Below are positions 1-64,000 of a DNA stretch of 64,000 nt, one piece after another; position 1 is the stretch's first letter, and every line of letters starts with the position of its first letter. Position numbers and translations under genes: made by a program. Source of the DNA: Neoarius graeffei (lineage: Eukaryota; Chordata; Actinopteri; Siluriformes; Ariidae); NCBI RefSeq assembly GCF_027579695.1, contig NC_083586.1, forward strand, positions 6,258,001 through 6,322,000. Reading direction: 5' to 3'. The notes under the pieces are model-generated. The model was not told the origin of the DNA, did no database searches, and worked only from the letters and a program-made list of their open reading frames with translations.

Positions 1-1390
1 AACATTTAAGGGTTCATCTCTGAGAAACAACCAAAAACTTCACAAGATGACATGAGGAAGAAACCTTGAGAACAACCAGACTCAAAAGAGAACCCATCCT
101 CATCTGGGTCACACCAGATAGTGAGATTATAAATAAGTTTCCTTCTATAACTTTGTGCCACATTGTCAAAATTTGCAACAGACCCTAATGTAAGTGTGAC
201 TGACATCACACTTACATTAGCAACCATTACTGCCCTTGTCCTGGGGGACAAGTGAACTTTGTTTACATACTGAAGGCAAGCGATATTGAAGATGTCAGAC
301 ATCTGCAGTTCAAAGAAAGCTATCACTAAAAACCTTTACTATCGGATTGCTTGGATGAGAGAAGCAAAGGATAGATACATGCAGAAGTTAGAGTTTATTT
401 ATGGTTATAATCCGTGCAAAATTACTCGAAACGATTGGAGTGATGATGTCCATTTGTGGCCTAGGTTTACCTACATGGATGTTGGAATGTACCTTCTCAC
501 AGCATTTTCTCTGTTTTAATAAAAAAAAACTTATTGTTTACTGAAAGAGAAGGGCAGGGAGGATTGAGAATCCAGCAGTTGTGTTTCGTTTACACCCAAT
601 ACTAAAACTTGTAGCATCCTAGCAATCACCACAAAGACGCCTACAAAAAGCAAGAATCAGAGACAGTTTCACTAACTCATTACATGCCAGCAGCCAAATC
701 AGTTTGCCTGACCACCACTTCATTCTCCGATAGTAAACTCACATGCAAATTACTTGAATGAATACAACCTCTGTTCTATTCCAGGTTAAGCACTCGCAAA
801 GAATGACTGAAAAACTTCTAACTCTGTGGCTTGTCGGTGAATAAAATGGCAAGATCATGGCCATAAACTGTGACTGTATGGCAGACCTTGGAGAGAACTT
901 TTCTCAAGTGCCATTGCTGTTGTGGGCTATCGAAGCTGGAGTGAAACAAAGGGATTCACTGACAGTTACAGATAAAATCTGTCAGTGAAAAACATCTCCT
1001 ACTCCCAGTTCAGAGATATTTCCTTTCTGAAGAAATGCCCAAGTCAAGTTACTAAGCCACAATCAGAAGTTCAAGACAAAGTTCCAGTGAGACAGTAATA
1101 CTTTTTATGTTTTCCTCTGTTTGAATGATTGGAACAGCCAAAAACAGGGCAAAAATTAACCATATTTAAGATCCATTAAGTGTTGCTCACAAGAAAGACA
1201 GGGTCTGGTTGTCCCCCAGAAGGAATTATCACCTGACGCCACATACAAGGGGTCTATTGCTTTACCAAGTACTCATGAGCATCTGAGTTATTTCCAAATT
1301 CATTATAGTCTTCATTTTGTTGTTGATATCAACTGTGCATTGATGGAGACTTGGGTGCAAAGTGTTTTGCAGAAATTGCACATGAAAGAC
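1..1390. other. No gene recognised
   Basis: Mixed-composition sequence without a recognisable coding exon, RNA gene or transposon end. Short open frames near 290-520 show no motif I know and look like chance. Confidence 0.5.
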
Positions 1391-1575
1391 ACCGTCAGGT
1401 CCTCAGTCATCTCACTGATTTTCAAACTGTCCACCTGTAGCCATTCTCTCCAGCAGAGGATCATCTTCAGGTGATGAGAAATCATGAGCAGCACTTGCAC
1501 ACCTTCTGGTGTCAGTGTCCTCAATGATCCCCTCTTTTGTGTGGATCATCTTTCGAACTTCAAAGTGTCCCTTAT

Positions 1576-1637
1576 AGGATTGAACTCACGACCTCTGGTT
1601 TACAAGACCAGCACTCTTGCCACTGAGCTATGGAGCC
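1576..1637 (-). pseudogene. tRNA-Thr (TGT) pseudogene, 3' end deleted
   Basis: On the minus strand this has a normal 5' acceptor half (GGCTCCA), D arm, and an anticodon arm CTGGT-CTTGTAA-ACCAG giving anticodon TGT. The T-loop TTCAATC follows, but the 3' side of the T stem and the 3' acceptor strand are missing. The second copy (2102-2174) has about 11-12 nt there that this one lacks, so a small deletion removed them. Both sit in a longer duplicated unit (about 1390-1640 and 1925-2170) sharing 3'-flanking sequence. As it stands it cannot form a full cloverleaf. Confidence 0.75.
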
Positions 1638-2101
1638 TTTACTCTTTCACAATTGCTGAAGATTGGGGCCACAGCAGAACCTTGAAGTCCCTGTGGCAAT
1701 CCTCAAAACAGCCCACAGAAACTGCTGTAACGCCACTCACAACTTTAGTTCCTAGCTGCAGTTAGCTTCTATTTACTATTTGCCTCGCAAAAAATGAACA
1801 CACATTTTAAATAATGTGGTGTGTCAGTCATAGAGTGGGCTGTGGGCTGTACATTCTGGCTATTTTCTCATCTGAGCTAACAAAAACACTGGACAGGCCA
1901 AGCCCTCAAGAGACTTGGTTATCAGCACCATGAGTGACTTCACTGATCTTCAGGCTCTTCATGTGGGGCCATTCTCACCAGCAGAAGGTGGTCTTCGGGT
2001 GATGAGAAATCATGAGCAGCACTTGCTTACCTTCTGGTGTCAGTGCCCTCAATCTTCCTCTTTTATCTGGATCACCTTTCGACATTCAAAATGTCCCTTA
2101 C

Positions 2102-2174
2102 AGGCCCCAATGAGGATTGAACTCACAACCCCTGGTTTATAAGGTCAGTGCTCTTGCCATTGAGCTAATTTTCA
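2102..2174 (-). pseudogene. tRNA-Thr-like pseudogene (anticodon reads TAT)
   Basis: Second member of the tandem tRNA-Thr unit. The 3' half is good (T arm GTGAG-TTCAATC-CTCAT, acceptor strand TGGGGCC), but the 5' acceptor strand has decayed and no longer pairs. The anticodon arm reads CTGAC-CTTATAA-ACCAG, so the anticodon has drifted from TGT (Thr) to TAT (formally Ile) and the stem is mispaired. Its damage is complementary to that of the first copy. Confidence 0.7.
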
Positions 2175-2189
2175 GAAGACTAGCTCCTT

Positions 2190-3130
2190 GATGGAAACAA
2201 AGGGTTTGGGACATGACAGCTTGCTTGACCAACTTGAGACAGTCTGTGCATGTTAGTTCAGAAGCCTCAAACAAAGGCTTCAGTGGTTCCACTGAGATTT
2301 GAACTCAGACCACTGGAGTCAAAGTCCAGAGTGCTAGCCGTTACACCATGAAACCAAAATGCAGCTAGAGGATTGTTTTCACCACCAAATCACTGCCACA
2401 TACCGACACCGCCCTGGCAAAAAAAAATAAACATGCCCTTGGTCAGAGGCTTCGACATACACAAACTACACTCCTCAATGCTGAAAGAAAGCAAAAGTAA
2501 CATGAACCTGCTTTCCTCCACACATCTCATGCAACCATCTCAAACTTGGAGCAGGATCCTGCAGACATGAAAAAGTCAAACCTTTGAAGGATATAATGAA
2601 ATTCCAGCAGCACATGAACACATGATTTAAGGTTTTGCATTAAATCGTCAATCTGTTGGAAAAATAAATAAATAAATAAATAAATAAATAAATGAACCCT
2701 GGACTGCTGGCTACATGGTTAATTATTTGTTGTTGTTTGTATTAATTTCTAGTTTTGCAGTTTTTCAATCAATGTCAACAGGCAATTTACATTGTAACCA
2801 CATGAAAATCCAGGTCAAAGGTCGCATGTCATTCCGCAAAATAAAACTTTATATTTTCTATCTAAAAATATAAAATATCTACTGATGTTGTAATATGTGG
2901 TAGATATTTACAACAAACTGATAAATTAATTAATTAATTAATTAATTAGATGTCCTCTGAATGGAATAGAAAAATATGAATATTTCAAGCATGTAATTTT
3001 GTATATGCTAGGAATTTAATTCTGATCTAATTCTATTTATTGCAGTTGGATTCCAAATACTCTCTAAGCATTCTATTCCAAAAAATTTTTCAAGCGCTTA
3101 TTTTTGCAAAGGCATTGCCAGCTGAAGCCT
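2190..3130 (-). repeat. tRNA-Gln-bearing duplicated segment, copy 1
   Basis: This stretch recurs in inverted orientation at about 26990-27740, including the tRNA-Gln, the flank downstream of it, an AT-rich part and the sequence near 3000-3110. The copies are diverged, with microsatellite differences such as (AAAT)n at about 2662-2693 and (AATT)n at 2919-2948. It is an old large duplication or a low-copy repeat that carries tRNA genes. Confidence 0.7.
2284..2355 (-). tRNA. tRNA-Gln (TTG)
   Basis: A complete 72-nt cloverleaf on the minus strand. Acceptor GGTTTCA pairs fully with TGGAACC (one G-U), the anticodon arm is CTGGA-CTTTGAC-TCCAG (anticodon TTG), and the T arm CTGAG-TTCAAAT-CTCAG is perfect. 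The discriminator reads A. Box A and box B look normal, so Pol III transcription is plausible. Degenerate relatives lie at 25.8, 27.5 and 61.0 kb in the same flanking sequence. In this copy the neighbouring tRNA-Phe is reduced to a few 3' bases near 2483-2490. Confidence 0.85.
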
Positions 3131-3171
3131 CTCAGGCTCCGATCAGAAAATATTGGGACCTGAGAGAAGTG

Positions 3172-3296
3172 GTGCATGTATTGTTGCTTGTGAGTTCTCA
3201 CTGCTGCTGAGGAAGGTGCAGTTTCTTCAAAACATATTGCACTCAAATCTCTCTCTTTGAGCCTTTGATACCATCAACAACACCGGACGGTCAGCC
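3172..3296 (+). repeat. Interspersed repeat, matches the window's right end inverted
   Basis: The part containing GCTGCTGAGGAAGGTGCAG and GAGCCTTTGATA matches the reverse complement of about 63895-64000. Family unknown; the second copy is cut by the window edge. Confidence 0.55.
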
Positions 3297-3419
3297 GAAT
3301 GGATGGACAGAACCCGTTTCTATATCCCCCGCCAAACGTCGTTTGCTGCATCCCATTAATACACTTTACAATAGATTATTAGATTCTAATAGAATAGATG
3401 AGCCAAAATAATTGGGGAT

Positions 3420-3496
3420 CTTTTTTAATGGGCCTTGACTCGTTACAAGTATGAATAGGTGGGCCTCAAAGCAGAAAAGGTTGAGAACCCCTGGCA
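3420..3496. mobile_element. Solo hAT terminus (remnant)
   Basis: Ends in AAAGGTTGAGAACCCCTG, the same terminal sequence as the right end of the hAT at 29172-32527. No matching left end or target duplication was found, so this is only a remnant. Confidence 0.4.
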
Positions 3497-4531
3497 TACA
3501 TCACATCAGGGGAGTGAAACTCAAACACTGGAGAGCTTAAACCCTACAGGGATTTTTACACACCAAATTTCACCCACAATTCCTAATTCCAAACAGGATT
3601 TGATTTTAGGGTATGTAAAATGACACAATAGATTGTTTAACCAAAGACAAAAGTGTTTTTACAGGCAACTTTTGACAGTCAGTGCATGTTTCAAAACATT
3701 GTTTAAGATCCTCTAGGGCAAGACTTGAGTGTCTCATGACTAAAACAAATAGCAGAAATATTGTGACTATTTTCTCCTTGCATGTGCAAAAGTTCTGAAG
3801 ATTCCTGACACAAGAAGGACACTGTAAAAAATACGGAAGCGTATTGATGCCACACCAGAAAAAATAAAAATAAAAATCAGTATCACATCATACTGTAAAA
3901 AATGTATTGTTATCACAATATATCTTTCATGCTATAACAATACATTTTCATGTTATTGCATGAAAATTTTACATTATGACGTGATAATTTATATTGTTAA
4001 AACGTGAAACTTTTCACATTATAACGTGATAACTTTAAACTCATTTGTGAACCAAGGGTTTGAAAGAGGTGTGTGGAGAATAAACTGGGTAATATGGCTC
4101 ACTAACATGGTTTAATCAAGTTCTATTTCATGCGTGGGTTGAACTGCAGTAAAGTTGGAAATATAATCACAGATTCAAACTTCCCGGACCAATAACTCTG
4201 AAAGCTGTAACCAGAAAACTGTTTGACATATCAAGTTTGATATTCAATTATAACTATACAGTAATGCTATAAAGTGAAAGCACTGGTTCCCTGCTGCCCA
4301 CCAGGCACCCAGCAGAGTCACACCATAATAATGTCATGGTGTTGTTTCTGGCGCATGGTATGCGGTGTCAAAGAAAGGAATAAATACGTATTCATAACTG
4401 TGATGTGTATCTCTTTTTTGGTGTGAATGTGACAAGACAATGCAGCAGTTTATTGACACGAAATCCAGTACACTACACAATTTGATGGTTCATATGCTAT
4501 AACATTATTATTCTAGTCAGGCTGATTTTGT
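3497..4531. other. No gene recognised
   Basis: AT-rich non-coding sequence. Around 3890-4060 are imperfect inverted motifs with repeated ACGTGATAA-like words, possibly an old MITE. No ends or target duplication could be fixed. Confidence 0.4.
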
Positions 4532-4539
4532 GTCCTTGT

Positions 4540-5509
4540 CAGTGGCGTGCACAGACATTTTGGGGGGCAAGTGCTCTGGGGGGAAAAAGGGCACTTTTTT
4601 GCGCATGTGGAACACCTTATTATAAAAGTCTGAGATTTAACCCTCCTCTTGTGTTTGGGTCACCACTGACCCGTTTTAGTTTTTAACCCTTTGGTGACTG
4701 ACCCCTTGAAAATGGTTCCTCCAGGAACGATGACGTTTCAGTTGTCAAGACAACGGAAAAACTAAAATACAAAAACAGAAAGATACGTCACAATGCTCTT
4801 GTGCACAAAACAAAATGCTCTTGTATTTGTATTTTAGTTTTTCCGTTGTCTTGACAACTGAAACGTCATGGTTCCTGGAGGAACCATTTTCAAGGGGTCA
4901 GTCACCAAAGGGTTAAAGGTGTAAAACAACCACTTAATGTTAATTTATTACATCAAGGCTTTTTGACTTTGCCAGGAATCTCTAGTTGAACAAAATAGAA
5001 AAAGAAATTTTTGTTTTCCTAAATCTGAAAATGGTCTAGCAAAAAATATAATACTTATGTGCAGTTGTTTCTGTATGCGACGGGCTACTTCACGACAAAA
5101 TAATTACAGCTTGGGCTTAAAGGGCAAACAATACATTTTCACTCGATTCATGTGTTACCTGGCTGGTGGGGCAGGGGAAGAGCTGACTGACTGCCCGATG
5201 TGTTGTCTGCGCTACGACAAGGCCGTGGCTTCCAGGACGCTATGCTGCTGCAACCTCACATTGAATGCACTGCACGCTTGTTCACGTGACAGAGCAAGAG
5301 AGACAGAGGTCCGGTGTGTGCGCGGAGGGGGCACACATCGGGACATTATTTTCACACACGCTTTTAATGCCACGGCTTTTCTAAAAGATCATGTCGACAT
5401 TGGCCTCAGTAAATTGTAAAAAAAAAAATTCAAAAGGGCACTTTTTTGAACAGAGGGCAGAGGGGCAGGTGCTTGAGCACCACCTCGTGTCTATCTGTGC
5501 ACGCCACTG
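4540..5509. mobile_element. Non-autonomous hAT transposon
   Basis: A 970-bp element with terminal inverted repeats CAGTGGCGTGCACAGA and TCTGTGCACGCCACTG (the right end reads TCTGTGCACGCCACTG on the plus strand). It is flanked by a perfect 8-bp target duplication, GTCCTTGT, at 4532-4539 and 5510-5517. An 8-bp duplication and CAG...CTG ends define the hAT superfamily. No transposase is visible; a 120-codon open frame at 5057-5419 has no hAT motif. A piggyBac-like MITE sits inside. The perfect duplication suggests fairly recent insertion. Confidence 0.9.
4687..4912. mobile_element. piggyBac-like hairpin MITE nested in the hAT
   Basis: A 226-bp near-palindrome with inverted arms of about 95 bp. 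It starts CCCTTTGGTGACTGAC, ends with the inverse, and is flanked on both sides by TTAA (4683-4686 and 4913-4916). TTAA targets and CCCT-type ends are piggyBac hallmarks. The loop is about 35 bp and has no coding capacity. One arm has a small difference near its tip. Confidence 0.8.
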
Positions 5510-5517
5510 GTCCTTGT

Positions 5518-5898
5518 AAATATTTTGCTCATACACTCATCAGGAGCTCTACTTTTAGGCAGTGCCTAAATATCTATATTATTCTATTTGGGAACACGAT
5601 GATTTCTGCTTGCACCTGTGCAATCACAGTTTCATTTTTGTGCTACATAATTATACTATATGAACTTTCCTGAATAAAAGAGGAAATTATTATATATTTG
5701 AGGAAAATCATTGAAATAACTTGGCACAATGCATATACTCATTCATACATGTGGCGATTTGTATAAATGTAAAATGTTTGCAGCAAACAAATTAGGGGTT
5801 TTTTTCTTCCACTAGTTTGCTTTTTGTGTTGTTGATATAATTGTGTTTATTTAATATTTTCTGTAATAATAATAATAATAATCGATATGTGCAGTGAT
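5518..5898. other. No gene recognised
   Basis: AT-rich sequence with a short (TAA)n run at about 5865-5882. A motif near 5530-5570 (TTTTAGGCAGTGCCT) recurs near 15680 and 26790. Confidence 0.4.
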
Positions 5899-6246
5899 GG
5901 GGCGGCATGGTGGTGTAGTGGTTAGCGCTGTCGCCTCACAGCAAGAAGGTCCGGGTTTGAGCCCCGTGGCTGGCGAGGGCCTTTCTGTGTGGAGTTTGCA
6001 TGTTGTCCGCGTGGGTTTCCTCCGGGTGCTCCGGATTCCCCCACAGTCCAAAGACATGCAGGTTAGGTTAACTGGTGACTTTAATTGACCGTAGGTGTGA
6101 ATGGTTGTCTGTGTCTATGTGTCAGCCCTGTGATGACCTGGCGACTTGTCCAGGGTGTACCCCGCCTTTCGCCCATAGTCAGCTGGGATAGGCTCCAGCT
6201 TGCCTGCGACCCTGTAGAACAGGATAAAGTGGCTAGAGGAGATGAG
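5899..6246 (+). mobile_element. tRNA-derived SINE with GATGAGAT tail
   Basis: Full-length copy. A tRNA-like head (GTGGTGTAGTGGTTAGCGCT as box A, GGTCCGGGTTTGAGCC as box B) is followed by the family body (CCTGTGATGACCTGGCGAC, CAGCTGGGATAGGCTCCAG) and a GATGAGATG tail. Flanked by a target duplication around ATGTGCAGTGATG, as expected for LINE-driven retroposition. Confidence 0.9.
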
Positions 6247-6249
6247 ATG

Positions 6250-6770
6250 TGCAGTGATGTTGGTGATTCTACACTGTGTAAGAGTGAAGTTGTTGAATAT
6301 CTTTGCTGTAAATCTTTTCGGTGTTGCACTTTGTACACAGTCCCTGAGCACTCATCTCACAGCCAGCAAATTTACTGCAAACAGCAAACATTCTAGCAAA
6401 CCTGCAGCAAAAAAATAAAATTAGGAATCAATTGTTTGCTGTAAGTTTTCCACAAAGTTAGCCACAAGTGCACCAGAGGTTTGCCACAAAATTAATTTAC
6501 ATGTGAAAATACGACCTTGCCACAAATTTGCGGCAACATTGCCAAAGGTTCACCACAACTGTCTAACAGAAACCTGATTAAAAAAAAATCCTGATGTAAT
6601 TATTGAAGAATAATTGGTTTTAAAATTAAATTATTTGCACTGCATAGTTGTGACTATTAGCTGTTCCTGTTTCCAGTTTGCATTTACTTACAATGTGCTA
6701 AAATCAGGTTCCATATATGAGGCTGAATGTAAAGCCAGGATTATTCAGTAAGAATCATCAATCAGTCAAT
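6250..6770. other. No gene recognised
   Basis: AT-rich. Words of the type GCAGCAAAC and GCCACAAA recur between 6370 and 6560, hinting at a decayed short repeat. No coding potential. Confidence 0.35.
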
Positions 6771-6882
6771 AACATTGGTGACACTGTCATGTGATGCTGT
6801 GGGGCGGAGCTTCATGAACCTTTATGATCTGAATATATCAGAGCACAGAAAGAATATTCTCATTCAGCTGAGACCATTCGTC

Positions 6883-7380
6883 ATGTTCACTGTTATATTC
6901 ATGTGTCTTTGGCTCTCACTCGGTGAGTTAACATTTTTCTGTGACTTCAGAAATATTAAGTGTTGAATTAGTGATTAATTAGTCTGTGTGGTGTTAAAAA
7001 CAGCAGAATGTGGGTCTGACTTATGCAGTTCTGGCTTGATTATGTAAAGATTAAAAACATTATATTCTCCTTTCTATGACAGGTGACTCCATGGCAGATT
7101 CAATAGAGCCACTTTTGACTAATGAAGTTGTTCATGAAGGTGGTGATGTTACTCTGTCCTGCAAATATGAAACAAGCTATAATCCCACCCTGTACTAGTA
7201 CAGACAATATCCAAAATCTAAACCTGAGTTCCTTCTTTATGTTCTTCAAAGTGAAGATCTAAGTCCCAACCATCCCCCAAGAATGTCTGCTAAAGTTGAT
7301 GAAAAGAATAACCAAGTGGATCTGCTCATCTCCTCTGCTGCTGTATCAGACTCTGCACTATACTACTGCGCTCTGCGGCC
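6883..7380 (+). pseudogene. T-cell receptor alpha/delta V segment, pseudogene
   Basis: Two exons. The leader (6883-6922; MFTVIFMCLWLSL) ends CTCG|GTGAGT in phase 1. The V exon starts after ...TATGACAG at 7083 and continues in frame as GDSMADSIEPL. It has the first Cys (LSCKY), framework 3 LISSAAVSDSALYYCAL with the second Cys, and ends at a recombination heptamer. The codon for the conserved framework-2 Trp (position 41, before YRQ) is TAG (7196-7198), so the segment cannot encode a receptor chain. The rest of the V exon is open, which suggests recent loss. A paralogue lies in the same orientation at 14550-15052. No J or C segments are seen. Confidence 0.85.
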
Positions 7381-7418
7381 CACAGTGACAGGAAATCCAA
7401 CTGCACTGTACAAAAACT
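7381..7418 (+). promoter_or_regulatory. 23-type recombination signal (RSS) of the V pseudogene
   Basis: Heptamer CACAGTG (7381-7387, consensus), a 22-bp spacer, then nonamer ACAAAAACT (7410-7418, one change from ACAAAAACC). A spacer of 22-23 bp is typical of TCR alpha V segments. The signal remains intact although the V exon is broken. Confidence 0.85.
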
Positions 7419-7569
7419 TTCACACAGTTTTGTTTATATTGTCGGCAGTTCTGCTGATGATTTTGAGAAATGTTTGGCAGGAATCTCTCTTTCTCTCTGA
7501 AGATTTATAAAGGGATTATATTGTTGCCACGTTACATTATTAGGAGACAGAGTTCATTCTTTGGTAACC

Positions 7570-7815
7570 ATTATATGCTGGTCAGGGTCGTGGTGATTAT
7601 GGAGCCTGTACTGGAATCTCCTGGGCATAATGTGGGAATAAACCCTGAATGGCATGTCAGTCCTTCGCAGAGCACCATGTACAAACCATTTCACACAGTC
7701 ATTCACACCTAGGGGCATTTTATCCCAGCAAATTTCCTACAGTCTTGTCTTTTTGGAGGTGGAAAGAAACTGAAGAACCCATGTGGGATGAACATGTAAA
7801 ACTGCACATGTGTCA
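7570..7815 (-). mobile_element. Old diverged SINE
   Basis: The order of motifs (a GCCTGTACTGGAAT-like part, GGCATGTCAGTCC, GCAGAGCACCATG, CATTCACACCTAGGGGCA, then a GGAGGTGGAAAGAAAC-like part and GAACATG) follows a common fish tRNA-derived SINE read backwards. Strongly diverged and without clear target duplication. Confidence 0.55.
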
Positions 7816-8149
7816 CAGTGCTGCCAATAAAACAAATAATCATCAAATTATCACATTTGTGCAATTCTTCTGCTTAAAGTATTTCCCTGTAGTGTGATGT
7901 TATGTCTTTTTTATATATAATAAAGAAATATTTGTACCCTCATGTTACAATTCCATATTCCTCAATAGCCAGTGCACTAAAGACAAGGCTTGGCTCAATC
8001 CTCATACCAGAATTCCACAATGCCTGTGGACCCATGAGCCTCTCTGTTCTGACTGGAGTAATTACACTGTTGGATTGTCCTGAGGAAGGGCATGTCATCA
8101 TCTGAGTCTATTAAACTCACATATATAATACTGAAACTGTATATTGTGG
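7816..8149. other. No gene recognised
   Basis: AT-rich sequence, no feature identified. Confidence 0.4.
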
Positions 8150-8555
8150 GAATCAGAATATTTTGACTTTTTTCTACATTGTAGAACAATACTGAAGACA
8201 TCAAAACTATGAAATAACACATGGCACATGATGATGCTTTGCACACTATTGGTATTATCTTAACCAGCTTCATGAGGGAGTCAGTTAACAGGTGTTGCCT
8301 CGTCAAAAGTTGATTAGTGGAATTCCTTGCCTTCTTAATGTGTTTGATATCAAACAGTAAATAGTAAATAATAAAAATACAGTAAGTAGCTCTATTTGAC
8401 ACTGGTAGTAATCCACATTTTGTCAGGAACCACTCACCTAAGTAAAGAGAAACAACAGTCCATCATGACTTTATGACATGAAGTGTCTTTTAATGAATAA
8501 AAAAAAACCCTTTGAATTAGGTGTGTCCAAAAATTTGACTTGTCCTGTATTTTTT
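8150..8555. mobile_element. Tc1-like transposon remnant, internally deleted
   Basis: It contains family phrases I recognise: CTACATTGTAGAACAATACT, ATGAAATAACACATGG, AACCAGCTTCATGAGG, GAGAAACAACAGTCCATCAT, and a terminus GGTGTGTCCAAAAATTTGAC with TGTCCTGTA (ancestral form ends ACTGGTACTGTA). Most of the transposase is missing and no open frame survives. The left terminus is not clear. Confidence 0.75.
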
Positions 8556-8934
8556 TGAAAGCTCATAACCATTTTGTCTTTCTGTAATGTATACACTGTA
8601 TGTGTAGTAAACATTTATGACTGTACCGTAAAAAGGTTTTTCTCCTTGGTGAACACTAGATGGAGCAGTCAGTTATCTTATTGTGGGCAAAGTACTGAGA
8701 ACCACACAACCCTGCTCACATCCTCCAGAGATGTTCAGTTCTTTAATGAAGAACACGACTTTTCACAATAAAACCTCTGTGACAGAGTATACCTGGTCTT
8801 CTATCATACACACTGCATATATATTATCCAAACCCCTGCTCTGGTTACTCTTAGTAGCTCAGTTAAGTTCAGAGACACCATTCTGCTGCACATATGACAC
8901 ATGAAAGTAAGACACAAAACAAATTAGCATTCAA
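8556..8934. other. No gene recognised
   Basis: Unassigned sequence. Open frames here carry no recognisable domain. Confidence 0.35.
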
Positions 8935-9262
8935 AGTGAATATCGGGGCGGCACAGTGGTGTAGTGGTTAGCGCTGTCGCCTCACAGCAAGAAGGTCCGG
9001 GTTTGAGCCCCGTGGCTGGTGAGGGCCTTTCTGTGCGGAGTTTGCATGTTCTGTCAGTGTGGGTTTCCTCCTGGTGCTCCGGTTTCCCCCACAGTCCAAA
9101 GACATACAGGTTAGGTTAACTAGTGACTCTAAATTGACCGTAGGTGTGAGTGTGAATGGTTGTGTGTCTATGTGTCAGCCCTGTGATGACCTGGCGACTT
9201 GTCCAGGGTGTACCCCGCCTTTTGCCTGTAGTCAGCTGGGATAGGCTCCTGTGACCCTGTAG

Positions 9263-10874
9263 CATACCTGTCAACTTTGAGGTTTGAAAAAAAGGGATAT
9301 TTCCCAGATTTTTAACTCAAAATAAGGGAAAATTTCGGAAAGTCAAACTTTCTGAAAATTTCAGAAAGTCGGTAATCGAACTGACTTTTCTTCACAAAAT
9401 TAAATTTGTCCTGCCATTTGGGCAAGTAGCGGCAATACACCTTTTTTGGTTTTGCCTCGCTCCTTTCTTTATTCATGTCTCTAGTCTCGCCGTCTACTGA
9501 AACTCGCTCCCTGAGGACAGTGCTTGAAGTGGAAAAAAAGAAGTGCAGGAACCCTGATTTTCTGACAATGCCATCCCGGTCATTCAAATAAGTTCAAATC
9601 AAGTTCAAATTTTTTAATTGAAAACTTCACAGTTTTTGTATTGCCTTCATGCATTTTGCAAAACTTGGCTCATAAGGACAATGCTCTACTCTTTTCATCT
9701 GTTGTTGTGCTACAGTATTTGTTGTTTGAACAGATGTGTTTTCACAATGACTCTGAGATATTATTTTTGAACGAAGTGTCTTAGTTTGTAGACAGCTGGA
9801 GTAAAAACAAATAAGAACTAAGAACCACAACCATATTAAGTTGTGTATGATTTTCCCCAGTTTTGTGCCCCAACTTCAAAAGAGCTTTGGTCACACAAGG
9901 AACACTCAGTTTTTCCCCTTTTTTTTTTTTTATTGAAGTTCAAAGGTGATGAAGGGGTTGATTAGGGCTTGATTAGGTTGATAACCTTAAGAACAACAGA
10001 AAAACATTGCATCATTTTAAGTTTAAACTAATAAAAACAAGTCATCACAACATTAAGTTTCAAAAATAAAAAATGAGTAATTAGTGCACTACAAGAAAAG
10101 CAAAAGAAGGTTTAACACCTTTAAGTTTACTAATCACATACATAAACACCTTTAAGTTTAACTAAGTTCACTAATCACCAAACCGCTCTCACGGTGCGCT
10201 CACTGGATGCGACCCAGCGCACGGAAAGGACGCGGCCAATAACAAGAAGGCGCTGCTCAACGCGCTGCGCACAGCTGCTCAGCTCGCGCTGATTTTTTGG
10301 CGACGCGTGATAAAGGCTGTACAGCTTGTCGAAGAAGATCTTAAAGTTGTTCATGCCATTGATCTGCTTTAAAACATCCCCAACTGCTAATCCAAGCCTG
10401 TGGTTGAGGCAGTGCCAGACAAACAAATGGGGAAACTTCGCACACAACTGCGCTGCCACTCCGGTGAAAATAAAGAAGTGCAGGAACGCAGTTCCGGTGC
10501 GTTCCGGCCCACTTCAAGCCCTGCCTGAGGAAAGAATTACGACCATCTTTTAGTTTTATGAGAAGTTCCGAGCAGTGACCTTGGTCAGACTAGCGCTATG
10601 GTTCTGACAGTCTTCTTCACAGACATGCAATTAAAATCAATGTGTAATTACTAGACTGCCACCTGCTGTACTGGAGAGGGCGGGGATGTGAATTCATGGC
10701 CCGACTTCCTGCTGTAAACTCCGGTCAGAGGCGCATCATGAATTCTGGACCTACCGACTTTTATATAATGTGAAAATACGGGATATTTTCGGGAAAATAA
10801 AAAAACGGGAAGACAGCGGGAAATAAGTTAAAATAAGGGATTTCCCGGGAAAAATGGGAGGGTTAACAGGTATG
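9263..10874 (-). mobile_element. hAT transposon, internally deleted, inside a SINE
   Basis: A 1612-bp element with ends CATACCTGTCAAC and GTTAACAGGTATG and a perfect 8-bp duplication of SINE sequence, CCCTGTAG (9255-9262 and 10875-10882). Next to both ends are related AAGGGAAA/GGGAAATA-type subterminal runs. It retains a transposase fragment on the minus strand but lacks most of the gene, so it is non-autonomous. Confidence 0.92.
10175..10459 (-). pseudogene. hAT transposase fragment (KIAA1586-like type)
   Basis: A 94-codon frame containing LCAKFPHLFVWHCLNHRL, GDVLKQINGMNNFKIFFDKL, YHASPKNQRELSSCA and VLSVRWVASSERTVRAVW. These match, from memory, the central RNase-H-like region of hAT transposases of the type annotated as KIAA1586-like in fish, including the CxxH-like WHCLNH segment. 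The BED finger, first catalytic Asp and C-terminal dimerisation part are not present. Confidence 0.75.
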
Positions 10875-11104
10875 CCCTGTAGAACAGGATAAAGTGGCTA
10901 GAGATAATGAGATGAGTGAATATCTGTTCATTTAATACAAAAATACACATACCACTCCCTTCCAAAGCCTAATGGCTTGCTGGTATCTTTGAAAGACCAG
11001 CAGCAAAACACCTCAGAAAATATTTGTTATGCAAAAACAAATAAAAAAGAGGCTTTGTGCTTCTTTTCTCTCTAATATATTCTCTGTTGGGGCTGAGGAC
11101 CCTA

Positions 11105-11219
11105 ATGTCCCTAGACTAGGGATAAAATTAGCTCATGTTTTAAGTCGTTCAAATTCTGTAAAGCTGCTTTGCAACAATGTTTGTTAAAAGCGCTATACAA
11201 ATAAACTTGACTTGACTTA
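11105..11219 (+). mobile_element. 3' end of an L2-like LINE
   Basis: Ends CTGTAAAGCTGCTTTGCAAC, then TTGTTAAAAGCGCTATACAA and ATAAACTTGACTTGACTT. This is the 3' tail also seen, more diverged, at 14280-14385. It is 5'-truncated, as usual for LINEs. Confidence 0.7.
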
Positions 11220-11289
11220 ATATAGAGGCACCACTAAAACATAGAATTAAAATATTCAATTCTGTAATTATTAGAGTACATTTTTCTCT

Positions 11290-11660
11290 CCCTCCATCCA
11301 TTCATCCATTTTCTATACTGCATTTCCATTGTGGGTCGTCGGTGAGCTGGAGCCAATCCTAGCTGACTATGATGGAGAAGCCGGGTACACCCTGGACAAG
11401 TCACCAGTCTATCACAGGCGAAACACAGAGAGACAGACAGCCATTCACACTCACATTCACACATATGACCAATAAAGAGAAGCCAGTTGATCTCATCCTT
11501 TGGACTGTAGGAGGAAACTGGAGCATGCAGAAGAAACCCATGCAGGCACAAGGAGAACATACAAACTCCACACAGAAAGACCCCCGATTGACTGGTATGT
11601 TCAAACCAGGAACCTGCTTGCTGTGAGGCGACAGTGACACTGCACCTCTGTGCCACCCGA
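11290..11660 (-). mobile_element. Older SINE of the same tRNA-derived family
   Basis: In minus orientation: TACACCCTGGACAAGTCACC, CTTTGGACTGTAGGAGGAAA, ACAAACTCCACACAGAAAGA and GCTGTGAGGCGACAGTG are all family words, with many substitutions. Clearly older than the copies at 5.9 or 59.5 kb. Confidence 0.8.
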
Positions 11661-12399
11661 GTGTAGTTCATACATTAAAATGACTGCAATTATGTAAAAA
11701 CATTAATTCCCTCCTTTCAGCATGTGTTTGCTTAAATGTGCTCAGGACAGGTTCCCCATGTGAGGCTGGATGTAGATAATATCACTATAGCCTTCTTTCA
11801 TCTCAGAAATATTGCTCAGGTCAGAAATATAATGCCACTTCATGATGCATTAAACCTAGTTCATGCTTTTGTTACCTCCAGGTTGGATTATTGTGATGCC
11901 TTACTGTCTGAATGTTCTAACGGGTGCATAAACAAGCTCCAGCAAGAGTCCTTACTAGAACTAGAAGATATGACCACATCACCCCTATCTTATCCACACT
12001 GCACTGCTTCCCAATCAAATTTCGCACTGATTATATACTACTACTATTTAACTATAAAGCACCAAATGTGCTTTATCTCACACCACAGTACCTGAATGAG
12101 TTTCTGGTCCTTTATGGCTCACCACAACGACTTAGATCAAAAGCTGCAGGCTATCTGTTGGTAGCTCAAATAGTTAAGGCTCCAGCAGAGGGACAGCCTT
12201 CTCTCACAAATCCCCCCAGTTATGGAACAGCCGTACAAGTAGTGTTCGGGTCTCAGACACAGTCTCAGTGTGTAAGTCTTGGCTGAAAATATATTTGTTT
12301 CGTCAAGCCTTTTTATTACATAAAGTAGCAGATCTGGAGGGTTCTTGGGCAGAGAGTGTGTTGATAAGTGTCTTGAAGAGTGTTTTGAGGAGTGTTTTG

Positions 12400-12510
12400 A
12401 AGTGCCCTTGAGCAAGGCACCTAACCCCCAACTGCTCCACAGGCTGCTCTGGGTATGTTGTACATCGAGCTGTGAAATGTCTGTAATGTAATGTAATGTA
12501 ATGTCATGGT
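12400..12510 (+). mobile_element. SINE 3' tail fragment with (TAATG)n
   Basis: GTGCCCTTGAGCAAGGCACC, GGCTGCTCTGGGTATGTTGT and a (TGTAA)n run form the 3' part of a different tRNA-type SINE. The GCCCTTGAGCAAGG word recurs in the SINE at 22770. The head is missing. Confidence 0.6.
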
Positions 12511-12742
12511 AAAATGGGATGTTTGGATGCTGCCCCCCCTACACATTCACTCACATTTGTTGACAGTAGAGTGGCCTTATGTACACTTTATGTACCACGG
12601 CGCCCTCAAGTCTCTGTTATGTTCTGACTCTCCCTTTTAGTTATGCCGTCATATTTAGTCTTGCCGGAGTCCCCACTTGCACTCAGCACACAATGTTCAC
12701 TGTTCGTAACCATTACATGTCAGTGAGCATACCTAACAATCT

Positions 12743-12746
<4 letters not shown>

Positions 12747-12780
<34 letters not shown>
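12747..12780. repeat. (CT)n microsatellite
   Basis: Uninterrupted CT dinucleotides within the LINE 3' region. Confidence 0.95.
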
Positions 12781-12782
<2 letters not shown>

Positions 12783-13223
12783 TGTGCTACACATGCCACT
12801 CCTGAGATACCAGTGATGACGATCTGATGCGTTATTTCTGGCTGGAGTTCTCATCACTTCACTCCTGTGGAGGATGACCCCTTATGAACAGCCTAAAGAT
12901 CCACTTAGAAAATAGCTTTGGAGAAAAACAGTTTTGCTGCGATGGCTCAGGACTGCAGTTGCCGTGAACAGTTTTGCATTCAAATCTCAATCAGTAAGCA
13001 GTTGATAACTTCAACAAAATAGACTTCATGCCAAAACTACAATGAATTTCCTGGTTACCCAGTTGCCCCTTTTGACTATATTGAGGTTTTTCACCTGACG
13101 TCACAGGGTCACGTGACGCCCCGGTGTCCACCATTTTGAACGTCAAGCTAGCTAATGTCAACAACAGTAGCTAGTATGTTACTGTAGCAATGTTTACGTT
13201 CAGTCATTTGGATGACTGTTAAA

Positions 13224-13475
13224 ACCTTTCAGTCTCAAGTTTTTCCTTTACTGTATTTACTAGTTTACTGTAATTATGATCCACCAGCTATTTACACCGG
13301 ATCCAGTGTAAATAGCTGCCGGAGCCGAAATCTCAGCCTGCCCGAGCGCGCACTCCGGCAAGCTTGGACGTCGGCTCCGGCAGCTATTTACACTGGATCC
13401 GGTGTAAATAGCTGCCGGATCATAATTACAGTAAACTAGTAAATACAGTAAAGGAAAAACTTGAGACTGAAAGGT
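13224..13475. repeat. 252-bp palindrome with palindromic sub-arms
   Basis: The outer arms run ACCTTTCAGTCTCAAG to CTTGAGACTGAAAGGT and pair over roughly 100 bp with only a few differences. Within each arm CAGCTATTTACACYGGATCC is itself part of a smaller palindrome around a BamHI-like GGATCC. The centre is GC-rich. The structure could extrude as a hairpin or cruciform. Confidence 0.85.
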
Positions 13476-13665
13476 GCTAACAGCTAGCTGCTAGTACACT
13501 GCTACAACACAGACACCGACCCTAATAATACGGTTCTTGGTCATTGCCTGGTAACAGCAAATTTATAACGGGCCATGTCTCAACAGACTAAGAAGTTATT
13601 TCAATGACATTTAATAACATTTTGTTTATCCTGAGGACCGAAAGTAAATGAAAATGTGAACAAAT

Positions 13666-14013
13666 CTTAGCTGTAATAAGATGGCGACCACTGGCTCCAG
13701 GGACGACCCGCTGATGTAGGCATGTTACCCAGCCTGACACAAAATATTTGTAGGCATCCAAACTCTTGTACGCTTTCAGATCAATACCTGTGTATGGCAA
13801 TGGGTTTTTAATGACATAGGTATACAGATCATGTGGGCCGAAGTCAGGTAAAGACGAGGGCTTTGTGGACTTCCGTACGTCAGTCAACAATCCTGGTGGA
13901 AGCAGGTAAACGTTGTTCTCTAAGCCTGCTAACCTCAATTTTTGCAAATACCTCTCCCTCTGCTCACCCTGTAAATGCCCTACGTCGCTGGATAGTGAAG
14001 GTGTTTTCTGCAT
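13666..14013 (-). CDS. N-terminal exon of a YqaJ/SWIM-type transposon protein
   Basis: An open minus-strand frame. From an internal Met it reads MQKTPSLSSDVGHL, then LENNVYLLPPGLLTDVRKST, SLPDFGPHDLYTYVIKN, AYKSLDAYKYFVSGWV, and ends RHLITAK. I recognise this block from multi-exon fish proteins, encoded in repeats, that continue with a SWIM zinc finger and a YqaJ-like recombinase domain; here only the first exon remains. Where a donor would be expected after the ITAK codons the sequence reads ATTTGT rather than GTTTGT. The frame continues upstream to 14133, into the terminal repeat, but that part is unlikely to be coding. A stop-containing relative lies at 17065-17290. Confidence 0.6.
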
Positions 14014-14549
14014 CTTGCTTCTTTTTCTTTTATGTTTTTCGTTTGTCGCCTTCCTCGCATTCAAACTGATTCGAGCCGTGACGTCCAAAATGGCAGCATC
14101 ACATGACTTGGTCACGTGGGTGAAAAACCTCAATAGGACACAGTTATAGAAGTGAGGTATTTATAATCACACTGTCTGTTATCACCCAAATGAGGATGGG
14201 TTCCCTCAAGATTTCTTCCTTTTATTGTCTCAGGAGTTGCCACTGTCACCTCAGGTTTGCTCAGTCGGCATAAATTTATATCTGGCTTTAATATAGTTCT
14301 GTAAAGTTGCTTTGCAGCAGTGTCTGTTGTTTATTAACAACAGACACTGCTGCTCTATACAAATAAAATTGAACTGAATGTAAATCCAAGCTGCTGCAGC
14401 AACTCAACAATCTGTCAACACTGTAAGTGACACTGTCATGTGATGTTGTGGGGGCGGAGCTTCATGATGCTTCTTGAAGCTTTATGATGTTTCCATATTA
14501 GCTTACAGAAAGTCCTCAGAATATTTTAATTCAGCTAAGACCATTCATC

Positions 14550-15052
14550 ATGTTCACTGTTATATTAATGTGTCTGGCTTTCACTTGGTGAGTTTTGATT
14601 AGATTTTTTTATTTTATTTCAAAAGTTATGTGTTGAATTAATGATTAATTAGTCTGTGTGGTGTTGAGAAACAGCAGAATGTGGGTCTGACTTGTGTAGT
14701 TCTGGCTTGATTATGTAAAGGTTAAAAACATTATGTTCTCTATGACAGGTGACTCCATGGCAGATTCAATAGAGCCACTTTTCACTCGTGAAGTTGTACA
14801 TGAAGGTGATGATGTCACTCTGTCCTGCAGCTACAGAAAATTCACTGGTACAGTCTACAACCTGCTATGGTACAGACAGCATCCAAAATCTACACCTGAG
14901 TTCCTTCTTTATATTGTTCCAAGTGGAGCTCTTAGTTCCAACCTTCCTCCAAAAATGTCTGCTGAAGTTGATGAAAAGAATAAACAAGTGGATCTGCTCA
15001 TCTCCTCTGCTGCTGTATCAGACTCTGCACTATACTACTGCGCTCTGCAGCC
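14550..15052 (+). pseudogene. T-cell receptor alpha/delta V segment, intact V exon, leader out of frame
   Basis: The V exon (14749-15052) is fully open: GDSMADSIEPLFTREVVHEG, DVTLSCSY (first Cys), LLWYRQHPKS (framework-2 Trp present), KQVDLLISSAAVSDSALYYC (second Cys), then CALQ at the heptamer. The leader exon (14550-14587, MFTVILMCLAFT...) is 38 nt against 40 nt in the 6883 copy: two bases are missing near TGTCTGGC. With the conserved GTGAGT donor and ...TATGACAG acceptor, the join runs into TGA. I see no alternative in-frame start upstream. It is therefore probably a recent pseudogene, unless a different leader or splice is used. Upstream sequence (GTGACACTGTCATGTGATG) is shared with the first copy and is probably promoter. 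Confidence 0.75.
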
Positions 15053-15090
15053 CACAGTGACAGGAAATCCAACTGCACTGTACAAAAACT
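15053..15090 (+). promoter_or_regulatory. 23-type recombination signal (RSS)
   Basis: Heptamer CACAGTG (15053-15059), 22-bp spacer, nonamer ACAAAAACT (15082-15090). Identical in layout to the signal at 7381-7418. Confidence 0.88.
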
Positions 15091-15312
15091 TTCACACAGT
15101 TTTGTTTATACTGTAGGCAGTTCTGCTAATGAGTTTGAGAAATTTTTGGTGGGAATCTCACTTTCTCTCTGAATATTTATAAAGGGATTATATTGGTGCC
15201 ACATGTTGTATAATAGTATCATAAAGCAGTAAAACAGTTTTATTATACTGAAGACAAATGAACTAATAGGTTGCATAATTTGCATGCTCTCCAAACCTGA
15301 TTTAATGAATTA

Positions 15313-15635
15313 TCTCATTATCTGTAGCCACTTTATCCTGTTCTACTGGGTCGCAGGCAAGCTGGAGCCTATCCCAGCTGACTACGCGCAAAAGGTGGGG
15401 TACACCCTGGACAAGTCACCAGGTCATCACAGGGCTGACACATAGACACAGACAACCATTCACACTCACACTCAATTTAGAGTCACCAGTTAACCTAACC
15501 TGCATGTCTTTGGGGGAAACCCACACAGACAACATGCAAACTCCACACAGAAAGGCCCTCGCAAGCCACAGGGCTCGAACCCAGATCTTCTTGTTGTGAG
15601 GCGACAGCACTAAGCGCTACACCACTGTGCCACCC
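15313..15635 (-). mobile_element. SINE (GATGAGAT family)
   Basis: Minus-strand copy running from CTCATTATCTGTAGCC to GTGCCACCC, with the family body in between. A short deletion removes the GGACTGTG part near 15510. Moderately diverged. Confidence 0.88.
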
Positions 15636-15649
15636 GTCATAGGATGAGT

Positions 15650-15800
15650 TTTAAGCCTTAATATATAGACTGAGGCACTGCCTAAAAGCGGAGCTCCCAT
15701 CTGCTTCTGGGTTGTAGAATTTTCTTATATCATAGCCAGACTCTTTAGTTTTATTTCTTTGCCATTATAGTTACTATACTGTTTCCTTATGTTATACAAA
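15650..15800 (-). repeat. Low-copy repeat, inverted partner at 26690-26820
   Basis: Shares TTTTAGGCAGTGCCTCA, TTGTAGAATTTTCTTATA and AGTTACTATACTGTTTCC with the reverse complement of 26690-26820. Both copies lie close to a U5-derived sequence, so they are part of the same larger duplicated unit. Confidence 0.65.
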
Positions 15801-16361
15801 ACGTTGGGCGACAACAGCGACAAGTTACTCACTACTACACTATCCCAAATACTACTCTACTTCACTATTCACTTCACTAGTTGTTGGGTTTCCTGTGGTG
15901 GAAGGCACACACAGGACCAAAACCATCAGAAAACAATTCAATGGGTTTCTTTATGTATCCACACTCTAAACCTATGGAGTTCCGCTATGAAAGAGAGATG
16001 TTTTTTTCTTCATTTTTTGAATGAGGGCACTATTCCTGGAGGTACTAGAATCACAGGTTGATGCGTGGAGCAAGCCGCTATTACAACTCCCTGCTCTAAG
16101 AATCTGTTTAATAAAACATGCTCATGTAAAAAAAAAATCCAATAATAAACTGATAAGAACAGATACTACACTAAAGTCAATGGCTTTAAATATACCACTT
16201 CCACATATTAAAATCCAGAAAGGTATACACAGCTAGACTCCACCCCCAACAGCTGGATCCTTTTGAAGAGAGACATCATCTTGGGGGCGTGTATGCGCGT
16301 GTGTGTAGGGGAGTGTTTCCCTGCAGAAAGTTTGATATTTCTAACATTTGACCACCAAAAA

Positions 16362-16482
16362 TGTCCAGCTCTACCAGAGCAAAGCCTGCAAAAATAAGCT
16401 GAACTCGTTAACATTCCTCTCCCCGGAAATCTTTAGTAAAAGGCGAAAGATTTATGCGGCAATGAAGAGAAACCTGAGCTAC
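16362..16482 (-). ncRNA. U5 spliceosomal snRNA gene copy
   Basis: The minus strand reads AGCTCAGGTTTCTCTTCATT, then AAATCTTTCGCCTTTTACT and AAAGATTT. This is the invariant U5 loop 1 (CGCCTTTTACT) on a perfect 8-bp stem. GAGAGGAATG follows, then an Sm site (TTATTTTTGC) and a 3' stem-loop GCTC-TGGTA-GAGC. Length is about 120 nt, normal for U5. U5 pairs with exon ends in the spliceosome. Only about 30 bp of 5' flank (GTGTCACTAACCTGATCC) is shared with the copy at 56809, and I see no convincing proximal sequence element, so transcription is uncertain. It is the best preserved U5 copy here. Confidence 0.82.
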
Positions 16483-16629
16483 ACTTAACACTGGATCAGG
16501 TTAGTGACACCATCTAGACTCTAGAGTGTTTTCACGTGACATCCTCAAACCAGAAGTCGGCCATATTGGAGGCATCGGACACATCAACAGCAAAGCAATC
16601 TTTGTGAATTTTTCGTAAACAAACCAAAT

Positions 16630-16847
16630 AATGGTGAATTACTGCACAGTTCTGGGTTGCCACAATCGCTCAGATCATGAGAAACATCTGCACTTCTACT
16701 GATTACCTAAAATAATCTAAACTCAGGGGGACGAAACCAGAAAATTGTCAGAGGAGCGTTGTCGTCTCTGGCTTGCCAAACTAAACCAGGATCTGACCGA
16801 CAAAAATCCGCACAACATAAAAGTGTGTTCAGTTCACTTTGTATCAG
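16630..16847 (+). pseudogene. THAP zinc-finger exon, two stops
   Basis: Single frame from ATG: MVNYCTVLGCHNRSDHEKHL, then FY-stop-LPKII-stop-TQGDETRKLSEERC, RLWLAKLNQDLTDKN and IKVCSVHFVSG before a GT donor (GTATGAGT). It has the THAP C2CH ligands: C-x4-C near the start and CSVHF at the end, with the W of RLWLAKL between. The two internal stops look like CGA to TGA and AAA to TAA changes. THAP domains bind DNA in transposases and host factors; in this setting a transposon origin is likeliest. Confidence 0.75.
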
Positions 16848-17064
16848 GTATGAGTTTTTTTAAGTTTTGATCAGTGTCTTAAAATTAAGCACAAAATTAT
16901 ATTTCTCCTGTCTAGCCGTGATGGTGCTTCTGTATGTTCTCTTGAGAAGAAGCTAAAGTTAAAAATCACAATCAGCCATCTGCTGTCAGCTGAGGTAGGC
17001 CCACAGGGGATGTGATTCATGATCTACAGTATATCACTGTACATCTAATGCACACAGTACACAC

Positions 17065-17290
17065 CTTTGCTTTCACCAGATATTTGTCACCAAATTTCCA
17101 TGCTTTTCGTTCCCTGACTCAACCACAGCACATCTGGTTATAGGCTTCTCGTCCCTTGAAACACTTCAGATCATCAGCAATGTGTGGACTTAGCGAAAAA
17201 ATTATGTACTTGATGATGTTTGGGTATGTTACAGCGGGCAGCAATGCATTGTCTTCACTCAGTTCCTCTCCCGTTTCGTATGGTTCCAGG
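17065..17290 (-). pseudogene. YqaJ/SWIM-type N-terminal exon, one stop
   Basis: After an acceptor-like TTAATTTACAG the minus strand reads LEPYETGEELSEDNALLP, TYPNIIKYIIFSLSPH, LKCFKGREAYNQMCCG, a stop, VRERKAWKFGDKYLVKAKV. It has the same layout as the 13666-14013 exon (AYK...GWV...LITAK). The stop replaces the Trp of the GWV motif (TGG to TGA). A donor-like AAG|GTGTGT ends it. Confidence 0.65.
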
Positions 17291-17310
17291 CTGTAAATTA
17301 ACTGCAGTTT

Positions 17311-17759
17311 CTCTCAGTAGCAGGCTCTTACACTGGGCTCTAGACTTTCTAGCAGCTTCTGCTGAATATAAATCTACAGACTGATTTTTAAAATAATTGC
17401 TAGAACTGCTTTATTCTAAAATGATTATTTTATTAAATTATTATTGTTGTTGAAATAAATTGTTAATTTTAAAAACCATTTTATTTTTATTTATTGATTA
17501 TTTAAAAGCAAAAAAATAATATGCTAATCTATACATTTATCAGATATTATTAGACTATAATATTTATACTTTATTATATATCTTAAAAACCTATTAAGCT
17601 TAAAGCTTTAATAGACATATGTACATATTTACATAAAGAATACATAAAATATACTATACTTTACCATTACCATATATAAATTGGATGACTATTAATTTAT
17701 AAATATTGATCATACTAAAGAGTGACATAATAACATCCTACTGTTAAACACCTGGATTT
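17311..17759. other. AT-rich stretch, no gene recognised
   Basis: Very AT-rich with many ATTATT/TTTATT words; no structured feature. Confidence 0.5.
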
Positions 17760-18006
17760 TTAAAGGTCCCATGGCATGAAATTTTCACTTTCTGAGGTTT
17801 TTTAACGTTAAAATGAGTTCCTCTGACCTTCTTAAGTCACCCCAGTGGCTAGAAATGTCATAATGTGTAAATCAAACTATGCCCACCCTTTGTCAACATT
17901 TGAGAATGGTACGTCAAAATGGCGCATTGATAGACTCTTCCCTTTACTACGTCAGCAAGGGAGATGATCCCCACGCCCCCCTCTGGATTCCCACCCACTG
18001 TATGGA

Positions 18007-18294
18007 TTGCCCACCCAGCTCAAAAGTTGCGCTGTACATGGATGTGACAACACAGAAAGGAGTCTGTTTTTACTGCCGATGGGAGACCCCCTGAAGATGC
18101 AGTGGCTTAATTTTATTTACTCCAATAATACGCCGTCGAGTCTACCTAAGACGGTGTATGTTTGTCGGAAGCATTTTCCTGATGAATGTTTCCACAACTT
18201 GGGACAGTACAGGACAGGTTTTGCACATCAACTGTCACTGAAGCCTGGGTCTGTACCAAGCATCCCTGCCGCATCAGCCACAAACACCGAACAA
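18007..18294 (+). CDS. THAP-domain exon of the Kolobok-type element
   Basis: Open frame reading LKSCAVHGCDNTERSLFLLP, QWLNFIYSNNTPSSLPKTVY, VCRKHFPDECFHNLGQY, then LKPGSVPSIPAAS, ending at a strong donor ACAA|GTAAGT (18295). C-x4-C and CRKHF supply the THAP zinc ligands; the spacing is typical. There is no in-frame ATG between the upstream stop (17965) and the finger, so the start codon is lost or lies in another exon. The exon itself has no internal stop. Confidence 0.7.
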
Positions 18295-18345
18295 GTAAGT
18301 GTATAACTGTTAAGTCGTTTTGCCGTGTTTTAAAATCGGTGCCAC

Positions 18346-18690
18346 TGTTCTGTAAAGTTATCCTACCTCTTGGATTTGTCCTACCAAGCCTACTGCGCAT
18401 GCACGAAATCCAGGAGGGTAGAAAAATTCAACAGTAGTTTTGTCCTACCCATCAGCTGGGCTGATAGAAAATTCACGCATTTGCCGATTTTTATGTTTTG
18501 TGCGTATTGGTCGAGTCTTTGGCCAAGTCAAATAATTTGTAATGACTTGTTTTGAATAATAAAATGGTCTGTATGAGAACTTGCTAATTGTAATGATGTC
18601 ATGTGTTCTGCGCATGCGCAGTAGGCTTCGCGCATGTGCAGTAGGCTTGGTAGGACAAATCCAAGAGGTAGGATAACTTTTTACAGAACA
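18346..18690. mobile_element. MITE nested in the Kolobok-type element
   Basis: A 345-bp element with long inverted ends: TGTTCTGTAAAGTTATCC at the left and GGATAACTTTTTACAGAACA at the right, with pairing over about 55 bp including CTCTTGGATTTGTCCTACC. CCAC flanks both sides and may be a 4-bp target duplication. Superfamily undetermined. Confidence 0.75.
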
Positions 18691-19379
18691 CCACATTAGC
18701 CTTGCAATGGCTACATTAGCTGTGCAGCTAACCGCTTCCTGCAGTTAGCCAGGTACTCTGCGCTACAAAACCAAAAAGCATGCAGCATGCTCTGTTAAAC
18801 TGAGTCTAGTCTGGAAATTGACTGTAACTTATGAGCTTATGTTTGACTATTGCTCCGCAATGCATGTCTTCTGTTGGATAAGCGATATGTTGCTGTAGTT
18901 GCTGCTTCTATCCTCTTTGGTTATGGAGTGTGTGTTCAAGCCTCGGGTATTATACGTTCGTAAACTACCACTCCAAACACTCTCACTCTCTGTTTTCTGT
19001 CACGTTGAGTTTACGAAAGGAGTCCGAGGGAGAACGGGGTTTTGTCTTAGCAGCGTGGCTACAGGCGCTGATAGCAGCAAGTATGTGTGTGCACGCCCCC
19101 TCCCCCCATGGCCCGCCCCCACCCTCTACCCTTCCCCGCCTCCATGCTTCTCATTAGCAAAACGACGCACTAGGAAAAGGGCTGAAATGGGGCTTTCTCC
19201 CAGGAGGCTATATCTACGTGCCGAGGGTTCATTTCAAGAAAGGCTGCGGATATAACATCCGGAAACCTCCACGAGCCCGTTTAAAGCATCAACAAACCAC
19301 CATGCCATGGGTCCTTTAACACTATAATATATAAACCTACAGACTGATTTGTAAAAATAAATGCCACAACTACTTTATC

Positions 19380-19492
19380 CTAAAATTATTATTATTAATT
19401 TATTATTTATACAATATTTAAATACATTCTTGTTTTTTAATAAATTATTATTACCTTTTAATTAATTAATTAATTAATTAATTAATTAATTA
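19380..19492. repeat. AT-rich tract with (ATTA)n microsatellite
   Basis: ATTAATTA tandem run at about 19455-19492, preceded by ATTATTATT runs. Confidence 0.9.
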
Positions 19493-19699
19493 AAAGTGTA
19501 GTGTCGAGGGTTACAGCTCGCTTAATATTTGGGATTGGGATGCACCTCCTGATGAAGCCTCCTCAGAATCTTAATGAGGGTCCAAATTCTGCCTTTTATG
19601 AGGAGGGGCTTCACTGCAGTCAGCCTCATCCCACCTCCTCCTTATCCCTGGACAATCATCACCTGGAAGCCTACAGGTTTCAAAATATTGGCTTTTGGG

Positions 19700-20290
19700 G
19701 TCCTCAAAGGGGGCAGGTGACATGAGGGGGTCGGGGCCCATGAAGGAGGTAGGTGACATCAGACGGATGAGGCCCATAAAGGAGGCAGGTGACATGAGGC
19801 AGATGGGGCCCATAAAGGAGGCAGGTGACATGAGGGGAATGGGGCCAATAAAGGGGGCAGGTGACATGAGGGGGATGGGGCCAATAAAGGGGGCAGATGA
19901 CATGAGGGGGATGGGGCCCATAAAGGAGGCGGTGACATGAGGGGAATGGGGCCAATAAAGGGGGCGGATGACATGAGGGGGATGGGGCCAATAAAGGAGG
20001 CGGGTGACACGAGGGGAATGGGGCCAATAAAGGGGGCGGGTGACATGAGGGGGATGGGGCCAATAAAGGGGGCGGGTGACATGAGGGGGTCAGGGCCCAT
20101 AAAGGGGAGGGGTCATGTGAAAGAGTCAGGGTCCATAAAGGGGGCAGGTGATATGGGGGTGTCGGGTCATGTGAAGGGGTCAGGTCACATAAAGGAGATG
20201 GGTGACATGAGGGGATCGGTTCCCACAAAGGAGTTGGGGTCCATTTCCCCAAAGGGGACAGGTTCCATAAGGGGGACAGAGACCTAAAAG
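19700..20290. repeat. 36-bp G-rich minisatellite
   Basis: About 15 imperfect copies of a 36-bp unit with core GGTGACATGAGGGGGATGGG followed by GCCMATAAAGG. The left two-thirds are homogeneous; the right end (after 20100) is degenerate. Because 36 is divisible by three, the array is open in several frames, for example a minus-strand 12-residue repeat of the type IPLMSPAPFIGP. Confidence 0.92.
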
Positions 20291-20650
20291 GGGACTGGTT
20301 GCGTAAGGGGGATGGGGTGTTCATCAGGGTCCATAAAGGGGAGGGGGTCATCAAAGGGGACGGGGTCCTCAAAATCACCCCACACTCGTCACCATCCTCT
20401 TTCTCCCGCTGATCAGGCCTGTGGTCTTCTTCCTGGTCGTCACGCTCTTCTGTGCTGTCGTCGAGCATGATGACAGGAAACGTCCTTCCTGTGTCTAAAG
20501 AGATGGAGAAAAAAAAGTGAGACACATCTGCACGTCTCGTCTAATGAATCAGAAACCTTTCTTTTTAGAACAGAGTCTGTTTTGTACAGCAGGAAATCCT
20601 CACTCGAATCATCCTTTACACCAAACACATTTACACAAGTGATGCTCCTG
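20291..20650 (-). other. Candidate host exons (minus strand)
   Basis: The minus strand shows an acceptor TGAGTTTGCAG followed by an open stretch SITCVNVFGVKDDSSEDFLL, YKTDSVLKRK, and a donor AAG|GTTTCT at about 20557. Then comes an acceptor CATCTCTTTAG, after which the frame PVIMLDDSTEERDDQEEDHR runs on into the minisatellite as a Pro/Ser-rich repeat. The acidic stretch looks like real coding sequence, but the two exons join in frame only if a different donor is used. I do not recognise the protein. The promoter-like segment at 21540-21765 points this way and could drive it. Confidence 0.3.
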
Positions 20651-21539
20651 CAAACTCAGACACACAAACAATTCAGGAATTTTATATATTTTTTTTCTTT
20701 CCTTCTGTGAGAAATACAGCAAGATGTGCAAAGACAATTCTGTACAGAGAATCTGTAATAAACATTCCCTTCAGTTTTCACCACCGGCCTGTGTGTTTTT
20801 AAACCCGATTCAATACCACCATCCCCTCAATGAAAGCATTTAAACACTCAGTTATCACATTGTGAACATTTCTAAAAATATGTTTGACTAAATGCTTTAA
20901 TCCTTTCGCTTGTTGTCCCACTGTTTATCATCTCATTTCTGCTCACTGACACACAGTTTTCTTTCCTATTAGTTCTACAGCACTTTTCTGAACCGCACCA
21001 ATCAACAACTCAATACAGTCATAAACTCCGACACATTTCATCTTATTGAAAACATTTTATCTGGTTTAACTTGGTTATTATTTCCCAGAGGGTCTATTCA
21101 CTGTTTCACAGCCCAATAAAAACACAAATAAAACCCTGAACACTGAAAAACAATAATTTAGTCACATTAGCTATGCTAACTGTGCTAATTAGCTGGCTAG
21201 CTAACCTTAGCTTCACTAATATTCCTCCTCAGAGTAACTATTTCACTTTTAATAAACTTCAAGTAAACTATTGGAGTTTTCCAACAAACTAACATTAAGT
21301 TACAGAAATAATTATCTCTTAAAACTTTAGCCGAATGGTTCATTTCTGCCCACATTAACATTTCTGAAAACATCAACACTTTTTTTTCCTTTTCTGCTCG
21401 TTTGCTGTTTGTACTTTAACACATTTAATGACATTTTGAGCGCATCTGTCTGTTTTTAACACTCATCAGATTATCTGCAGTGTTTGTATCCGTTAGCTTT
21501 AATACTCACACAGTAATGTGCTAATGCTAACAGCTAATT
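20651..21539. other. No gene recognised; possible intron
   Basis: AT-rich, no repeat ends or exons seen. It lies between a promoter-like segment and the candidate exons on the minus strand. Confidence 0.35.
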
Positions 21540-21765
21540 AGCTTAGCAACCGGATCCGACTTTTCTGACCAGCCGCTAACTTTAGGCTCATTATCATGGA
21601 TATAAACCGATTCGCCCAGCAGTAAGGATCTCGCCGCTTCCACAAATAAGCGTTTTGTGGGGATTTCCAAACATTTAAACACAAACACCTTTCAATTTAC
21701 GCGAGGTGGGCGGGGAGATCATGAATATTCATGAGGACAGTGCCGCCTGATTGGCCGGTGAAGTC
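21540..21765 (-). promoter_or_regulatory. Promoter-like CpG-rich segment, paralogue of 32975-33530
   Basis: On the minus strand it has CACCGGCCAATCAGG (CCAAT box), a CATGAATATTCATGA palindrome, CCCCGCCCACC (GC box) and GTTTAAATG. After these comes a roughly 95-bp block beginning CTGCTGGGCGAATCGG and ending GTCGGATCCGGTTGC. The same elements in the same order occur on the plus strand at 32975-33530. Conservation of a CCAAT box and GC box between the copies supports a promoter. Confidence 0.5.
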
Positions 21766-21947
21766 TTTCTGTTCCACCATGTTGCTTTATGAGGAAGCGG
21801 TTTTGTTTGGTTCCGAACCCATCAGTCCGAGTCCAATAATTATTCTACCATCAGGCAAAGCAGCACAGAATTTACTGCGATTGGTTTCAAATGCATGTTG
21901 CTGTGGTTCGTGGATTATTATCCGTGAATAAAGTTGGACTTTTCTTC

Positions 21948-22306
21948 ATTCATTCATTATCTCTAGCCGCTTTATCCTTCTACAGGGTCGCAGGCAAGCT
22001 GGAGCCTATCCCAGCTGACTACGGGCGAAAGGCGGGGTACACCCTGGACAAGTCGCCAGGTCATCACAGGGCTGACACATAGACAGACAACCATTCACAC
22101 TCACGGTCAATTTAGAGTCACCAGTTAACCTAACCTGCATGTCTTTGGACTGTGGGGGAAACCGGAGCACCCGGAGGAAACCCACGCGGACACAGGGAGA
22201 ACATGCAAACTCCGCACAGAAAGGCCCTCGCCGGCCCCGGGGCTCGAACCCAGGACCTTCTTGCTGTGAGGCGACAGCGCTAACCACTACACCACCGTGC
22301 CGCCCC
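21948..22306 (-). mobile_element. SINE (GATGAGAT family), young copy
   Basis: Full-length minus-strand copy close to the family consensus, flanked by a perfect duplication GACTTTTCTTC (21937-21947 and 22307-22317). Confidence 0.93.
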
Positions 22307-22317
22307 GACTTTTCTTC

Positions 22318-22769
22318 AAAAGGAGTGAAATAAAAGATTTGTACAAAACACAGGTTTATGGCCCAAACCAACATTATGTAATAATTCATTTAATGTGTTT
22401 TGATCCAATCCTATAATTAGCCTCTGATCAGGAAAAGGAGCACAAAATTTACTTCGATTGGTTTCAAATGATTATAATTTCATTTTCAGTCAGACTTCAG
22501 ATGAGCATTTTAGACAGATTTATTTGTGAATATGTAGTTTTCACATTTTCATAACAGGCTTATTAAATAAATATACAGCAATAATGTTCCAACAAATATT
22601 TTAATGAGTCTGAGTTTTGACTTTGACAGAGTTACTAACACACCAAAGATCATTGCATCATACAAAAGAAATAAACACATTTAAATGTGTGCGAGGTGGC
22701 ATTGTGCTAATCCATTGTGCTCTGCATGCATGGGTTCGAGTCCCACCCTGGTTTCATGTCTGTTCTTTT
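22318..22769. other. No gene recognised
   Basis: AT-rich. GAATTTACTGCGATTGGTTT near 21868 is echoed at about 22447 on either side of the SINE, a small local duplication. Confidence 0.4.
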
Positions 22770-23093
22770 GGGCGGCACAGTGGTTAGCATGGTCGCCTCA
22801 CAGCAAGAAGGTTCCGGGTTGAACCCAGCTGCTGGCGAGGGCCTTTCTGTGTGGAATTTGCATGTTCTCCCTGTGTCTGCGTGGGTTTCCTCCAGGTGCT
22901 CTGGTTTCCCCCACAATCCAAAGACATGCAGTTCGGTTGACGTGGGACGGCCTTAGGCTGAGGTGCCCTTGAGCAAGGTGCCGCTCACTGGGTGTGTGCA
23001 TGTGTTCACTGCTTCAGATGGGTGAAATGCAGAGGATGAATTTCACTGTGCTTGAAGTGTGCATATGGCAAATAAAGGTTTAAATAAATAAAT
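22770..23093 (+). mobile_element. SINE with a different 3' tail
   Basis: The head matches the GATGAGAT family (GGGCGGCACAGTGG to AAAGACATGCAG), but the 3' part switches to GGTGCCCTTGAGCAAGGTGC, ACTGCTTCAGATGGGTGAAA and ATGGCAAATAAAGG. It is a related subfamily using another LINE-type tail. Confidence 0.85.
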
Positions 23094-23777
23094 ATTAACA
23101 TAGAGTATATAAAATTCAATTTTAACAAACAAAGATTTAGGAAAAATGTAAACACCTGTAACTGAATTCATGACACCTTTTCTCGTTATCTGTGCAAAGA
23201 TCTGTACTATTAATTCAGATTTATTCCCTTTGCAGACTTTTTAATTCAAATCAATGTCTTTAAGTGTCAGATAGAAACACATCCTGGCTGATCGCTTCAT
23301 CAGGGGGAAATGGGGGAACTGTCCTTAAACTGCTCACACACACAAAATACATTATGATTTAATGCTGTGACAAAATACAGACAGACAATAATCAGCAATT
23401 ATTGGTCGATAGTGATGGCCGTCTGAAGCCGAGGCTCCGAAGCGCGTGCCAAGTATAATGGGGGCGTGGCAGATGAAGCCCTGCCTCGAGGCATGGTTCG
23501 TTCGGAAGAAAACCACGTGAGGGACCACGTGAGGCTGGGGAGGGAATTTCTAAGAAAAGGAATCACCTCAATCCAAACACAGTGAAAAAAAATTTGTTCC
23601 TCAACAAAAATCAATAAAGGTTCCCCTAAAAGTTACTCTGTGCACTGCAGGGCTGCAGTAGCACTCACAGTCCCATCACACAAGCACTGAACACAAAGCT
23701 TACTCCCTTTATGTTTATGTACACCTTTTTATTGTGCAGACAAAATTATACTGACCATAAATCCATAGAAAGAGACA

Positions 23778-23821
<44 letters not shown>

Positions 23822-24584
23822 CAGAGGGTCAACACCAAATAACATACGAGCAAATAAGTAAAGCAAACAAGCAAAAAAAAAAATCTGATGACGTTATTTT
23901 AAAATGGAACATTGTGCAAATTACTGTACATGCAAATAATAATGTAAAGTGGCAGAACACTGACGCGAGGTAGAAATTAAACATGCTGTACATTTCTCTT
24001 AGCAGTAGGTCGCTAGTGAAGTCTGCTGAATGAGAGTCCGAGTAATGAACCTTTTAGTGAATCACAACCGAGGCCTTGTTTATCATGGGTCATGTGGTTT
24101 TCTGCTCAACGATACAAAGCCTCAAAGCGGAGCTTCATCTGCCCCCTTATTCTTGATACGCGCTTCAAAGTGTCATTTGGCCATCACGATCTTTAAACAG
24201 TGATATCAATGAAAACTATGGTCAGGTTAAGGTAGGACAACAAATGCAAGTGTATGTTGATCTTTGTGGAGTTTATTAAATATATAGCTCAGTAACTGGC
24301 AAGGCAAGTCTAAAATACCCATTATGAGTCTTGAAAGTATTTGTGTGTGCGTGTGTGTTTTGAATATATTATGAAGCCATTGACAACAACAACAAAAATC
24401 TACGAAATCATTGTACTTAGCAACCAAAAAGTGTGATCCTGAGTGTGAACATAGATCTGGAGCAGGAGACCGAGACAAGACACCTCATCTCAACTCATCA
24501 GCTTCAATGTTGCCTTAAAGACACTGCAAACAGTTGTTTTTTTCTGTAGCTCCCATCCCCCATTCCCACCTTATTTTTCCTCTC
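23094..24584. other. No gene recognised; (TG)n microsatellite
   Basis: Unassigned sequence with a (TG)n run at about 23780-23811. Motifs such as GGCTCCGAAGCGCG and CATGTGGTTTTCTGC lie at 23430-24110. No exon was convincing. Confidence 0.4.
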
Positions 24585-24775
24585 CTTTTTTCCAACTGAT
24601 GACTTACAAACCCAAGTTCAATCAAATCTGACAAATTCCCAAATAGTCAACACAATGAATAAGTTTTAATTTCCCGCCTTTTTTCCTCTCCTTTTTTTTT
24701 CAACTGATGACTTACTAACCCAAGTTCAATCAACACATACAAATCTGCGAAATTTTCAAATAGTCAACACAATGG
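24585..24775 (+). repeat. Two-copy direct repeat
   Basis: Copies at about 24585-24660 and 24690-24775 share CAACTGATGACTTAC, CCCAAGTTCAATCAA and AAATAGTCAACACAATG. A local tandem duplication of roughly 105-110 bp. Confidence 0.8.
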
Positions 24776-25044
24776 ATAGCAATAAATTTTACTTTCTAAA
24801 ACTCATAAAGTTGAGTTCAAAATCCAAAAATTGTCAGAGCTCTTTGTGTTAAAGAGAGGTAGTAAGTGGACATAACTAAATGAGGCTGCAATTTTTTACA
24901 GTGTACGGTTATTCCGCAGTGCCAAATACATTACTGTTTCTGAAATGTGATCAGGAAATTTTACTGGATCACAGCAGATATATATTGGGGCATGTGCCCC
25001 AGTAAAATGGGTCTGGCGACGCCGATGGACAACTCATAAATTCA

Positions 25045-25870
25045 AGCAACAGGTTAAACACAAGCTTGACCCTTCCTGTGCGGTGAGCTCTTTGGGATGG
25101 CGCTTCTGACTTTTGTTTCCAGATCGTAGGAACTGCTCCACGTACCAGACGTCACTCAAATCCTTCTATGTGAATCTGCCTCACAAATGTATCTTTTGCA
25201 GAATGTATGGAGCAGACACCAAACTGTCCTGTCGGCTTGAAGTTAGCTCTCTTTGTTGGTACAAATCAAACCCATTCATGCCGCAAGTGTCCTGCTGACT
25301 TTGGGCTACAATGGATCAAAATTCTGCTTTTTTCATTCGCTACACTTGAACAGCCTTGAAGGACACACCCCTTAGGAGGCATGCTTTGGTTTTAGTTTTG
25401 TTGCGGAATTTAAAAAAAAGTTTAAAATGTGCTGCACTTTGCAAAGCAGACGAAGCCAGAAATGCCACGAACTTTCAAGCATTTCGCATATGACGTCACT
25501 TCTTTGAATGAACAGTAACTTACCAGGAACGCGTTTGTGTAATGGCGGACTCAAAGAGCCAAACTTTACCAACTAAACAGAACATGTCCCTGGTCTCATA
25601 TTAAAATGCAATTTAGACAGTAAACTATTTAACATGTCTAGTATTATAAGGTATAATTTCCAGTGGTAATGTAATTTTCGTAAGACGAGCACTTTAACGG
25701 AAACAAAGGGTTTGGGACATGACAGCTTGCTTGACCAAAAGGACCCTGTAGTTGAGACAATATGTGTATATTACAATCTGCAAACAAAAGCTCTACAGAG
25801 ATTTGAACTCAGGTCACTGGAGTCAAAATCTACAATGCTAACCATTACACCATGGAACAGAGGTCAGAGT
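25045..25870 (+). repeat. Left arm of a 3.3-kb inverted repeat
   Basis: Pairs with 27530-28360. Shared words include ACAAGCTTGAC, GAGCTCTTTGGGATGGC, CCTTCTATGTGAATCTGCCT, CAGCCTTGAAGGACACACCC and TTTGGACTCAAAGAG-type sequence. The arms are diverged by substitutions and small indels. The right part of this arm holds a tRNA-Gln relic. Confidence 0.8.
25792..25859 (-). pseudogene. tRNA-Gln (TTG) pseudogene
   Basis: The minus strand has GTTCCATGGTGTAATGGTTA and anticodon TTG, but the anticodon stem (GTAGA/TCCAG) is mispaired and the 3' T-stem and acceptor read CTCTGTAGAG instead of CTCAGTGGAACC. Confidence 0.75.
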
Positions 25871-25951
25871 GCTTTCACCACCAAATTACTGGCATATACT
25901 GACATATACTTGGTCAAAGGCTAAAATGAACACACCCACCACAGTCCTCAG

Positions 25952-26024
25952 TGCTGAAACCTGGGATTGAACCAGGGACCTTTAGATCTTCAGTCTAACA
26001 CTCTCCCTACTGAGCTATTTCAGC
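25952..26024 (-). tRNA. tRNA-Phe (GAA)
   Basis: A 73-nt cloverleaf. Acceptor GCTGAAA pairs perfectly with TTTCAGC, the anticodon arm is TTAGA-CTGAAGA-TCTAA (anticodon GAA), the T arm is CCTGG-TTCAATC-CCAGG, and the discriminator is A. All stems pair. It differs from the usual vertebrate tRNA-Phe at several acceptor and D-arm positions, with compensated acceptor changes. It sits about 95 bp from the Gln relic in the same order as at 60.8 kb. Confidence 0.88.
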
Positions 26025-26689
26025 AAGAGCAGGTCACCATCTGAGCAGTCACGTCACCAGCTGAGCAGTCACATCACCGATATAAACAGTAGTAGTTGCT
26101 AAATCCAATCGGTAAGGTCACATGGTGTTCCTTTTCAACCAAAATCTAATGAAATATAAAGTGATTAAAATAATATATAGTATCATCTGGAAGCATTACA
26201 TATGTAATGTGCTAATTGATTAATGAAACTCTTTTACGTTGTTGGCAATTTGTTTTATTCCAAGCGTGTTTTTAATTAAATGAAAAAGTTCACATGAAAG
26301 AATGAGCAAATAATAAGCTAACTAATGAGGTAAATGTGTTCTCTGTGCTCGTTCATTTCTCTGTTACCCCCCAATCATGCAGTCTTGATTATTTCCCTGC
26401 TATCCACAGTGTCAAGTGGGTAATGACCTCCCTTATAAGTGCATGTGTGCAGAGAAAGAGGTTTTGATAGCTGGACTTTCTAGGAGGTTCGAATCCCACT
26501 GGGGTTTTATCCCGGGGTTTTCGTACCGGGCAGCAGATTCATTGTATTATATTTAGTTTTCAATATGATATTATTTTTCCAATATGTTTTTTTTGTACTC
26601 TTGTCTCAGCAATGGTGAAATCGAATTTGTAAATAAAATCAGTGCCCTGACTCTACTCATCAGGCCAGAGCTATTCTCTTTCTGTGTCT
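26025..26689. other. No gene recognised
   Basis: AT-rich spacer of the inverted repeat. GGTTCGAATCCCACT near 26487 resembles a tRNA T arm, but no cloverleaf can be built around it. Confidence 0.4.
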
Positions 26690-26820
26690 GTTTTGTACAA
26701 CATAAGGAAACAGTATAGTAACTATAATGGTAAAGAAATAAAACAACAGTCTGGCTATAAGAAAATTCTACAACCCAGAAACAGATGGGCTTTTAGGCAG
26801 TGCCTCAATCTATATATTAC
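26690..26820 (+). repeat. Low-copy repeat, partner of 15650-15800
   Basis: Inverted match to 15650-15800. Ends at CTATATATTAC, directly before a U5 3' half. Confidence 0.65.
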
Positions 26821-26821
26821 A

Positions 26822-26890
26822 GATTTCCGGGGAGAGGAATGTTAATGAGTTCAGCTTATTTTTGCAGGCTTTGCTCTGGTAGAGCTGCAC
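26822..26890 (+). pseudogene. U5 snRNA 3' half
   Basis: Starts inside U5 at GATTTCCGGGGAGAGGAATG and continues through the Sm site (TTATTTTTGC) and the 3' stem. The 5' half, including loop 1, is absent, so it cannot act in splicing. Closest to the 16.4-kb copy. Confidence 0.8.
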
Positions 26891-26989
26891 ATTTTTGGTG
26901 GTCAAATGTTAGAAATATCGAGCTTGGGTTCTATGCTCATGGTCTGTGTTTCACAAAAGCTTATAAGGAGTTTTGCCAGCACGTGAGTG

Positions 26990-27740
26990 AAAATGGAAGC
27001 TTCAGCTAGCATGTCTTTGCAAAAATAAGCTTGAAAACTTTTGGAATAGAATGCTTCGAGAGTATTTGCAGTCCTACTGCAATAAATAAAATGAGATCAG
27101 AATTAAATTCTTCGCCTGTAAAAAATTGCATGCTTGAAATATTCAGATTTTTAAATTCTTTTCAGATAAATTTTTATTTATTTATTTTTTCAGTTTCTTG
27201 TGAATATCTGCCACATATTACAATATCAGTAGGTATTTTATATTTTTAGATGTAAAAATATAAAGTTTTAGTTCGTGGAACGACATGTGACCTTTGACCT
27301 GGATTATCATGTGGTTACAATGCCAATTGCCTGTTGGCATTGATTGATAAACTACAAAACTAGAAATTAATACAAACAACAACGAATGATTAACCATGTA
27401 GCCAGCAGTCCAGGGTTCCTTTAATTTTTTTTCCAACAGGTTGACGATTTCAGGTAAAACCTTCAATCATGTGTTCATGTGCAGCTGGAATTTCATTATA
27501 TCATTCAAAGGTTTGATAGTGAAAACAACCCTTTAGCTGCGTCATGGTGTAATGGTTAGTACCCTGGACTTTGACTCCAGTGATCTGAGTTCAAATCTCA
27601 GTGGAACCTCTGAAGCCTTTGTTTGTGGTTTTTGAACTCACAGGCTGTCTCAACTGCATGCTCCTTTTGGTCAAGCAAGCTGTCACGTCCCATTCCCTTT
27701 GTTTCCGTTAAAGTGCCAGTCTTCTGAGAATTATATTACC
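26990..27740 (+). repeat. tRNA-Gln-bearing duplicated segment, copy 2
   Basis: Inverted relative to 2190-3130. Shares GCAAAAATAAGCTTG, TTGGAATAGAATGCTT, CTGCTGGCTACATGGTTAAT (in reverse) and the tRNA-Gln with flank. Confidence 0.7.
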
Positions 27741-28360
27741 CCTGGGAATTATACCTGATAAAACTAGACATGTTTAATAGTTTACTGTCTAAATTGTATT
27801 TTAATACGAGACCAGGAACATGTTCTGTTTATTTGGTAAAGTTTGGCTCTTTGAGTCTGCCATTACATGAGCGCATTCCTGGTAAGTTACTGTTCATTCA
27901 AAGAAGTGACATCGTATGCAAAATGCTTAAAAGTTCATTGGCATTTCTGGCTTCGTCTCTTTTGCAAATTGGAGCACATTTTTAACGATTTTTTTTATTT
28001 ATTCTGCAACAAAACTAAAACCAAAGCATACCTCCTAAGGGGTGTGTCCTTCAAGGCTGTTCAAGTGTAGCCATTAAAAAAAGCAGAATTTTGATCCATT
28101 GTAGCCCAAAAGTCAGTAGGACACTTGCAGAATGAATGGGTTTGATTTGTACCAACAAAGAGAGGTAACTTCAAGCCGACAGGATGGTTTGGTGTCTGCT
28201 CCATACATTTTGAAAAAGATACATTTGTGAGGCAGATTCACATAGAAGGATTTGAGTGATGTCTGGTCCATGGAGCAGTTCCTACAATCTGGAAACAAAA
28301 GTCAGACATGCCATCCCAAAGAGCTCACCGCACAGTAAGTGTCAAGCTTGTGTTTAGCCT
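27530..28360 (-). repeat. Right arm of the 3.3-kb inverted repeat
   Basis: Reverse complement of 25045-25870, starting with the tRNA-Gln copy and ending near CACAGTAAGTGTCAAGCTTG. Overlaps the 26990-27740 duplication. Confidence 0.8.
27538..27609 (+). pseudogene. tRNA-Gln (TTG), 5' acceptor degenerate
   Basis: The body is good: ATGGTGTAATGGTTAGTACC, anticodon arm CTGGA-CTTTGAC-TCCAG, T arm CTGAG-TTCAAAT-CTCAG and 3' GGAACCT. The 5' acceptor strand reads TGCGTCA instead of GGTTCCA, so three pairs are lost. Probably non-functional, though the internal Pol III boxes are intact. Confidence 0.7.
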
Positions 28361-29163
28361 TTTGCTCTTGGTGAGGATAAGCAGGGTGGTGGTCTTCTTT
28401 TGGTCACTGCACATAGGTATTTGAACATTGACCCAAGTGCATTGCCAACTCATGTGGTCAGCATAAGACCTGCGTATGGTCAGCGATGCATCTCACTTTG
28501 GTGCCTGGCTGTCGGTCTGGCCGAGCGGACTAAGGAGCACTGTTCGGCTCGTGGTATACAGTGGAGATGCGTTCTTCAATGTTGATCCTGATGTTTGTTG
28601 AGTCCTGTTAACTGATGTTTGGGATGGTGTGCTGATACCACACTGAACTCCAGTTTTGCATCTTAAGGTACTGAAGCAGATGCCTTGATGCAGATGCCCT
28701 ACATAATTTACAATGCTTACGAGTAAGTTTGAGATTCTCTTTGCCATACGATGGGTGAAAACTGGTCATTGCAGTCCATTCTAGGGTTCATTTTACAACA
28801 CTGGCTTTATTTAGCAGCACTGCCCACAGACAGTTGGCAGGTCGAGTCAAAGCACTGTCATAAAATGTTTGCAGAGGTTGCTTGTAAAAGCACTGCCAAT
28901 ACAGAGTATTGCAATAGTTAGCCAAGTGCATGGCCCACGCGTGAGGTCAACACACCATGCCACCCCAAAATGTAGCTCCCTCCAGTCTCTTGCTGCAGCT
29001 GACAGCAATTTCACTTTGGCATTTTATTAACTGACTCCTCTATTACTGACACTGTCTGATGTGCTAGGGGACAGTAGGTGCTCCGAGTGTGCCTCCCTCA
29101 TGGCTGTTTTAGTCCTTAAATCATCTTCAGTGCTTAATGAAGCCCACCCAAAAAACTTTGTCA
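28361..29163. other. No gene recognised
   Basis: Unassigned apart from a tRNA-Leu-like fragment at 28511. Confidence 0.4.
28511..28582 (+). pseudogene. tRNA-Leu-like 5' fragment
   Basis: GTCGGTCTGGCCGAGCGGAC followed by TAAGGAGC has the class II (Leu) acceptor and D-arm signature with a good box A. The anticodon region (TTCGGCT, formally CGG) does not form a proper stem and no T arm follows. Confidence 0.4.
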
Positions 29164-29734
29164 GTTTAGACCAGTGGTTCTCAACCGGGGGGGCGCGCCC
29201 CCCTGGTGGGGCACGGAGGTACTCCAGGGGGGTCGCGAGTAGGCTTCATGTATGGAGGAAAAAAAAAAATCTGGGGCTAACAGGCTATAGTAGCTAAGCA
29301 GATGCAACACATTTACCCATGTCAAAATGCAGGACATTGGACTATTACATACAAATCAATACTATTATAAAATCTATCATCAATCTATCATAAAATCTTG
29401 TGTGTAGGTTATTTTAAGCCTGTGACGCGAACATGACGCAACGTCACGTGAGTGAGTCTGCATACCGTGGCCACCGTGTGAGTGCTTGCCACACACACAC
29501 TAGTCTGGTTTCTTGCCGAGTTAACTCGTGCCGACTCTCGCTAGTCTACTATCATCAATCCATCGATACAGCGCAAAACCCAAACAGTCTTTTTAAAGAC
29601 TACTACCCCACACTGTATTTTTGCTTTCCCCATTTCAGCTCTACCCAAATAATTTGTTGTTTTTGTTGTTTTCTTACTGCTAGTCTACTACCCCTTTGCC
29701 TTTTTCACCCTGCGTGTGAAAAATCCAACTGTCC

Positions 29735-29767
<33 letters not shown>

Positions 29768-29981
29768 ACACACACACACTCACACGAGTAAGTACACCAT
29801 TCACACCTCGTTAAAATTTGCAACTATAAAATCCCCGAATAAAGATATCGATCGTGTTTCTCACTGATAAGCCCCATACGTTCCCTCTGGTTAGCCCCCT
29901 TAGCCTACTACAGACTTAGCCTACTACAGACTTATCGTTACAACTTTATTACACACGTTTATTCACAAATACTTTAACAAA

Positions 29982-31790
29982 ATGGATAGATTTCTTGTCA
30001 AAAAACCCAAGACAACTGACGTAGGTCTACCACCAGCTGCGAGAAAGCTTCGGAGGTATGATGAATCATACCTGCAGTTTGGTTTTACTGTCACCTCTGA
30101 TCTTCGTCCTCAGTGTGTCGTGTGTGCCGAGGTGCTGGCAAACGAAAGCATGAAGCCATGCAAACTTAAAAGGCACCTCGAAACGAAGCATGCTGGCCTG
30201 AAGGACAAACCGCTTGAATACTTTCAAAGAAAGCGTGATGGCCTGCATCAGCAACAGGCAACAATTTCCGTGCACAGCACTGTATCTAAGCAGTGCCTGG
30301 AGGCATCATATGTGGTGGCAAAAAGAATAGGTAAGCTAGGCAAACCGCACACTGATGCCGAGAAATTCGTTTTGCCAGCTGCGCAGGACATGTGCAGAAT
30401 ATTCTTCGGGGATAGTGCAGCAGCCAAATTAGGCACCGTGCCACTTTCAAATGACACAGTTGCTCGGAGAATTGCTGATATGTCCAATGATATCAGAGAG
30501 CAATTAATACAGTTTATTAAAAATAGTCCATACTATGCCTTGCAGTTGGATGAGTCTACCGATATTGCTGGACAGGCACAGCTTCTTACATATGTCAGGT
30601 ATGTCAGGGATAAATTAATTGAGGAGGATGTCCTTTTTTGCCGCCCTCTTCAGTCACACACAACTGGAGAGGCCATCTTCAATGTCCTTGATTCATTTAT
30701 TCGCGAGAATGGGTTGGCGTGGGACCGATGCGTTGGCTTGTGCACGGATGGCGCACGAGCAATGACGGGCTGTGAGCAAGGTCTAGCTGCTCGCGTTAAG
30801 CAGGTAGCTCCACTTGTAAAATGGACCCATTGCATGGTTCATCACGAAGCACTCGCTGCAAAAAAAATGCCGTCTCTGTTGGAATCCGTGCTGAACCAAT
30901 CAGTAAAAATGATCAACCTCATCAAGTCACGGCCGCTAAACTTGTTTGAGGTCCTCTGTCAGGAGATGGGGTCAGAGCACGAACAGCTGCTTCTGCACAC
31001 TGAGGTTCGCTGGCTGTCCAGGGGGCGGGTGTTACAACGTTTGTATGAGCTGCGAGATGAGGTGAAGCGGTTTTTGACACAAATCAATTCAGACCTGGCA
31101 AAAAATCTGGATGACCCTTTGTGGCTGGCGTGTCTCTCCTATTTGGTCGATATATTTGACCACTTGAATGGCTTGAACCTGTCTTTGCAAGGCCGAGAAA
31201 CTCACATTTTGCTTCTCGCAGAGAAAGTGGATGCCTTCAAGCAAAAACTTGACCTCTGGTGTGGCCGCATCAGTCGGGGGAACTGTGATATGTTCCCAAG
31301 CCTTGCAGACTTTATCAGTAATGCAGGCACTTCCCACGATTTCTCATCTGTCTTTCAAGCAGCGTCAGAGCACCTGTCGGTAATGAGAAAACAGTTTGCG
31401 GCATACTTCACAGAGGATTATCGCTCTTTTGCGTGGGTTCGAGATCCATTTGTGTGTACTGCTGACGAACTTCCAGTTGACATGCAGGAACAGCTTATTG
31501 AGCTGAAGAGTGACAGTAGACTTAAGGCAGTCTTCACCTCATGCCCTCTTTCGACATTCTGGGCAGCATTGATGCAGGAGTACCCGCAACTGTGTGACGT
31601 AGCCTTGAAACTGCTCATCCCATTCGCATCGACCTACTTGTGTGAGGCAGGATTTTCAAAAATGACTGCGCTCAAAACGAAATATCGCAATCATGCGCAA
31701 ATTGAGGATGACTTGAGACTGTGCTTGTCAAACATTTCGCCAAGAATCGAGGATCTTTGTAAGGCAAAGCAGGCTCAGGTCTCGCATTAA
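29982..31790 (+). CDS. hAT transposase, BED finger, ZBED5-like
   Basis: 602 codons without a break, starting MDRFLVKKPKTTDVGLPPAA. A BED-type zinc finger spans about residues 30-70: CVVC (C45, C48) and KRHLETKH (H65, H70). The RNase-H-like catalytic region follows: LQLDESTDIA with the first Asp at about 190, and CTDGARAMTGC with the second at about 256. The insertion domain carries HTEVRWLSRGRVL, and the C-terminal dimerisation region contains STYLCEAGFSKMTALKTKYR, supplying the probable catalytic Glu. The length fits ZBED5/SCAND3-like proteins, which derive from hAT transposases. It lies inside intact-looking terminal repeats, so I treat it as the element's own gene, not a domesticated one. 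The enzyme would cut and paste the element from the nucleus. The start ATG is preceded by a purine at -3 (AAAATGG). Confidence 0.9.
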   Translation: MDRFLVKKPKTTDVGLPPAARKLRRYDESYLQFGFTVTSDLRPQCVVCAEVLANESMKPCKLKRHLETKHAGLKDKPLEYFQRKRDGLHQQQATISVHSTVSKQCLEASYVVAKRIGKLGKPHTDAEKFVLPAAQDMCRIFFGDSAAAKLGTVPLSNDTVARRIADMSNDIREQLIQFIKNSPYYALQLDESTDIAGQAQLLTYVRYVRDKLIEEDVLFCRPLQSHTTGEAIFNVLDSFIRENGLAWDRCVGLCTDGARAMTGCEQGLAARVKQVAPLVKWTHCMVHHEALAAKKMPSLLESVLNQSVKMINLIKSRPLNLFEVLCQEMGSEHEQLLLHTEVRWLSRGRVLQRLYELRDEVKRFLTQINSDLAKNLDDPLWLACLSYLVDIFDHLNGLNLSLQGRETHILLLAEKVDAFKQKLDLWCGRISRGNCDMFPSLADFISNAGTSHDFSSVFQAASEHLSVMRKQFAAYFTEDYRSFAWVRDPFVCTADELPVDMQEQLIELKSDSRLKAVFTSCPLSTFWAALMQEYPQLCDVALKLLIPFASTYLCEAGFSKMTALKTKYRNHAQIEDDLRLCLSNISPRIEDLCKAKQAQVSH

Positions 31791-31904
31791 CGCAAATGCA
31801 GATCACAAAGGCACAGTAAAAAGTAAAACCTAAATTCACGCCTGGTCCCAATTCCCAATGATATCAATAGCCAGCTAATGATAAGCCTAATAAAATACCT
31901 AATA

Positions 31905-31961
31905 AAAACACTAATAACAATAATAATAATAATAATAATTATTATTATTAATAATAATAAT

Positions 31962-32013
<52 letters not shown>

Positions 32014-32031
32014 TCAACAACCAACAACAGC

Positions 32032-32071
<40 letters not shown>

Positions 32072-32342
32072 GGCCTAATAATAATAATAATAATGCCTGA
32101 AAGAACATAAGTCTTGTACTACTGCCAACAGCTTAGTAATGATAATAGGCCATAATAATAATAATAATTATAATTATAATAATGCCCGAAAGCAGATTAG
32201 AAATGTGGTGCTACTGCCAATTATAACAATAGCCTAATAATGATAATAGGCCTATGTATTTCTATGGAATGGATAATGCTACTACTGCTGCTACTGCTAC
32301 TACTACTACTACTAATAATAATAATAATAATCTAGCCCAGGG

Positions 32343-32379
<37 letters not shown>

Positions 32380-32380
32380 G
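31905..32380. repeat. (AAT)n and (TCTA)n microsatellites in the hAT 3' part
   Basis: Long AAT/TAA runs at 31916-32100, further short runs to 32330, then (CTAT)n at about 32345-32380. Both strands show long meaningless open frames here. Confidence 0.95.
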
Positions 32381-32535
32381 GTCGATATAAGGTACTGTAG
32401 GTCGGGTGGCGTCACTGCGGGTGAGTGTGTTTGGGGGGGGGGATGGGGGCGGGGCGAGAAGAGGGGCCCCCAACTGCAATGAACCAGCTTTGGTGGGGCC
32501 CAGGTTGCAAAAGGTTGAGAACCCCTGATCTAGAC

Positions 32536-32929
32536 TATAACTGAGACGTAGTAAAAACCAGAATTTTACGTAGTAACTACGTAAAAACACTACGTAACAT
32601 CTACCAAACCACTACATTGTAAGTACGTAGTGACTACGTAAAATTGTTACCTGGGTATATCAGACAAAAACTGAAATAATCTCCATAAAAATAATTATAG
32701 TCGTAAAAGAGCCGTTCAAAAATGATCAAAGACTGAACTGGAAAGGAAAATAAAACAATAAGAGTGAAGGGGAGCGCTATAAAGATATGTAAGGAATGTG
32801 GGTAAAGTTGAGAAAATAAGAGGAAGTAATGAAAGGGTGGAAAAAATCAGGAAATACTTTAGCCAAATACACGCGATGTGCGTGGTAATATGGCGGCCAG
32901 ATGACTTCAATCATCTGTACAGCGCGGAT
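32536..32929. other. No gene recognised
   Basis: Contains repeated TACGTAG/CTACGTA words at 32565-32645 forming small inverted motifs. No coding evidence. Confidence 0.4.
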
Positions 32930-33532
32930 TGGACAATGGGCTCTCCAGCTATGTTACGTCAAACAAAAAGGCTTTCACCGGCCAATCAGGAAGCACTTTC
33001 CTCCTGCCTCATCCTGAATATTAATGAGGTTCCCGCCCACCCCGCGTGTTTTGAAATGTTTATGTTTAAATCGCCGCTGTGTTATTTTTCAACAGCGTTC
33101 ATTCGTGAAACCGGAGAAATCAGGATCAGACCAGCGACTCGGACACAGAGATTATTCCTGAAACACCTCTGGATTTCTTCCTGCAACACATCTGGATTTA
33201 TTCCCGTCTTCAATGGTGCGCTCCAGGAGAAAAGCCCCTCAGGCCGGATGGAGCGGACTGACCGAGCCCTGCAGCGGCGAGTTACCGAGTTTCCCCTTCA
33301 ACAACAAGCGCTTTAAACACCGCCTTATTACAGAAAAGGGTCAACAACAGCAGTGACCAGGCGGAAACGCGCTCAGGAACAGAGTTCACAGCGTTCAGAG
33401 GAGTTTTGCTCAAAGCGACCTGTTCCTTATTGCTGGGCGAATCGGTTTATATCCATGATAATGAGCCTAAAGTTAGCGGCTAGTCAGAAAAGTCGGATCC
33501 GGTTGCAAAACTAATTAGCTGTTAATTAGCTT
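32930..33532 (+). promoter_or_regulatory. Promoter-like CpG-rich segment and first-exon candidate
   Basis: In order: TTTCACCGGCCAATCAGG (CCAAT box), CTGAATATTAATGAGG, CCCGCCCACCCCGCG (GC box), GTTTAAATCG, then a CpG-rich stretch with a 47-codon frame. A block CTGGGCGAATCGGTTTATAT to GTCGGATCCGGTTGC follows, shared with the minus strand at 21540-21640. The copies match upstream and downstream, but the part holding the small frame is much shorter at 21.6 kb. The tandem array starts right after this segment. Confidence 0.5.
33213..33356 (+). CDS. 47-codon candidate small or first-exon ORF
   Basis: ATG in CpG-rich sequence encoding MVRSRRKAPQAGWSGL, LTEPCSGELPSFPFNNKRFK, ITEKGQQQQ, stop. It is very basic and CpG-rich like a first exon, and lies about 170 bp after a CCAAT/GC-box cluster. 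I do not recognise the sequence. A competing frame overlaps it (172 codons from 32798, no recognisable domain). It may be simply untranslated leader. Confidence 0.3.
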   Translation: MVRSRRKAPQAGWSGLTEPCSGELPSFPFNNKRFKHRLITEKGQQQQ

Positions 33533-36500
33533 TTACAGACAAGCGAACGTGAGTGGGACAGGCAAAGTGCAGCCGGGTACTCTTTCTTTCTTTTACAGGT
33601 AAGCGAACGTGAGTGGGACACGCAAAGTGCAGCCAGGTACTCTTTCTTTCTTTTACAGACAAGCGAACGTGAGTGGGACAGGCAAAGTGCCGCCAGGTAC
33701 TCTTTCTTTCTTTTACAGACAAGCAAACGTGAGTGGGACACGCAAAGTGCCGCCAGGTACTCTTTCTTTCTTTTACAGACAAGCAAACGTGAGTGGGACA
33801 GGCAAAGTGCCGCCCGATACTCTTTCTGTTACAGACAAGCGAACGTGAGGGGGACAGGTAAAGTGCCGCCAGGTACTCTTTGTTTCTTTTACAGACAAGC
33901 GAACGTGAGTGGGACAGGCAAAGTGCCGCCAGGTACTCTTTCTTTCTTTTACAGACAAGCGAATGTGAGTGGGACAGGCAAAGTGCCGCCAGGAACTATT
34001 TCTTTCTTTTACAGACAAGCGAACGTGAGCGGGACAGGCAAAGTGCCGCCAGGTATGCTTTCTTTCTTTTACAGACAAGCGAACGTGAGTGGGACAGGCA
34101 AAGTGCAGCGAGGTACTCTTTCTTTCTTTTACAGACAAGCGAACGTGAGTGGGACAGGCAAAGTGCCGCTAGGTACTCTTTCTTTCTTTTACAGGTAAGC
34201 GAACGTGAGCTGGACAGGCAAAGTGCAGACAGGTACTTTTTCTTTCTTTTACAGGTAAGTGAACGTGAGTGGGACAGGCAAAGTGCATCCAGGTACTCTT
34301 TCTTTCTTTTACAGGTAAGTGAACATGAGTGGGACAGTCAAAGTGCCGCCAGGTACTCTTTCTTTCTTTTACAGACAAGCGAACGTGAGTGGGACAGGCA
34401 AAGTGCAGCGAGGTACTCTTTCTTTCATTTACAGACAAAGGAACGTGAGTGGGACAGGCAAAGTGCCACCAGGTACTCTTTCTTCTACAGACAAGCGAAT
34501 GTGAGTGGGACAGGCAAAGTGCCGCCAGGTACTTTCTTTCTTTTACAGACAAGCGAACGTGTGTGGGACAGGCAAAGTGCTGCCAGGTACTCTTTCTTTC
34601 TTTTACAGACAAGCGAACGTGAGTGGGACAGGCAAAGTGCAGCCAGGTACTTTCTTTCTTTTACAGACAAGCGAAGGTGAGTGGGACGGGCAAAGTGCAG
34701 CCAGGTACTTTCTTGTACAGACAAGCGAAGGTGAGTGGGACAGGCAAAGTGCCGCCAGGTACTCTTTGTTTCTTTTACAGACAAGCTAACGTGAGGGGGA
34801 CAGGTAAAGTGCCGCCAGGTACTCTTTGTTTCTTTTACAGACAAGCGAACGTGAGTGGGACAGGCAAAGTGCTGCCATGTACTCTTTCTTTTACAGACAA
34901 GCGAACGTGAGTGGGACAGGCAAAGTGCCGCCAGGTACTCTTTGTTTCTTTTACAGACAAGCGAACGTGAGTGGGACAGGCAAAGTGCTGCCATGTACTC
35001 TTTCTTTTACAGACAAGCGAACGTGAGTGGGACAGGCAAAGTGCAGCCAGGTACTCTTTCTTTCTGTTACAGACAAGCGAAGGTGAGTGGGACAGGCAAA
35101 GTGCAGCCATGTACTCTTTGTTTCTTTTACAGACAAGCGAACGTGAGTGGGACAGGCAAAGTGCTGCCATGTACTCTTTCTTTCTTTTACAGACAAGCGA
35201 ACGTGAGTGGAACAGGCAAAGTGCCACCAGGTACTTTCTTTCTTTTACAGACAAGCGAACGTGAGTGGGACAGACAAAGTGCAACCAGGTACTCTTTCTT
35301 TCTTTTACAGACAAGCGAACGTGAATGGGACAGGCAAAGTGCCGCCAGGTACTTTCTTTCTTTTACAGACAAGCGAACGTGAGTGGGACAGGCCAAGTGC
35401 CGCCAGGTACTCTTTGTTTCTTTTACAGACAAGCGAACGTGAGTGGGACAGGCAAAGTGCCACCAGGTACTCTTTCTTTCTTTTACAGACAAGCGAACGT
35501 GAGTGGGACAGGCCAAGTGCCGCCAGGTACTCTTGCTTCTACAGACAAGCGAACGTGAGTGAAACAGGCAAAGTGCCGCCAGGTACTCTTTCTTTCTTTT
35601 ACAGACAAGCGAATGTGAGTGGGACATGCAAAGTGCCGCCAGGTACTCTTTCTTTCTTTTACAGACAAGTGAACGTGAGTGGGACAGGCCAAGTGCCGCC
35701 AGGTACTCTTGCTTCTACAGACAAGCGAACGTGAGTGAAACAGGCAAAGTGCCGCCAGGTACTTTCTTTCTTTTACAGACAAGCAAACGTGAGTGGGACA
35801 GGCAAAGTGCCGCCAGGTACTCTTTGTTTCTTTTACAGTCAAGCTAACGTGAGTGGGACAGGTAAAGTGCCGCCAGGTACTCTTTGTTTCTTTTACAGAC
35901 AAGCCAACGTGAGTGGGACAGGCAAAGTGCCGCCAGATACTCTTTCTTTCTTTTACAGACAAGCGAACGTGAGTGGGACAGGCCAAGTGCCGCCAGGTAC
36001 TCTTTCTTTCTTTTACAGACAAGTGAACGTGAGTGGGACAGGCAAAGTGCTGCCATGTACTCTTTCTTTCTTTTACAGACAAGCGAACGTGAGTGGGACA
36101 GGCAAAGTGCAGCCAGGTACTCTTTCTTTCTGTTACAGACAAGCGAACGTGAGTGGGACAGGCAAAGTGCAGCCATGTACTCTTTCTTTCTTCTACAGAC
36201 AAGCGAACGTGAGTGGGACAGGCAATGTGCAGCCAGGTACTCTTTCTTCCACAGTCAAGCGAACGTGAGTGGGACAGGCAAAGTGCCGACAGGTATGCTT
36301 TCTTTCTTTTACAGACAAGCGAACGTGAGTGGGACAGGCAAAGTGCCGCCAGGTACTCTTTCTTTCTTTTACAGACAAGCGAACGTGAGTGGGACAGGCA
36401 AAGTGCAGCCAGGTACTCTTTCTTTCTGTTACAGACAATCGAACGTGAGTGGGACAGGCAAAGTGCAGCCAGGTACTCTTTCTTTCTTCTACAGACAAGC

Positions 36501-39500
36501 GAACGTGAGTGGGACAGGCAATGTGCAGCCAGGTACTCTTTCTTCTACAGTCAAGCGAACGTGACTGGGACAGGCAAAGTGCCGACAGGTATGCTTTCTT
36601 TCTTTTACAGACAATCGAACGTGAGTGGGACAGGCAAAGTGCTGCCATGTACTCTTTCTTTCTTTTACAGACAAGCGAACGTGAGTGGGACAGGCAAAGT
36701 GCAGCCAGGTACTCTTTCTTTCTGTTAGACAAGCGAACGTGAGGGGGACAGGTAAAGTGCAGCCATGTACTCTTTCTTTCTTCTAAAGACAAGCGAACGT
36801 GAGTGGGACAGGCAAAGTGCCGCCAGGTACTCTTTCTTTCTTTTACAGACAAGCGAACGTGAGTGGGACAGGCAAAGTGCCGCCAGGTACTCTTTGTTTC
36901 TTTTACAGACAATCGAACGTGAGCGGGACAGGCAAAGTGCCGCCAGGTACTCTTTCTTCTACAGACAAGCGAACGTGAGTGGGACAGGCAAAGTGCCGCC
37001 AGGTGCTCTTTGTTTCTTTTACAGACAAGCGAACGTGAGTGGGACAGGCAAAGTGCAGCCAGGTACTCTTTCTTTCTTTTACAGACAATCGAACGTGAGC
37101 GGGACAGGCAAAGTGCCGCCAGGTACTCTTTCTTCTACAGACAAGCGAACGTGAGTGGGACAGGCAAAGTGCCGCCAGGTACTCTTTGTTTCTTTTACAG
37201 ACAAGCGAACGTGAGTGGGACAGGCAAAGTGCAGCGAGGTACTCTTTCTTTCTTTTACAGACAAACGAACGTGAGTGGGACAGGCAAAGTGCAGCGAGGT
37301 ACTCTTTCTTTCTTTTACAGACAAACGAACGTGAGTGGGACAGGCCAAGTGCCGCCAGGTACTCTTTATTCTACAGACAAGCGAACGTGAGTGGGACAGG
37401 CAAAGTGCCGCCAGGTACTCTTTCTTTCTTTTACAGACAAGCGAACGTGAGTGGGACAGGCAAAGTGCCGCCAGGTATGCTTTCTTTCTTTTACAGACAA
37501 GCTAACGTGAGTGGGACAGGCAAAGTGCCGCCAGGTACTCTTTCTTTCTTTTACAGACAAGTGAACGTGAGTGGGACAGGCAAAGTGCTGCCATGTACTC
37601 TTTCTTTCTTTTACAGACAAGCGAACGTGAGTGGGACAGGCAAAGTGCAGCCAGGTACTCTTTCTTTCTTTTACAGACAAGTGAACGTGAGTGGGACAGG
37701 CAAAGTGCTGCCATGTACTCTTTCTTTCTTTTACAGACAAGCGAACGTGAGTGGGACAGGCAAAGTGCAGCCAGGTACTCTTTCTTTCTGTTACAGACAA
37801 GCGAACGTGAGTGGGACAGGCAAAGTGCAGCCATGTACTCTTTGTTTCTTCTACAGACAAGCGAACGTGAGTGGGACAGGCAATGTGCAGCCAGGTACTC
37901 TTTCTTCCACAGTCAAGCGAACGTGAGTGGGACAGGCAAAGTGCCGACAGGTATGCTTTCTTTCTTTTACAGACAAGCGAACGTGAGTGGGACAGGCAAA
38001 GTGCCGCCAGGTACTCTTTCTTTCTTTTACAGACAAGCGAACGTGAGTGGGACAGGCAAAGTGCAGCGAGGAACTCTTTCTTTCTTTTACAGACAAGCGA
38101 ACGTGAGCGGGACAGGCAAAGTGCCGCCAGGTATGCTTTCTTTCTTTTACAGACAAGCGAACGTGAGTGGGACAGGCAAAGTTCCGCCAGGTATGCTTTC
38201 TTTCTTTTACAGACAAGCGAACGTGAGCGGGACAGGCAAAGTGCCGCCAGGTATGCTTTCTTTCTTTTACAGACAAGCGAACGTGAACGGGACAGGCAAA
38301 GTGCCGCCAAGTATGCTTTCTTTCTTTTACAGACAAGCGAACGTGAGTGGGACAGGCAAAGTGCCGCCAGGTACTCTTTCTTTCTTTTACAGACAAGCGA
38401 ACGTGAGTGGGACAGGCAAAGTGCAGCGAGGAACTCTTTCTTTCTTTTACAGACAAGCGAACGTGAGCGGGACAGGCAAAGTGCCGCCAGGTATGCTTTC
38501 TTTCTTTTACAGACAAGCGAACGTGAGCGGGACAGGCAAAGTGCCGCCAGGTATGCTTTCTTTCTTTTACAGACAAGCGAACGTGAACGGGACAGGCAAA
38601 GTGCCGCAAAGTATGCTTTCTTTCTTTTACAGACAAGCTAACGTGAGTGGGACAGGCAAAGTGCCGCCAGGTATGCTTTCTTTCTTTTACAGACAAGCGA
38701 ACGTGAGTGGGACAGGCAAAGTTCCGCCAGGTACTCTTTCTTTCTTTTACAGACAAGCGAACGTGAGCGGGACAGGCAAAGTGCCGCCAGGTATGCTTTC
38801 TTTCTTTTACAGACAAGCGAACGTGAGCGGGACAGGCAAAGTGCCTCCAGGTATGCTTTCTTTCTTTTACAGACAAGCGAACGCGAGTGGGACAGGCAAA
38901 GTGCCGCCAGGTACTCTTTGTTTCTTTTACAGACAAGCGAACGTGAGTGGCACAGGCAAAGTGCAGCGAGGTACTCTTTGTTTCTTTTACAGACAAGCGA
39001 ACGTGAGTGGGACAGGCCAAGTGCCGCCACGTACTCTTTCTTCTACAGACAAGCGAACGTGAGTGGGACAGGCCAAGTGCCACCACGTGCTCTTTCTTCT
39101 ACAGACAAGCGAACGTGAGTGAAACAGGCAAAGTGCCGCCAGGTACTTTCTTTCTTTTACAGACAAGCGAACGTGAGTGGGACAGGCAAAGTGCCGCCAG
39201 GTACTTTCTTTCGTTTACAGACAAGCGAACGTGAGTGGGACAGGCAAAGTGCCGCCAGGTACTCTTTGTTTCTTTTACAGACAAGCGTACGTGAGTGGGA
39301 CAGGCAAAGTGCCGCCAGGTACTCTTTGTTTCTTTTACAGACAAGCGAACGTGAGTGGGACAGGCAAAGTGCCGCCAGGTACTCTTTGTTTCTTTTACAG
39401 ACAAGCGAACGTTAGAGGGACAGGCAAAGTGCCACCAGGTACTCTTTCTTTCTTTTACAGACAAGCGAACGTTAGTGGGACAGGCAAAGTGCCGCCAGGT

Positions 39501-42500
39501 ATTTTCTTTCTTTTACAGACAAGCGAACGTGAGTGGGACAGGCAAAGTGCGGCCAGGTACTCTTTCTTCTACAGACAAGCGAACGTGAGTGGGACAGGCA
39601 AAGTGCCGCCAGGTATGCTTTCTTTCTTTTACAGACAAGCGAACGTGAGTGGGACCGGCAAAGTGCCGCCAGGTACTCTTTCTTTCCTTTACAGACAAAC
39701 GAATGTGAGTGGGACCGGCAAAGTGCAGCGAGGTGCTCTTTCTTTCTTTTACAGACAAGTGAACGTGAGTGGGACAGGCAAAGTGCCGCCAGGTACTCTT
39801 TCTTTCCTTTACAGACAAGCGAATGTGAGTGGGACAGGCAAAGTGCCGCCAGGTAGTCTTTCTTTCTTTTACAGACAAGCGAACGTGAGTGGGACAGGCA
39901 AAGTGCCGCCAGGTACTCTTTCTTTCCATTACAGACAAGCGAATGTGAGTGGGACAGGCAACGTGCCGCCAGGTACTATTTTCTTTCTTTTACAGACAAG
40001 CGAACGTGAGTGGGACAGGCACAGTGCCGCCAGTTACTCTTTCTTTCTTTTACTGACAAGCGAACGTGAGTGGGACAGGCAAAGTGCAGCGAGGTACTCT
40101 TTCTTTCTTTTACAGACAAGTGAACGTGAGTGGGACAGGCAAAGTGCAGCCAGGTACTCTTTCTTCTACAGACAAGCGAACGTGAGTGGGACAGGCAAAG
40201 TGCAGCGACGTACTCTTTCTTTCTTTTACAGACAAGTGAACATGAGTGGGACAGGCAAAGTGCAGCCTGGTACTCTTTCTTCTACAGACAAGCAAACGTG
40301 AGTGGGACAGGCAAAGTGCAGCGAGGTACTCTTTCTTTCTTTCACAGACAAGTGAACGTGAGTGGGACAGGCAAAGTGCAACCAGGTACTCTTTCTTCTA
40401 CAGACAAGCGAACGTGAGTGGGACAGGCAAAGTGCAGCCAGGTGCTCTTTCTTTCTTTTACAGACAAGCGAACGTGAGTGGGACAGGCAATGTGCTGCCA
40501 GGTACTCTTTCTTTCTTTTACATACAAGCAAACGTGAGAGGGACAGGCAAAGTGCAGCGAGGTACTCTTTCTTTCTTTTACAGACAAGCGAACGTGAGTG
40601 GGACAGGCAAAGTGCAGCGAGGTACTCTTTTTTTTTTTTCTTTTACAGACAAGTGAACGTGAGTGGGACAGGCAAAGTGCAGCCTGGTACTCTTTCTTCT
40701 ACAGACAAGCGAACGTGAGTGGGACAGGCAAAGTGCAGCGAGGTACTCTTTTTCTTTTACAGACAAGTGAACGTGAGTGGGACAGGCCAAGTGCAGCCAG
40801 GTACTCTTTCTTCTACAGACAAGCGAATGTGAGTGGGACAGGCAATGTGCAGCGAGGTACTCTTTCTTTCTTTTACAGACAAGCGAACGTGAGTGGGACA
40901 GGCAAAGTGCAGCGAGGTACTCTTTCTTTCTTTTACAGACAAGTGAACGTGAGTGGGACAGGCAAAGTGCAGCCTGGTACTCTTTCTTCTACAGACAAGC
41001 GAACGTGAGTGGGACAGGCAAAGTGCAGCGAGGTACTCTTTCTTTTACAGACAAGTGAACGTGAGTGGGACAGGCAAAGTGCAGCCTGGTACTCTTTCTT
41101 TTACAGACAAGTGAACGTGAGTGCCACAGCCAAAGTGCTGCCAGGTACTCTTTCTTTCTTCTACAGACAAGCGAACGTGTGTGGGACAGGCAAAGTGCAG
41201 CCAGGTGCTCTTTCTTTCTTTTACAGACAAGCGTACGTGAGTGGGACAGGCAAAGTGCCGCCAGGTACTATTTCTTTCTTTTACAGACAAGCGAACGTGA
41301 GTGGGACAGGCATAGTGCCGCCAGGTACTCTTTCTATCTTTTACAGACACGCGAACGTGAGTGGGACAGGCAAAGTGCCGCCAGGTACTCTTTCTTCTAC
41401 AGACAAGCGAACGTGAGTGGAACAGGCAAAGTGCCACCAGGTACTTTCTTTCTTTTACATACAAGCGAACGTGAGTGGGACAGACAAAGTGCAACCAGGT
41501 ACTCTTTCTTTCTTTTACAAACAAGCGAACTTGAATGGGACAGGCAAAGTGCCGCCAGGTACTCTTTCTTCTACAGACAAGCGAACGTGAGTGGAACAGG
41601 CAAAGTGCCACCAGGTACTTTCTTTCTTTTACAGACAAGCGAACGTGAGTGGGACAGACAAAGTGCAACCAGGTACTCTTTCTTTCTTTTACAGACAAGC
41701 GAACGTGAGTGGGACAGACAAAGTGCAACCAGGTACTCTTTCTTTCTTTTACAGACAAGCGAACGTGAGTGGGACAGACAAAGTGCAACCAGGTACTCTT
41801 TCTTTCTTTTACAAACAAGCGAACTTGAATGGGACAGGCAAAGAGCCGCCAGGTACTCTTTCTTCTACAGACAAGCGAACGTGAGTGGAACAGGCAAAGT
41901 GCCACCAGGTACTTTCTTTCTTTTACAAACAAGCGAACGTGAGTGGGACAGGCAAAGTGCAGCCTGGTACTCTTTCTTCTACAGACAAGCGAACGTGAGT
42001 AGAACAGGCAAAGTGCTGCCAGGTACTTTCTTTCTTTTACAGACAAGCGAACGTGAGTGGGACAGGCAAAGTGCCGCCAGGTACTATTTCTTTCTTTTAC
42101 AGACAAGCGAACGTGAGTGGGACAGGCAAAGTGCCGCCAGGTACTCTTTGTTTCTTTTACAGACACGCGAACGTGAGTGGGACAGGCAAAGTGCCGCCAG
42201 GTACTCTTTCTTCTACAGACAAGCGAACGTGAGTGGGACAGGCAAAGTGCAGCCTGGTACTCTTTCTTCTACAGACAAGCGAACGTGAGTAGAACAGGCA
42301 AAGTGCTGCCAGGTACTTTCTTTCTTTTACAGACAAGCGAACGTGAGTGGGACAGGCAAAGTGCCGCCAGGTACTATTTCTTTCTTTTACAGACAAGCGA
42401 ACGTGAGTGGGACAGGCAAAGTGCCGCCAGGTACTCTTTGTTTCTTTTACAGACACGCGAACGTGAGTGGGACAGGCAAAGTGCCGCCAGGTACTCTTTC

Positions 42501-45500
42501 TTCTACAGACAAGCGAACGTGAGTGGGACAGACAAAGTGCAACCAGGTACTCTTTCTTTCTTTTACAGACAAGTGAATGGGACAGGCAAAGTGCCGCCAG
42601 GTACTTTCTTTCTTTTACAGACAAGCGAACGTGAGTGGGACAGGCCAAGTGCCGCCAGGTACTGTCTTTCTTTTACATACAAGCGAACGTGAGTGGGACA
42701 GGCCAAGTGCCGCCAGGTACTTTCTTTCTTTTACATACAAGCGAACGTGAGTGGGACAGGCCAAGTGCCGCCAGGTACTTTCTTTCTTTTACAGACAAGC
42801 GAACGTGAGTGGGACAGGCCAAGTGCCGCCAGGTACTGTCTTTCTTTTACATACAAGCGAACGTGAGTGGGACAGGCCAAGTGCCGCCAGGTACTTTCTT
42901 TCTTTTACATACAAGCGAACGTGAGTGGGACAGGCCAAGTGCCGCCAGGTACTTTCTTTCTTTTACAGACAAGCGAACGTGAGTGGGACAGGCAACGTGC
43001 AGCGAGGTACTTTCTTTCTTTTACAGACAAGCGAACGTGAGTGGGACAGTCACAGTGCAGCCAGGTACTCTTTCTTTCTTTTACAGACAAGCGAACATGA
43101 GTGGGACAGGCCAAGTGCCGCCAGGTACTTTCTTTCTTTTACATACAAGCGAACGTGAGTGGGACAGGCCAAGTGCAGCCAGGTACTTTCTTTCTTTTAC
43201 AGACAAGCGAACGTGAGTGGGACAGGCAAAGTGCCGCCAGGTACTTTCTTTCTTTTACAGACAAGCGAACGTGAGTGGGACAGGCAACGTGCAGCGATGT
43301 ACTCTTTCTTTCTTTTACAGACAAGCGAACGTGAGTGGGACAGGCAAAGTGCAGCCAGGTACTCTTTCTTTCTTTTACAGACAAGCGAACGTGAGTGGGA
43401 CTGGCAAATTGCCGCCAGGTACTCTTTCTTCTACAGACAAGCGATCCTGAGTGGAACAGGCAAAGTGCCGCCAGGTACTCTTTCTTTCTTTTACAGTCAA
43501 GCGAACATGAGTTGGACAGGCACAGTGCTGCTAGGTACTCTTTCTTTCTTTTACAGGCAAGCGAACGTGAGTGGGACTGGCAAATTGCCGCCAGGTACTC
43601 TTTCTTCTACAGACAAGCGATCCTGAGTGGAACAGGCAAAGTGCCGCCAGGTACTCTTTCTTTCTTTTACAGTCAAGCGAACATGAGTTGGACAGGCACA
43701 GTGCTGCTAGGTACTCTTTCTTTCTTTTACAGGCAAGCGAACGTGAGTGGGCCAGGCAAAGTGCCGCCACGTACTCTTTCTTCTACAGACAAGCGAACGT
43801 GAGTGGGACAGGCAAAGTGCAGCCCGGTGCTCTTTCTTTCTTTTACAGACAAGCGAACGTGAGTGGGACAGCTAAAGTGCAGCGAGGTACTCTTTCTTTC
43901 TTTTACAGACAAGCGAACGTGAGTGGGACAGGCAAAGTGCAGCCTGGTACTCTTTCTTCTACAGACAAGCCAACGTGAGTAGGACAGGCAAAGTGCAGCC
44001 CGGTGCTCTTTCTTTCTTTTACAGACAAGCGAACGTGAGTGGGACAGCTAAAGTGCAGCGAGGTACTCTTTCTTTCTTTTACAGACAAGCGAACGTGAGT
44101 GGGACAGGCAAATGGCCGCCAGGTACTCTTTCTTTCTTTTACAGACAAGCCAACGTGAGTAGGACAGGCAAAGTGCAGCCCGGTGCTCTTTCTTTCTTTT
44201 ACAGACAAGCGAACGTGAGTGGGACAGCTAAAGTGCAGCGAGGTACTCTTTCTTTCTTTTACAGACAAGCGAACGTGAGTGGGACAGCTAAAGTGCAGCG
44301 AGGTACTCTTTCTTTCTTTTACAGACAAGCGAACGTGAGTGGGACAGGCAAATGGCCGCCAGGTACTCTTTCTTTCTTTTACAGACAAGCGAACGTGAGT
44401 GTGACAGGCAAAGTGCTGCCAGCTACTCTTTCTTTCTTTTACAGACAAGCGAACGTGAGAGGGACAGGCAAAGTGCAGCGAGGTACTCTTTCTTTCTTTT
44501 ACAGACAAGCGAACGTGAGTGGGACAGGCAAATGGCCGCCAGGTACTCTTTCTTTCTTTTACAGACAAGCGAACGTGAGTGAAACAGGCAATGTGCCGCC
44601 AGGTACTCTTTGTTTCTTTTACAGACAAGCGAACGTGAGTGAAACAGGCAAAGTGCCGCCAGGTACTCTTTGTTTCTTTTACAGACAAGCGAACGTTAGA
44701 GGGACAGGCAAAGTGCCACCAGGTACTCTTTCTTTCTTTTACAGACAAGCGAACGTTAGTGGGACAGGCAAAGTGCCGACAGGTATTTTCTTTCTTTTAC
44801 AGACAAGCGAACGTGAGTGGGACAGGCAAAGTGCGGCCAGGTACTCTTTCTTCTACAGACAAGCGAACGTGAGTGGGACAGGCAAAGTGCCGCCAGGTAC
44901 TCTTTCTTTCCTTTACAGACAAGCGAACGTGAGTGGGACAGGCAAAGTGCCGCCAGGTACTCTTTCTTTCTTTTACAGACAAGCGAACGTGAGTTGGACA
45001 GGCAAAGTGCCGCCAGGTACTCTTTCTTTCCTTTACAGACAAGCGAACGTGAGTGGGACAGGCAAAGTGCCGCCAGGTACTCTTTCTTTCTTTTACAGAC
45101 AAGCGAACGTGAGTTGGACAGGCAAAGTGCCGCCAGGTACTCTTTCTTTCCTTTACAGACAAGCGAATGTGAGTGGGACAGGCAAAGTGCCGCCAGGTAC
45201 TATTTTCTTTCTTTTACAGACAAGCGAACGTGAGTGGGACAGGCACAGTGCCACCAGTTACTCTTTCTTTCTTTTACTGACAAGCGAACGTGAGTGGGAC
45301 AGGCAAAGTGCAGCGAGGTACTCTTTCTTTCTTTTACAGACAAGTGAACGTGAGTGGGACAGGCAAAGTGCAGCGAGGTACTCTTTCTTTCTTTTACAGA
45401 CAAGCGAACGTGAGTGGGACAGGCAAAGTGCAGCGAGGTACTCTTTCTTTCTTTTACAGACAAGTGAACGTGAGTGGGACAGGCAAAGTGCAACCAGGTA

Positions 45501-48500
45501 CTCTTTCTTCTACAGACAAGCGAACGTGATTGGGACAGGCAAAGTGCAGCCAGGTGCTCTTTCTTTCTTTTACAGACAAGCGAACGTGAGTGGGACAGGC
45601 AAAGTGCTGCCAGGTACTCTTTCTTTCTTTTACAGACAAGCGAACGTCAGTGGGACAGGCAAAGTGCAGCCAGCTACTCTTTCTTTCTCTTACAGACAAG
45701 CGAACATGAGTGGGACAGGCAAAGTGCAGCCATGTACTCTTTCTTTTACAGACAAGCGAACATGAGTGGGACAGGCAAAGTGCAGCCATGTACTCTTTCT
45801 TTTACAGACAAGCGAACGTGAGTGTGACGGCAAAGTGCGGCCAGGTTCTCTTTCTTCTACAGACAAGCGAACGTGAGTGGGTCAGGCAAAGTGCCGCCAG
45901 GTACTCTTTTTCTTTCTTTTACAGACAAGCGAACGTGAGCGGGACAGGCACAGTGCCGCCAGTTACTCTTTCTTTCTTTTACTTACAAGCGAACGTGAGT
46001 GGGACAGGCAAAGTGCAGCGAGGTACTCTTTCTTTCTTTTACAGACAAGTGAACGTGAGTGGGACAAACAAAGTGCAGCCAGGTACTCTTTCTTCTACAG
46101 ACAAGCGAACGTGAGTGGGACAGGCAAAGTGCAGCGAGGTACTCTTTCTTTCTTTTACAGACAATTGAACGTGAGTGGGACAGGCCAAGTGCAGCCAGGT
46201 ACTCTTTCTTTTACAGACAAGCGAATGTGAGTGGGACAAGCAAAGTGCCGCTAGGTACTCTTTCTTTTACATGCAAGCTAACGTGAGGGGGACAGGCAAA
46301 GTGCGGCCAGGTACTCTTTGTTTCTTTTACAGACAAGCGAACGTGTGTGGGACAGGCCAAGTGCCGCCAGGTACTCTGTTTCTTTTACAGACAAGTGAAC
46401 ATGACTGGCACAGCCAAAGTGCTGCCAGGTACTCTTTCTTTCTTTTACAGACAAGCGAACGTGAGTAGGACAGGCAAAGTGCAGCGAGGTACTCTTTCTT
46501 TCTTTTACAGACAAGCGAACGTGAGTGGAACAGGCAAAGTGCTGCCAGGTACTCTTTCTTTCTTTTACAGACAAGCGAACGTGAGTAGGACAGGCAAAGT
46601 GCAGCGAGGTACTCTTTCTTTCTTTTACAGACAAGCGAATGTGAGTGGAACAGGCAAAGTGCTGCCAGGTACTTTCTTTCTTTTACAGACAAGCGAACGT
46701 GAGTGGGACAGGCAAAGTGCAGCCAGGTACTCTTTCTTTCTTTTACAGACAAGCGAACGTGAGTGAAACAGGCAAAGTGCCGCCAGGTACTCTTTGTTTC
46801 TTTTACAGACAAGCGAACGTGAGTGGGACAGGCAAAGTGCCGCCAGGTACTCTTTGTTTCTTTTACACACAAGCGAACGTTAGAGGGACAGGCAAAGTGC
46901 CACCAGGTACTCTTTCTTTCCTTTACAGACAAGCGAACGTGAGTTGGACAGGCAAAGTGCCGCCAGGTACTCTTTCTTTCCTTTACAGACAAGCGAATGT
47001 GAGTGGGACAGGCAAAGTGCCGCCAGGTACTATTTTCTTTCTTTTACAGACAAGCGAACGTGAGTGGGACAGGCACAGTGCCACCAGTTACTCTTTCTTT
47101 CTTTTACTGACAAGCGAACGTGAGTGGGACAGGCAAAGTGCAGCGAGGTACTCTTTCTTTCTTTTACAGACAAGTGAACGTGAGTGGGACAGGCAAAGTG
47201 CAGCGAGGTACTCTTTCTTTCTTTTACAGACAAGCGAACGTGAGTGGGACAGGCAAAGTGCAGCGAGGTACTCTTTCTTTCTTTTACAGACAAGTGAACG
47301 TGAGTGGGACAGGCAAAGTGCAACCAGGTACTCTTTCTTCTACAGACAAGCGAACGTGATTGGGACAGGCAAAGTGCAGCCAGGTGCTCTTTCTTTCTTT
47401 TACAGACAAGCGAACGTGAGTGGGACAGGCAAAGTGCTGCCAGGTACTCTTTCTTTCTTTTACAGACAAGCGAACGTCAGTGGGACAGGCAAAGTGCAGC
47501 CAGCTACTCTTTCTTTCTCTTACAGACAAGCGAACATGAGTGGGACAGGCAAAGTGCAGCCATGTACTCTTTCTTTTACAGACAAGCGAACATGAGTGGG
47601 ACAGGCAAAGTGCAGCCATGTACTCTTTCTTTTACAGACAAGCGAACGTGAGTGTGACGGCAAAGTGCGGCCAGGTTCTCTTTCTTCTACAGACAAGCGA
47701 ACGTGAGTGGGTCAGGCAAAGTGCAGCCATGTACTCTTTCTTTTACAGACAAGCGAATGTGAGTGGGACAGGCAAAGTGCAGCCAGCTACTCTTTCTTTC
47801 TCTTACAGACAAGCGAACATGAGTGGGACAGGCAAAGTGCAGCCATGTACTCTTTCTTTTACAGACAAGCGAACATGAGTGGGACAGGCAAAGTGCAGCC
47901 ATGTACTCTTTCTTTTACAGACAAGCGAACATGAGTGGGACAGGCAAAGTGCAGCCATGTACTCTTTCTTTTACAGACAAGCGAACGTGAGTGTGACGGC
48001 AAAGTGCGGCCAGGTTCTCTTTCTTTTACAGACAAGCGAATGTGAGTGGGACAGGCAAAGTGCAGCCATGTACTCTTTCTTTTACAGACAAGCGAATGTG
48101 AGTGGGACAGGCAAAGTGCAGCCAGCTACTCTTTCTTTCTCTTACAGACAAGCGAACATGAGTGGGACAGGCAAAGTGCAGCCATGTACTCTTTCTTTTA
48201 CAGACAAGCGAACATGAGTGGGACAGGCAAAGTGCAGCCATGTACTCTTTCTTTTACAGACAAGCGAACATGAGTGGGACAGGCAAAGTGCAGCCATGTA
48301 CTCTTTCTTTTACAGACAAGCGAACGTGATTGGGACAGGCAAAGTGCGGCCAGGTTCTCTTTCTTCTACAGACAAGCGAACGTGATTGGGACAGGCAAAG
48401 TGCAGCCAGGTGCTCTTTCTTTCTTTTACAGACAAGCGAACGTGAGTGGGACAGGCAAAGTGCTGCCAGGTACTCTTTCTTTCTTTTACAGACAAGCGAA

Positions 48501-51500
48501 CGTCAGTGGGACAGGCAAAGTGCAGCCAGCTACTCTTTCTTTCTCTTACAGACAAGCGAACATGAGTGGGACAGGCAAAGTGCAGCCATGTACTCTTTCT
48601 TTTACAGACAAGCGAATGTGAGTGGGACAGGCAAAGTGCAGCCAGCTACTCTTTCTTTCTCTTACAGACAAGCGAACATGAGTGGGACAGGCAAAGTGCA
48701 GCCATGTACTCTTTCTTTTACAGACAAGCGAACATGAGTGGGACAGGCAAAGTGCAGCCATGTACTCTTTCTTTTACAGACAAGCGAACGTGAGTGTGAC
48801 GGCAAAGTGCGGCCAGGTTCTCTTTCTTCTACAGACAAGCGAACGTGAGTGGGTCAGGCAAAGTGCCGCCAGGTACTCTTTTTCTTTCTTTTACAGACAA
48901 GCGAACGTGAGCGGGACAGGCACAGTGCCGCCAGTTACTCTTTCTTTCTTTTACTTACAAGCGAACGTGAGTGGGACAGGCAAAGTGCAGCGAGGTACTC
49001 TTTCTTTCTTTTACAGACAAGTGAACGTGAGTGGGACAAACAAAGTGCAGCCAGGTACTCTTTCTTCTACAGACAAGCGAACGTGAGTGGGACAGGCAAA
49101 GTGCAGCGAGGTACTCTTTCTTTCTTTTACAGACAATTGAACGTGAGTGGGACAGGCCAAGTGCAGCCAGGTACTCTTTCTTTTACAGACAAGCGAATGT
49201 GAGTGGGACAAGCAAAGTGCCGCTAGGTACTCTTTCTTTTACATGCAAGCTAACGTGAGGGGGACAGGCAAAGTGCGGCCAGGTACTCTTTGTTTCTTTT
49301 ACAGACAAGCGAACGTGTGTGGGACAGGCCAAGTGCCGCCAGGTACTCTGTTTCTTTTACAGACAAGTGAACATGACTGGCACAGCCAAAGTGCTGCCAG
49401 GTACTCTTTCTTTCTTTTACAGACAAGCGAACGTGAGTAGGACAGGCAAAGTGCAGCGAGGTACTCTTTCTTTCTTTTACAGACAAGCGAACGTGAGTGG
49501 AACAGGCAAAGTGCTGCCAGGTACTCTTTCTTTCTTTTACAGACAAGCGAACGTGAGTAGGACAGGCAAAGTGCAGCGAGGTACTCTTTCTTTCTTTTAC
49601 AGACAAGCGAATGTGAGTGGAACAGGCAAAGTGCTGCCAGGTACTTTCTTTCTTTTACAGACAAGCGAACGTGAGTGGGACAGGCAAAGTGCAGCGAGGT
49701 ACTCTTTCTTTCTTTTACAGACAAGCGAACGTGAGTGAAACAGGCAAAGTGCCGCCAGGTACTCTTTGTTTCTTTTACAGACAAGCGAACGTGAGTGGGA
49801 CAGGCAAAGTGCCGCCAGGTACTCTTTGTTTCTTTTACACACAAGCGAACGTTAGAGGGACAGGCAAAGTGCCACCAGGTACTCTTTCTTTCCTTTACAG
49901 ACAAGCGAACGTGAGTTGGACAGGCAAAGTGCCGCCAGGTACTCTTTCTTTCCTTTACAGACAAGCGAATGGGAGTGGGACAGGCAAAGTGCCGCCAGGT
50001 ACTATTTTCTTTCTTTTACAGACAAGCGAACGTGAGTGGGACAGGCACAGTGCCACCAGTTACTCTTTCTTTCTTTTACTGACAAGCGAACGTGAGTGGG
50101 ACAGGCAAAGTGCAGCGAGGTACTCTTTCTTTCTTTTACAGACAAGTGAACGTGAGTGGGACAGGCAAAGTGCAGCGAGGTACTCTTTCTTTCTTTTACA
50201 GACAAGCGAACGTGAGTGGGACAGGCAAAGTGCAGCGAGGTACTCTTTCTTTCTTTTACAGACAAGTGAACGTGAGTGGGACAGGCAAAGTGCAACCAGG
50301 TACTCTTTCTTCTACAGACAAGCGAACGTGATTGGGACAGGCAAAGTGCAGCCAGGTGCTCTTTCTTTCTTTTACAGACAAGCGAACGTGAGTGGGACAG
50401 GCAAAGTGCTGCCAGGTACTCTTTCTTTCTTTTACAGACAAGCGAACGTCAGTGGGACAGGCAAAGTGCAGCCAGCTACTCTTTCTTTCTCTTACAGACA
50501 AGCGAACATGAGTGGGACAGGCAAAGTGCAGCCATGTACTCTTTCTTTTACAGACAAGCGAACATGAGTGGGACAGGCAAAGTGCAGCCATGTACTCTTT
50601 CTTTTACAGACAAGCGAACGTGAGTGTGACGGCAAAGTGCGGCCAGGTTCTCTTTCTTCTACAGACAAGCGAACGTGAGTGGGTCAGGCAAAGTGCAGCC
50701 ATGTACTCTTTCTTTTACAGACAAGCGAATGTGAGTGGGACAGGCAAAGTGCAGCCAGCTACTCTTTCTTTCTCTTACAGACAAGCGAACATGAGTGGGA
50801 CAGGCAAAGTGCAGCCATGTACTCTTTCTTTTACAGACAAGCGAACATGAGTGGGACAGGCAAAGTGCAGCCATGTACTCTTTCTTTTACAGACAAGCGA
50901 ACATGAGTGGGACAGGCAAAGTGCAGCCATGTACTCTTTCTTTTACAGACAAGCGAACGTGAGTGTGACGGCAAAGTGCGGCCAGGTTCTCTTTCTTTTA
51001 CAGACAAGCGAATGTGAGTGGGACAGGCAAAGTGCAGCCATGTACTCTTTCTTTTACAGACAAGCGAATGTGAGTGGGACAGGCAAAGTGCAGCCAGCTA
51101 CTCTTTCTTTCTCTTACAGACAAGCGAACATGAGTGGGACAGGCAAAGTGCAGCCATGTACTCTTTCTTTTACAGACAAGCGAACATGAGTGGGACAGGC
51201 AAAGTGCAGCCATGTACTCTTTCTTTTACAGACAAGCGAACATGAGTGGGACAGGCAAAGTGCAGCCATGTACTCTTTCTTTTACAGACAAGCGAACGTG
51301 AGTGTGACGGCAAAGTGCGGCCAGGTTCTCTTTCTTTTACAGACAAGCGAATGTGAGTGGGACAGGCAAAGTGCAGCCATGTACTCTTTCTTTTACAGAC
51401 AAGCGAACATGAGTGGGACAGGCAAAGTGCAGCCATGTACTCTTTCTTTTACAGACAAGCGAACGTGAGTGTGACGGCAAAGTGCGGCCAGGTTCTCTTT

Positions 51501-54343
51501 CTTCTACAGACAAGCGAACGTGAGTGGGTCAGGCAAAGTGCCGCCAGGTACTCTTTTTCTTTCTTTTACAGACAAGCGAACGTGAGCGGGACAGGCACAG
51601 TGCCGCCAGTTACTCTTTCTTTCTTTTACTTACAAGCGAACGTGAGTGGGACAGGCAAAGTGCAGCGAGGTACTCTTTCTTTCTTTTACAGACAAGTGAA
51701 CGTGAGTGGGACAAACAAAGTGCAGCCAGGTACTCTTTCTTCTACAGACAAGCGAACGTGAGTGGGACAGGCAAAGTGCAGCGAGGTACTCTTTCTTTCT
51801 TTTACAGACAATTGAACGTGAGTGGGACAGGCCAAGTGCAGCCAGGTACTCTTTCTTTTACAGACAAGCGAATGTGAGTGGGACAAGCAAAGTGCCGCTA
51901 GGTACTCTTTCTTTCTTTTACATGCAAGCTAACGTGAGGGGGACAGGCAAAGTGCGGCCAGGTACTCTTTGTTTCTTTTACAGACAAGCGAACGTGTGTG
52001 GGACAGGCCAAGTGCCGCCAGGTACTCTGTTTCTTTTACAGACAAGTGAACATGACTGGCACAGCCAAAGTGCTGCCAGGTACTCTTTCTTTCTTTTACA
52101 GACAAGCGAACGTGAGTAGGACAGGCAAAGTGCAGCGAGGTACTCTTTCTTTCTTTTACAGACAAGCGAACGTGAGTGGAACAGGCAAAGTGCTGCCAGG
52201 TACTCTTTCTTTCTTTTACAGACAAGCGAACGTGAGTAGGACAGGCAAAGTGCAGCGAGGTACTCTTTCTTTCTTTTACAGACAAGCGAATGTGAGTGGG
52301 TCAGGCAACGTGCCGCTAGGTACTTTTTCTTTCTTTTACAGACAAGCTAACGTGAGGGGGACAGGCAAAGTGCGGCCAGGTACTTTCTTTCTTTTACAGA
52401 CAAGCGAACGTGAGTGGGACAGGCAAAGTGCAGCGAGGTACTCTTTCTTTCTTTTACAGACAAGTGAACGTGAGTGGGACAGGCAAAGTGCAGCCTGGTA
52501 CTCTTTCTTCTACAGACAAGCGAACGTGAGTGGGACAGGCAAAGTGCAGCGAGGTACTCTTTCTTTCTTTTACAGACAAGTGAACGTGAGTGGCACAGCC
52601 AAAGTGCTGCCAGGTACTCTTTCTTTCTTCTACAGATAAGCGAACGTGAGTGGAACAGGCAAAGTGCTGCCAGGTACTTTCTTTCTTTTACAGACAAGCG
52701 AACGTGAGTGGGACAGGCAAAGTGCCACCAGGTACTCTTTCTTTCCTTTACAGACAAGCGAATGTGAGTGGGACAGGCAAAGTGCCGCCAGGTACTCTTT
52801 CTTCTATAGACAAGCGAACGTGAGTGGGACAGACAAAGTGCAACCAGGTACTCTTTCTTTCTTTTACAAACAAGCGAACTTGAATGGGACAGGCAAAGTG
52901 CCGCCAGGGACTGTTTCTTTCTTTTACAGACAAGCGAACGTGAGTGGGACAGGCAAAGTGCCGCCAGGTAGTCTTTGTTTCTTTTACAGACAAGCGAACG
53001 TTAGTGGGACAGGCAAAGTGCAACGAGGTACTCTGTCTTTCTTTTACAGACAAGCGAACGTGAATGGGACAGGCAAAGTGCCGCCAGGTACTTTCTTTCT
53101 TTTACAGACAAGCGAACGTGAGTGGGACAGGCCAAGTGCAGCCAGGTACTCTTTCTTTCTTTTACAGACAAGCGAACGTGAGTGGGACAGGCCAAGTGCC
53201 GCCAGGTACTTTCTTTCTTTTACAGACAAGCGAACGTGAGTGGGACAGGCAACGTGCAGCGAGGTACTCTTTCTTTCTTTTACAGACAAGCGAACGTGAG
53301 TGGGACAGGCAAAGTGCAGCCAGGTACTCTTTCTTTCCTTTACAGACAAGCGAACGTGAGTGGGACAGGCAAAGTGCAACGAGGTACTCTGTCTTTCTTT
53401 TACAGACAAGCGAACGTGAATGGGACAGGCAAAGTGCCGCCAGGTACTTTCTTTCTTTTACAGACAAGCGAACGTGAGTGGGACAGGCCAAGTGCAGCCA
53501 GGTACTCTTTCTTTCTTTTACAGACAAGCGAACGTGAGTGGGACAGGCCAAGTGCCGCCAGGTACTTTCTTTCTTTTACATACAAGCGAACGTGAGTGGG
53601 ACAGGCAAAGTGCCGCCAGGTACTTTCTTTCTTCTACAGACACGCGAACGTGAGTGGGACAGGCAAAGTGCCGCCAGGTACTTTCTTTCTTCTACAGACA
53701 CGCGAACGTGAGTGGGACAGGCACAGTGCAGCCAGGTACTTTCTTTCTTTTACAGACAAGCGAACATGAGTGGGACAGGCCAAGTGCAGCCAGGTACTTT
53801 CTTTCTTTTACAGACAAGCGAACGTGAGTGGGACAGGCCAAGTGCCGCCAGGTACTTTCTTTCTTTTACAGACAAGCGAACGTGAGTGGGACAGGCAACG
53901 TGCAGCGAGGTACTCTTTCTTTCTTTTACAGACAAGCGAACGTGAGTGGGACAGGCAAAGTGCAGCCAGGTACTCTTTCTTTCTTTTACAGACAAGCGAA
54001 CGTGAGTTGGACTGGCAAAGTGCCGCCAGGTACTCTTTCTTCTACAGACAAGCGATCCTGAGTGGGACAGGCAAAGTGCCGCCAGGTACTCTTTCTTTCT
54101 TCTACAGACAAGCGAACGTGAGTGGGACAGGCCAAGTGCCGCCAGGTACTTTCTTTCTTTTACAGACAAGCGAACGTGAGTGGGACAGGCAACGTGCAGC
54201 GAGGTACTATTTCTTTCTTTTACAGACAAGTGAACGTGAGTGGGACAGGCAAAGTGCAGCCTGGTACTCTTTCTTCTACAGACAAGCGAACGTGAGTAGG
54301 ACAGGCAAAGTGCAGCCTGGTACTCTTTCTTCTACAGACAAGC
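33533..54343 (+). repeat. 20.8-kb tandem array, 56-60-bp unit with splice-site-like signals
   Basis: The full unit is 60 bp: ACAAGCGAACGTGAGTGGGA, CAGGCAAAGTGCCGCCAGGT, ACTCTTTCTTTCTTTTACAG. Length variants of 58 bp (ACTTTCTTTC) and 56 bp (TTTCTTCTACAG or TTTCTTTTACAG) are interspersed. Dividing length by unit size gives about 350 copies. The main variable positions are in GCCGCCAGG (also GCAGCCAGG, GCAGCGAGG, GCTGCCAGG, GCAACCAGG, GCAGCCATG). Each unit has a pyrimidine tract ending ACAG, then AAC|GTGAGT 10 nt later, and CCAG|GTACT at about 37. Most units keep both AG and GTGAGT; some have ACAT, ACAA, ACTG, GTTAGT or ATGAGT. Because 60 is divisible by three, five to six frames stay open over long runs, which does not show coding. 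No CRISPR-like logic applies. Confidence 0.97.
45190..52300 (+). repeat. Higher-order duplications inside the array
   Basis: Long stretches recur nearly identically. Sequence at 45200-45790 is repeated at +1830 and again at +4802. Sequence at 45710-46990 recurs 2972 bp later (48682-49964) and 45710-46114 again at 51357-51761, 2675 bp further on. Translations of these blocks are identical or differ by single residues, while neighbouring 60-bp units differ much more. This is a multi-unit amplification of recent date. Confidence 0.9.
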
Positions 54344-54455
54344 CCTGTGATGACCTGGCGACTTGTCCAGGGTGTACCCTGCTTTTCACCCGTAGTCAGC
54401 TGGGATAGGGTCCTGCGACCCTGTAGAACAGGATAAAGTGGCTAGAGATGAATGG
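54344..54455 (+). mobile_element. SINE 3' fragment joined to the array
   Basis: CCCTGTGATGACCTGGCGAC to GGATAAAGTGGCTAGAGATG is the 3' third of the GATGAGAT SINE. It starts abruptly at the last array unit, with an AGC overlap (54341-54343) shared by both sequences. Confidence 0.88.
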
Positions 54456-55298
54456 ACTGAAAACCTAAATAATTATTGACAACTTTTTCCTGGGGCTCAA
54501 GGCAAAAATATTCGCTTGTTGTGCTACATCCTAAAGCAAAGTTTAATTTTATAACATCGAGAGCATCATTATTAGATCATAGATGCCTCTAAACTTTAAA
54601 CTAACACTATTTGTTATCTCTCGAAATGTATTTTCATCTGCGAACGGCTGCTTATATTGTTTCTATGGTAGACTGGGTCTGTATGTGATTATATATGACA
54701 CTGTAATATAGGAGACCTGACCAGTCTGATGAGTTTGTTGAACATCCCATTCCAAAACCATAAGCATGAGGTAAAGAATAACACACAACAGGCCATGCTG
54801 TTATACCACAATAATGCACACAGTGGAAAACTAAACTGAAATCATTGGACTCTGTTTATTGTAAATCTTACATTATGTTAAGTGTCTACAATAATGCATT
54901 AGAACAAACATGTTGATATTAATATCTCATTCATCTTGCAGCCAGAATTACTGTCCGAGATCAAAATACACATTTCCTCAATATTGTAGATGAACCATTT
55001 TATTCCCCTAATCTCAGGGATATGTACGCTTAAAATTGGGCTCAATAACCCAATTAACATGTGAATTTTCTTTCTTCATCAGCTGTATTTAGTACAACAT
55101 TGATTTATTTTAGAAGCATTAGATTTTAAAGATGGTTAAAGCTTGAGAGAAATGGCTCTTTCATTATTTCCTCTGTAGTCTCAGGGAAGTAAAGCTGGTA
55201 AACACAAACAGAAAGTGACTATATCTGATTGTGGAGAAAACATCTGAGCACCTCTACCTGAGTGTGTTTGTAGAATGTGTGTCTTGAATCCCAGTGTG
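54456..55298. other. No gene recognised
   Basis: AT-rich unique-looking sequence without exon or repeat ends that I can name. Confidence 0.4.
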
Positions 55299-56581
55299 CA
55301 GTGGCGATCCTAGAGTGATTTACTCCCCGGGCGAAACCCCCTGCTGGTGCCCCCCCCCCCCCCCCAACCCAACCCAACCCAACCCAACAACCACCTCCCA
55401 CCCACCACCTAAGAAAACACTAACTTCGTCCAGAACACACATGACCCCATACACAAACTCACAACAGCTATTTTCAAGAACAAATTTCCAGTTTTAATGA
55501 CTAGTGCAATAAAAAATACAAAGATAAACAATAAAAGATAAACAATAAACAAAAAGACTCAATGACTTCGCATTACAGCTATCCACAGCTATTTAAGAGA
55601 GCACAACTGCACTACAGCACCACCCGATGGTCAAAATATTGCACAAGTCAGTCAGTTTTACCAACAGAGTGCACAATGAATTATCATAGAGTACCATTCA
55701 CCATTATTATTAACAAGAAGACTTAAACCTCCATTAAAGTCGCACCATATAAATAACAAAAGCTAAACAGTTAAACAATCACAATTACAGAATAACATGA
55801 AGTGACAAAAGGTCTAAAAATACTATACATTAAAGTGGCAAAAATGGTAAAACGCAATCATGTAGCATAAATAAATGAACTAACGACAGAGAAGAGGTAA
55901 ATCCTATACATATTACTGTACACATAAGAAGAAATAAACACTATTGTGTATCATAAATAACAAGAAGTAACAAATGAAGAAGTTAACACTCTTTAAAGTG
56001 GCAAAGATGGCAAACCACTATAATTTGTCATAAATAACAAGACGTGCAAAAGAAGTAAGAGGAAAACAGTCTATATACATTTAAGTGGCAATTATATTCA
56101 GGATGCAAAAGTGAGAGCACAACCTAAAAGTTGGCTTTTCTGGCCTTCCTGGATGCAAATTCTTCCACAATGTCTTCATATGAGATTTGTTCCCCTAAGG
56201 CGTGGTTTATGCTGATCACAGCAAGGCCACTGAACCGTTCCTGTGACATTGTTGACCTTAGATAAGTCTTGATCAGTTTTAGCTTCGAGAAGCTCCTCTC
56301 TGCCTGAGCCACAGTGACAGGCAGAGTGGCAGCAATTCTGAGTCCAGTCCAGAAATTGGGGTAGATCTCTGATAGCTCCTTCTCGTGCATGAATGTGATC
56401 AGCTCAAGGGGGGTCACAGTTGCTGAAGGCAAGTCAGGAAAGTTCCTGATCTCCTACACGAGCTCTTTTCTTTTCTTTTTTTGGGACCGTTTTTTTTTTT
56501 TTCGCGCCCGCAACCGTGCCGCCCCCCCGCGATGCCGCCCCGGGCGGCTGCCCGGTCGGACCGCCCCCAGGACCGCCCCTG
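55299..56581 (-). mobile_element. hAT transposon, internally deleted (ZMYM1-like transposase remnant)
   Basis: The left end is CAGTGGCGATCCTAG; the right end, read inwards, is CAGGGGCGGTCCTGG. The flanks (CCAGTGTG, CGTGGAAC) do not match, so one end may be rearranged. The element contains the C-terminal part of a transposase on the minus strand, a poly-C tract with (CCCAA)n at 55353-55389, and a GC-rich right end. Confidence 0.7.
56124..56432 (-). pseudogene. hAT transposase C-terminal dimerisation domain
   Basis: Open frame with LRIAATLPVTVAQAERSFSK, LKLIKTYLRSTMSQERFSGL, AVISINHALGEQISYEDIVE. This is the hAT C-terminal (dimerisation) region of the type annotated ZMYM1-like in fish; AERSFSKLKLIKTYLRS is its hallmark. 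Only about 100 codons survive; the catalytic Asp region is gone. Confidence 0.8.
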
Positions 56582-56622
56582 CGTGGAACAAGTCCCGGAT
56601 CCAGGAACATCTGCTGAAAATC

Positions 56623-56652
56623 TATCTATCTATCTATCGATCGATCGATCTT
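56623..56652. repeat. (TCTA)n/(TCGA)n microsatellite
   Basis: Short tetranucleotide run just right of the hAT. Confidence 0.9.
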
Positions 56653-56808
56653 TCTTTCAAAAAAGCTCATTCGTCAGACATTTCTCTACCTGTGTGCAAT
56701 GGCTAATAAAGCTGTAAAGGTGTAAGAGATTGGCCCAAGCCACCTTACCCTATACCAGCTTTCTGCACCTCCAATCCAGTGTCACTAACCTGATCCAGTG
56801 TTAAGTGC

Positions 56809-56926
56809 AGCTCAGGTTTCTCTTCATTGATGTATAAATCTTTCGCCTTTTACTAAAGATTGCTGGAGGGAAATGTTAATGAGTTCAATATATTTTTGTA
56901 GGCTTTGCTCTAGCAGAGCTGAACAT
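56809..56926 (+). ncRNA. U5 spliceosomal snRNA copy
   Basis: AGCTCAGGTTTCTCTTCATT, then the stem-loop AATCTTT-CGCCTTTTACT-AAAGATT with invariant loop 1, GGAGGGAAATG, Sm site (ATATTTTTGT) and 3' stem GCTC-TAGCA-GAGC. About 118 nt. It differs from the 16.4-kb copy at several stem positions (GATTGCTGGAGGG against GATTTCCGGGGAG), weakening the internal loop region. The first roughly 30 bp of upstream flank are shared with the 16.4-kb copy. Could be an expressed variant or a pseudogene. Confidence 0.75.
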
Positions 56927-58260
56927 TTTTAGTCAACAAATGTTAGAACAGTTGATTTTTTTGCAGAGAAGTATCTCCCACACGCCCCAAAAGGCGACGT
57001 TTCTCTTCAAAAGGATCCAGCTGTTGGGGGCGGAGTCTAGGTGTGTTTACTTTTCTGGAGTTTAATATGTGGAAGTGGTATATTTAAAGCCATTAGCTGC
57101 AGTAAGTTATCATTTCTTCGCATTTTGTTTAGAATCAAGTGTGGTATTTATTGTACTCAATTTAATATCTGATTTGTTTTCTAAACGAGAGCGTAATATT
57201 AAGCAGATTTTTTTTAGAACAAGGAGTTGGGGTAGGAATTTGCTCTTTCAGTTCCATATACCAACCTGATGTTGTAGTACTTCTATCTTTGTTCTAGAAA
57301 AAGTTTTTTTTTTCTTACTTGACACACTCTTTAAACGAAGCTGATAAATGGGGTTTTTTTTAGAGTAGAGAATAAAAATAAGAATTTGTTTCTTTTACTC
57401 AATACTCTCATATGGTATTATAGTAGATTTAGGAATGGTTACCTTATTTTAAAAAAAGAAAGAAAAAAATCTTTATTTTGCCTTCCCTAACTTTTTCCCT
57501 ATTTTCTGGTTTTCTCCATGCTCAACAACACAGGTGTAGAATTGGGTGTGGGCGGTGTGGGAGAGAAATGTTAACGAGTTCAACGTATTTTTGTAGGCTT
57601 TGCTCTGGCAGAGCTGAACATTTTTGGTTATCAAGTGTTAGAACTATTGATCTTTTTGCATGGAAGCATCCCCACATACACTCTACAAGGCGATGTCTCT
57701 CTTCAAAAGGATCCAGCTGTTGGGGGCGGAGTCTAGCTGTGTTTACCTTTCTGGATTTTAATATGTAGAAGTGGTATATTTAAAATCATTGATAGCAGTA
57801 AATTATTGTTTTTTGGACTTTTGGTTAAGCTTGAGCGTGGTATTTATTCTTATCAATTTATTCTCTGACCTGTTCTGTAAATGAAAACGTTAGAGCAGGG
57901 ACTGGAATGGGTTTGTTCCTATCAACCTCATATTGTAGTATCTTCAGAAATAATGCTTTTGCTCAAAAAAGGATTTTTTTAATTATTGTTTGACACTCTT
58001 TAAGTAAAGTTGATAAATGTTTTTTTTTTAGAGTAGAGAATTAAAATAGGAATTTGTTTTTTTTATTCTATACGCTCATGTGGTATTATAGTAGATTTAG
58101 GAATAGTTACCTTATTTAAAAAAAAAAGAAAGAAAAAAAATCTTTATTTTGCCTGCTCTAACTTTTTCCCTATTTTCTGGTTTTCTCCATGCTCAACAAC
58201 ACAGGTGTAGAATTGGGTGTGGGCGGTATGGGCGTGTCCCTACCAATATTTCTGATTGAA
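56927..58260 (+). repeat. Tandem duplication of U5 3'-flanking sequence
   Basis: 57000-57480 and 57690-58150 share CTCTTCAAAAGGATCCAGCT, TTGGGGGCGGAGTCTAG, GGTATATTTAAA, a TTTTTTTTAGAGTAGAGAAT part and CTCCATGCTCAACAACACAG. The period is about 670-680 bp. The same flank lies next to the 16.4-kb U5 (16200-16330, minus strand), so the unit includes U5 plus about 600 bp downstream. Confidence 0.75.
57560..57620 (+). pseudogene. U5 snRNA 3' half, fused to tandem-repeat sequence
   Basis: Begins abruptly at GAGAGAAATGTTAACGAG after GTGGGCGGTGTGG, and has the Sm site (GTATTTTTGT) and 3' stem. GTGGGCGGTATGG at 58235 continues differently (GCGTGTCC), so the U5 half here marks the tandem-duplication junction. 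Confidence 0.75.
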
Positions 58261-58398
58261 GAGAAAAAAATCCCGCCCCGTGCGCGGTACACAAAGGGTT
58301 ACTGTAGGTTTCCACTGGGCGAAACACCACGCCCAATTCGCTCATGAATATTCACTCTGGGGGCGTGGTCGCGGTGTCAATTAGCAAGTGCGGTTGCA

Positions 58399-58665
58399 GT
58401 GATGATGATGATAGTTTATTTCAAACATGTAAACAAACAATGAATAAATAAGCAGATAAGAAAAACAAAACAGCATTTGCAACAAGAACACGTAAAAAGC
58501 CACTAAATTAGAAAATAAACCTTAAATAATATAGGTAATAATAATATATCAAAATCAAAACAAAAGAAAACAAGACAAAAATACATTCCATGTCCGAAAA
58601 GGAGTGGGCTGAAGTAAAAACTTATTTAATCCCACCCTCTACTTTAGTCAATATAAATTGATTAT
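58399..58665 (-). mobile_element. Non-LTR retrotransposon 3' end
   Basis: In minus orientation: GGTGGGATTAAATAAG, CACTCCTTTTCGGACATGG, and a 3' end TTGAAATAAACTATCATCATC. This resembles the 3' part of common fish LINEs that end in (ATC)n. No coding part is present; the family is uncertain. Confidence 0.5.
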
Positions 58666-58673
58666 CGAGCTTC

Positions 58674-58676
58674 CTT

Positions 58677-58708
<32 letters not shown>
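58674..58708. repeat. (TCTA)n microsatellite
   Basis: About eight tetranucleotide units. Confidence 0.95.
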
Positions 58709-59542
58709 ATACTGTATATTACTTATTACTTCAACTTTTCAGATATCAATTCTCTATAACTATATCATATAATTAATTAATTAATTATATGTGTATATCC
58801 ATATGTCTACACACAAGTTTACTACAAATACCACCTTGATTGAACACAGAGCAATAGGCAATTGGGCAGATCAGTCCAGAGATATGATTCTCAATTTCAG
58901 TGTGATAATTGCTTTTCTTTCATGGCATCCTTCTGGAAACAAGAGCCCTTTTGCTCAAACACCAGTCCCCATGACCAAACTTCCCATCATGGTTACTCAA
59001 ATGCCATGTTGTGATCTCAAACAGGAAACTATGTTTAGGGAGAGTGTTAATGCTCATCTTTTTCTCACAAATGTCACTTTTCAGGGAATCCAGATATTTG
59101 GGCTGAGTATACCTGCCTTGGCATACAAAATTTAGCGATGTGAACCAACACACTCTCAATGTCACTAAACATAAGCTGCAGGACATAGTCGAAAGGTGGG
59201 CAACACCACCTTGTGATGTCAAGCGTCCAGATGAGAATGAAGAGCATACTGATTCATATACAGTAGGGCATTGCAGTAGCCTAGGCGGGAAGAGACAAAG
59301 GCATGAATAGCCATCTCAAAGTTTTTGAGGGATAAGAAGGGCTTAACCTTGGATAAAAGCCTTAACTGGAAAAAAACTAGATTTTACAACTATATTTATT
59401 TGTTTCTCCAATTTAAAATTATAGTCTAAAGTTAAACCAAGGTTTTTTGCAGTGTCTTTGACATATGGTTCAAGGGGCCCTAAGTCTCCATGTGTATCAC
59501 AAGCAGCACTGGGCCAAAAGACTAAGACCTCAATTTTATTTT
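58709..59542. other. No gene recognised; probable old repeat at 59235-59530
   Basis: GGGCATTGCAGTAGCCTAGG, GAAGAGACAAAGGCATGAAT and CAAGCAGCACTGGG fit a common fish interspersed repeat, without open frame. The left part is unassigned. Confidence 0.4.
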
Positions 59543-59930
59543 CTCATCTCATCTCATCTCATCTCATTATCTCTAGCCGCTTTATCCTTCTACAAGGTTG
59601 CAGGCAAGCTGGAGCCTATCCCAGCTGACTACGGGCAAAAGGCAGAGTACACCCTGAACAAGTCGCCAGGTCATCACAGGGCTGACACATAGACACAGAC
59701 AACCATTCACACTCACATTCACACCTACGGTCAATTTAGAGTCACCAGTTAACCTAACCTGCATGTCTTTGGACTGTGGGGGAAACCGGAGCACCCGGAG
59801 GAAACCCACACGGACACGGGGAGAACATGCAAACTCCGTCACAGAAAGGCCCTCACCGAACACGGGGCTCAAACCCGGACCTTCTTGCTGTGAGGCGACA
59901 GCGCTAACCACTACTCCACCGTGCTGCCCC
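59543..59930 (-). mobile_element. SINE (GATGAGAT family), young full-length copy
   Basis: Starts with (TCTCA)n, ends GTGCTGCCCC, and is flanked by a perfect 12-bp duplication CAATTTTATTTT (59531-59542 and 59931-59942). Confidence 0.95.
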
Positions 59931-59942
59931 CAATTTTATTTT

Positions 59943-60812
59943 CATTAAAGTTTAAAAATTGTAACATAAGATATGTGTTTTTATCTTATGCAATAAAGAC
60001 CTATTATTTTCATTAATGTTATTAGAGTGATAACTGCCCATCAATGTTTAACTCACCTGGTCCTTTCACATGGACTGATGGACCATCTATTATCATGTTA
60101 GATTTTGTGGGTTGGGCTGTGAATGAGCTCAAGTTCTGATCAGTTCCTGTGCACTTTAAATGAAAAACACTTGAGTCAGACCCCTCAGAATGAAATAGTG
60201 ATCAACTGGTGAATTCTCACTGCAGACTTTCTAGAACAGCAGTCAGCTAATGATTATATTATTTAGTGGTGAATAAGAGAGGAGAAGATACAAAGAAGAA
60301 CACCATCTATCTGTCTTTTTGTCACAAGTGATACCCTAACAGTGGCTACTACCTTCCTGAATCCTTTGGTAAGTGCTATTTTTTAGAGTCGTTTTGAATG
60401 ATTCAATCAACTAAAGATACATTTTAGAGTTGATTAAAGTTACTTTCAAAATGAAGCACAATTAGATTAATTCAAAGAAGAGCACTGATTTTTCAGAGAT
60501 TCAGAAGTGCTTGTCTTTGAGGCAATCTCATCTGTGTAGTTGAATTTTGTGTCTCCTGTGAGCACTGCAATGTTTCTCTGGCTGTTACCCGAATCATAGC
60601 ACATTTAGTATAGCTTGAATGTAAGTGCTTACAAGTTGTTTCCTAGAAGTTCAGCACTTCTTGTACCTGACTTTTGCACTTGTATAAAATGCCTGTTATG
60701 TGATGTAATGTGATCTCAAAAACAAAAATTCTGCTTGCTGCAAATATTTGAAAAGGGCCAAATGCTCTATCCGACTGATTGGATGGCACCATGAGATGCT
60801 GACAATGGGCTT
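59943..60812. other. No gene recognised
   Basis: AT-rich sequence; none of the short open frames shows a known domain. Confidence 0.4.
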
Positions 60813-60885
60813 GCTGCAATAGCTCAGTAGGGAGTGTGTTAGACTGAAGATCTAAAGGTCCCTGGTTCAATCCCGGGTTTCAGCA
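60813..60885 (+). tRNA. tRNA-Phe (GAA)
   Basis: 73 nt. Acceptor GCTGCAA pairs with TTTCAGC except for one C-T mismatch; anticodon arm TTAGA-CTGAAGA-TCTAA (GAA); T arm CCTGG-TTCAATC-CCGGG with one G-C to G-U type change; discriminator A. D arm GCTC...GAGT. Internal promoter boxes are intact. Slightly less perfect than the 25.95-kb copy but probably able to fold. Confidence 0.8.
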
Positions 60886-60995
60886 TTGAGAAGTGCGGTT
60901 TATGTATATTAAAGGCTGTGTTTGGACTTTTTGCCAGGGCAATGTCAGTATATGCCAGTAATTTGGTGCTGAAAACAATTGGACAGCTATGTCTT

Positions 60996-61067
60996 GGTTC
61001 CATGGTGTCATGGTTAGCACTCTGACCTTTGGCACCAGTAATCTGGGTTCAACTCTCAGTGGAACTT
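60996..61067 (+). pseudogene. tRNA-Gln (TTG), anticodon stem degenerate
   Basis: Acceptor GGTTCCA/TGGAACT and T arm CTGGG-TTCAACT-CTCAG are fair, but the anticodon stem CTGAC/ACCAG loses its two loop-proximal pairs. It lies 110 bp after tRNA-Phe, the same Phe-Gln order and spacing type as at 25.8-26.0 kb. Confidence 0.7.
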
Positions 61068-61169
61068 CTAAAGCCTTTGTTTGCAGCATCTGAGCTAACA
61101 TGCCCAGATTGTTTCAATTGCATGCTCTTTTTGGTCGATCACGAGTTCTACTCATGATCGGGTCATACC

Positions 61170-61440
61170 AAAGACCATCATAAAAATGGTACCTATTGCC
61201 ATCTGGCTAGGCATGTTGCAATACAGATGCGAGTGGGGAGTCAAATTTTTGCGGTTACCAGAGGACTAGCCCTCACTGTAACCTGAGCTATGTAATAGGT
61301 GAGAGGCCGAGGGCTACGGAGATCGGCGCTGCCCTTTGTGCCACATGGTGTGGGAAGGACTTTGATTTACAGGTCAGCGGTGCTGCACGGGTGATGTCAT
61401 TTGCACCAATGCCTTCTTTTGTGTCTACACAGACTCTATA
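61170..61440 (+). repeat. Interspersed repeat, unclassified
   Basis: GCCATCTGGCTAGGCATGTT, CAGAGGACTAGCCCTC, GAGAGGCCGAGGGCTACGGA and GGGAAGGACTTTGATTTACA form a block I have seen as a dispersed fish repeat. I cannot name the family and see no ends. Confidence 0.4.
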
Positions 61441-61566
61441 GTATTATCTGCATTGGTGTGCGTTCTTGATCCGTGTGAGTGGAGCCCCATAGACATAGAG
61501 TGTGGATGCATAAAGAAACTCATCAAGTTGTTTTCTGATGGTTTCGGTCCCGTGCGTGCCTGCTAC

Positions 61567-61745
61567 CATACCAGTGTTATAGTAATTACCAGTCATACAC
61601 ACCGCCTAGAGGCTAGTGTTATAGTAATTAACAGTCATACACACCGCCTAGACACCAGTGTGATATTAATTGCCCATCATACACACCGCCTAGTAGCCAG
61701 TGTTATAAGAGTAATTGCCAGTCATACACACTGCCTAGTGGCCTG
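61567..61745. repeat. 43-bp minisatellite, four copies
   Basis: Four imperfect copies with core CAGTCATACACACCGCCTAG and CAGTGTTATAGTAATT; the last copy has a short insertion. Confidence 0.92.
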
Positions 61746-62397
61746 TTAGTCTGGAGGATAAAAATGGTATTACACCCCCTGCACATCTAGGGGTAAAAGC
61801 TGCCAACCATGTTTTTTTAGTTAAAATGGTTCCTAAGAGACAGAAATATGGTATGGTGGTTGGCATCTTTGGAAATGCCTCTGACTATCCCTTGGCAGCC
61901 ATTTTGAAACTGACTATTGGACAATCTTGAACACCGAAATGTATGGACTCCTGGAGCAATCTACACCATAAAAGTTGTGGTTAAACCTAAGTTTTTTGTT
62001 CAAGAGATGTTCTGGCATCTACCAACAAGGATTTTATCTGGTGGCCATCTTGTAATTCAATATGGCTGCCAGAAATGTAATAAAAACATGTAATTTTGCC
62101 TTCCAGAAAGATACAAACATACTCTTAGTGTCAAAAATTATGTTTTTGATGGTTAGAAATAATGTGGTTATATTGAATTACATCCACACTTATCATTAAT
62201 GAAGCATTTCCAATATAAAATAATGCTAAATTTCTAATTTAAAAAAAAATATCAGATTTGGTCCACCATTCACTTCAAGCATACTGAAATAGAAAAAAAT
62301 GCACATAGAATGTTTGAAAATATTTCAAAAGTCATGGAAAAGCAGAAAAATATAATAATTTAACAACTTTAAATAACCAAAATCATAACTGTAAGCT
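61746..62397. other. No gene recognised
   Basis: AT-rich with a few CCATTTTGAA and GGCCATCTTG words; no structure found. Confidence 0.4.
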
Positions 62398-62744
62398 ATG
62401 GTGGTGTAGTGGTTAGTGCTGTTGCCTCATAGTAAGAAGGTCCGGGTTCAAGCCCCATGGCTGGCGAGGGCCTTTCTGTGTGGAGTTTGCATGCTCTCCC
62501 TATGTCCGCGTAGGTTTCCTCTGGGTACTCCGGTTTCCCCCAAAGACATGCAGGTTTGGTTAACTGGTGACTCTAAATTGACCGTAGGTGTGAATGGTTG
62601 TCTGTGTCTATGTGTCAGCCCTGTGATGACCTGGTGACTTGTCCAGGGTGTACCCCGCCTTTCGCCTGTAGTCAGCTGGGATAGGATCCAGCTTGCCTGT
62701 GACCCTGTAGAACAGGATAAAGGGGCTAGAGATGATGAGATAAG
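62398..62744 (+). mobile_element. SINE (GATGAGAT family), 5' end slightly truncated
   Basis: Begins at GGTGGTGTAGTGGTTAG, lacking the first GGGCGGCAC, and ends GATGATGAGATA. A short duplication TGTAAGC is present at both sides. Confidence 0.88.
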
Positions 62745-62886
62745 TGTAAGCCATTGTTCATAACTGCCTACAGGTTGACCATCGAAGCATTATGGGTATC
62801 AAAGAAATTTCACTTCATTACCTGCATATATTGGTTTTTATGAGTGTGCAATATATGTTATGTTGTCCAATCAGAGACCTGCTTTT

Positions 62887-63201
62887 CTCATTCATCTCAT
62901 TATCTCTAGCCGCTTTATCCTTCTACAGGGTCGCAGGCAAGCTGGAGCCTATCCCAGCTGACTACGGGCGAAAGGCAGGGTACACCCTGGACAAGTCACC
63001 AGGTCATCACAGGGCTGACACATAGACAACCATTCACACCTACAGTCAATTTAGAGTCACCAGTTAACCTAACCTGCATGTCTTTGGACTGTGGGGGAAA
63101 CCCACACAGAACATGCAAACTCCACACAGAAAGGCCCTCGCCGACCCCGGGGCTCGAACCCAGGACCTTCTTGCTGTGAGGCGACAGCGCTAACCACTAC
63201 A
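62887..63201 (-). mobile_element. SINE (GATGAGAT family), 5'-truncated
   Basis: Minus-strand copy from CTCATTCATCTCATTATC to CTAACCACTACA, lacking the GGGGCGGCACGG start. Flanked by CCTGCTTTT (62878-62886 and 63202-63210). Confidence 0.92.
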
Positions 63202-63210
63202 CCTGCTTTT

Positions 63211-63894
63211 ATTCACTTAAAAATATGATACTTCAAACATTTTGGTTTGTTTTTTCTTGGAAGAACTGGAAAAAGCAGCCAATAAGGTCACTTGTTCCAG
63301 AGGCAGCAATCTAGAAGATCCTAGAAGGTGTGGCAGTGTACCTGAAAACAGAGAAAATCAGTGGGTTTATTCAACATGAAAGTAGTTTTCCTCTGCCAAT
63401 GAAACATTGATGTGTTTTGTAACATGATGCATATTATTTATAAAATGGGAGACAAGGTACAGATGTAATATTGTACAAGACAGTACAAGACAGCCTTACA
63501 AGACAGTGTAAACTGGACAGATTGCCTGCTTGCCAGTTTTTAACACAGCCTGGATGAAGACACCTTGGAGCTGGAACATAAACAAGAACAAAGACAGTGG
63601 GCTTATGTCATTGGCTGCTGAGGTCAGTATAAAGATGTAGGGTTGGTTTCCTGCAGCAGAACTGGAAAAATGTGACAAATAATATCTTGAAACTTGGTAT
63701 ATAGTTGGTTTATAGGGTAGGGGATACAGATGACTCTGTCTTCTTGTCTTTTTTAACTTGTAATTTTCTCAACCTCATGCTTTTTCTGTGTACATCTATA
63801 GATTTCTTGTCCAGAGTTTCCTAGCACTACATAGTCAAAAATTGGAATTGTGTAACCAGGATCTTACAAATATGGGCAGCATGATAAGACTTCT
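63211..63894. other. No gene recognised
   Basis: Unassigned; ACAAGACAGYGTA-like words repeat a few times at 63473-63510. Confidence 0.4.
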
Positions 63895-64000
63895 TTAAAG
63901 TTTTAATTGAAATATTTTTGATGATGATATCAAAGGCTCATTTATTGAGACTTGAGTGCAAAACTGCACCTTCCTCAGCAGCATCAGTACATGCACCACT
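63895..64000 (-). repeat. Interspersed repeat, inverted partner of 3172-3296
   Basis: Contains CAAAGGCTCATTTATTGAGA and CTGCACCTTCCTCAGCAGC, the reverse complement of the words at 3172-3296. Truncated by the window edge. Confidence 0.55.

Follow-up and report, generated by a model that had tools for sequence, protein, structure and literature searches.

A 60-bp repeat with splice-like signals beside a duplicated catfish gene is most probably a lineage-specific satellite

The array and its surroundings

The window (the whole 64,000-nucleotide stretch analysed here, C18:6258001-6322000 of the 2.34-Gb Neoarius graeffei genome) contains a 60-bp unit repeated head to tail in one array. The original prediction of a 20.8-kb tandem array holds true: TRF reports 354 copies at 33530-54331 (plus strand) with a period of 60 and 90% matches, and a final partial unit extends the full block to 33530-54343, or 20.8 kb. 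A unit cutter separated 353 units, comprising 214 of 60 bp, 78 of 56 bp, 43 of 58 bp and 18 of other lengths; the 56- and 58-bp units lack letters of the CTTT-rich tract, and all units share one orientation as far as the cutter could see. The consensus reads TTACAG/ACAAGCGAAC/GTGAGTGGGACAGGCAAAGTGCAGCCAG/GTACTCTTTCTTTCTT, and the mean pairwise identity of the window units is 0.87. Growth of this array is recent, because 46 consecutive units from 45690 (45690-48661, one 2972-bp period on the plus strand by unit comparison) are repeated from 48662 at a mean identity of 99.8%. A run of 15 units is found again from 51393, and further runs recur at distances of 296 to 5647 bp. The array thus displays a long near-identical head-to-tail run, block duplication and local homogenisation, as satellite DNA does. 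An exact scan of viral contigs with a 22-base piece of the unit gave no match.

Directly upstream lies part of a many-copy gene, called X here. The CCAAT segment noted there in the original prediction is real and belongs to the promoter-like part of X, which together with the X leader occupies 32962-33212 (plus strand; blastn and MAFFT). It contains CCAAT at 32982, an E2F-like TTCCCGCCC and TTTGAA, elements named by consensus reading. Within the window, 32962-33071 has a minus-strand paralogue at 21773-21673 (75% over 112 bp, blastn); a MAFFT comparison with the window copy showed that an X copy on C1 retains the CCAAT and lacks the GC-rich stretch. An exon 1 remnant reading MVRSRRKAPQAGWSGLTEPCS and onward follows at 33213-33276 (plus strand), recognised because a tblastn search with the exon 1 peptide from C1 found 10 of 14 residues identical at 33237-33278; WSGLTEPC is common to the two copies. 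The C1 exon 1 reads MNFLFEDLLLQMEALPPREWSGLTEPCDG, with a likely end at GACG/GTGAGTTAG. By homology, the 5' splice site of exon 1 falls at 33277-33278 (plus strand), where the window has GC and the C1 copy GT (CTGCAGCG/GCGAGTTACC versus CTGCGACG/GTGAGTTAGCC). Sequence comparison assigns the first ~250 bp of intron 1 to 33279-33529 (plus strand), ending in TTAATTAGC at the array junction. Since the donor position is set by the C1 copy, the array begins ~250 bp into X intron 1, and the same evidence rules out the array edge as the exon-1 donor.

An array-free copy of X spans 21776-19704 on the minus strand of the window. Its promoter and the start of its intron 1 (21521-21776, minus strand) form an empty site, matching the array-bearing copy at 91.6% over 119 bp that end at the array edge. 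Its exon 2, a repeat-rich open reading frame at 19704-20494 (minus strand) with an acceptor ending CTCTTTAG/ACACAGG, was recognised by a tblastn match to its C1 counterpart (37% identity, E 0.001). That C1 copy, at ~24.2164-24.2139 Mb, also has an intron 1 free of the array, yet an array starts ~5 kb past its end. Downstream of the window array, blastn and tblastn found no X exon 2 in the next 9.6 kb or the following 30 kb, in searches of an exon that varies strongly between copies (37% identity); none was seen either in the 524 bp visible past the C1 19.64M array. A protein search with X exon 2 returned no match at E 0.001. Exon 2 also holds a 36-bp coding minisatellite of its own (19706-20214, minus strand), where the C1 copy too has proline-rich repeats.

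A 99-mer of X intron 1 gave at least 40 scored genome matches, including itself and the in-window copy. The best three outside the window, all on the plus strand, are C1:27803082, C1:26984618 and C1:19577397. Two of these three were fetched, C1:27803082 and C1:19577397, and both enter an array at a junction identical to that of the window, TTAATTAGC/TTTTA-AGACAAGCG; the match at C1:26984618 lies within 17 kb of the C1 27.0M array. By eye, the copies at C1:19.577M and C1:27.803M lack the last part of exon 1 together with the donor. The array had been described as lying in sense orientation to the promoter, which is indeed seen at three loci; because the junction is identical at all three, that orientation is best read as one joining event that was copied.

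At the other edge, the 3' ~110 bp of a tRNA-headed SINE (54344-54454, plus strand) is joined to the array end at a shared AGC, as sequence comparison shows; we take this SINE to be Mermaid-like. Several other features lie around the array. Pfam searches, six-frame over 13550-33530 and 54344-64000, found an immunoglobulin V-set segment at 14700-15116 (plus strand, E 2e-13) that ends YYCALQP and is followed by CACAGTG and, 22 nt on, by ACAAAAACT; judged by the recombination-signal consensus, this is presumably a T-cell-receptor V segment with its recombination signal. The V segment and the SINEs of the window are in keeping with ray-finned fish DNA. Two THAP-domain matches lie on the plus strand at ~16643-16843 (E 3e-6) and 18028-18264 (E 7e-9), at coordinates calculated from the match positions. 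An open reading frame of 628 amino acids at 29904-31790 (plus strand) matches the hAT dimerisation domain weakly and short of the Pfam cut-off (E 0.001), and the minus strand of the 54344-64000 segment carries a second hAT match, a C-terminal one (E 1e-9). Adjoining U2 and U5 snRNA genes or pseudogenes occur in repeated DNA at 16020-16481 (minus strand) and 56809-57302 (plus strand), at 79-85% identity, and tRNA clusters (Thr, Gln, Phe and weaker copies) lie within duplicated segments at 1566-2355, 25788-27603 and 60813-61068.

The same unit elsewhere in the genome

Among the matches listed, the unit occurs at at least 11 places, the window included, on C1 and C18 and on both strands. Those on C1 are 18.73-18.74, 19.58-19.64, 22.86-22.88, 24.18-24.21, 24.78, 26.45-26.47, 27.00-27.02, 27.80-27.83 and 30.07-30.13 Mb, and C18 adds 1.55-1.60 Mb to the window; C1 24.78, C1 30.07-30.13 and C18 1.55-1.60 Mb are placed by listed matches, continuity having been checked where sequence was fetched. 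Three minus-strand arrays have both edges mapped (C1 24179535-24209057, 18732475-18742175 and 26446236-26468422). The arrays at C1 27.0 and 22.86 Mb are longer, lie on the plus strand and contain inverted patches of 332 and 254 bp. Where measured, array lengths are 9.7-30 kb. Six array consensuses differ from one another in 0-10 columns and read CAG/ACAA or CAG/GCAA. Presence at unlinked loci on C1 and C18 is a further property of satellite DNA. None of 20 sample points of 1.5 kb on C1 between 12 and 33 Mb contained the unit; the arrays therefore look like discrete blocks and not like one satellite sea.

Three C1 arrays begin 49 nt into the intron that follows an exon of PRKDC (DNA-PKcs), an identity based on matches to six PDB sequences (E ~2e-18) and a Pfam FAT match below the Pfam cut-off (E 0.004). 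This one FAT-domain exon has 11 genome matches, several of them close together, so the gene or fragments of it have been duplicated; the matches lie at C1 18.7, 24.2, 26.5, 40.4, 46.2 and 46.3 Mb, C18 0.57 and 0.61 Mb, and C21 34.4 Mb. Five of the eight copies without a known array were fetched, and no unit was found in the 1.3-2 kb read from each. Array-free copies continue CTTGCAAG/YGTWTTTATACC, whereas copies with an array read CTTGCAAG/CTCTTTC. The next PRKDC exon follows ~290 nt on in four of the five array-free copies, with other sequence at that place in the fifth.

A single 50-bp satellite unit lies in a transposon-like element at ~1388-1842 of locus L017 (C1 ~18.38 Mb). The element is bordered by TTAA on either side and has inverted ends AAAGGAACAGTCCACCGTATTTCCATAAT; the unit lies near one end, between the terminal inverted repeats. 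We rejected this element as the demonstrated founder: element end and unit occur together at one place only, among the best 40 of 118 candidates, and a single captured unit is therefore just as likely as a founder there. Short sequences are common to the unit and the array edges, AGC at the SINE and GCAAGC at PRKDC, and are consistent with break repair by microhomology.

Splice-like letters and their conservation

Each unit resembles a splice acceptor followed by donors. The spacing first described is confirmed, with GTGAGT 10 nt after the acceptor AG and a second donor-like GT 38 nt from that AG, and so is the claim that most units keep both signals. Among the 353 window units, 329 have the acceptor AG, 326 CAG, 313 the first donor GT, 264 the full GTGAGT and 330 the second GT; AG and the first GT occur together in 292, CAG with GTGAGT in 247, and AG with both GTs in 270. 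Scored with splice-site consensus matrices, the unit acceptor reaches 13.5 bits and the first donor (AAC/GTGAGT) 8.0 bits, and the second donor is weak at 3.9 bits. No signal on the opposite strand comes close, the best acceptor there scoring 3.3 and the best donor 0.0. When 4000 random circularised 60-mers were drawn from the flanks, the acceptor score was reached by 0.05%, the first-donor score by 3.4% and both by 0.025%, or one in 4000; the founder unit is therefore genuinely splice-like. The signals are common to ~350 units because these were copied from a single founder, and they do not represent 350 separate origins.

The geometry of the array leaves little room for splicing between adjacent units. 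The second donor is followed by the next AG after 22 nt and the first donor after 50 nt in a 60-bp unit. Usual vertebrate introns are longer than either gap, and splicing between neighbours is therefore hardly possible. Reading the array as a coding exon string was also rejected, since a 38-nt unit exon shifts the frame and the third frame hits TGA.

A recursive-splicing tract would consist of ratchet points, each a pyrimidine tract with CAG/GTAAG and a zero-length exon. Perfect ratchet-point-like sites do exist, in 31 of 494 units at C1 24.18M, in 43 of 367 at C1 22.86M and in four window units (at 33593, 34189, 34249 and 34309), and in this they resemble the recursive splice sites described in Drosophila (PMC8605326). 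The described sites juxtapose acceptor and donor (PMC8605326), whereas the consensus unit here places 10 nt between AG and GT, and ratchet-like units are a small minority: four of 353 in the window and 82 of 2061 over six arrays match the CAG/GTRAG form. The array consensuses themselves read CAG followed by ACAA or GCAA, and the ratchet-like units hold no fixed place in the array. We give this reading almost no credence.

The density of the signals speaks for a decoy, in which array RNA made from the X promoter would bind U2AF or PTBP1 at ~330 strong pyrimidine-AG sites, as a PNCTR-like sponge, or would trap splicing. In the 20.8-kb array, 328 acceptors score 10 bits or more, a density of 15.8 per kb where the flanks have 0.3-0.4. 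It also carries 778 TCTTT and 842 YTCTYY motifs, which we take to be PTBP1-type, compared with 94 and 152 in 43 kb of flanks read on that strand; TCTTT is accordingly dense, 778 in 20.8 kb versus 94 in 43 kb. The array is moreover sense to the X promoter at the three loci with the copied junction. Several observations weigh on the other side. The pure 15-nt pyrimidine tract is kept in only 157 of the 353 units, the exon-1 donor of the window is GC and that part of exon 1 is absent at C1:19.577M and C1:27.803M, two C1 arrays contain inverted patches, and the AG and GT letters show no significant constraint after base matching, as set out below. PNCTR is described as a pyrimidine-rich tandem-repeat RNA, a proven transcript that sequesters PTBP1 (PMC6224606). 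Hundreds of pyrimidine-tract motifs in a single array are shared with it; unlike PNCTR, the array here is known from DNA, and its tract covers roughly between a quarter and a third of each 60-bp unit. On balance we consider a decoy or sponge very unlikely. The same low expectation applies to a more specific version suggested by the sequence, in which cassettes of X promoter plus array would yield long nuclear RNAs, each bearing hundreds of strong pyrimidine-AG sites, that titrate U2AF2 or PTBP1 or offer decoy acceptors to the X family, a version that would explain why the same junction is found at three loci.

Functional splice letters should be better kept than their neighbours. We compared columns 2-48 of the unit, leaving out the polymorphic column 39 and the slippery tract (columns 49-53, misaligned). 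In the window, the six AG/GT/GT columns depart from the consensus in 4.3% of cells and the other 40 columns in 4.1% (P 0.59), and among 192 unique units the figures are 3.6% and 4.5% (P 0.31). Outside CpG, the P values are 0.37 for all units and 0.27 for unique ones. As a hexamer, GTGAGT is middling for conservation (44th percentile). Its first G sits in a CpG that reads CA in 31 window units; this G is among the four least-kept of columns 2-48.

We extended the comparison to six arrays and 2061 units (494 from C1 24.18M, 159 from 18.73M, 371 from 26.45M, 321 from 27.0M, 367 from 22.86M and 349 from the window), after the cutter had dropped units shorter than 45 or longer than 70 bp, those that fell short of the anchor score and those within inverted patches. 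In that order, the P values for AG/GT/GT are 0.12, 0.58, 0.03, 0.41, 0.07 and 0.57, and outside CpG 0.16, 0.57, 0.01, 0.06, 0.09 and 0.34; one array of the six, C1 26.45M, thus leans toward better-kept letters (P 0.03, non-CpG 0.01). Pooled before base matching, roughly independent mutation events give P 0.13 over all columns and 0.053 outside CpG, and mean divergence gives 0.14 and 0.035. This lean owes much to those critical columns that are A or T, T columns being generally the least variable. When columns were matched for base, the AG/GT/GT letters of the six arrays (2061 units) were not better kept (P 0.125 and 0.17). A rough simulation on pooled events indicates that this test would catch a halved rate in 99.5% of runs and a 0.7-fold rate in 74.5%; therefore, no constraint of two-fold or more is visible, and a weak constraint of less than two-fold on these letters is possible.

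This base-matched comparison is the check that had been proposed for the AG and GT positions against others of equal composition, and, like the comparison within the window (P 0.59), it answers in the negative (P 0.125 and 0.17 over six arrays): the splice letters of the array do not clearly stand above neutral positions, as those of a functional micro-exon array or splicing trap would. The functional roles first envisaged, as splicing trap, recursive tract, source of variable exon strings or factor sink, are left unsupported, with AG and GT no better kept than other positions.

Origin of the unit and what the family offers

Three kinds of comparison bear on where the unit came from. First, against shuffled sequences, the unit shows no significant similarity to exon 1 and intron 1 of X (P 0.75, and 0.09-0.98 in a further comparison), to the start of X exon 2 (P 0.12), to the PRKDC exon edge (P 0.13-0.92) or to the array-free PRKDC intron (P 0.16-0.78). 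Across X, the SINE, the window flanks and PRKDC, no alignment was better than shuffles at P 0.05, the lowest value being 0.087 for a TTTCTTTCTT match in the downstream flank. Founders in X intron 1, X exon 2, the SINE, the window flanks and the PRKDC exon edge or intron were accordingly rejected as similarities that are not significant. Second, two array-free copies of X and five of PRKDC lack the unit, and the edges of X and PRKDC are therefore not the seed of the array. Third, the founder acceptor is unusually good for random DNA, and the unit may therefore still have splice-site ancestry.

These comparisons also decide how far the array can be read as a mirage-type minisatellite, in which the unit would have arisen by duplication of a genuine exon-intron boundary in the host gene, the situation in amphioxus Adh3 and globin genes. 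Its founder acceptor and donor are beyond chance, AG and GT signals are present in the repeats (292 of 353 units), and arrays begin inside X intron 1 or, on C1, 49 nt past the donor of a PRKDC exon; yet the unit has no recognisable host exon-intron boundary, resembles neither X nor PRKDC edges to a significant degree, and is missing from the two empty X copies and the five empty PRKDC copies. We regard this origin as improbable. The IFI6/6-16 minisatellite shares a splice-site-like unit in a gene, and differs in being a short donor repeat, a dodecamer, located where an exon ends; it reportedly provides multiple splice donors and is used. Amphioxus mirages are described as minisatellites across intron-exon boundaries that seemingly do not interfere with regular splicing (PMC3087553). 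Like them, the present family has AG and GT signals in repeat units inside a gene; unlike them, it has a unit in which no genuine exon edge was recognised and also occurs at loci outside X, and the three to six units given for BflGb6 (PMC3087553) contrast with 9.7-30 kb here where measured.

The explanation we favour, and hold to be very probable, is a lineage-specific satellite (long minisatellite) family joined to intron 1 of the duplicated gene X, with the splice-like letters as passengers that are under no detectable constraint and decay where they lie in CpG. The suggestion that the array might be plain satellite DNA grown from an intron edge thus stands as to satellite DNA; growth from an intron edge finds no similarity to build on, and the empty sites lack the unit. 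In favour of a satellite count the unit at many places, inverted patches, block duplication at 99.8%, splice letters that are not better kept, CpG decay, the X junction common to three loci, empty sites and the lone unit in an element with terminal inverted repeats. Against it count the good founder acceptor, the C1 26.45M array (P 0.03), the non-CpG values of two further arrays (P 0.06 and 0.09), the pooled values of 0.035 and 0.053, and the fact that the window array, like the three arrays flanked by PRKDC, runs sense to the adjoining gene fragment. Satellite and long minisatellite DNA shares with this family the head-to-tail layout, several loci, inverted patches, block duplications, homogenisation and CpG decay. 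The family departs from that class in a unit with a good acceptor and a fair donor, and in a promoter-bearing gene junction that was copied along.

A likely course of events can be proposed. A 60-bp founder would have happened to hold a pyrimidine tract, CAG and GTGAGT, and would then have been amplified by block duplication, of which copies are observed, and by unequal exchange, to which these copies point. Array DNA would have been joined into host sites, X intron 1 and a PRKDC intron fragment, and a single unit into a transposon-like element, possibly through break repair at short shared sequences. The join in X intron 1 is observed at at least three places including the window and would have been copied between them as a segmental duplication, in a direction that we infer. 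Should the X promoter be active, the array may make up a long stretch of intron or run-on transcript that splicing mostly passes over, apart from cryptic sites used now and then. In human, genes in segmental duplications are described as changing structure via minisatellites, sometimes with cryptic splice sites (PMC2812944).

The analysis settles a tempting false positive, in which the splice-like letters of one founder mimic hundreds of micro-exons while selection on those letters is not visible. The family is useful for studying how satellites enter genes, as it offers mapped junctions, empty sites at both X and PRKDC and a single captured unit. It is also suited to asking whether the cell ignores ~330 strong acceptor-like sites in one stretch.
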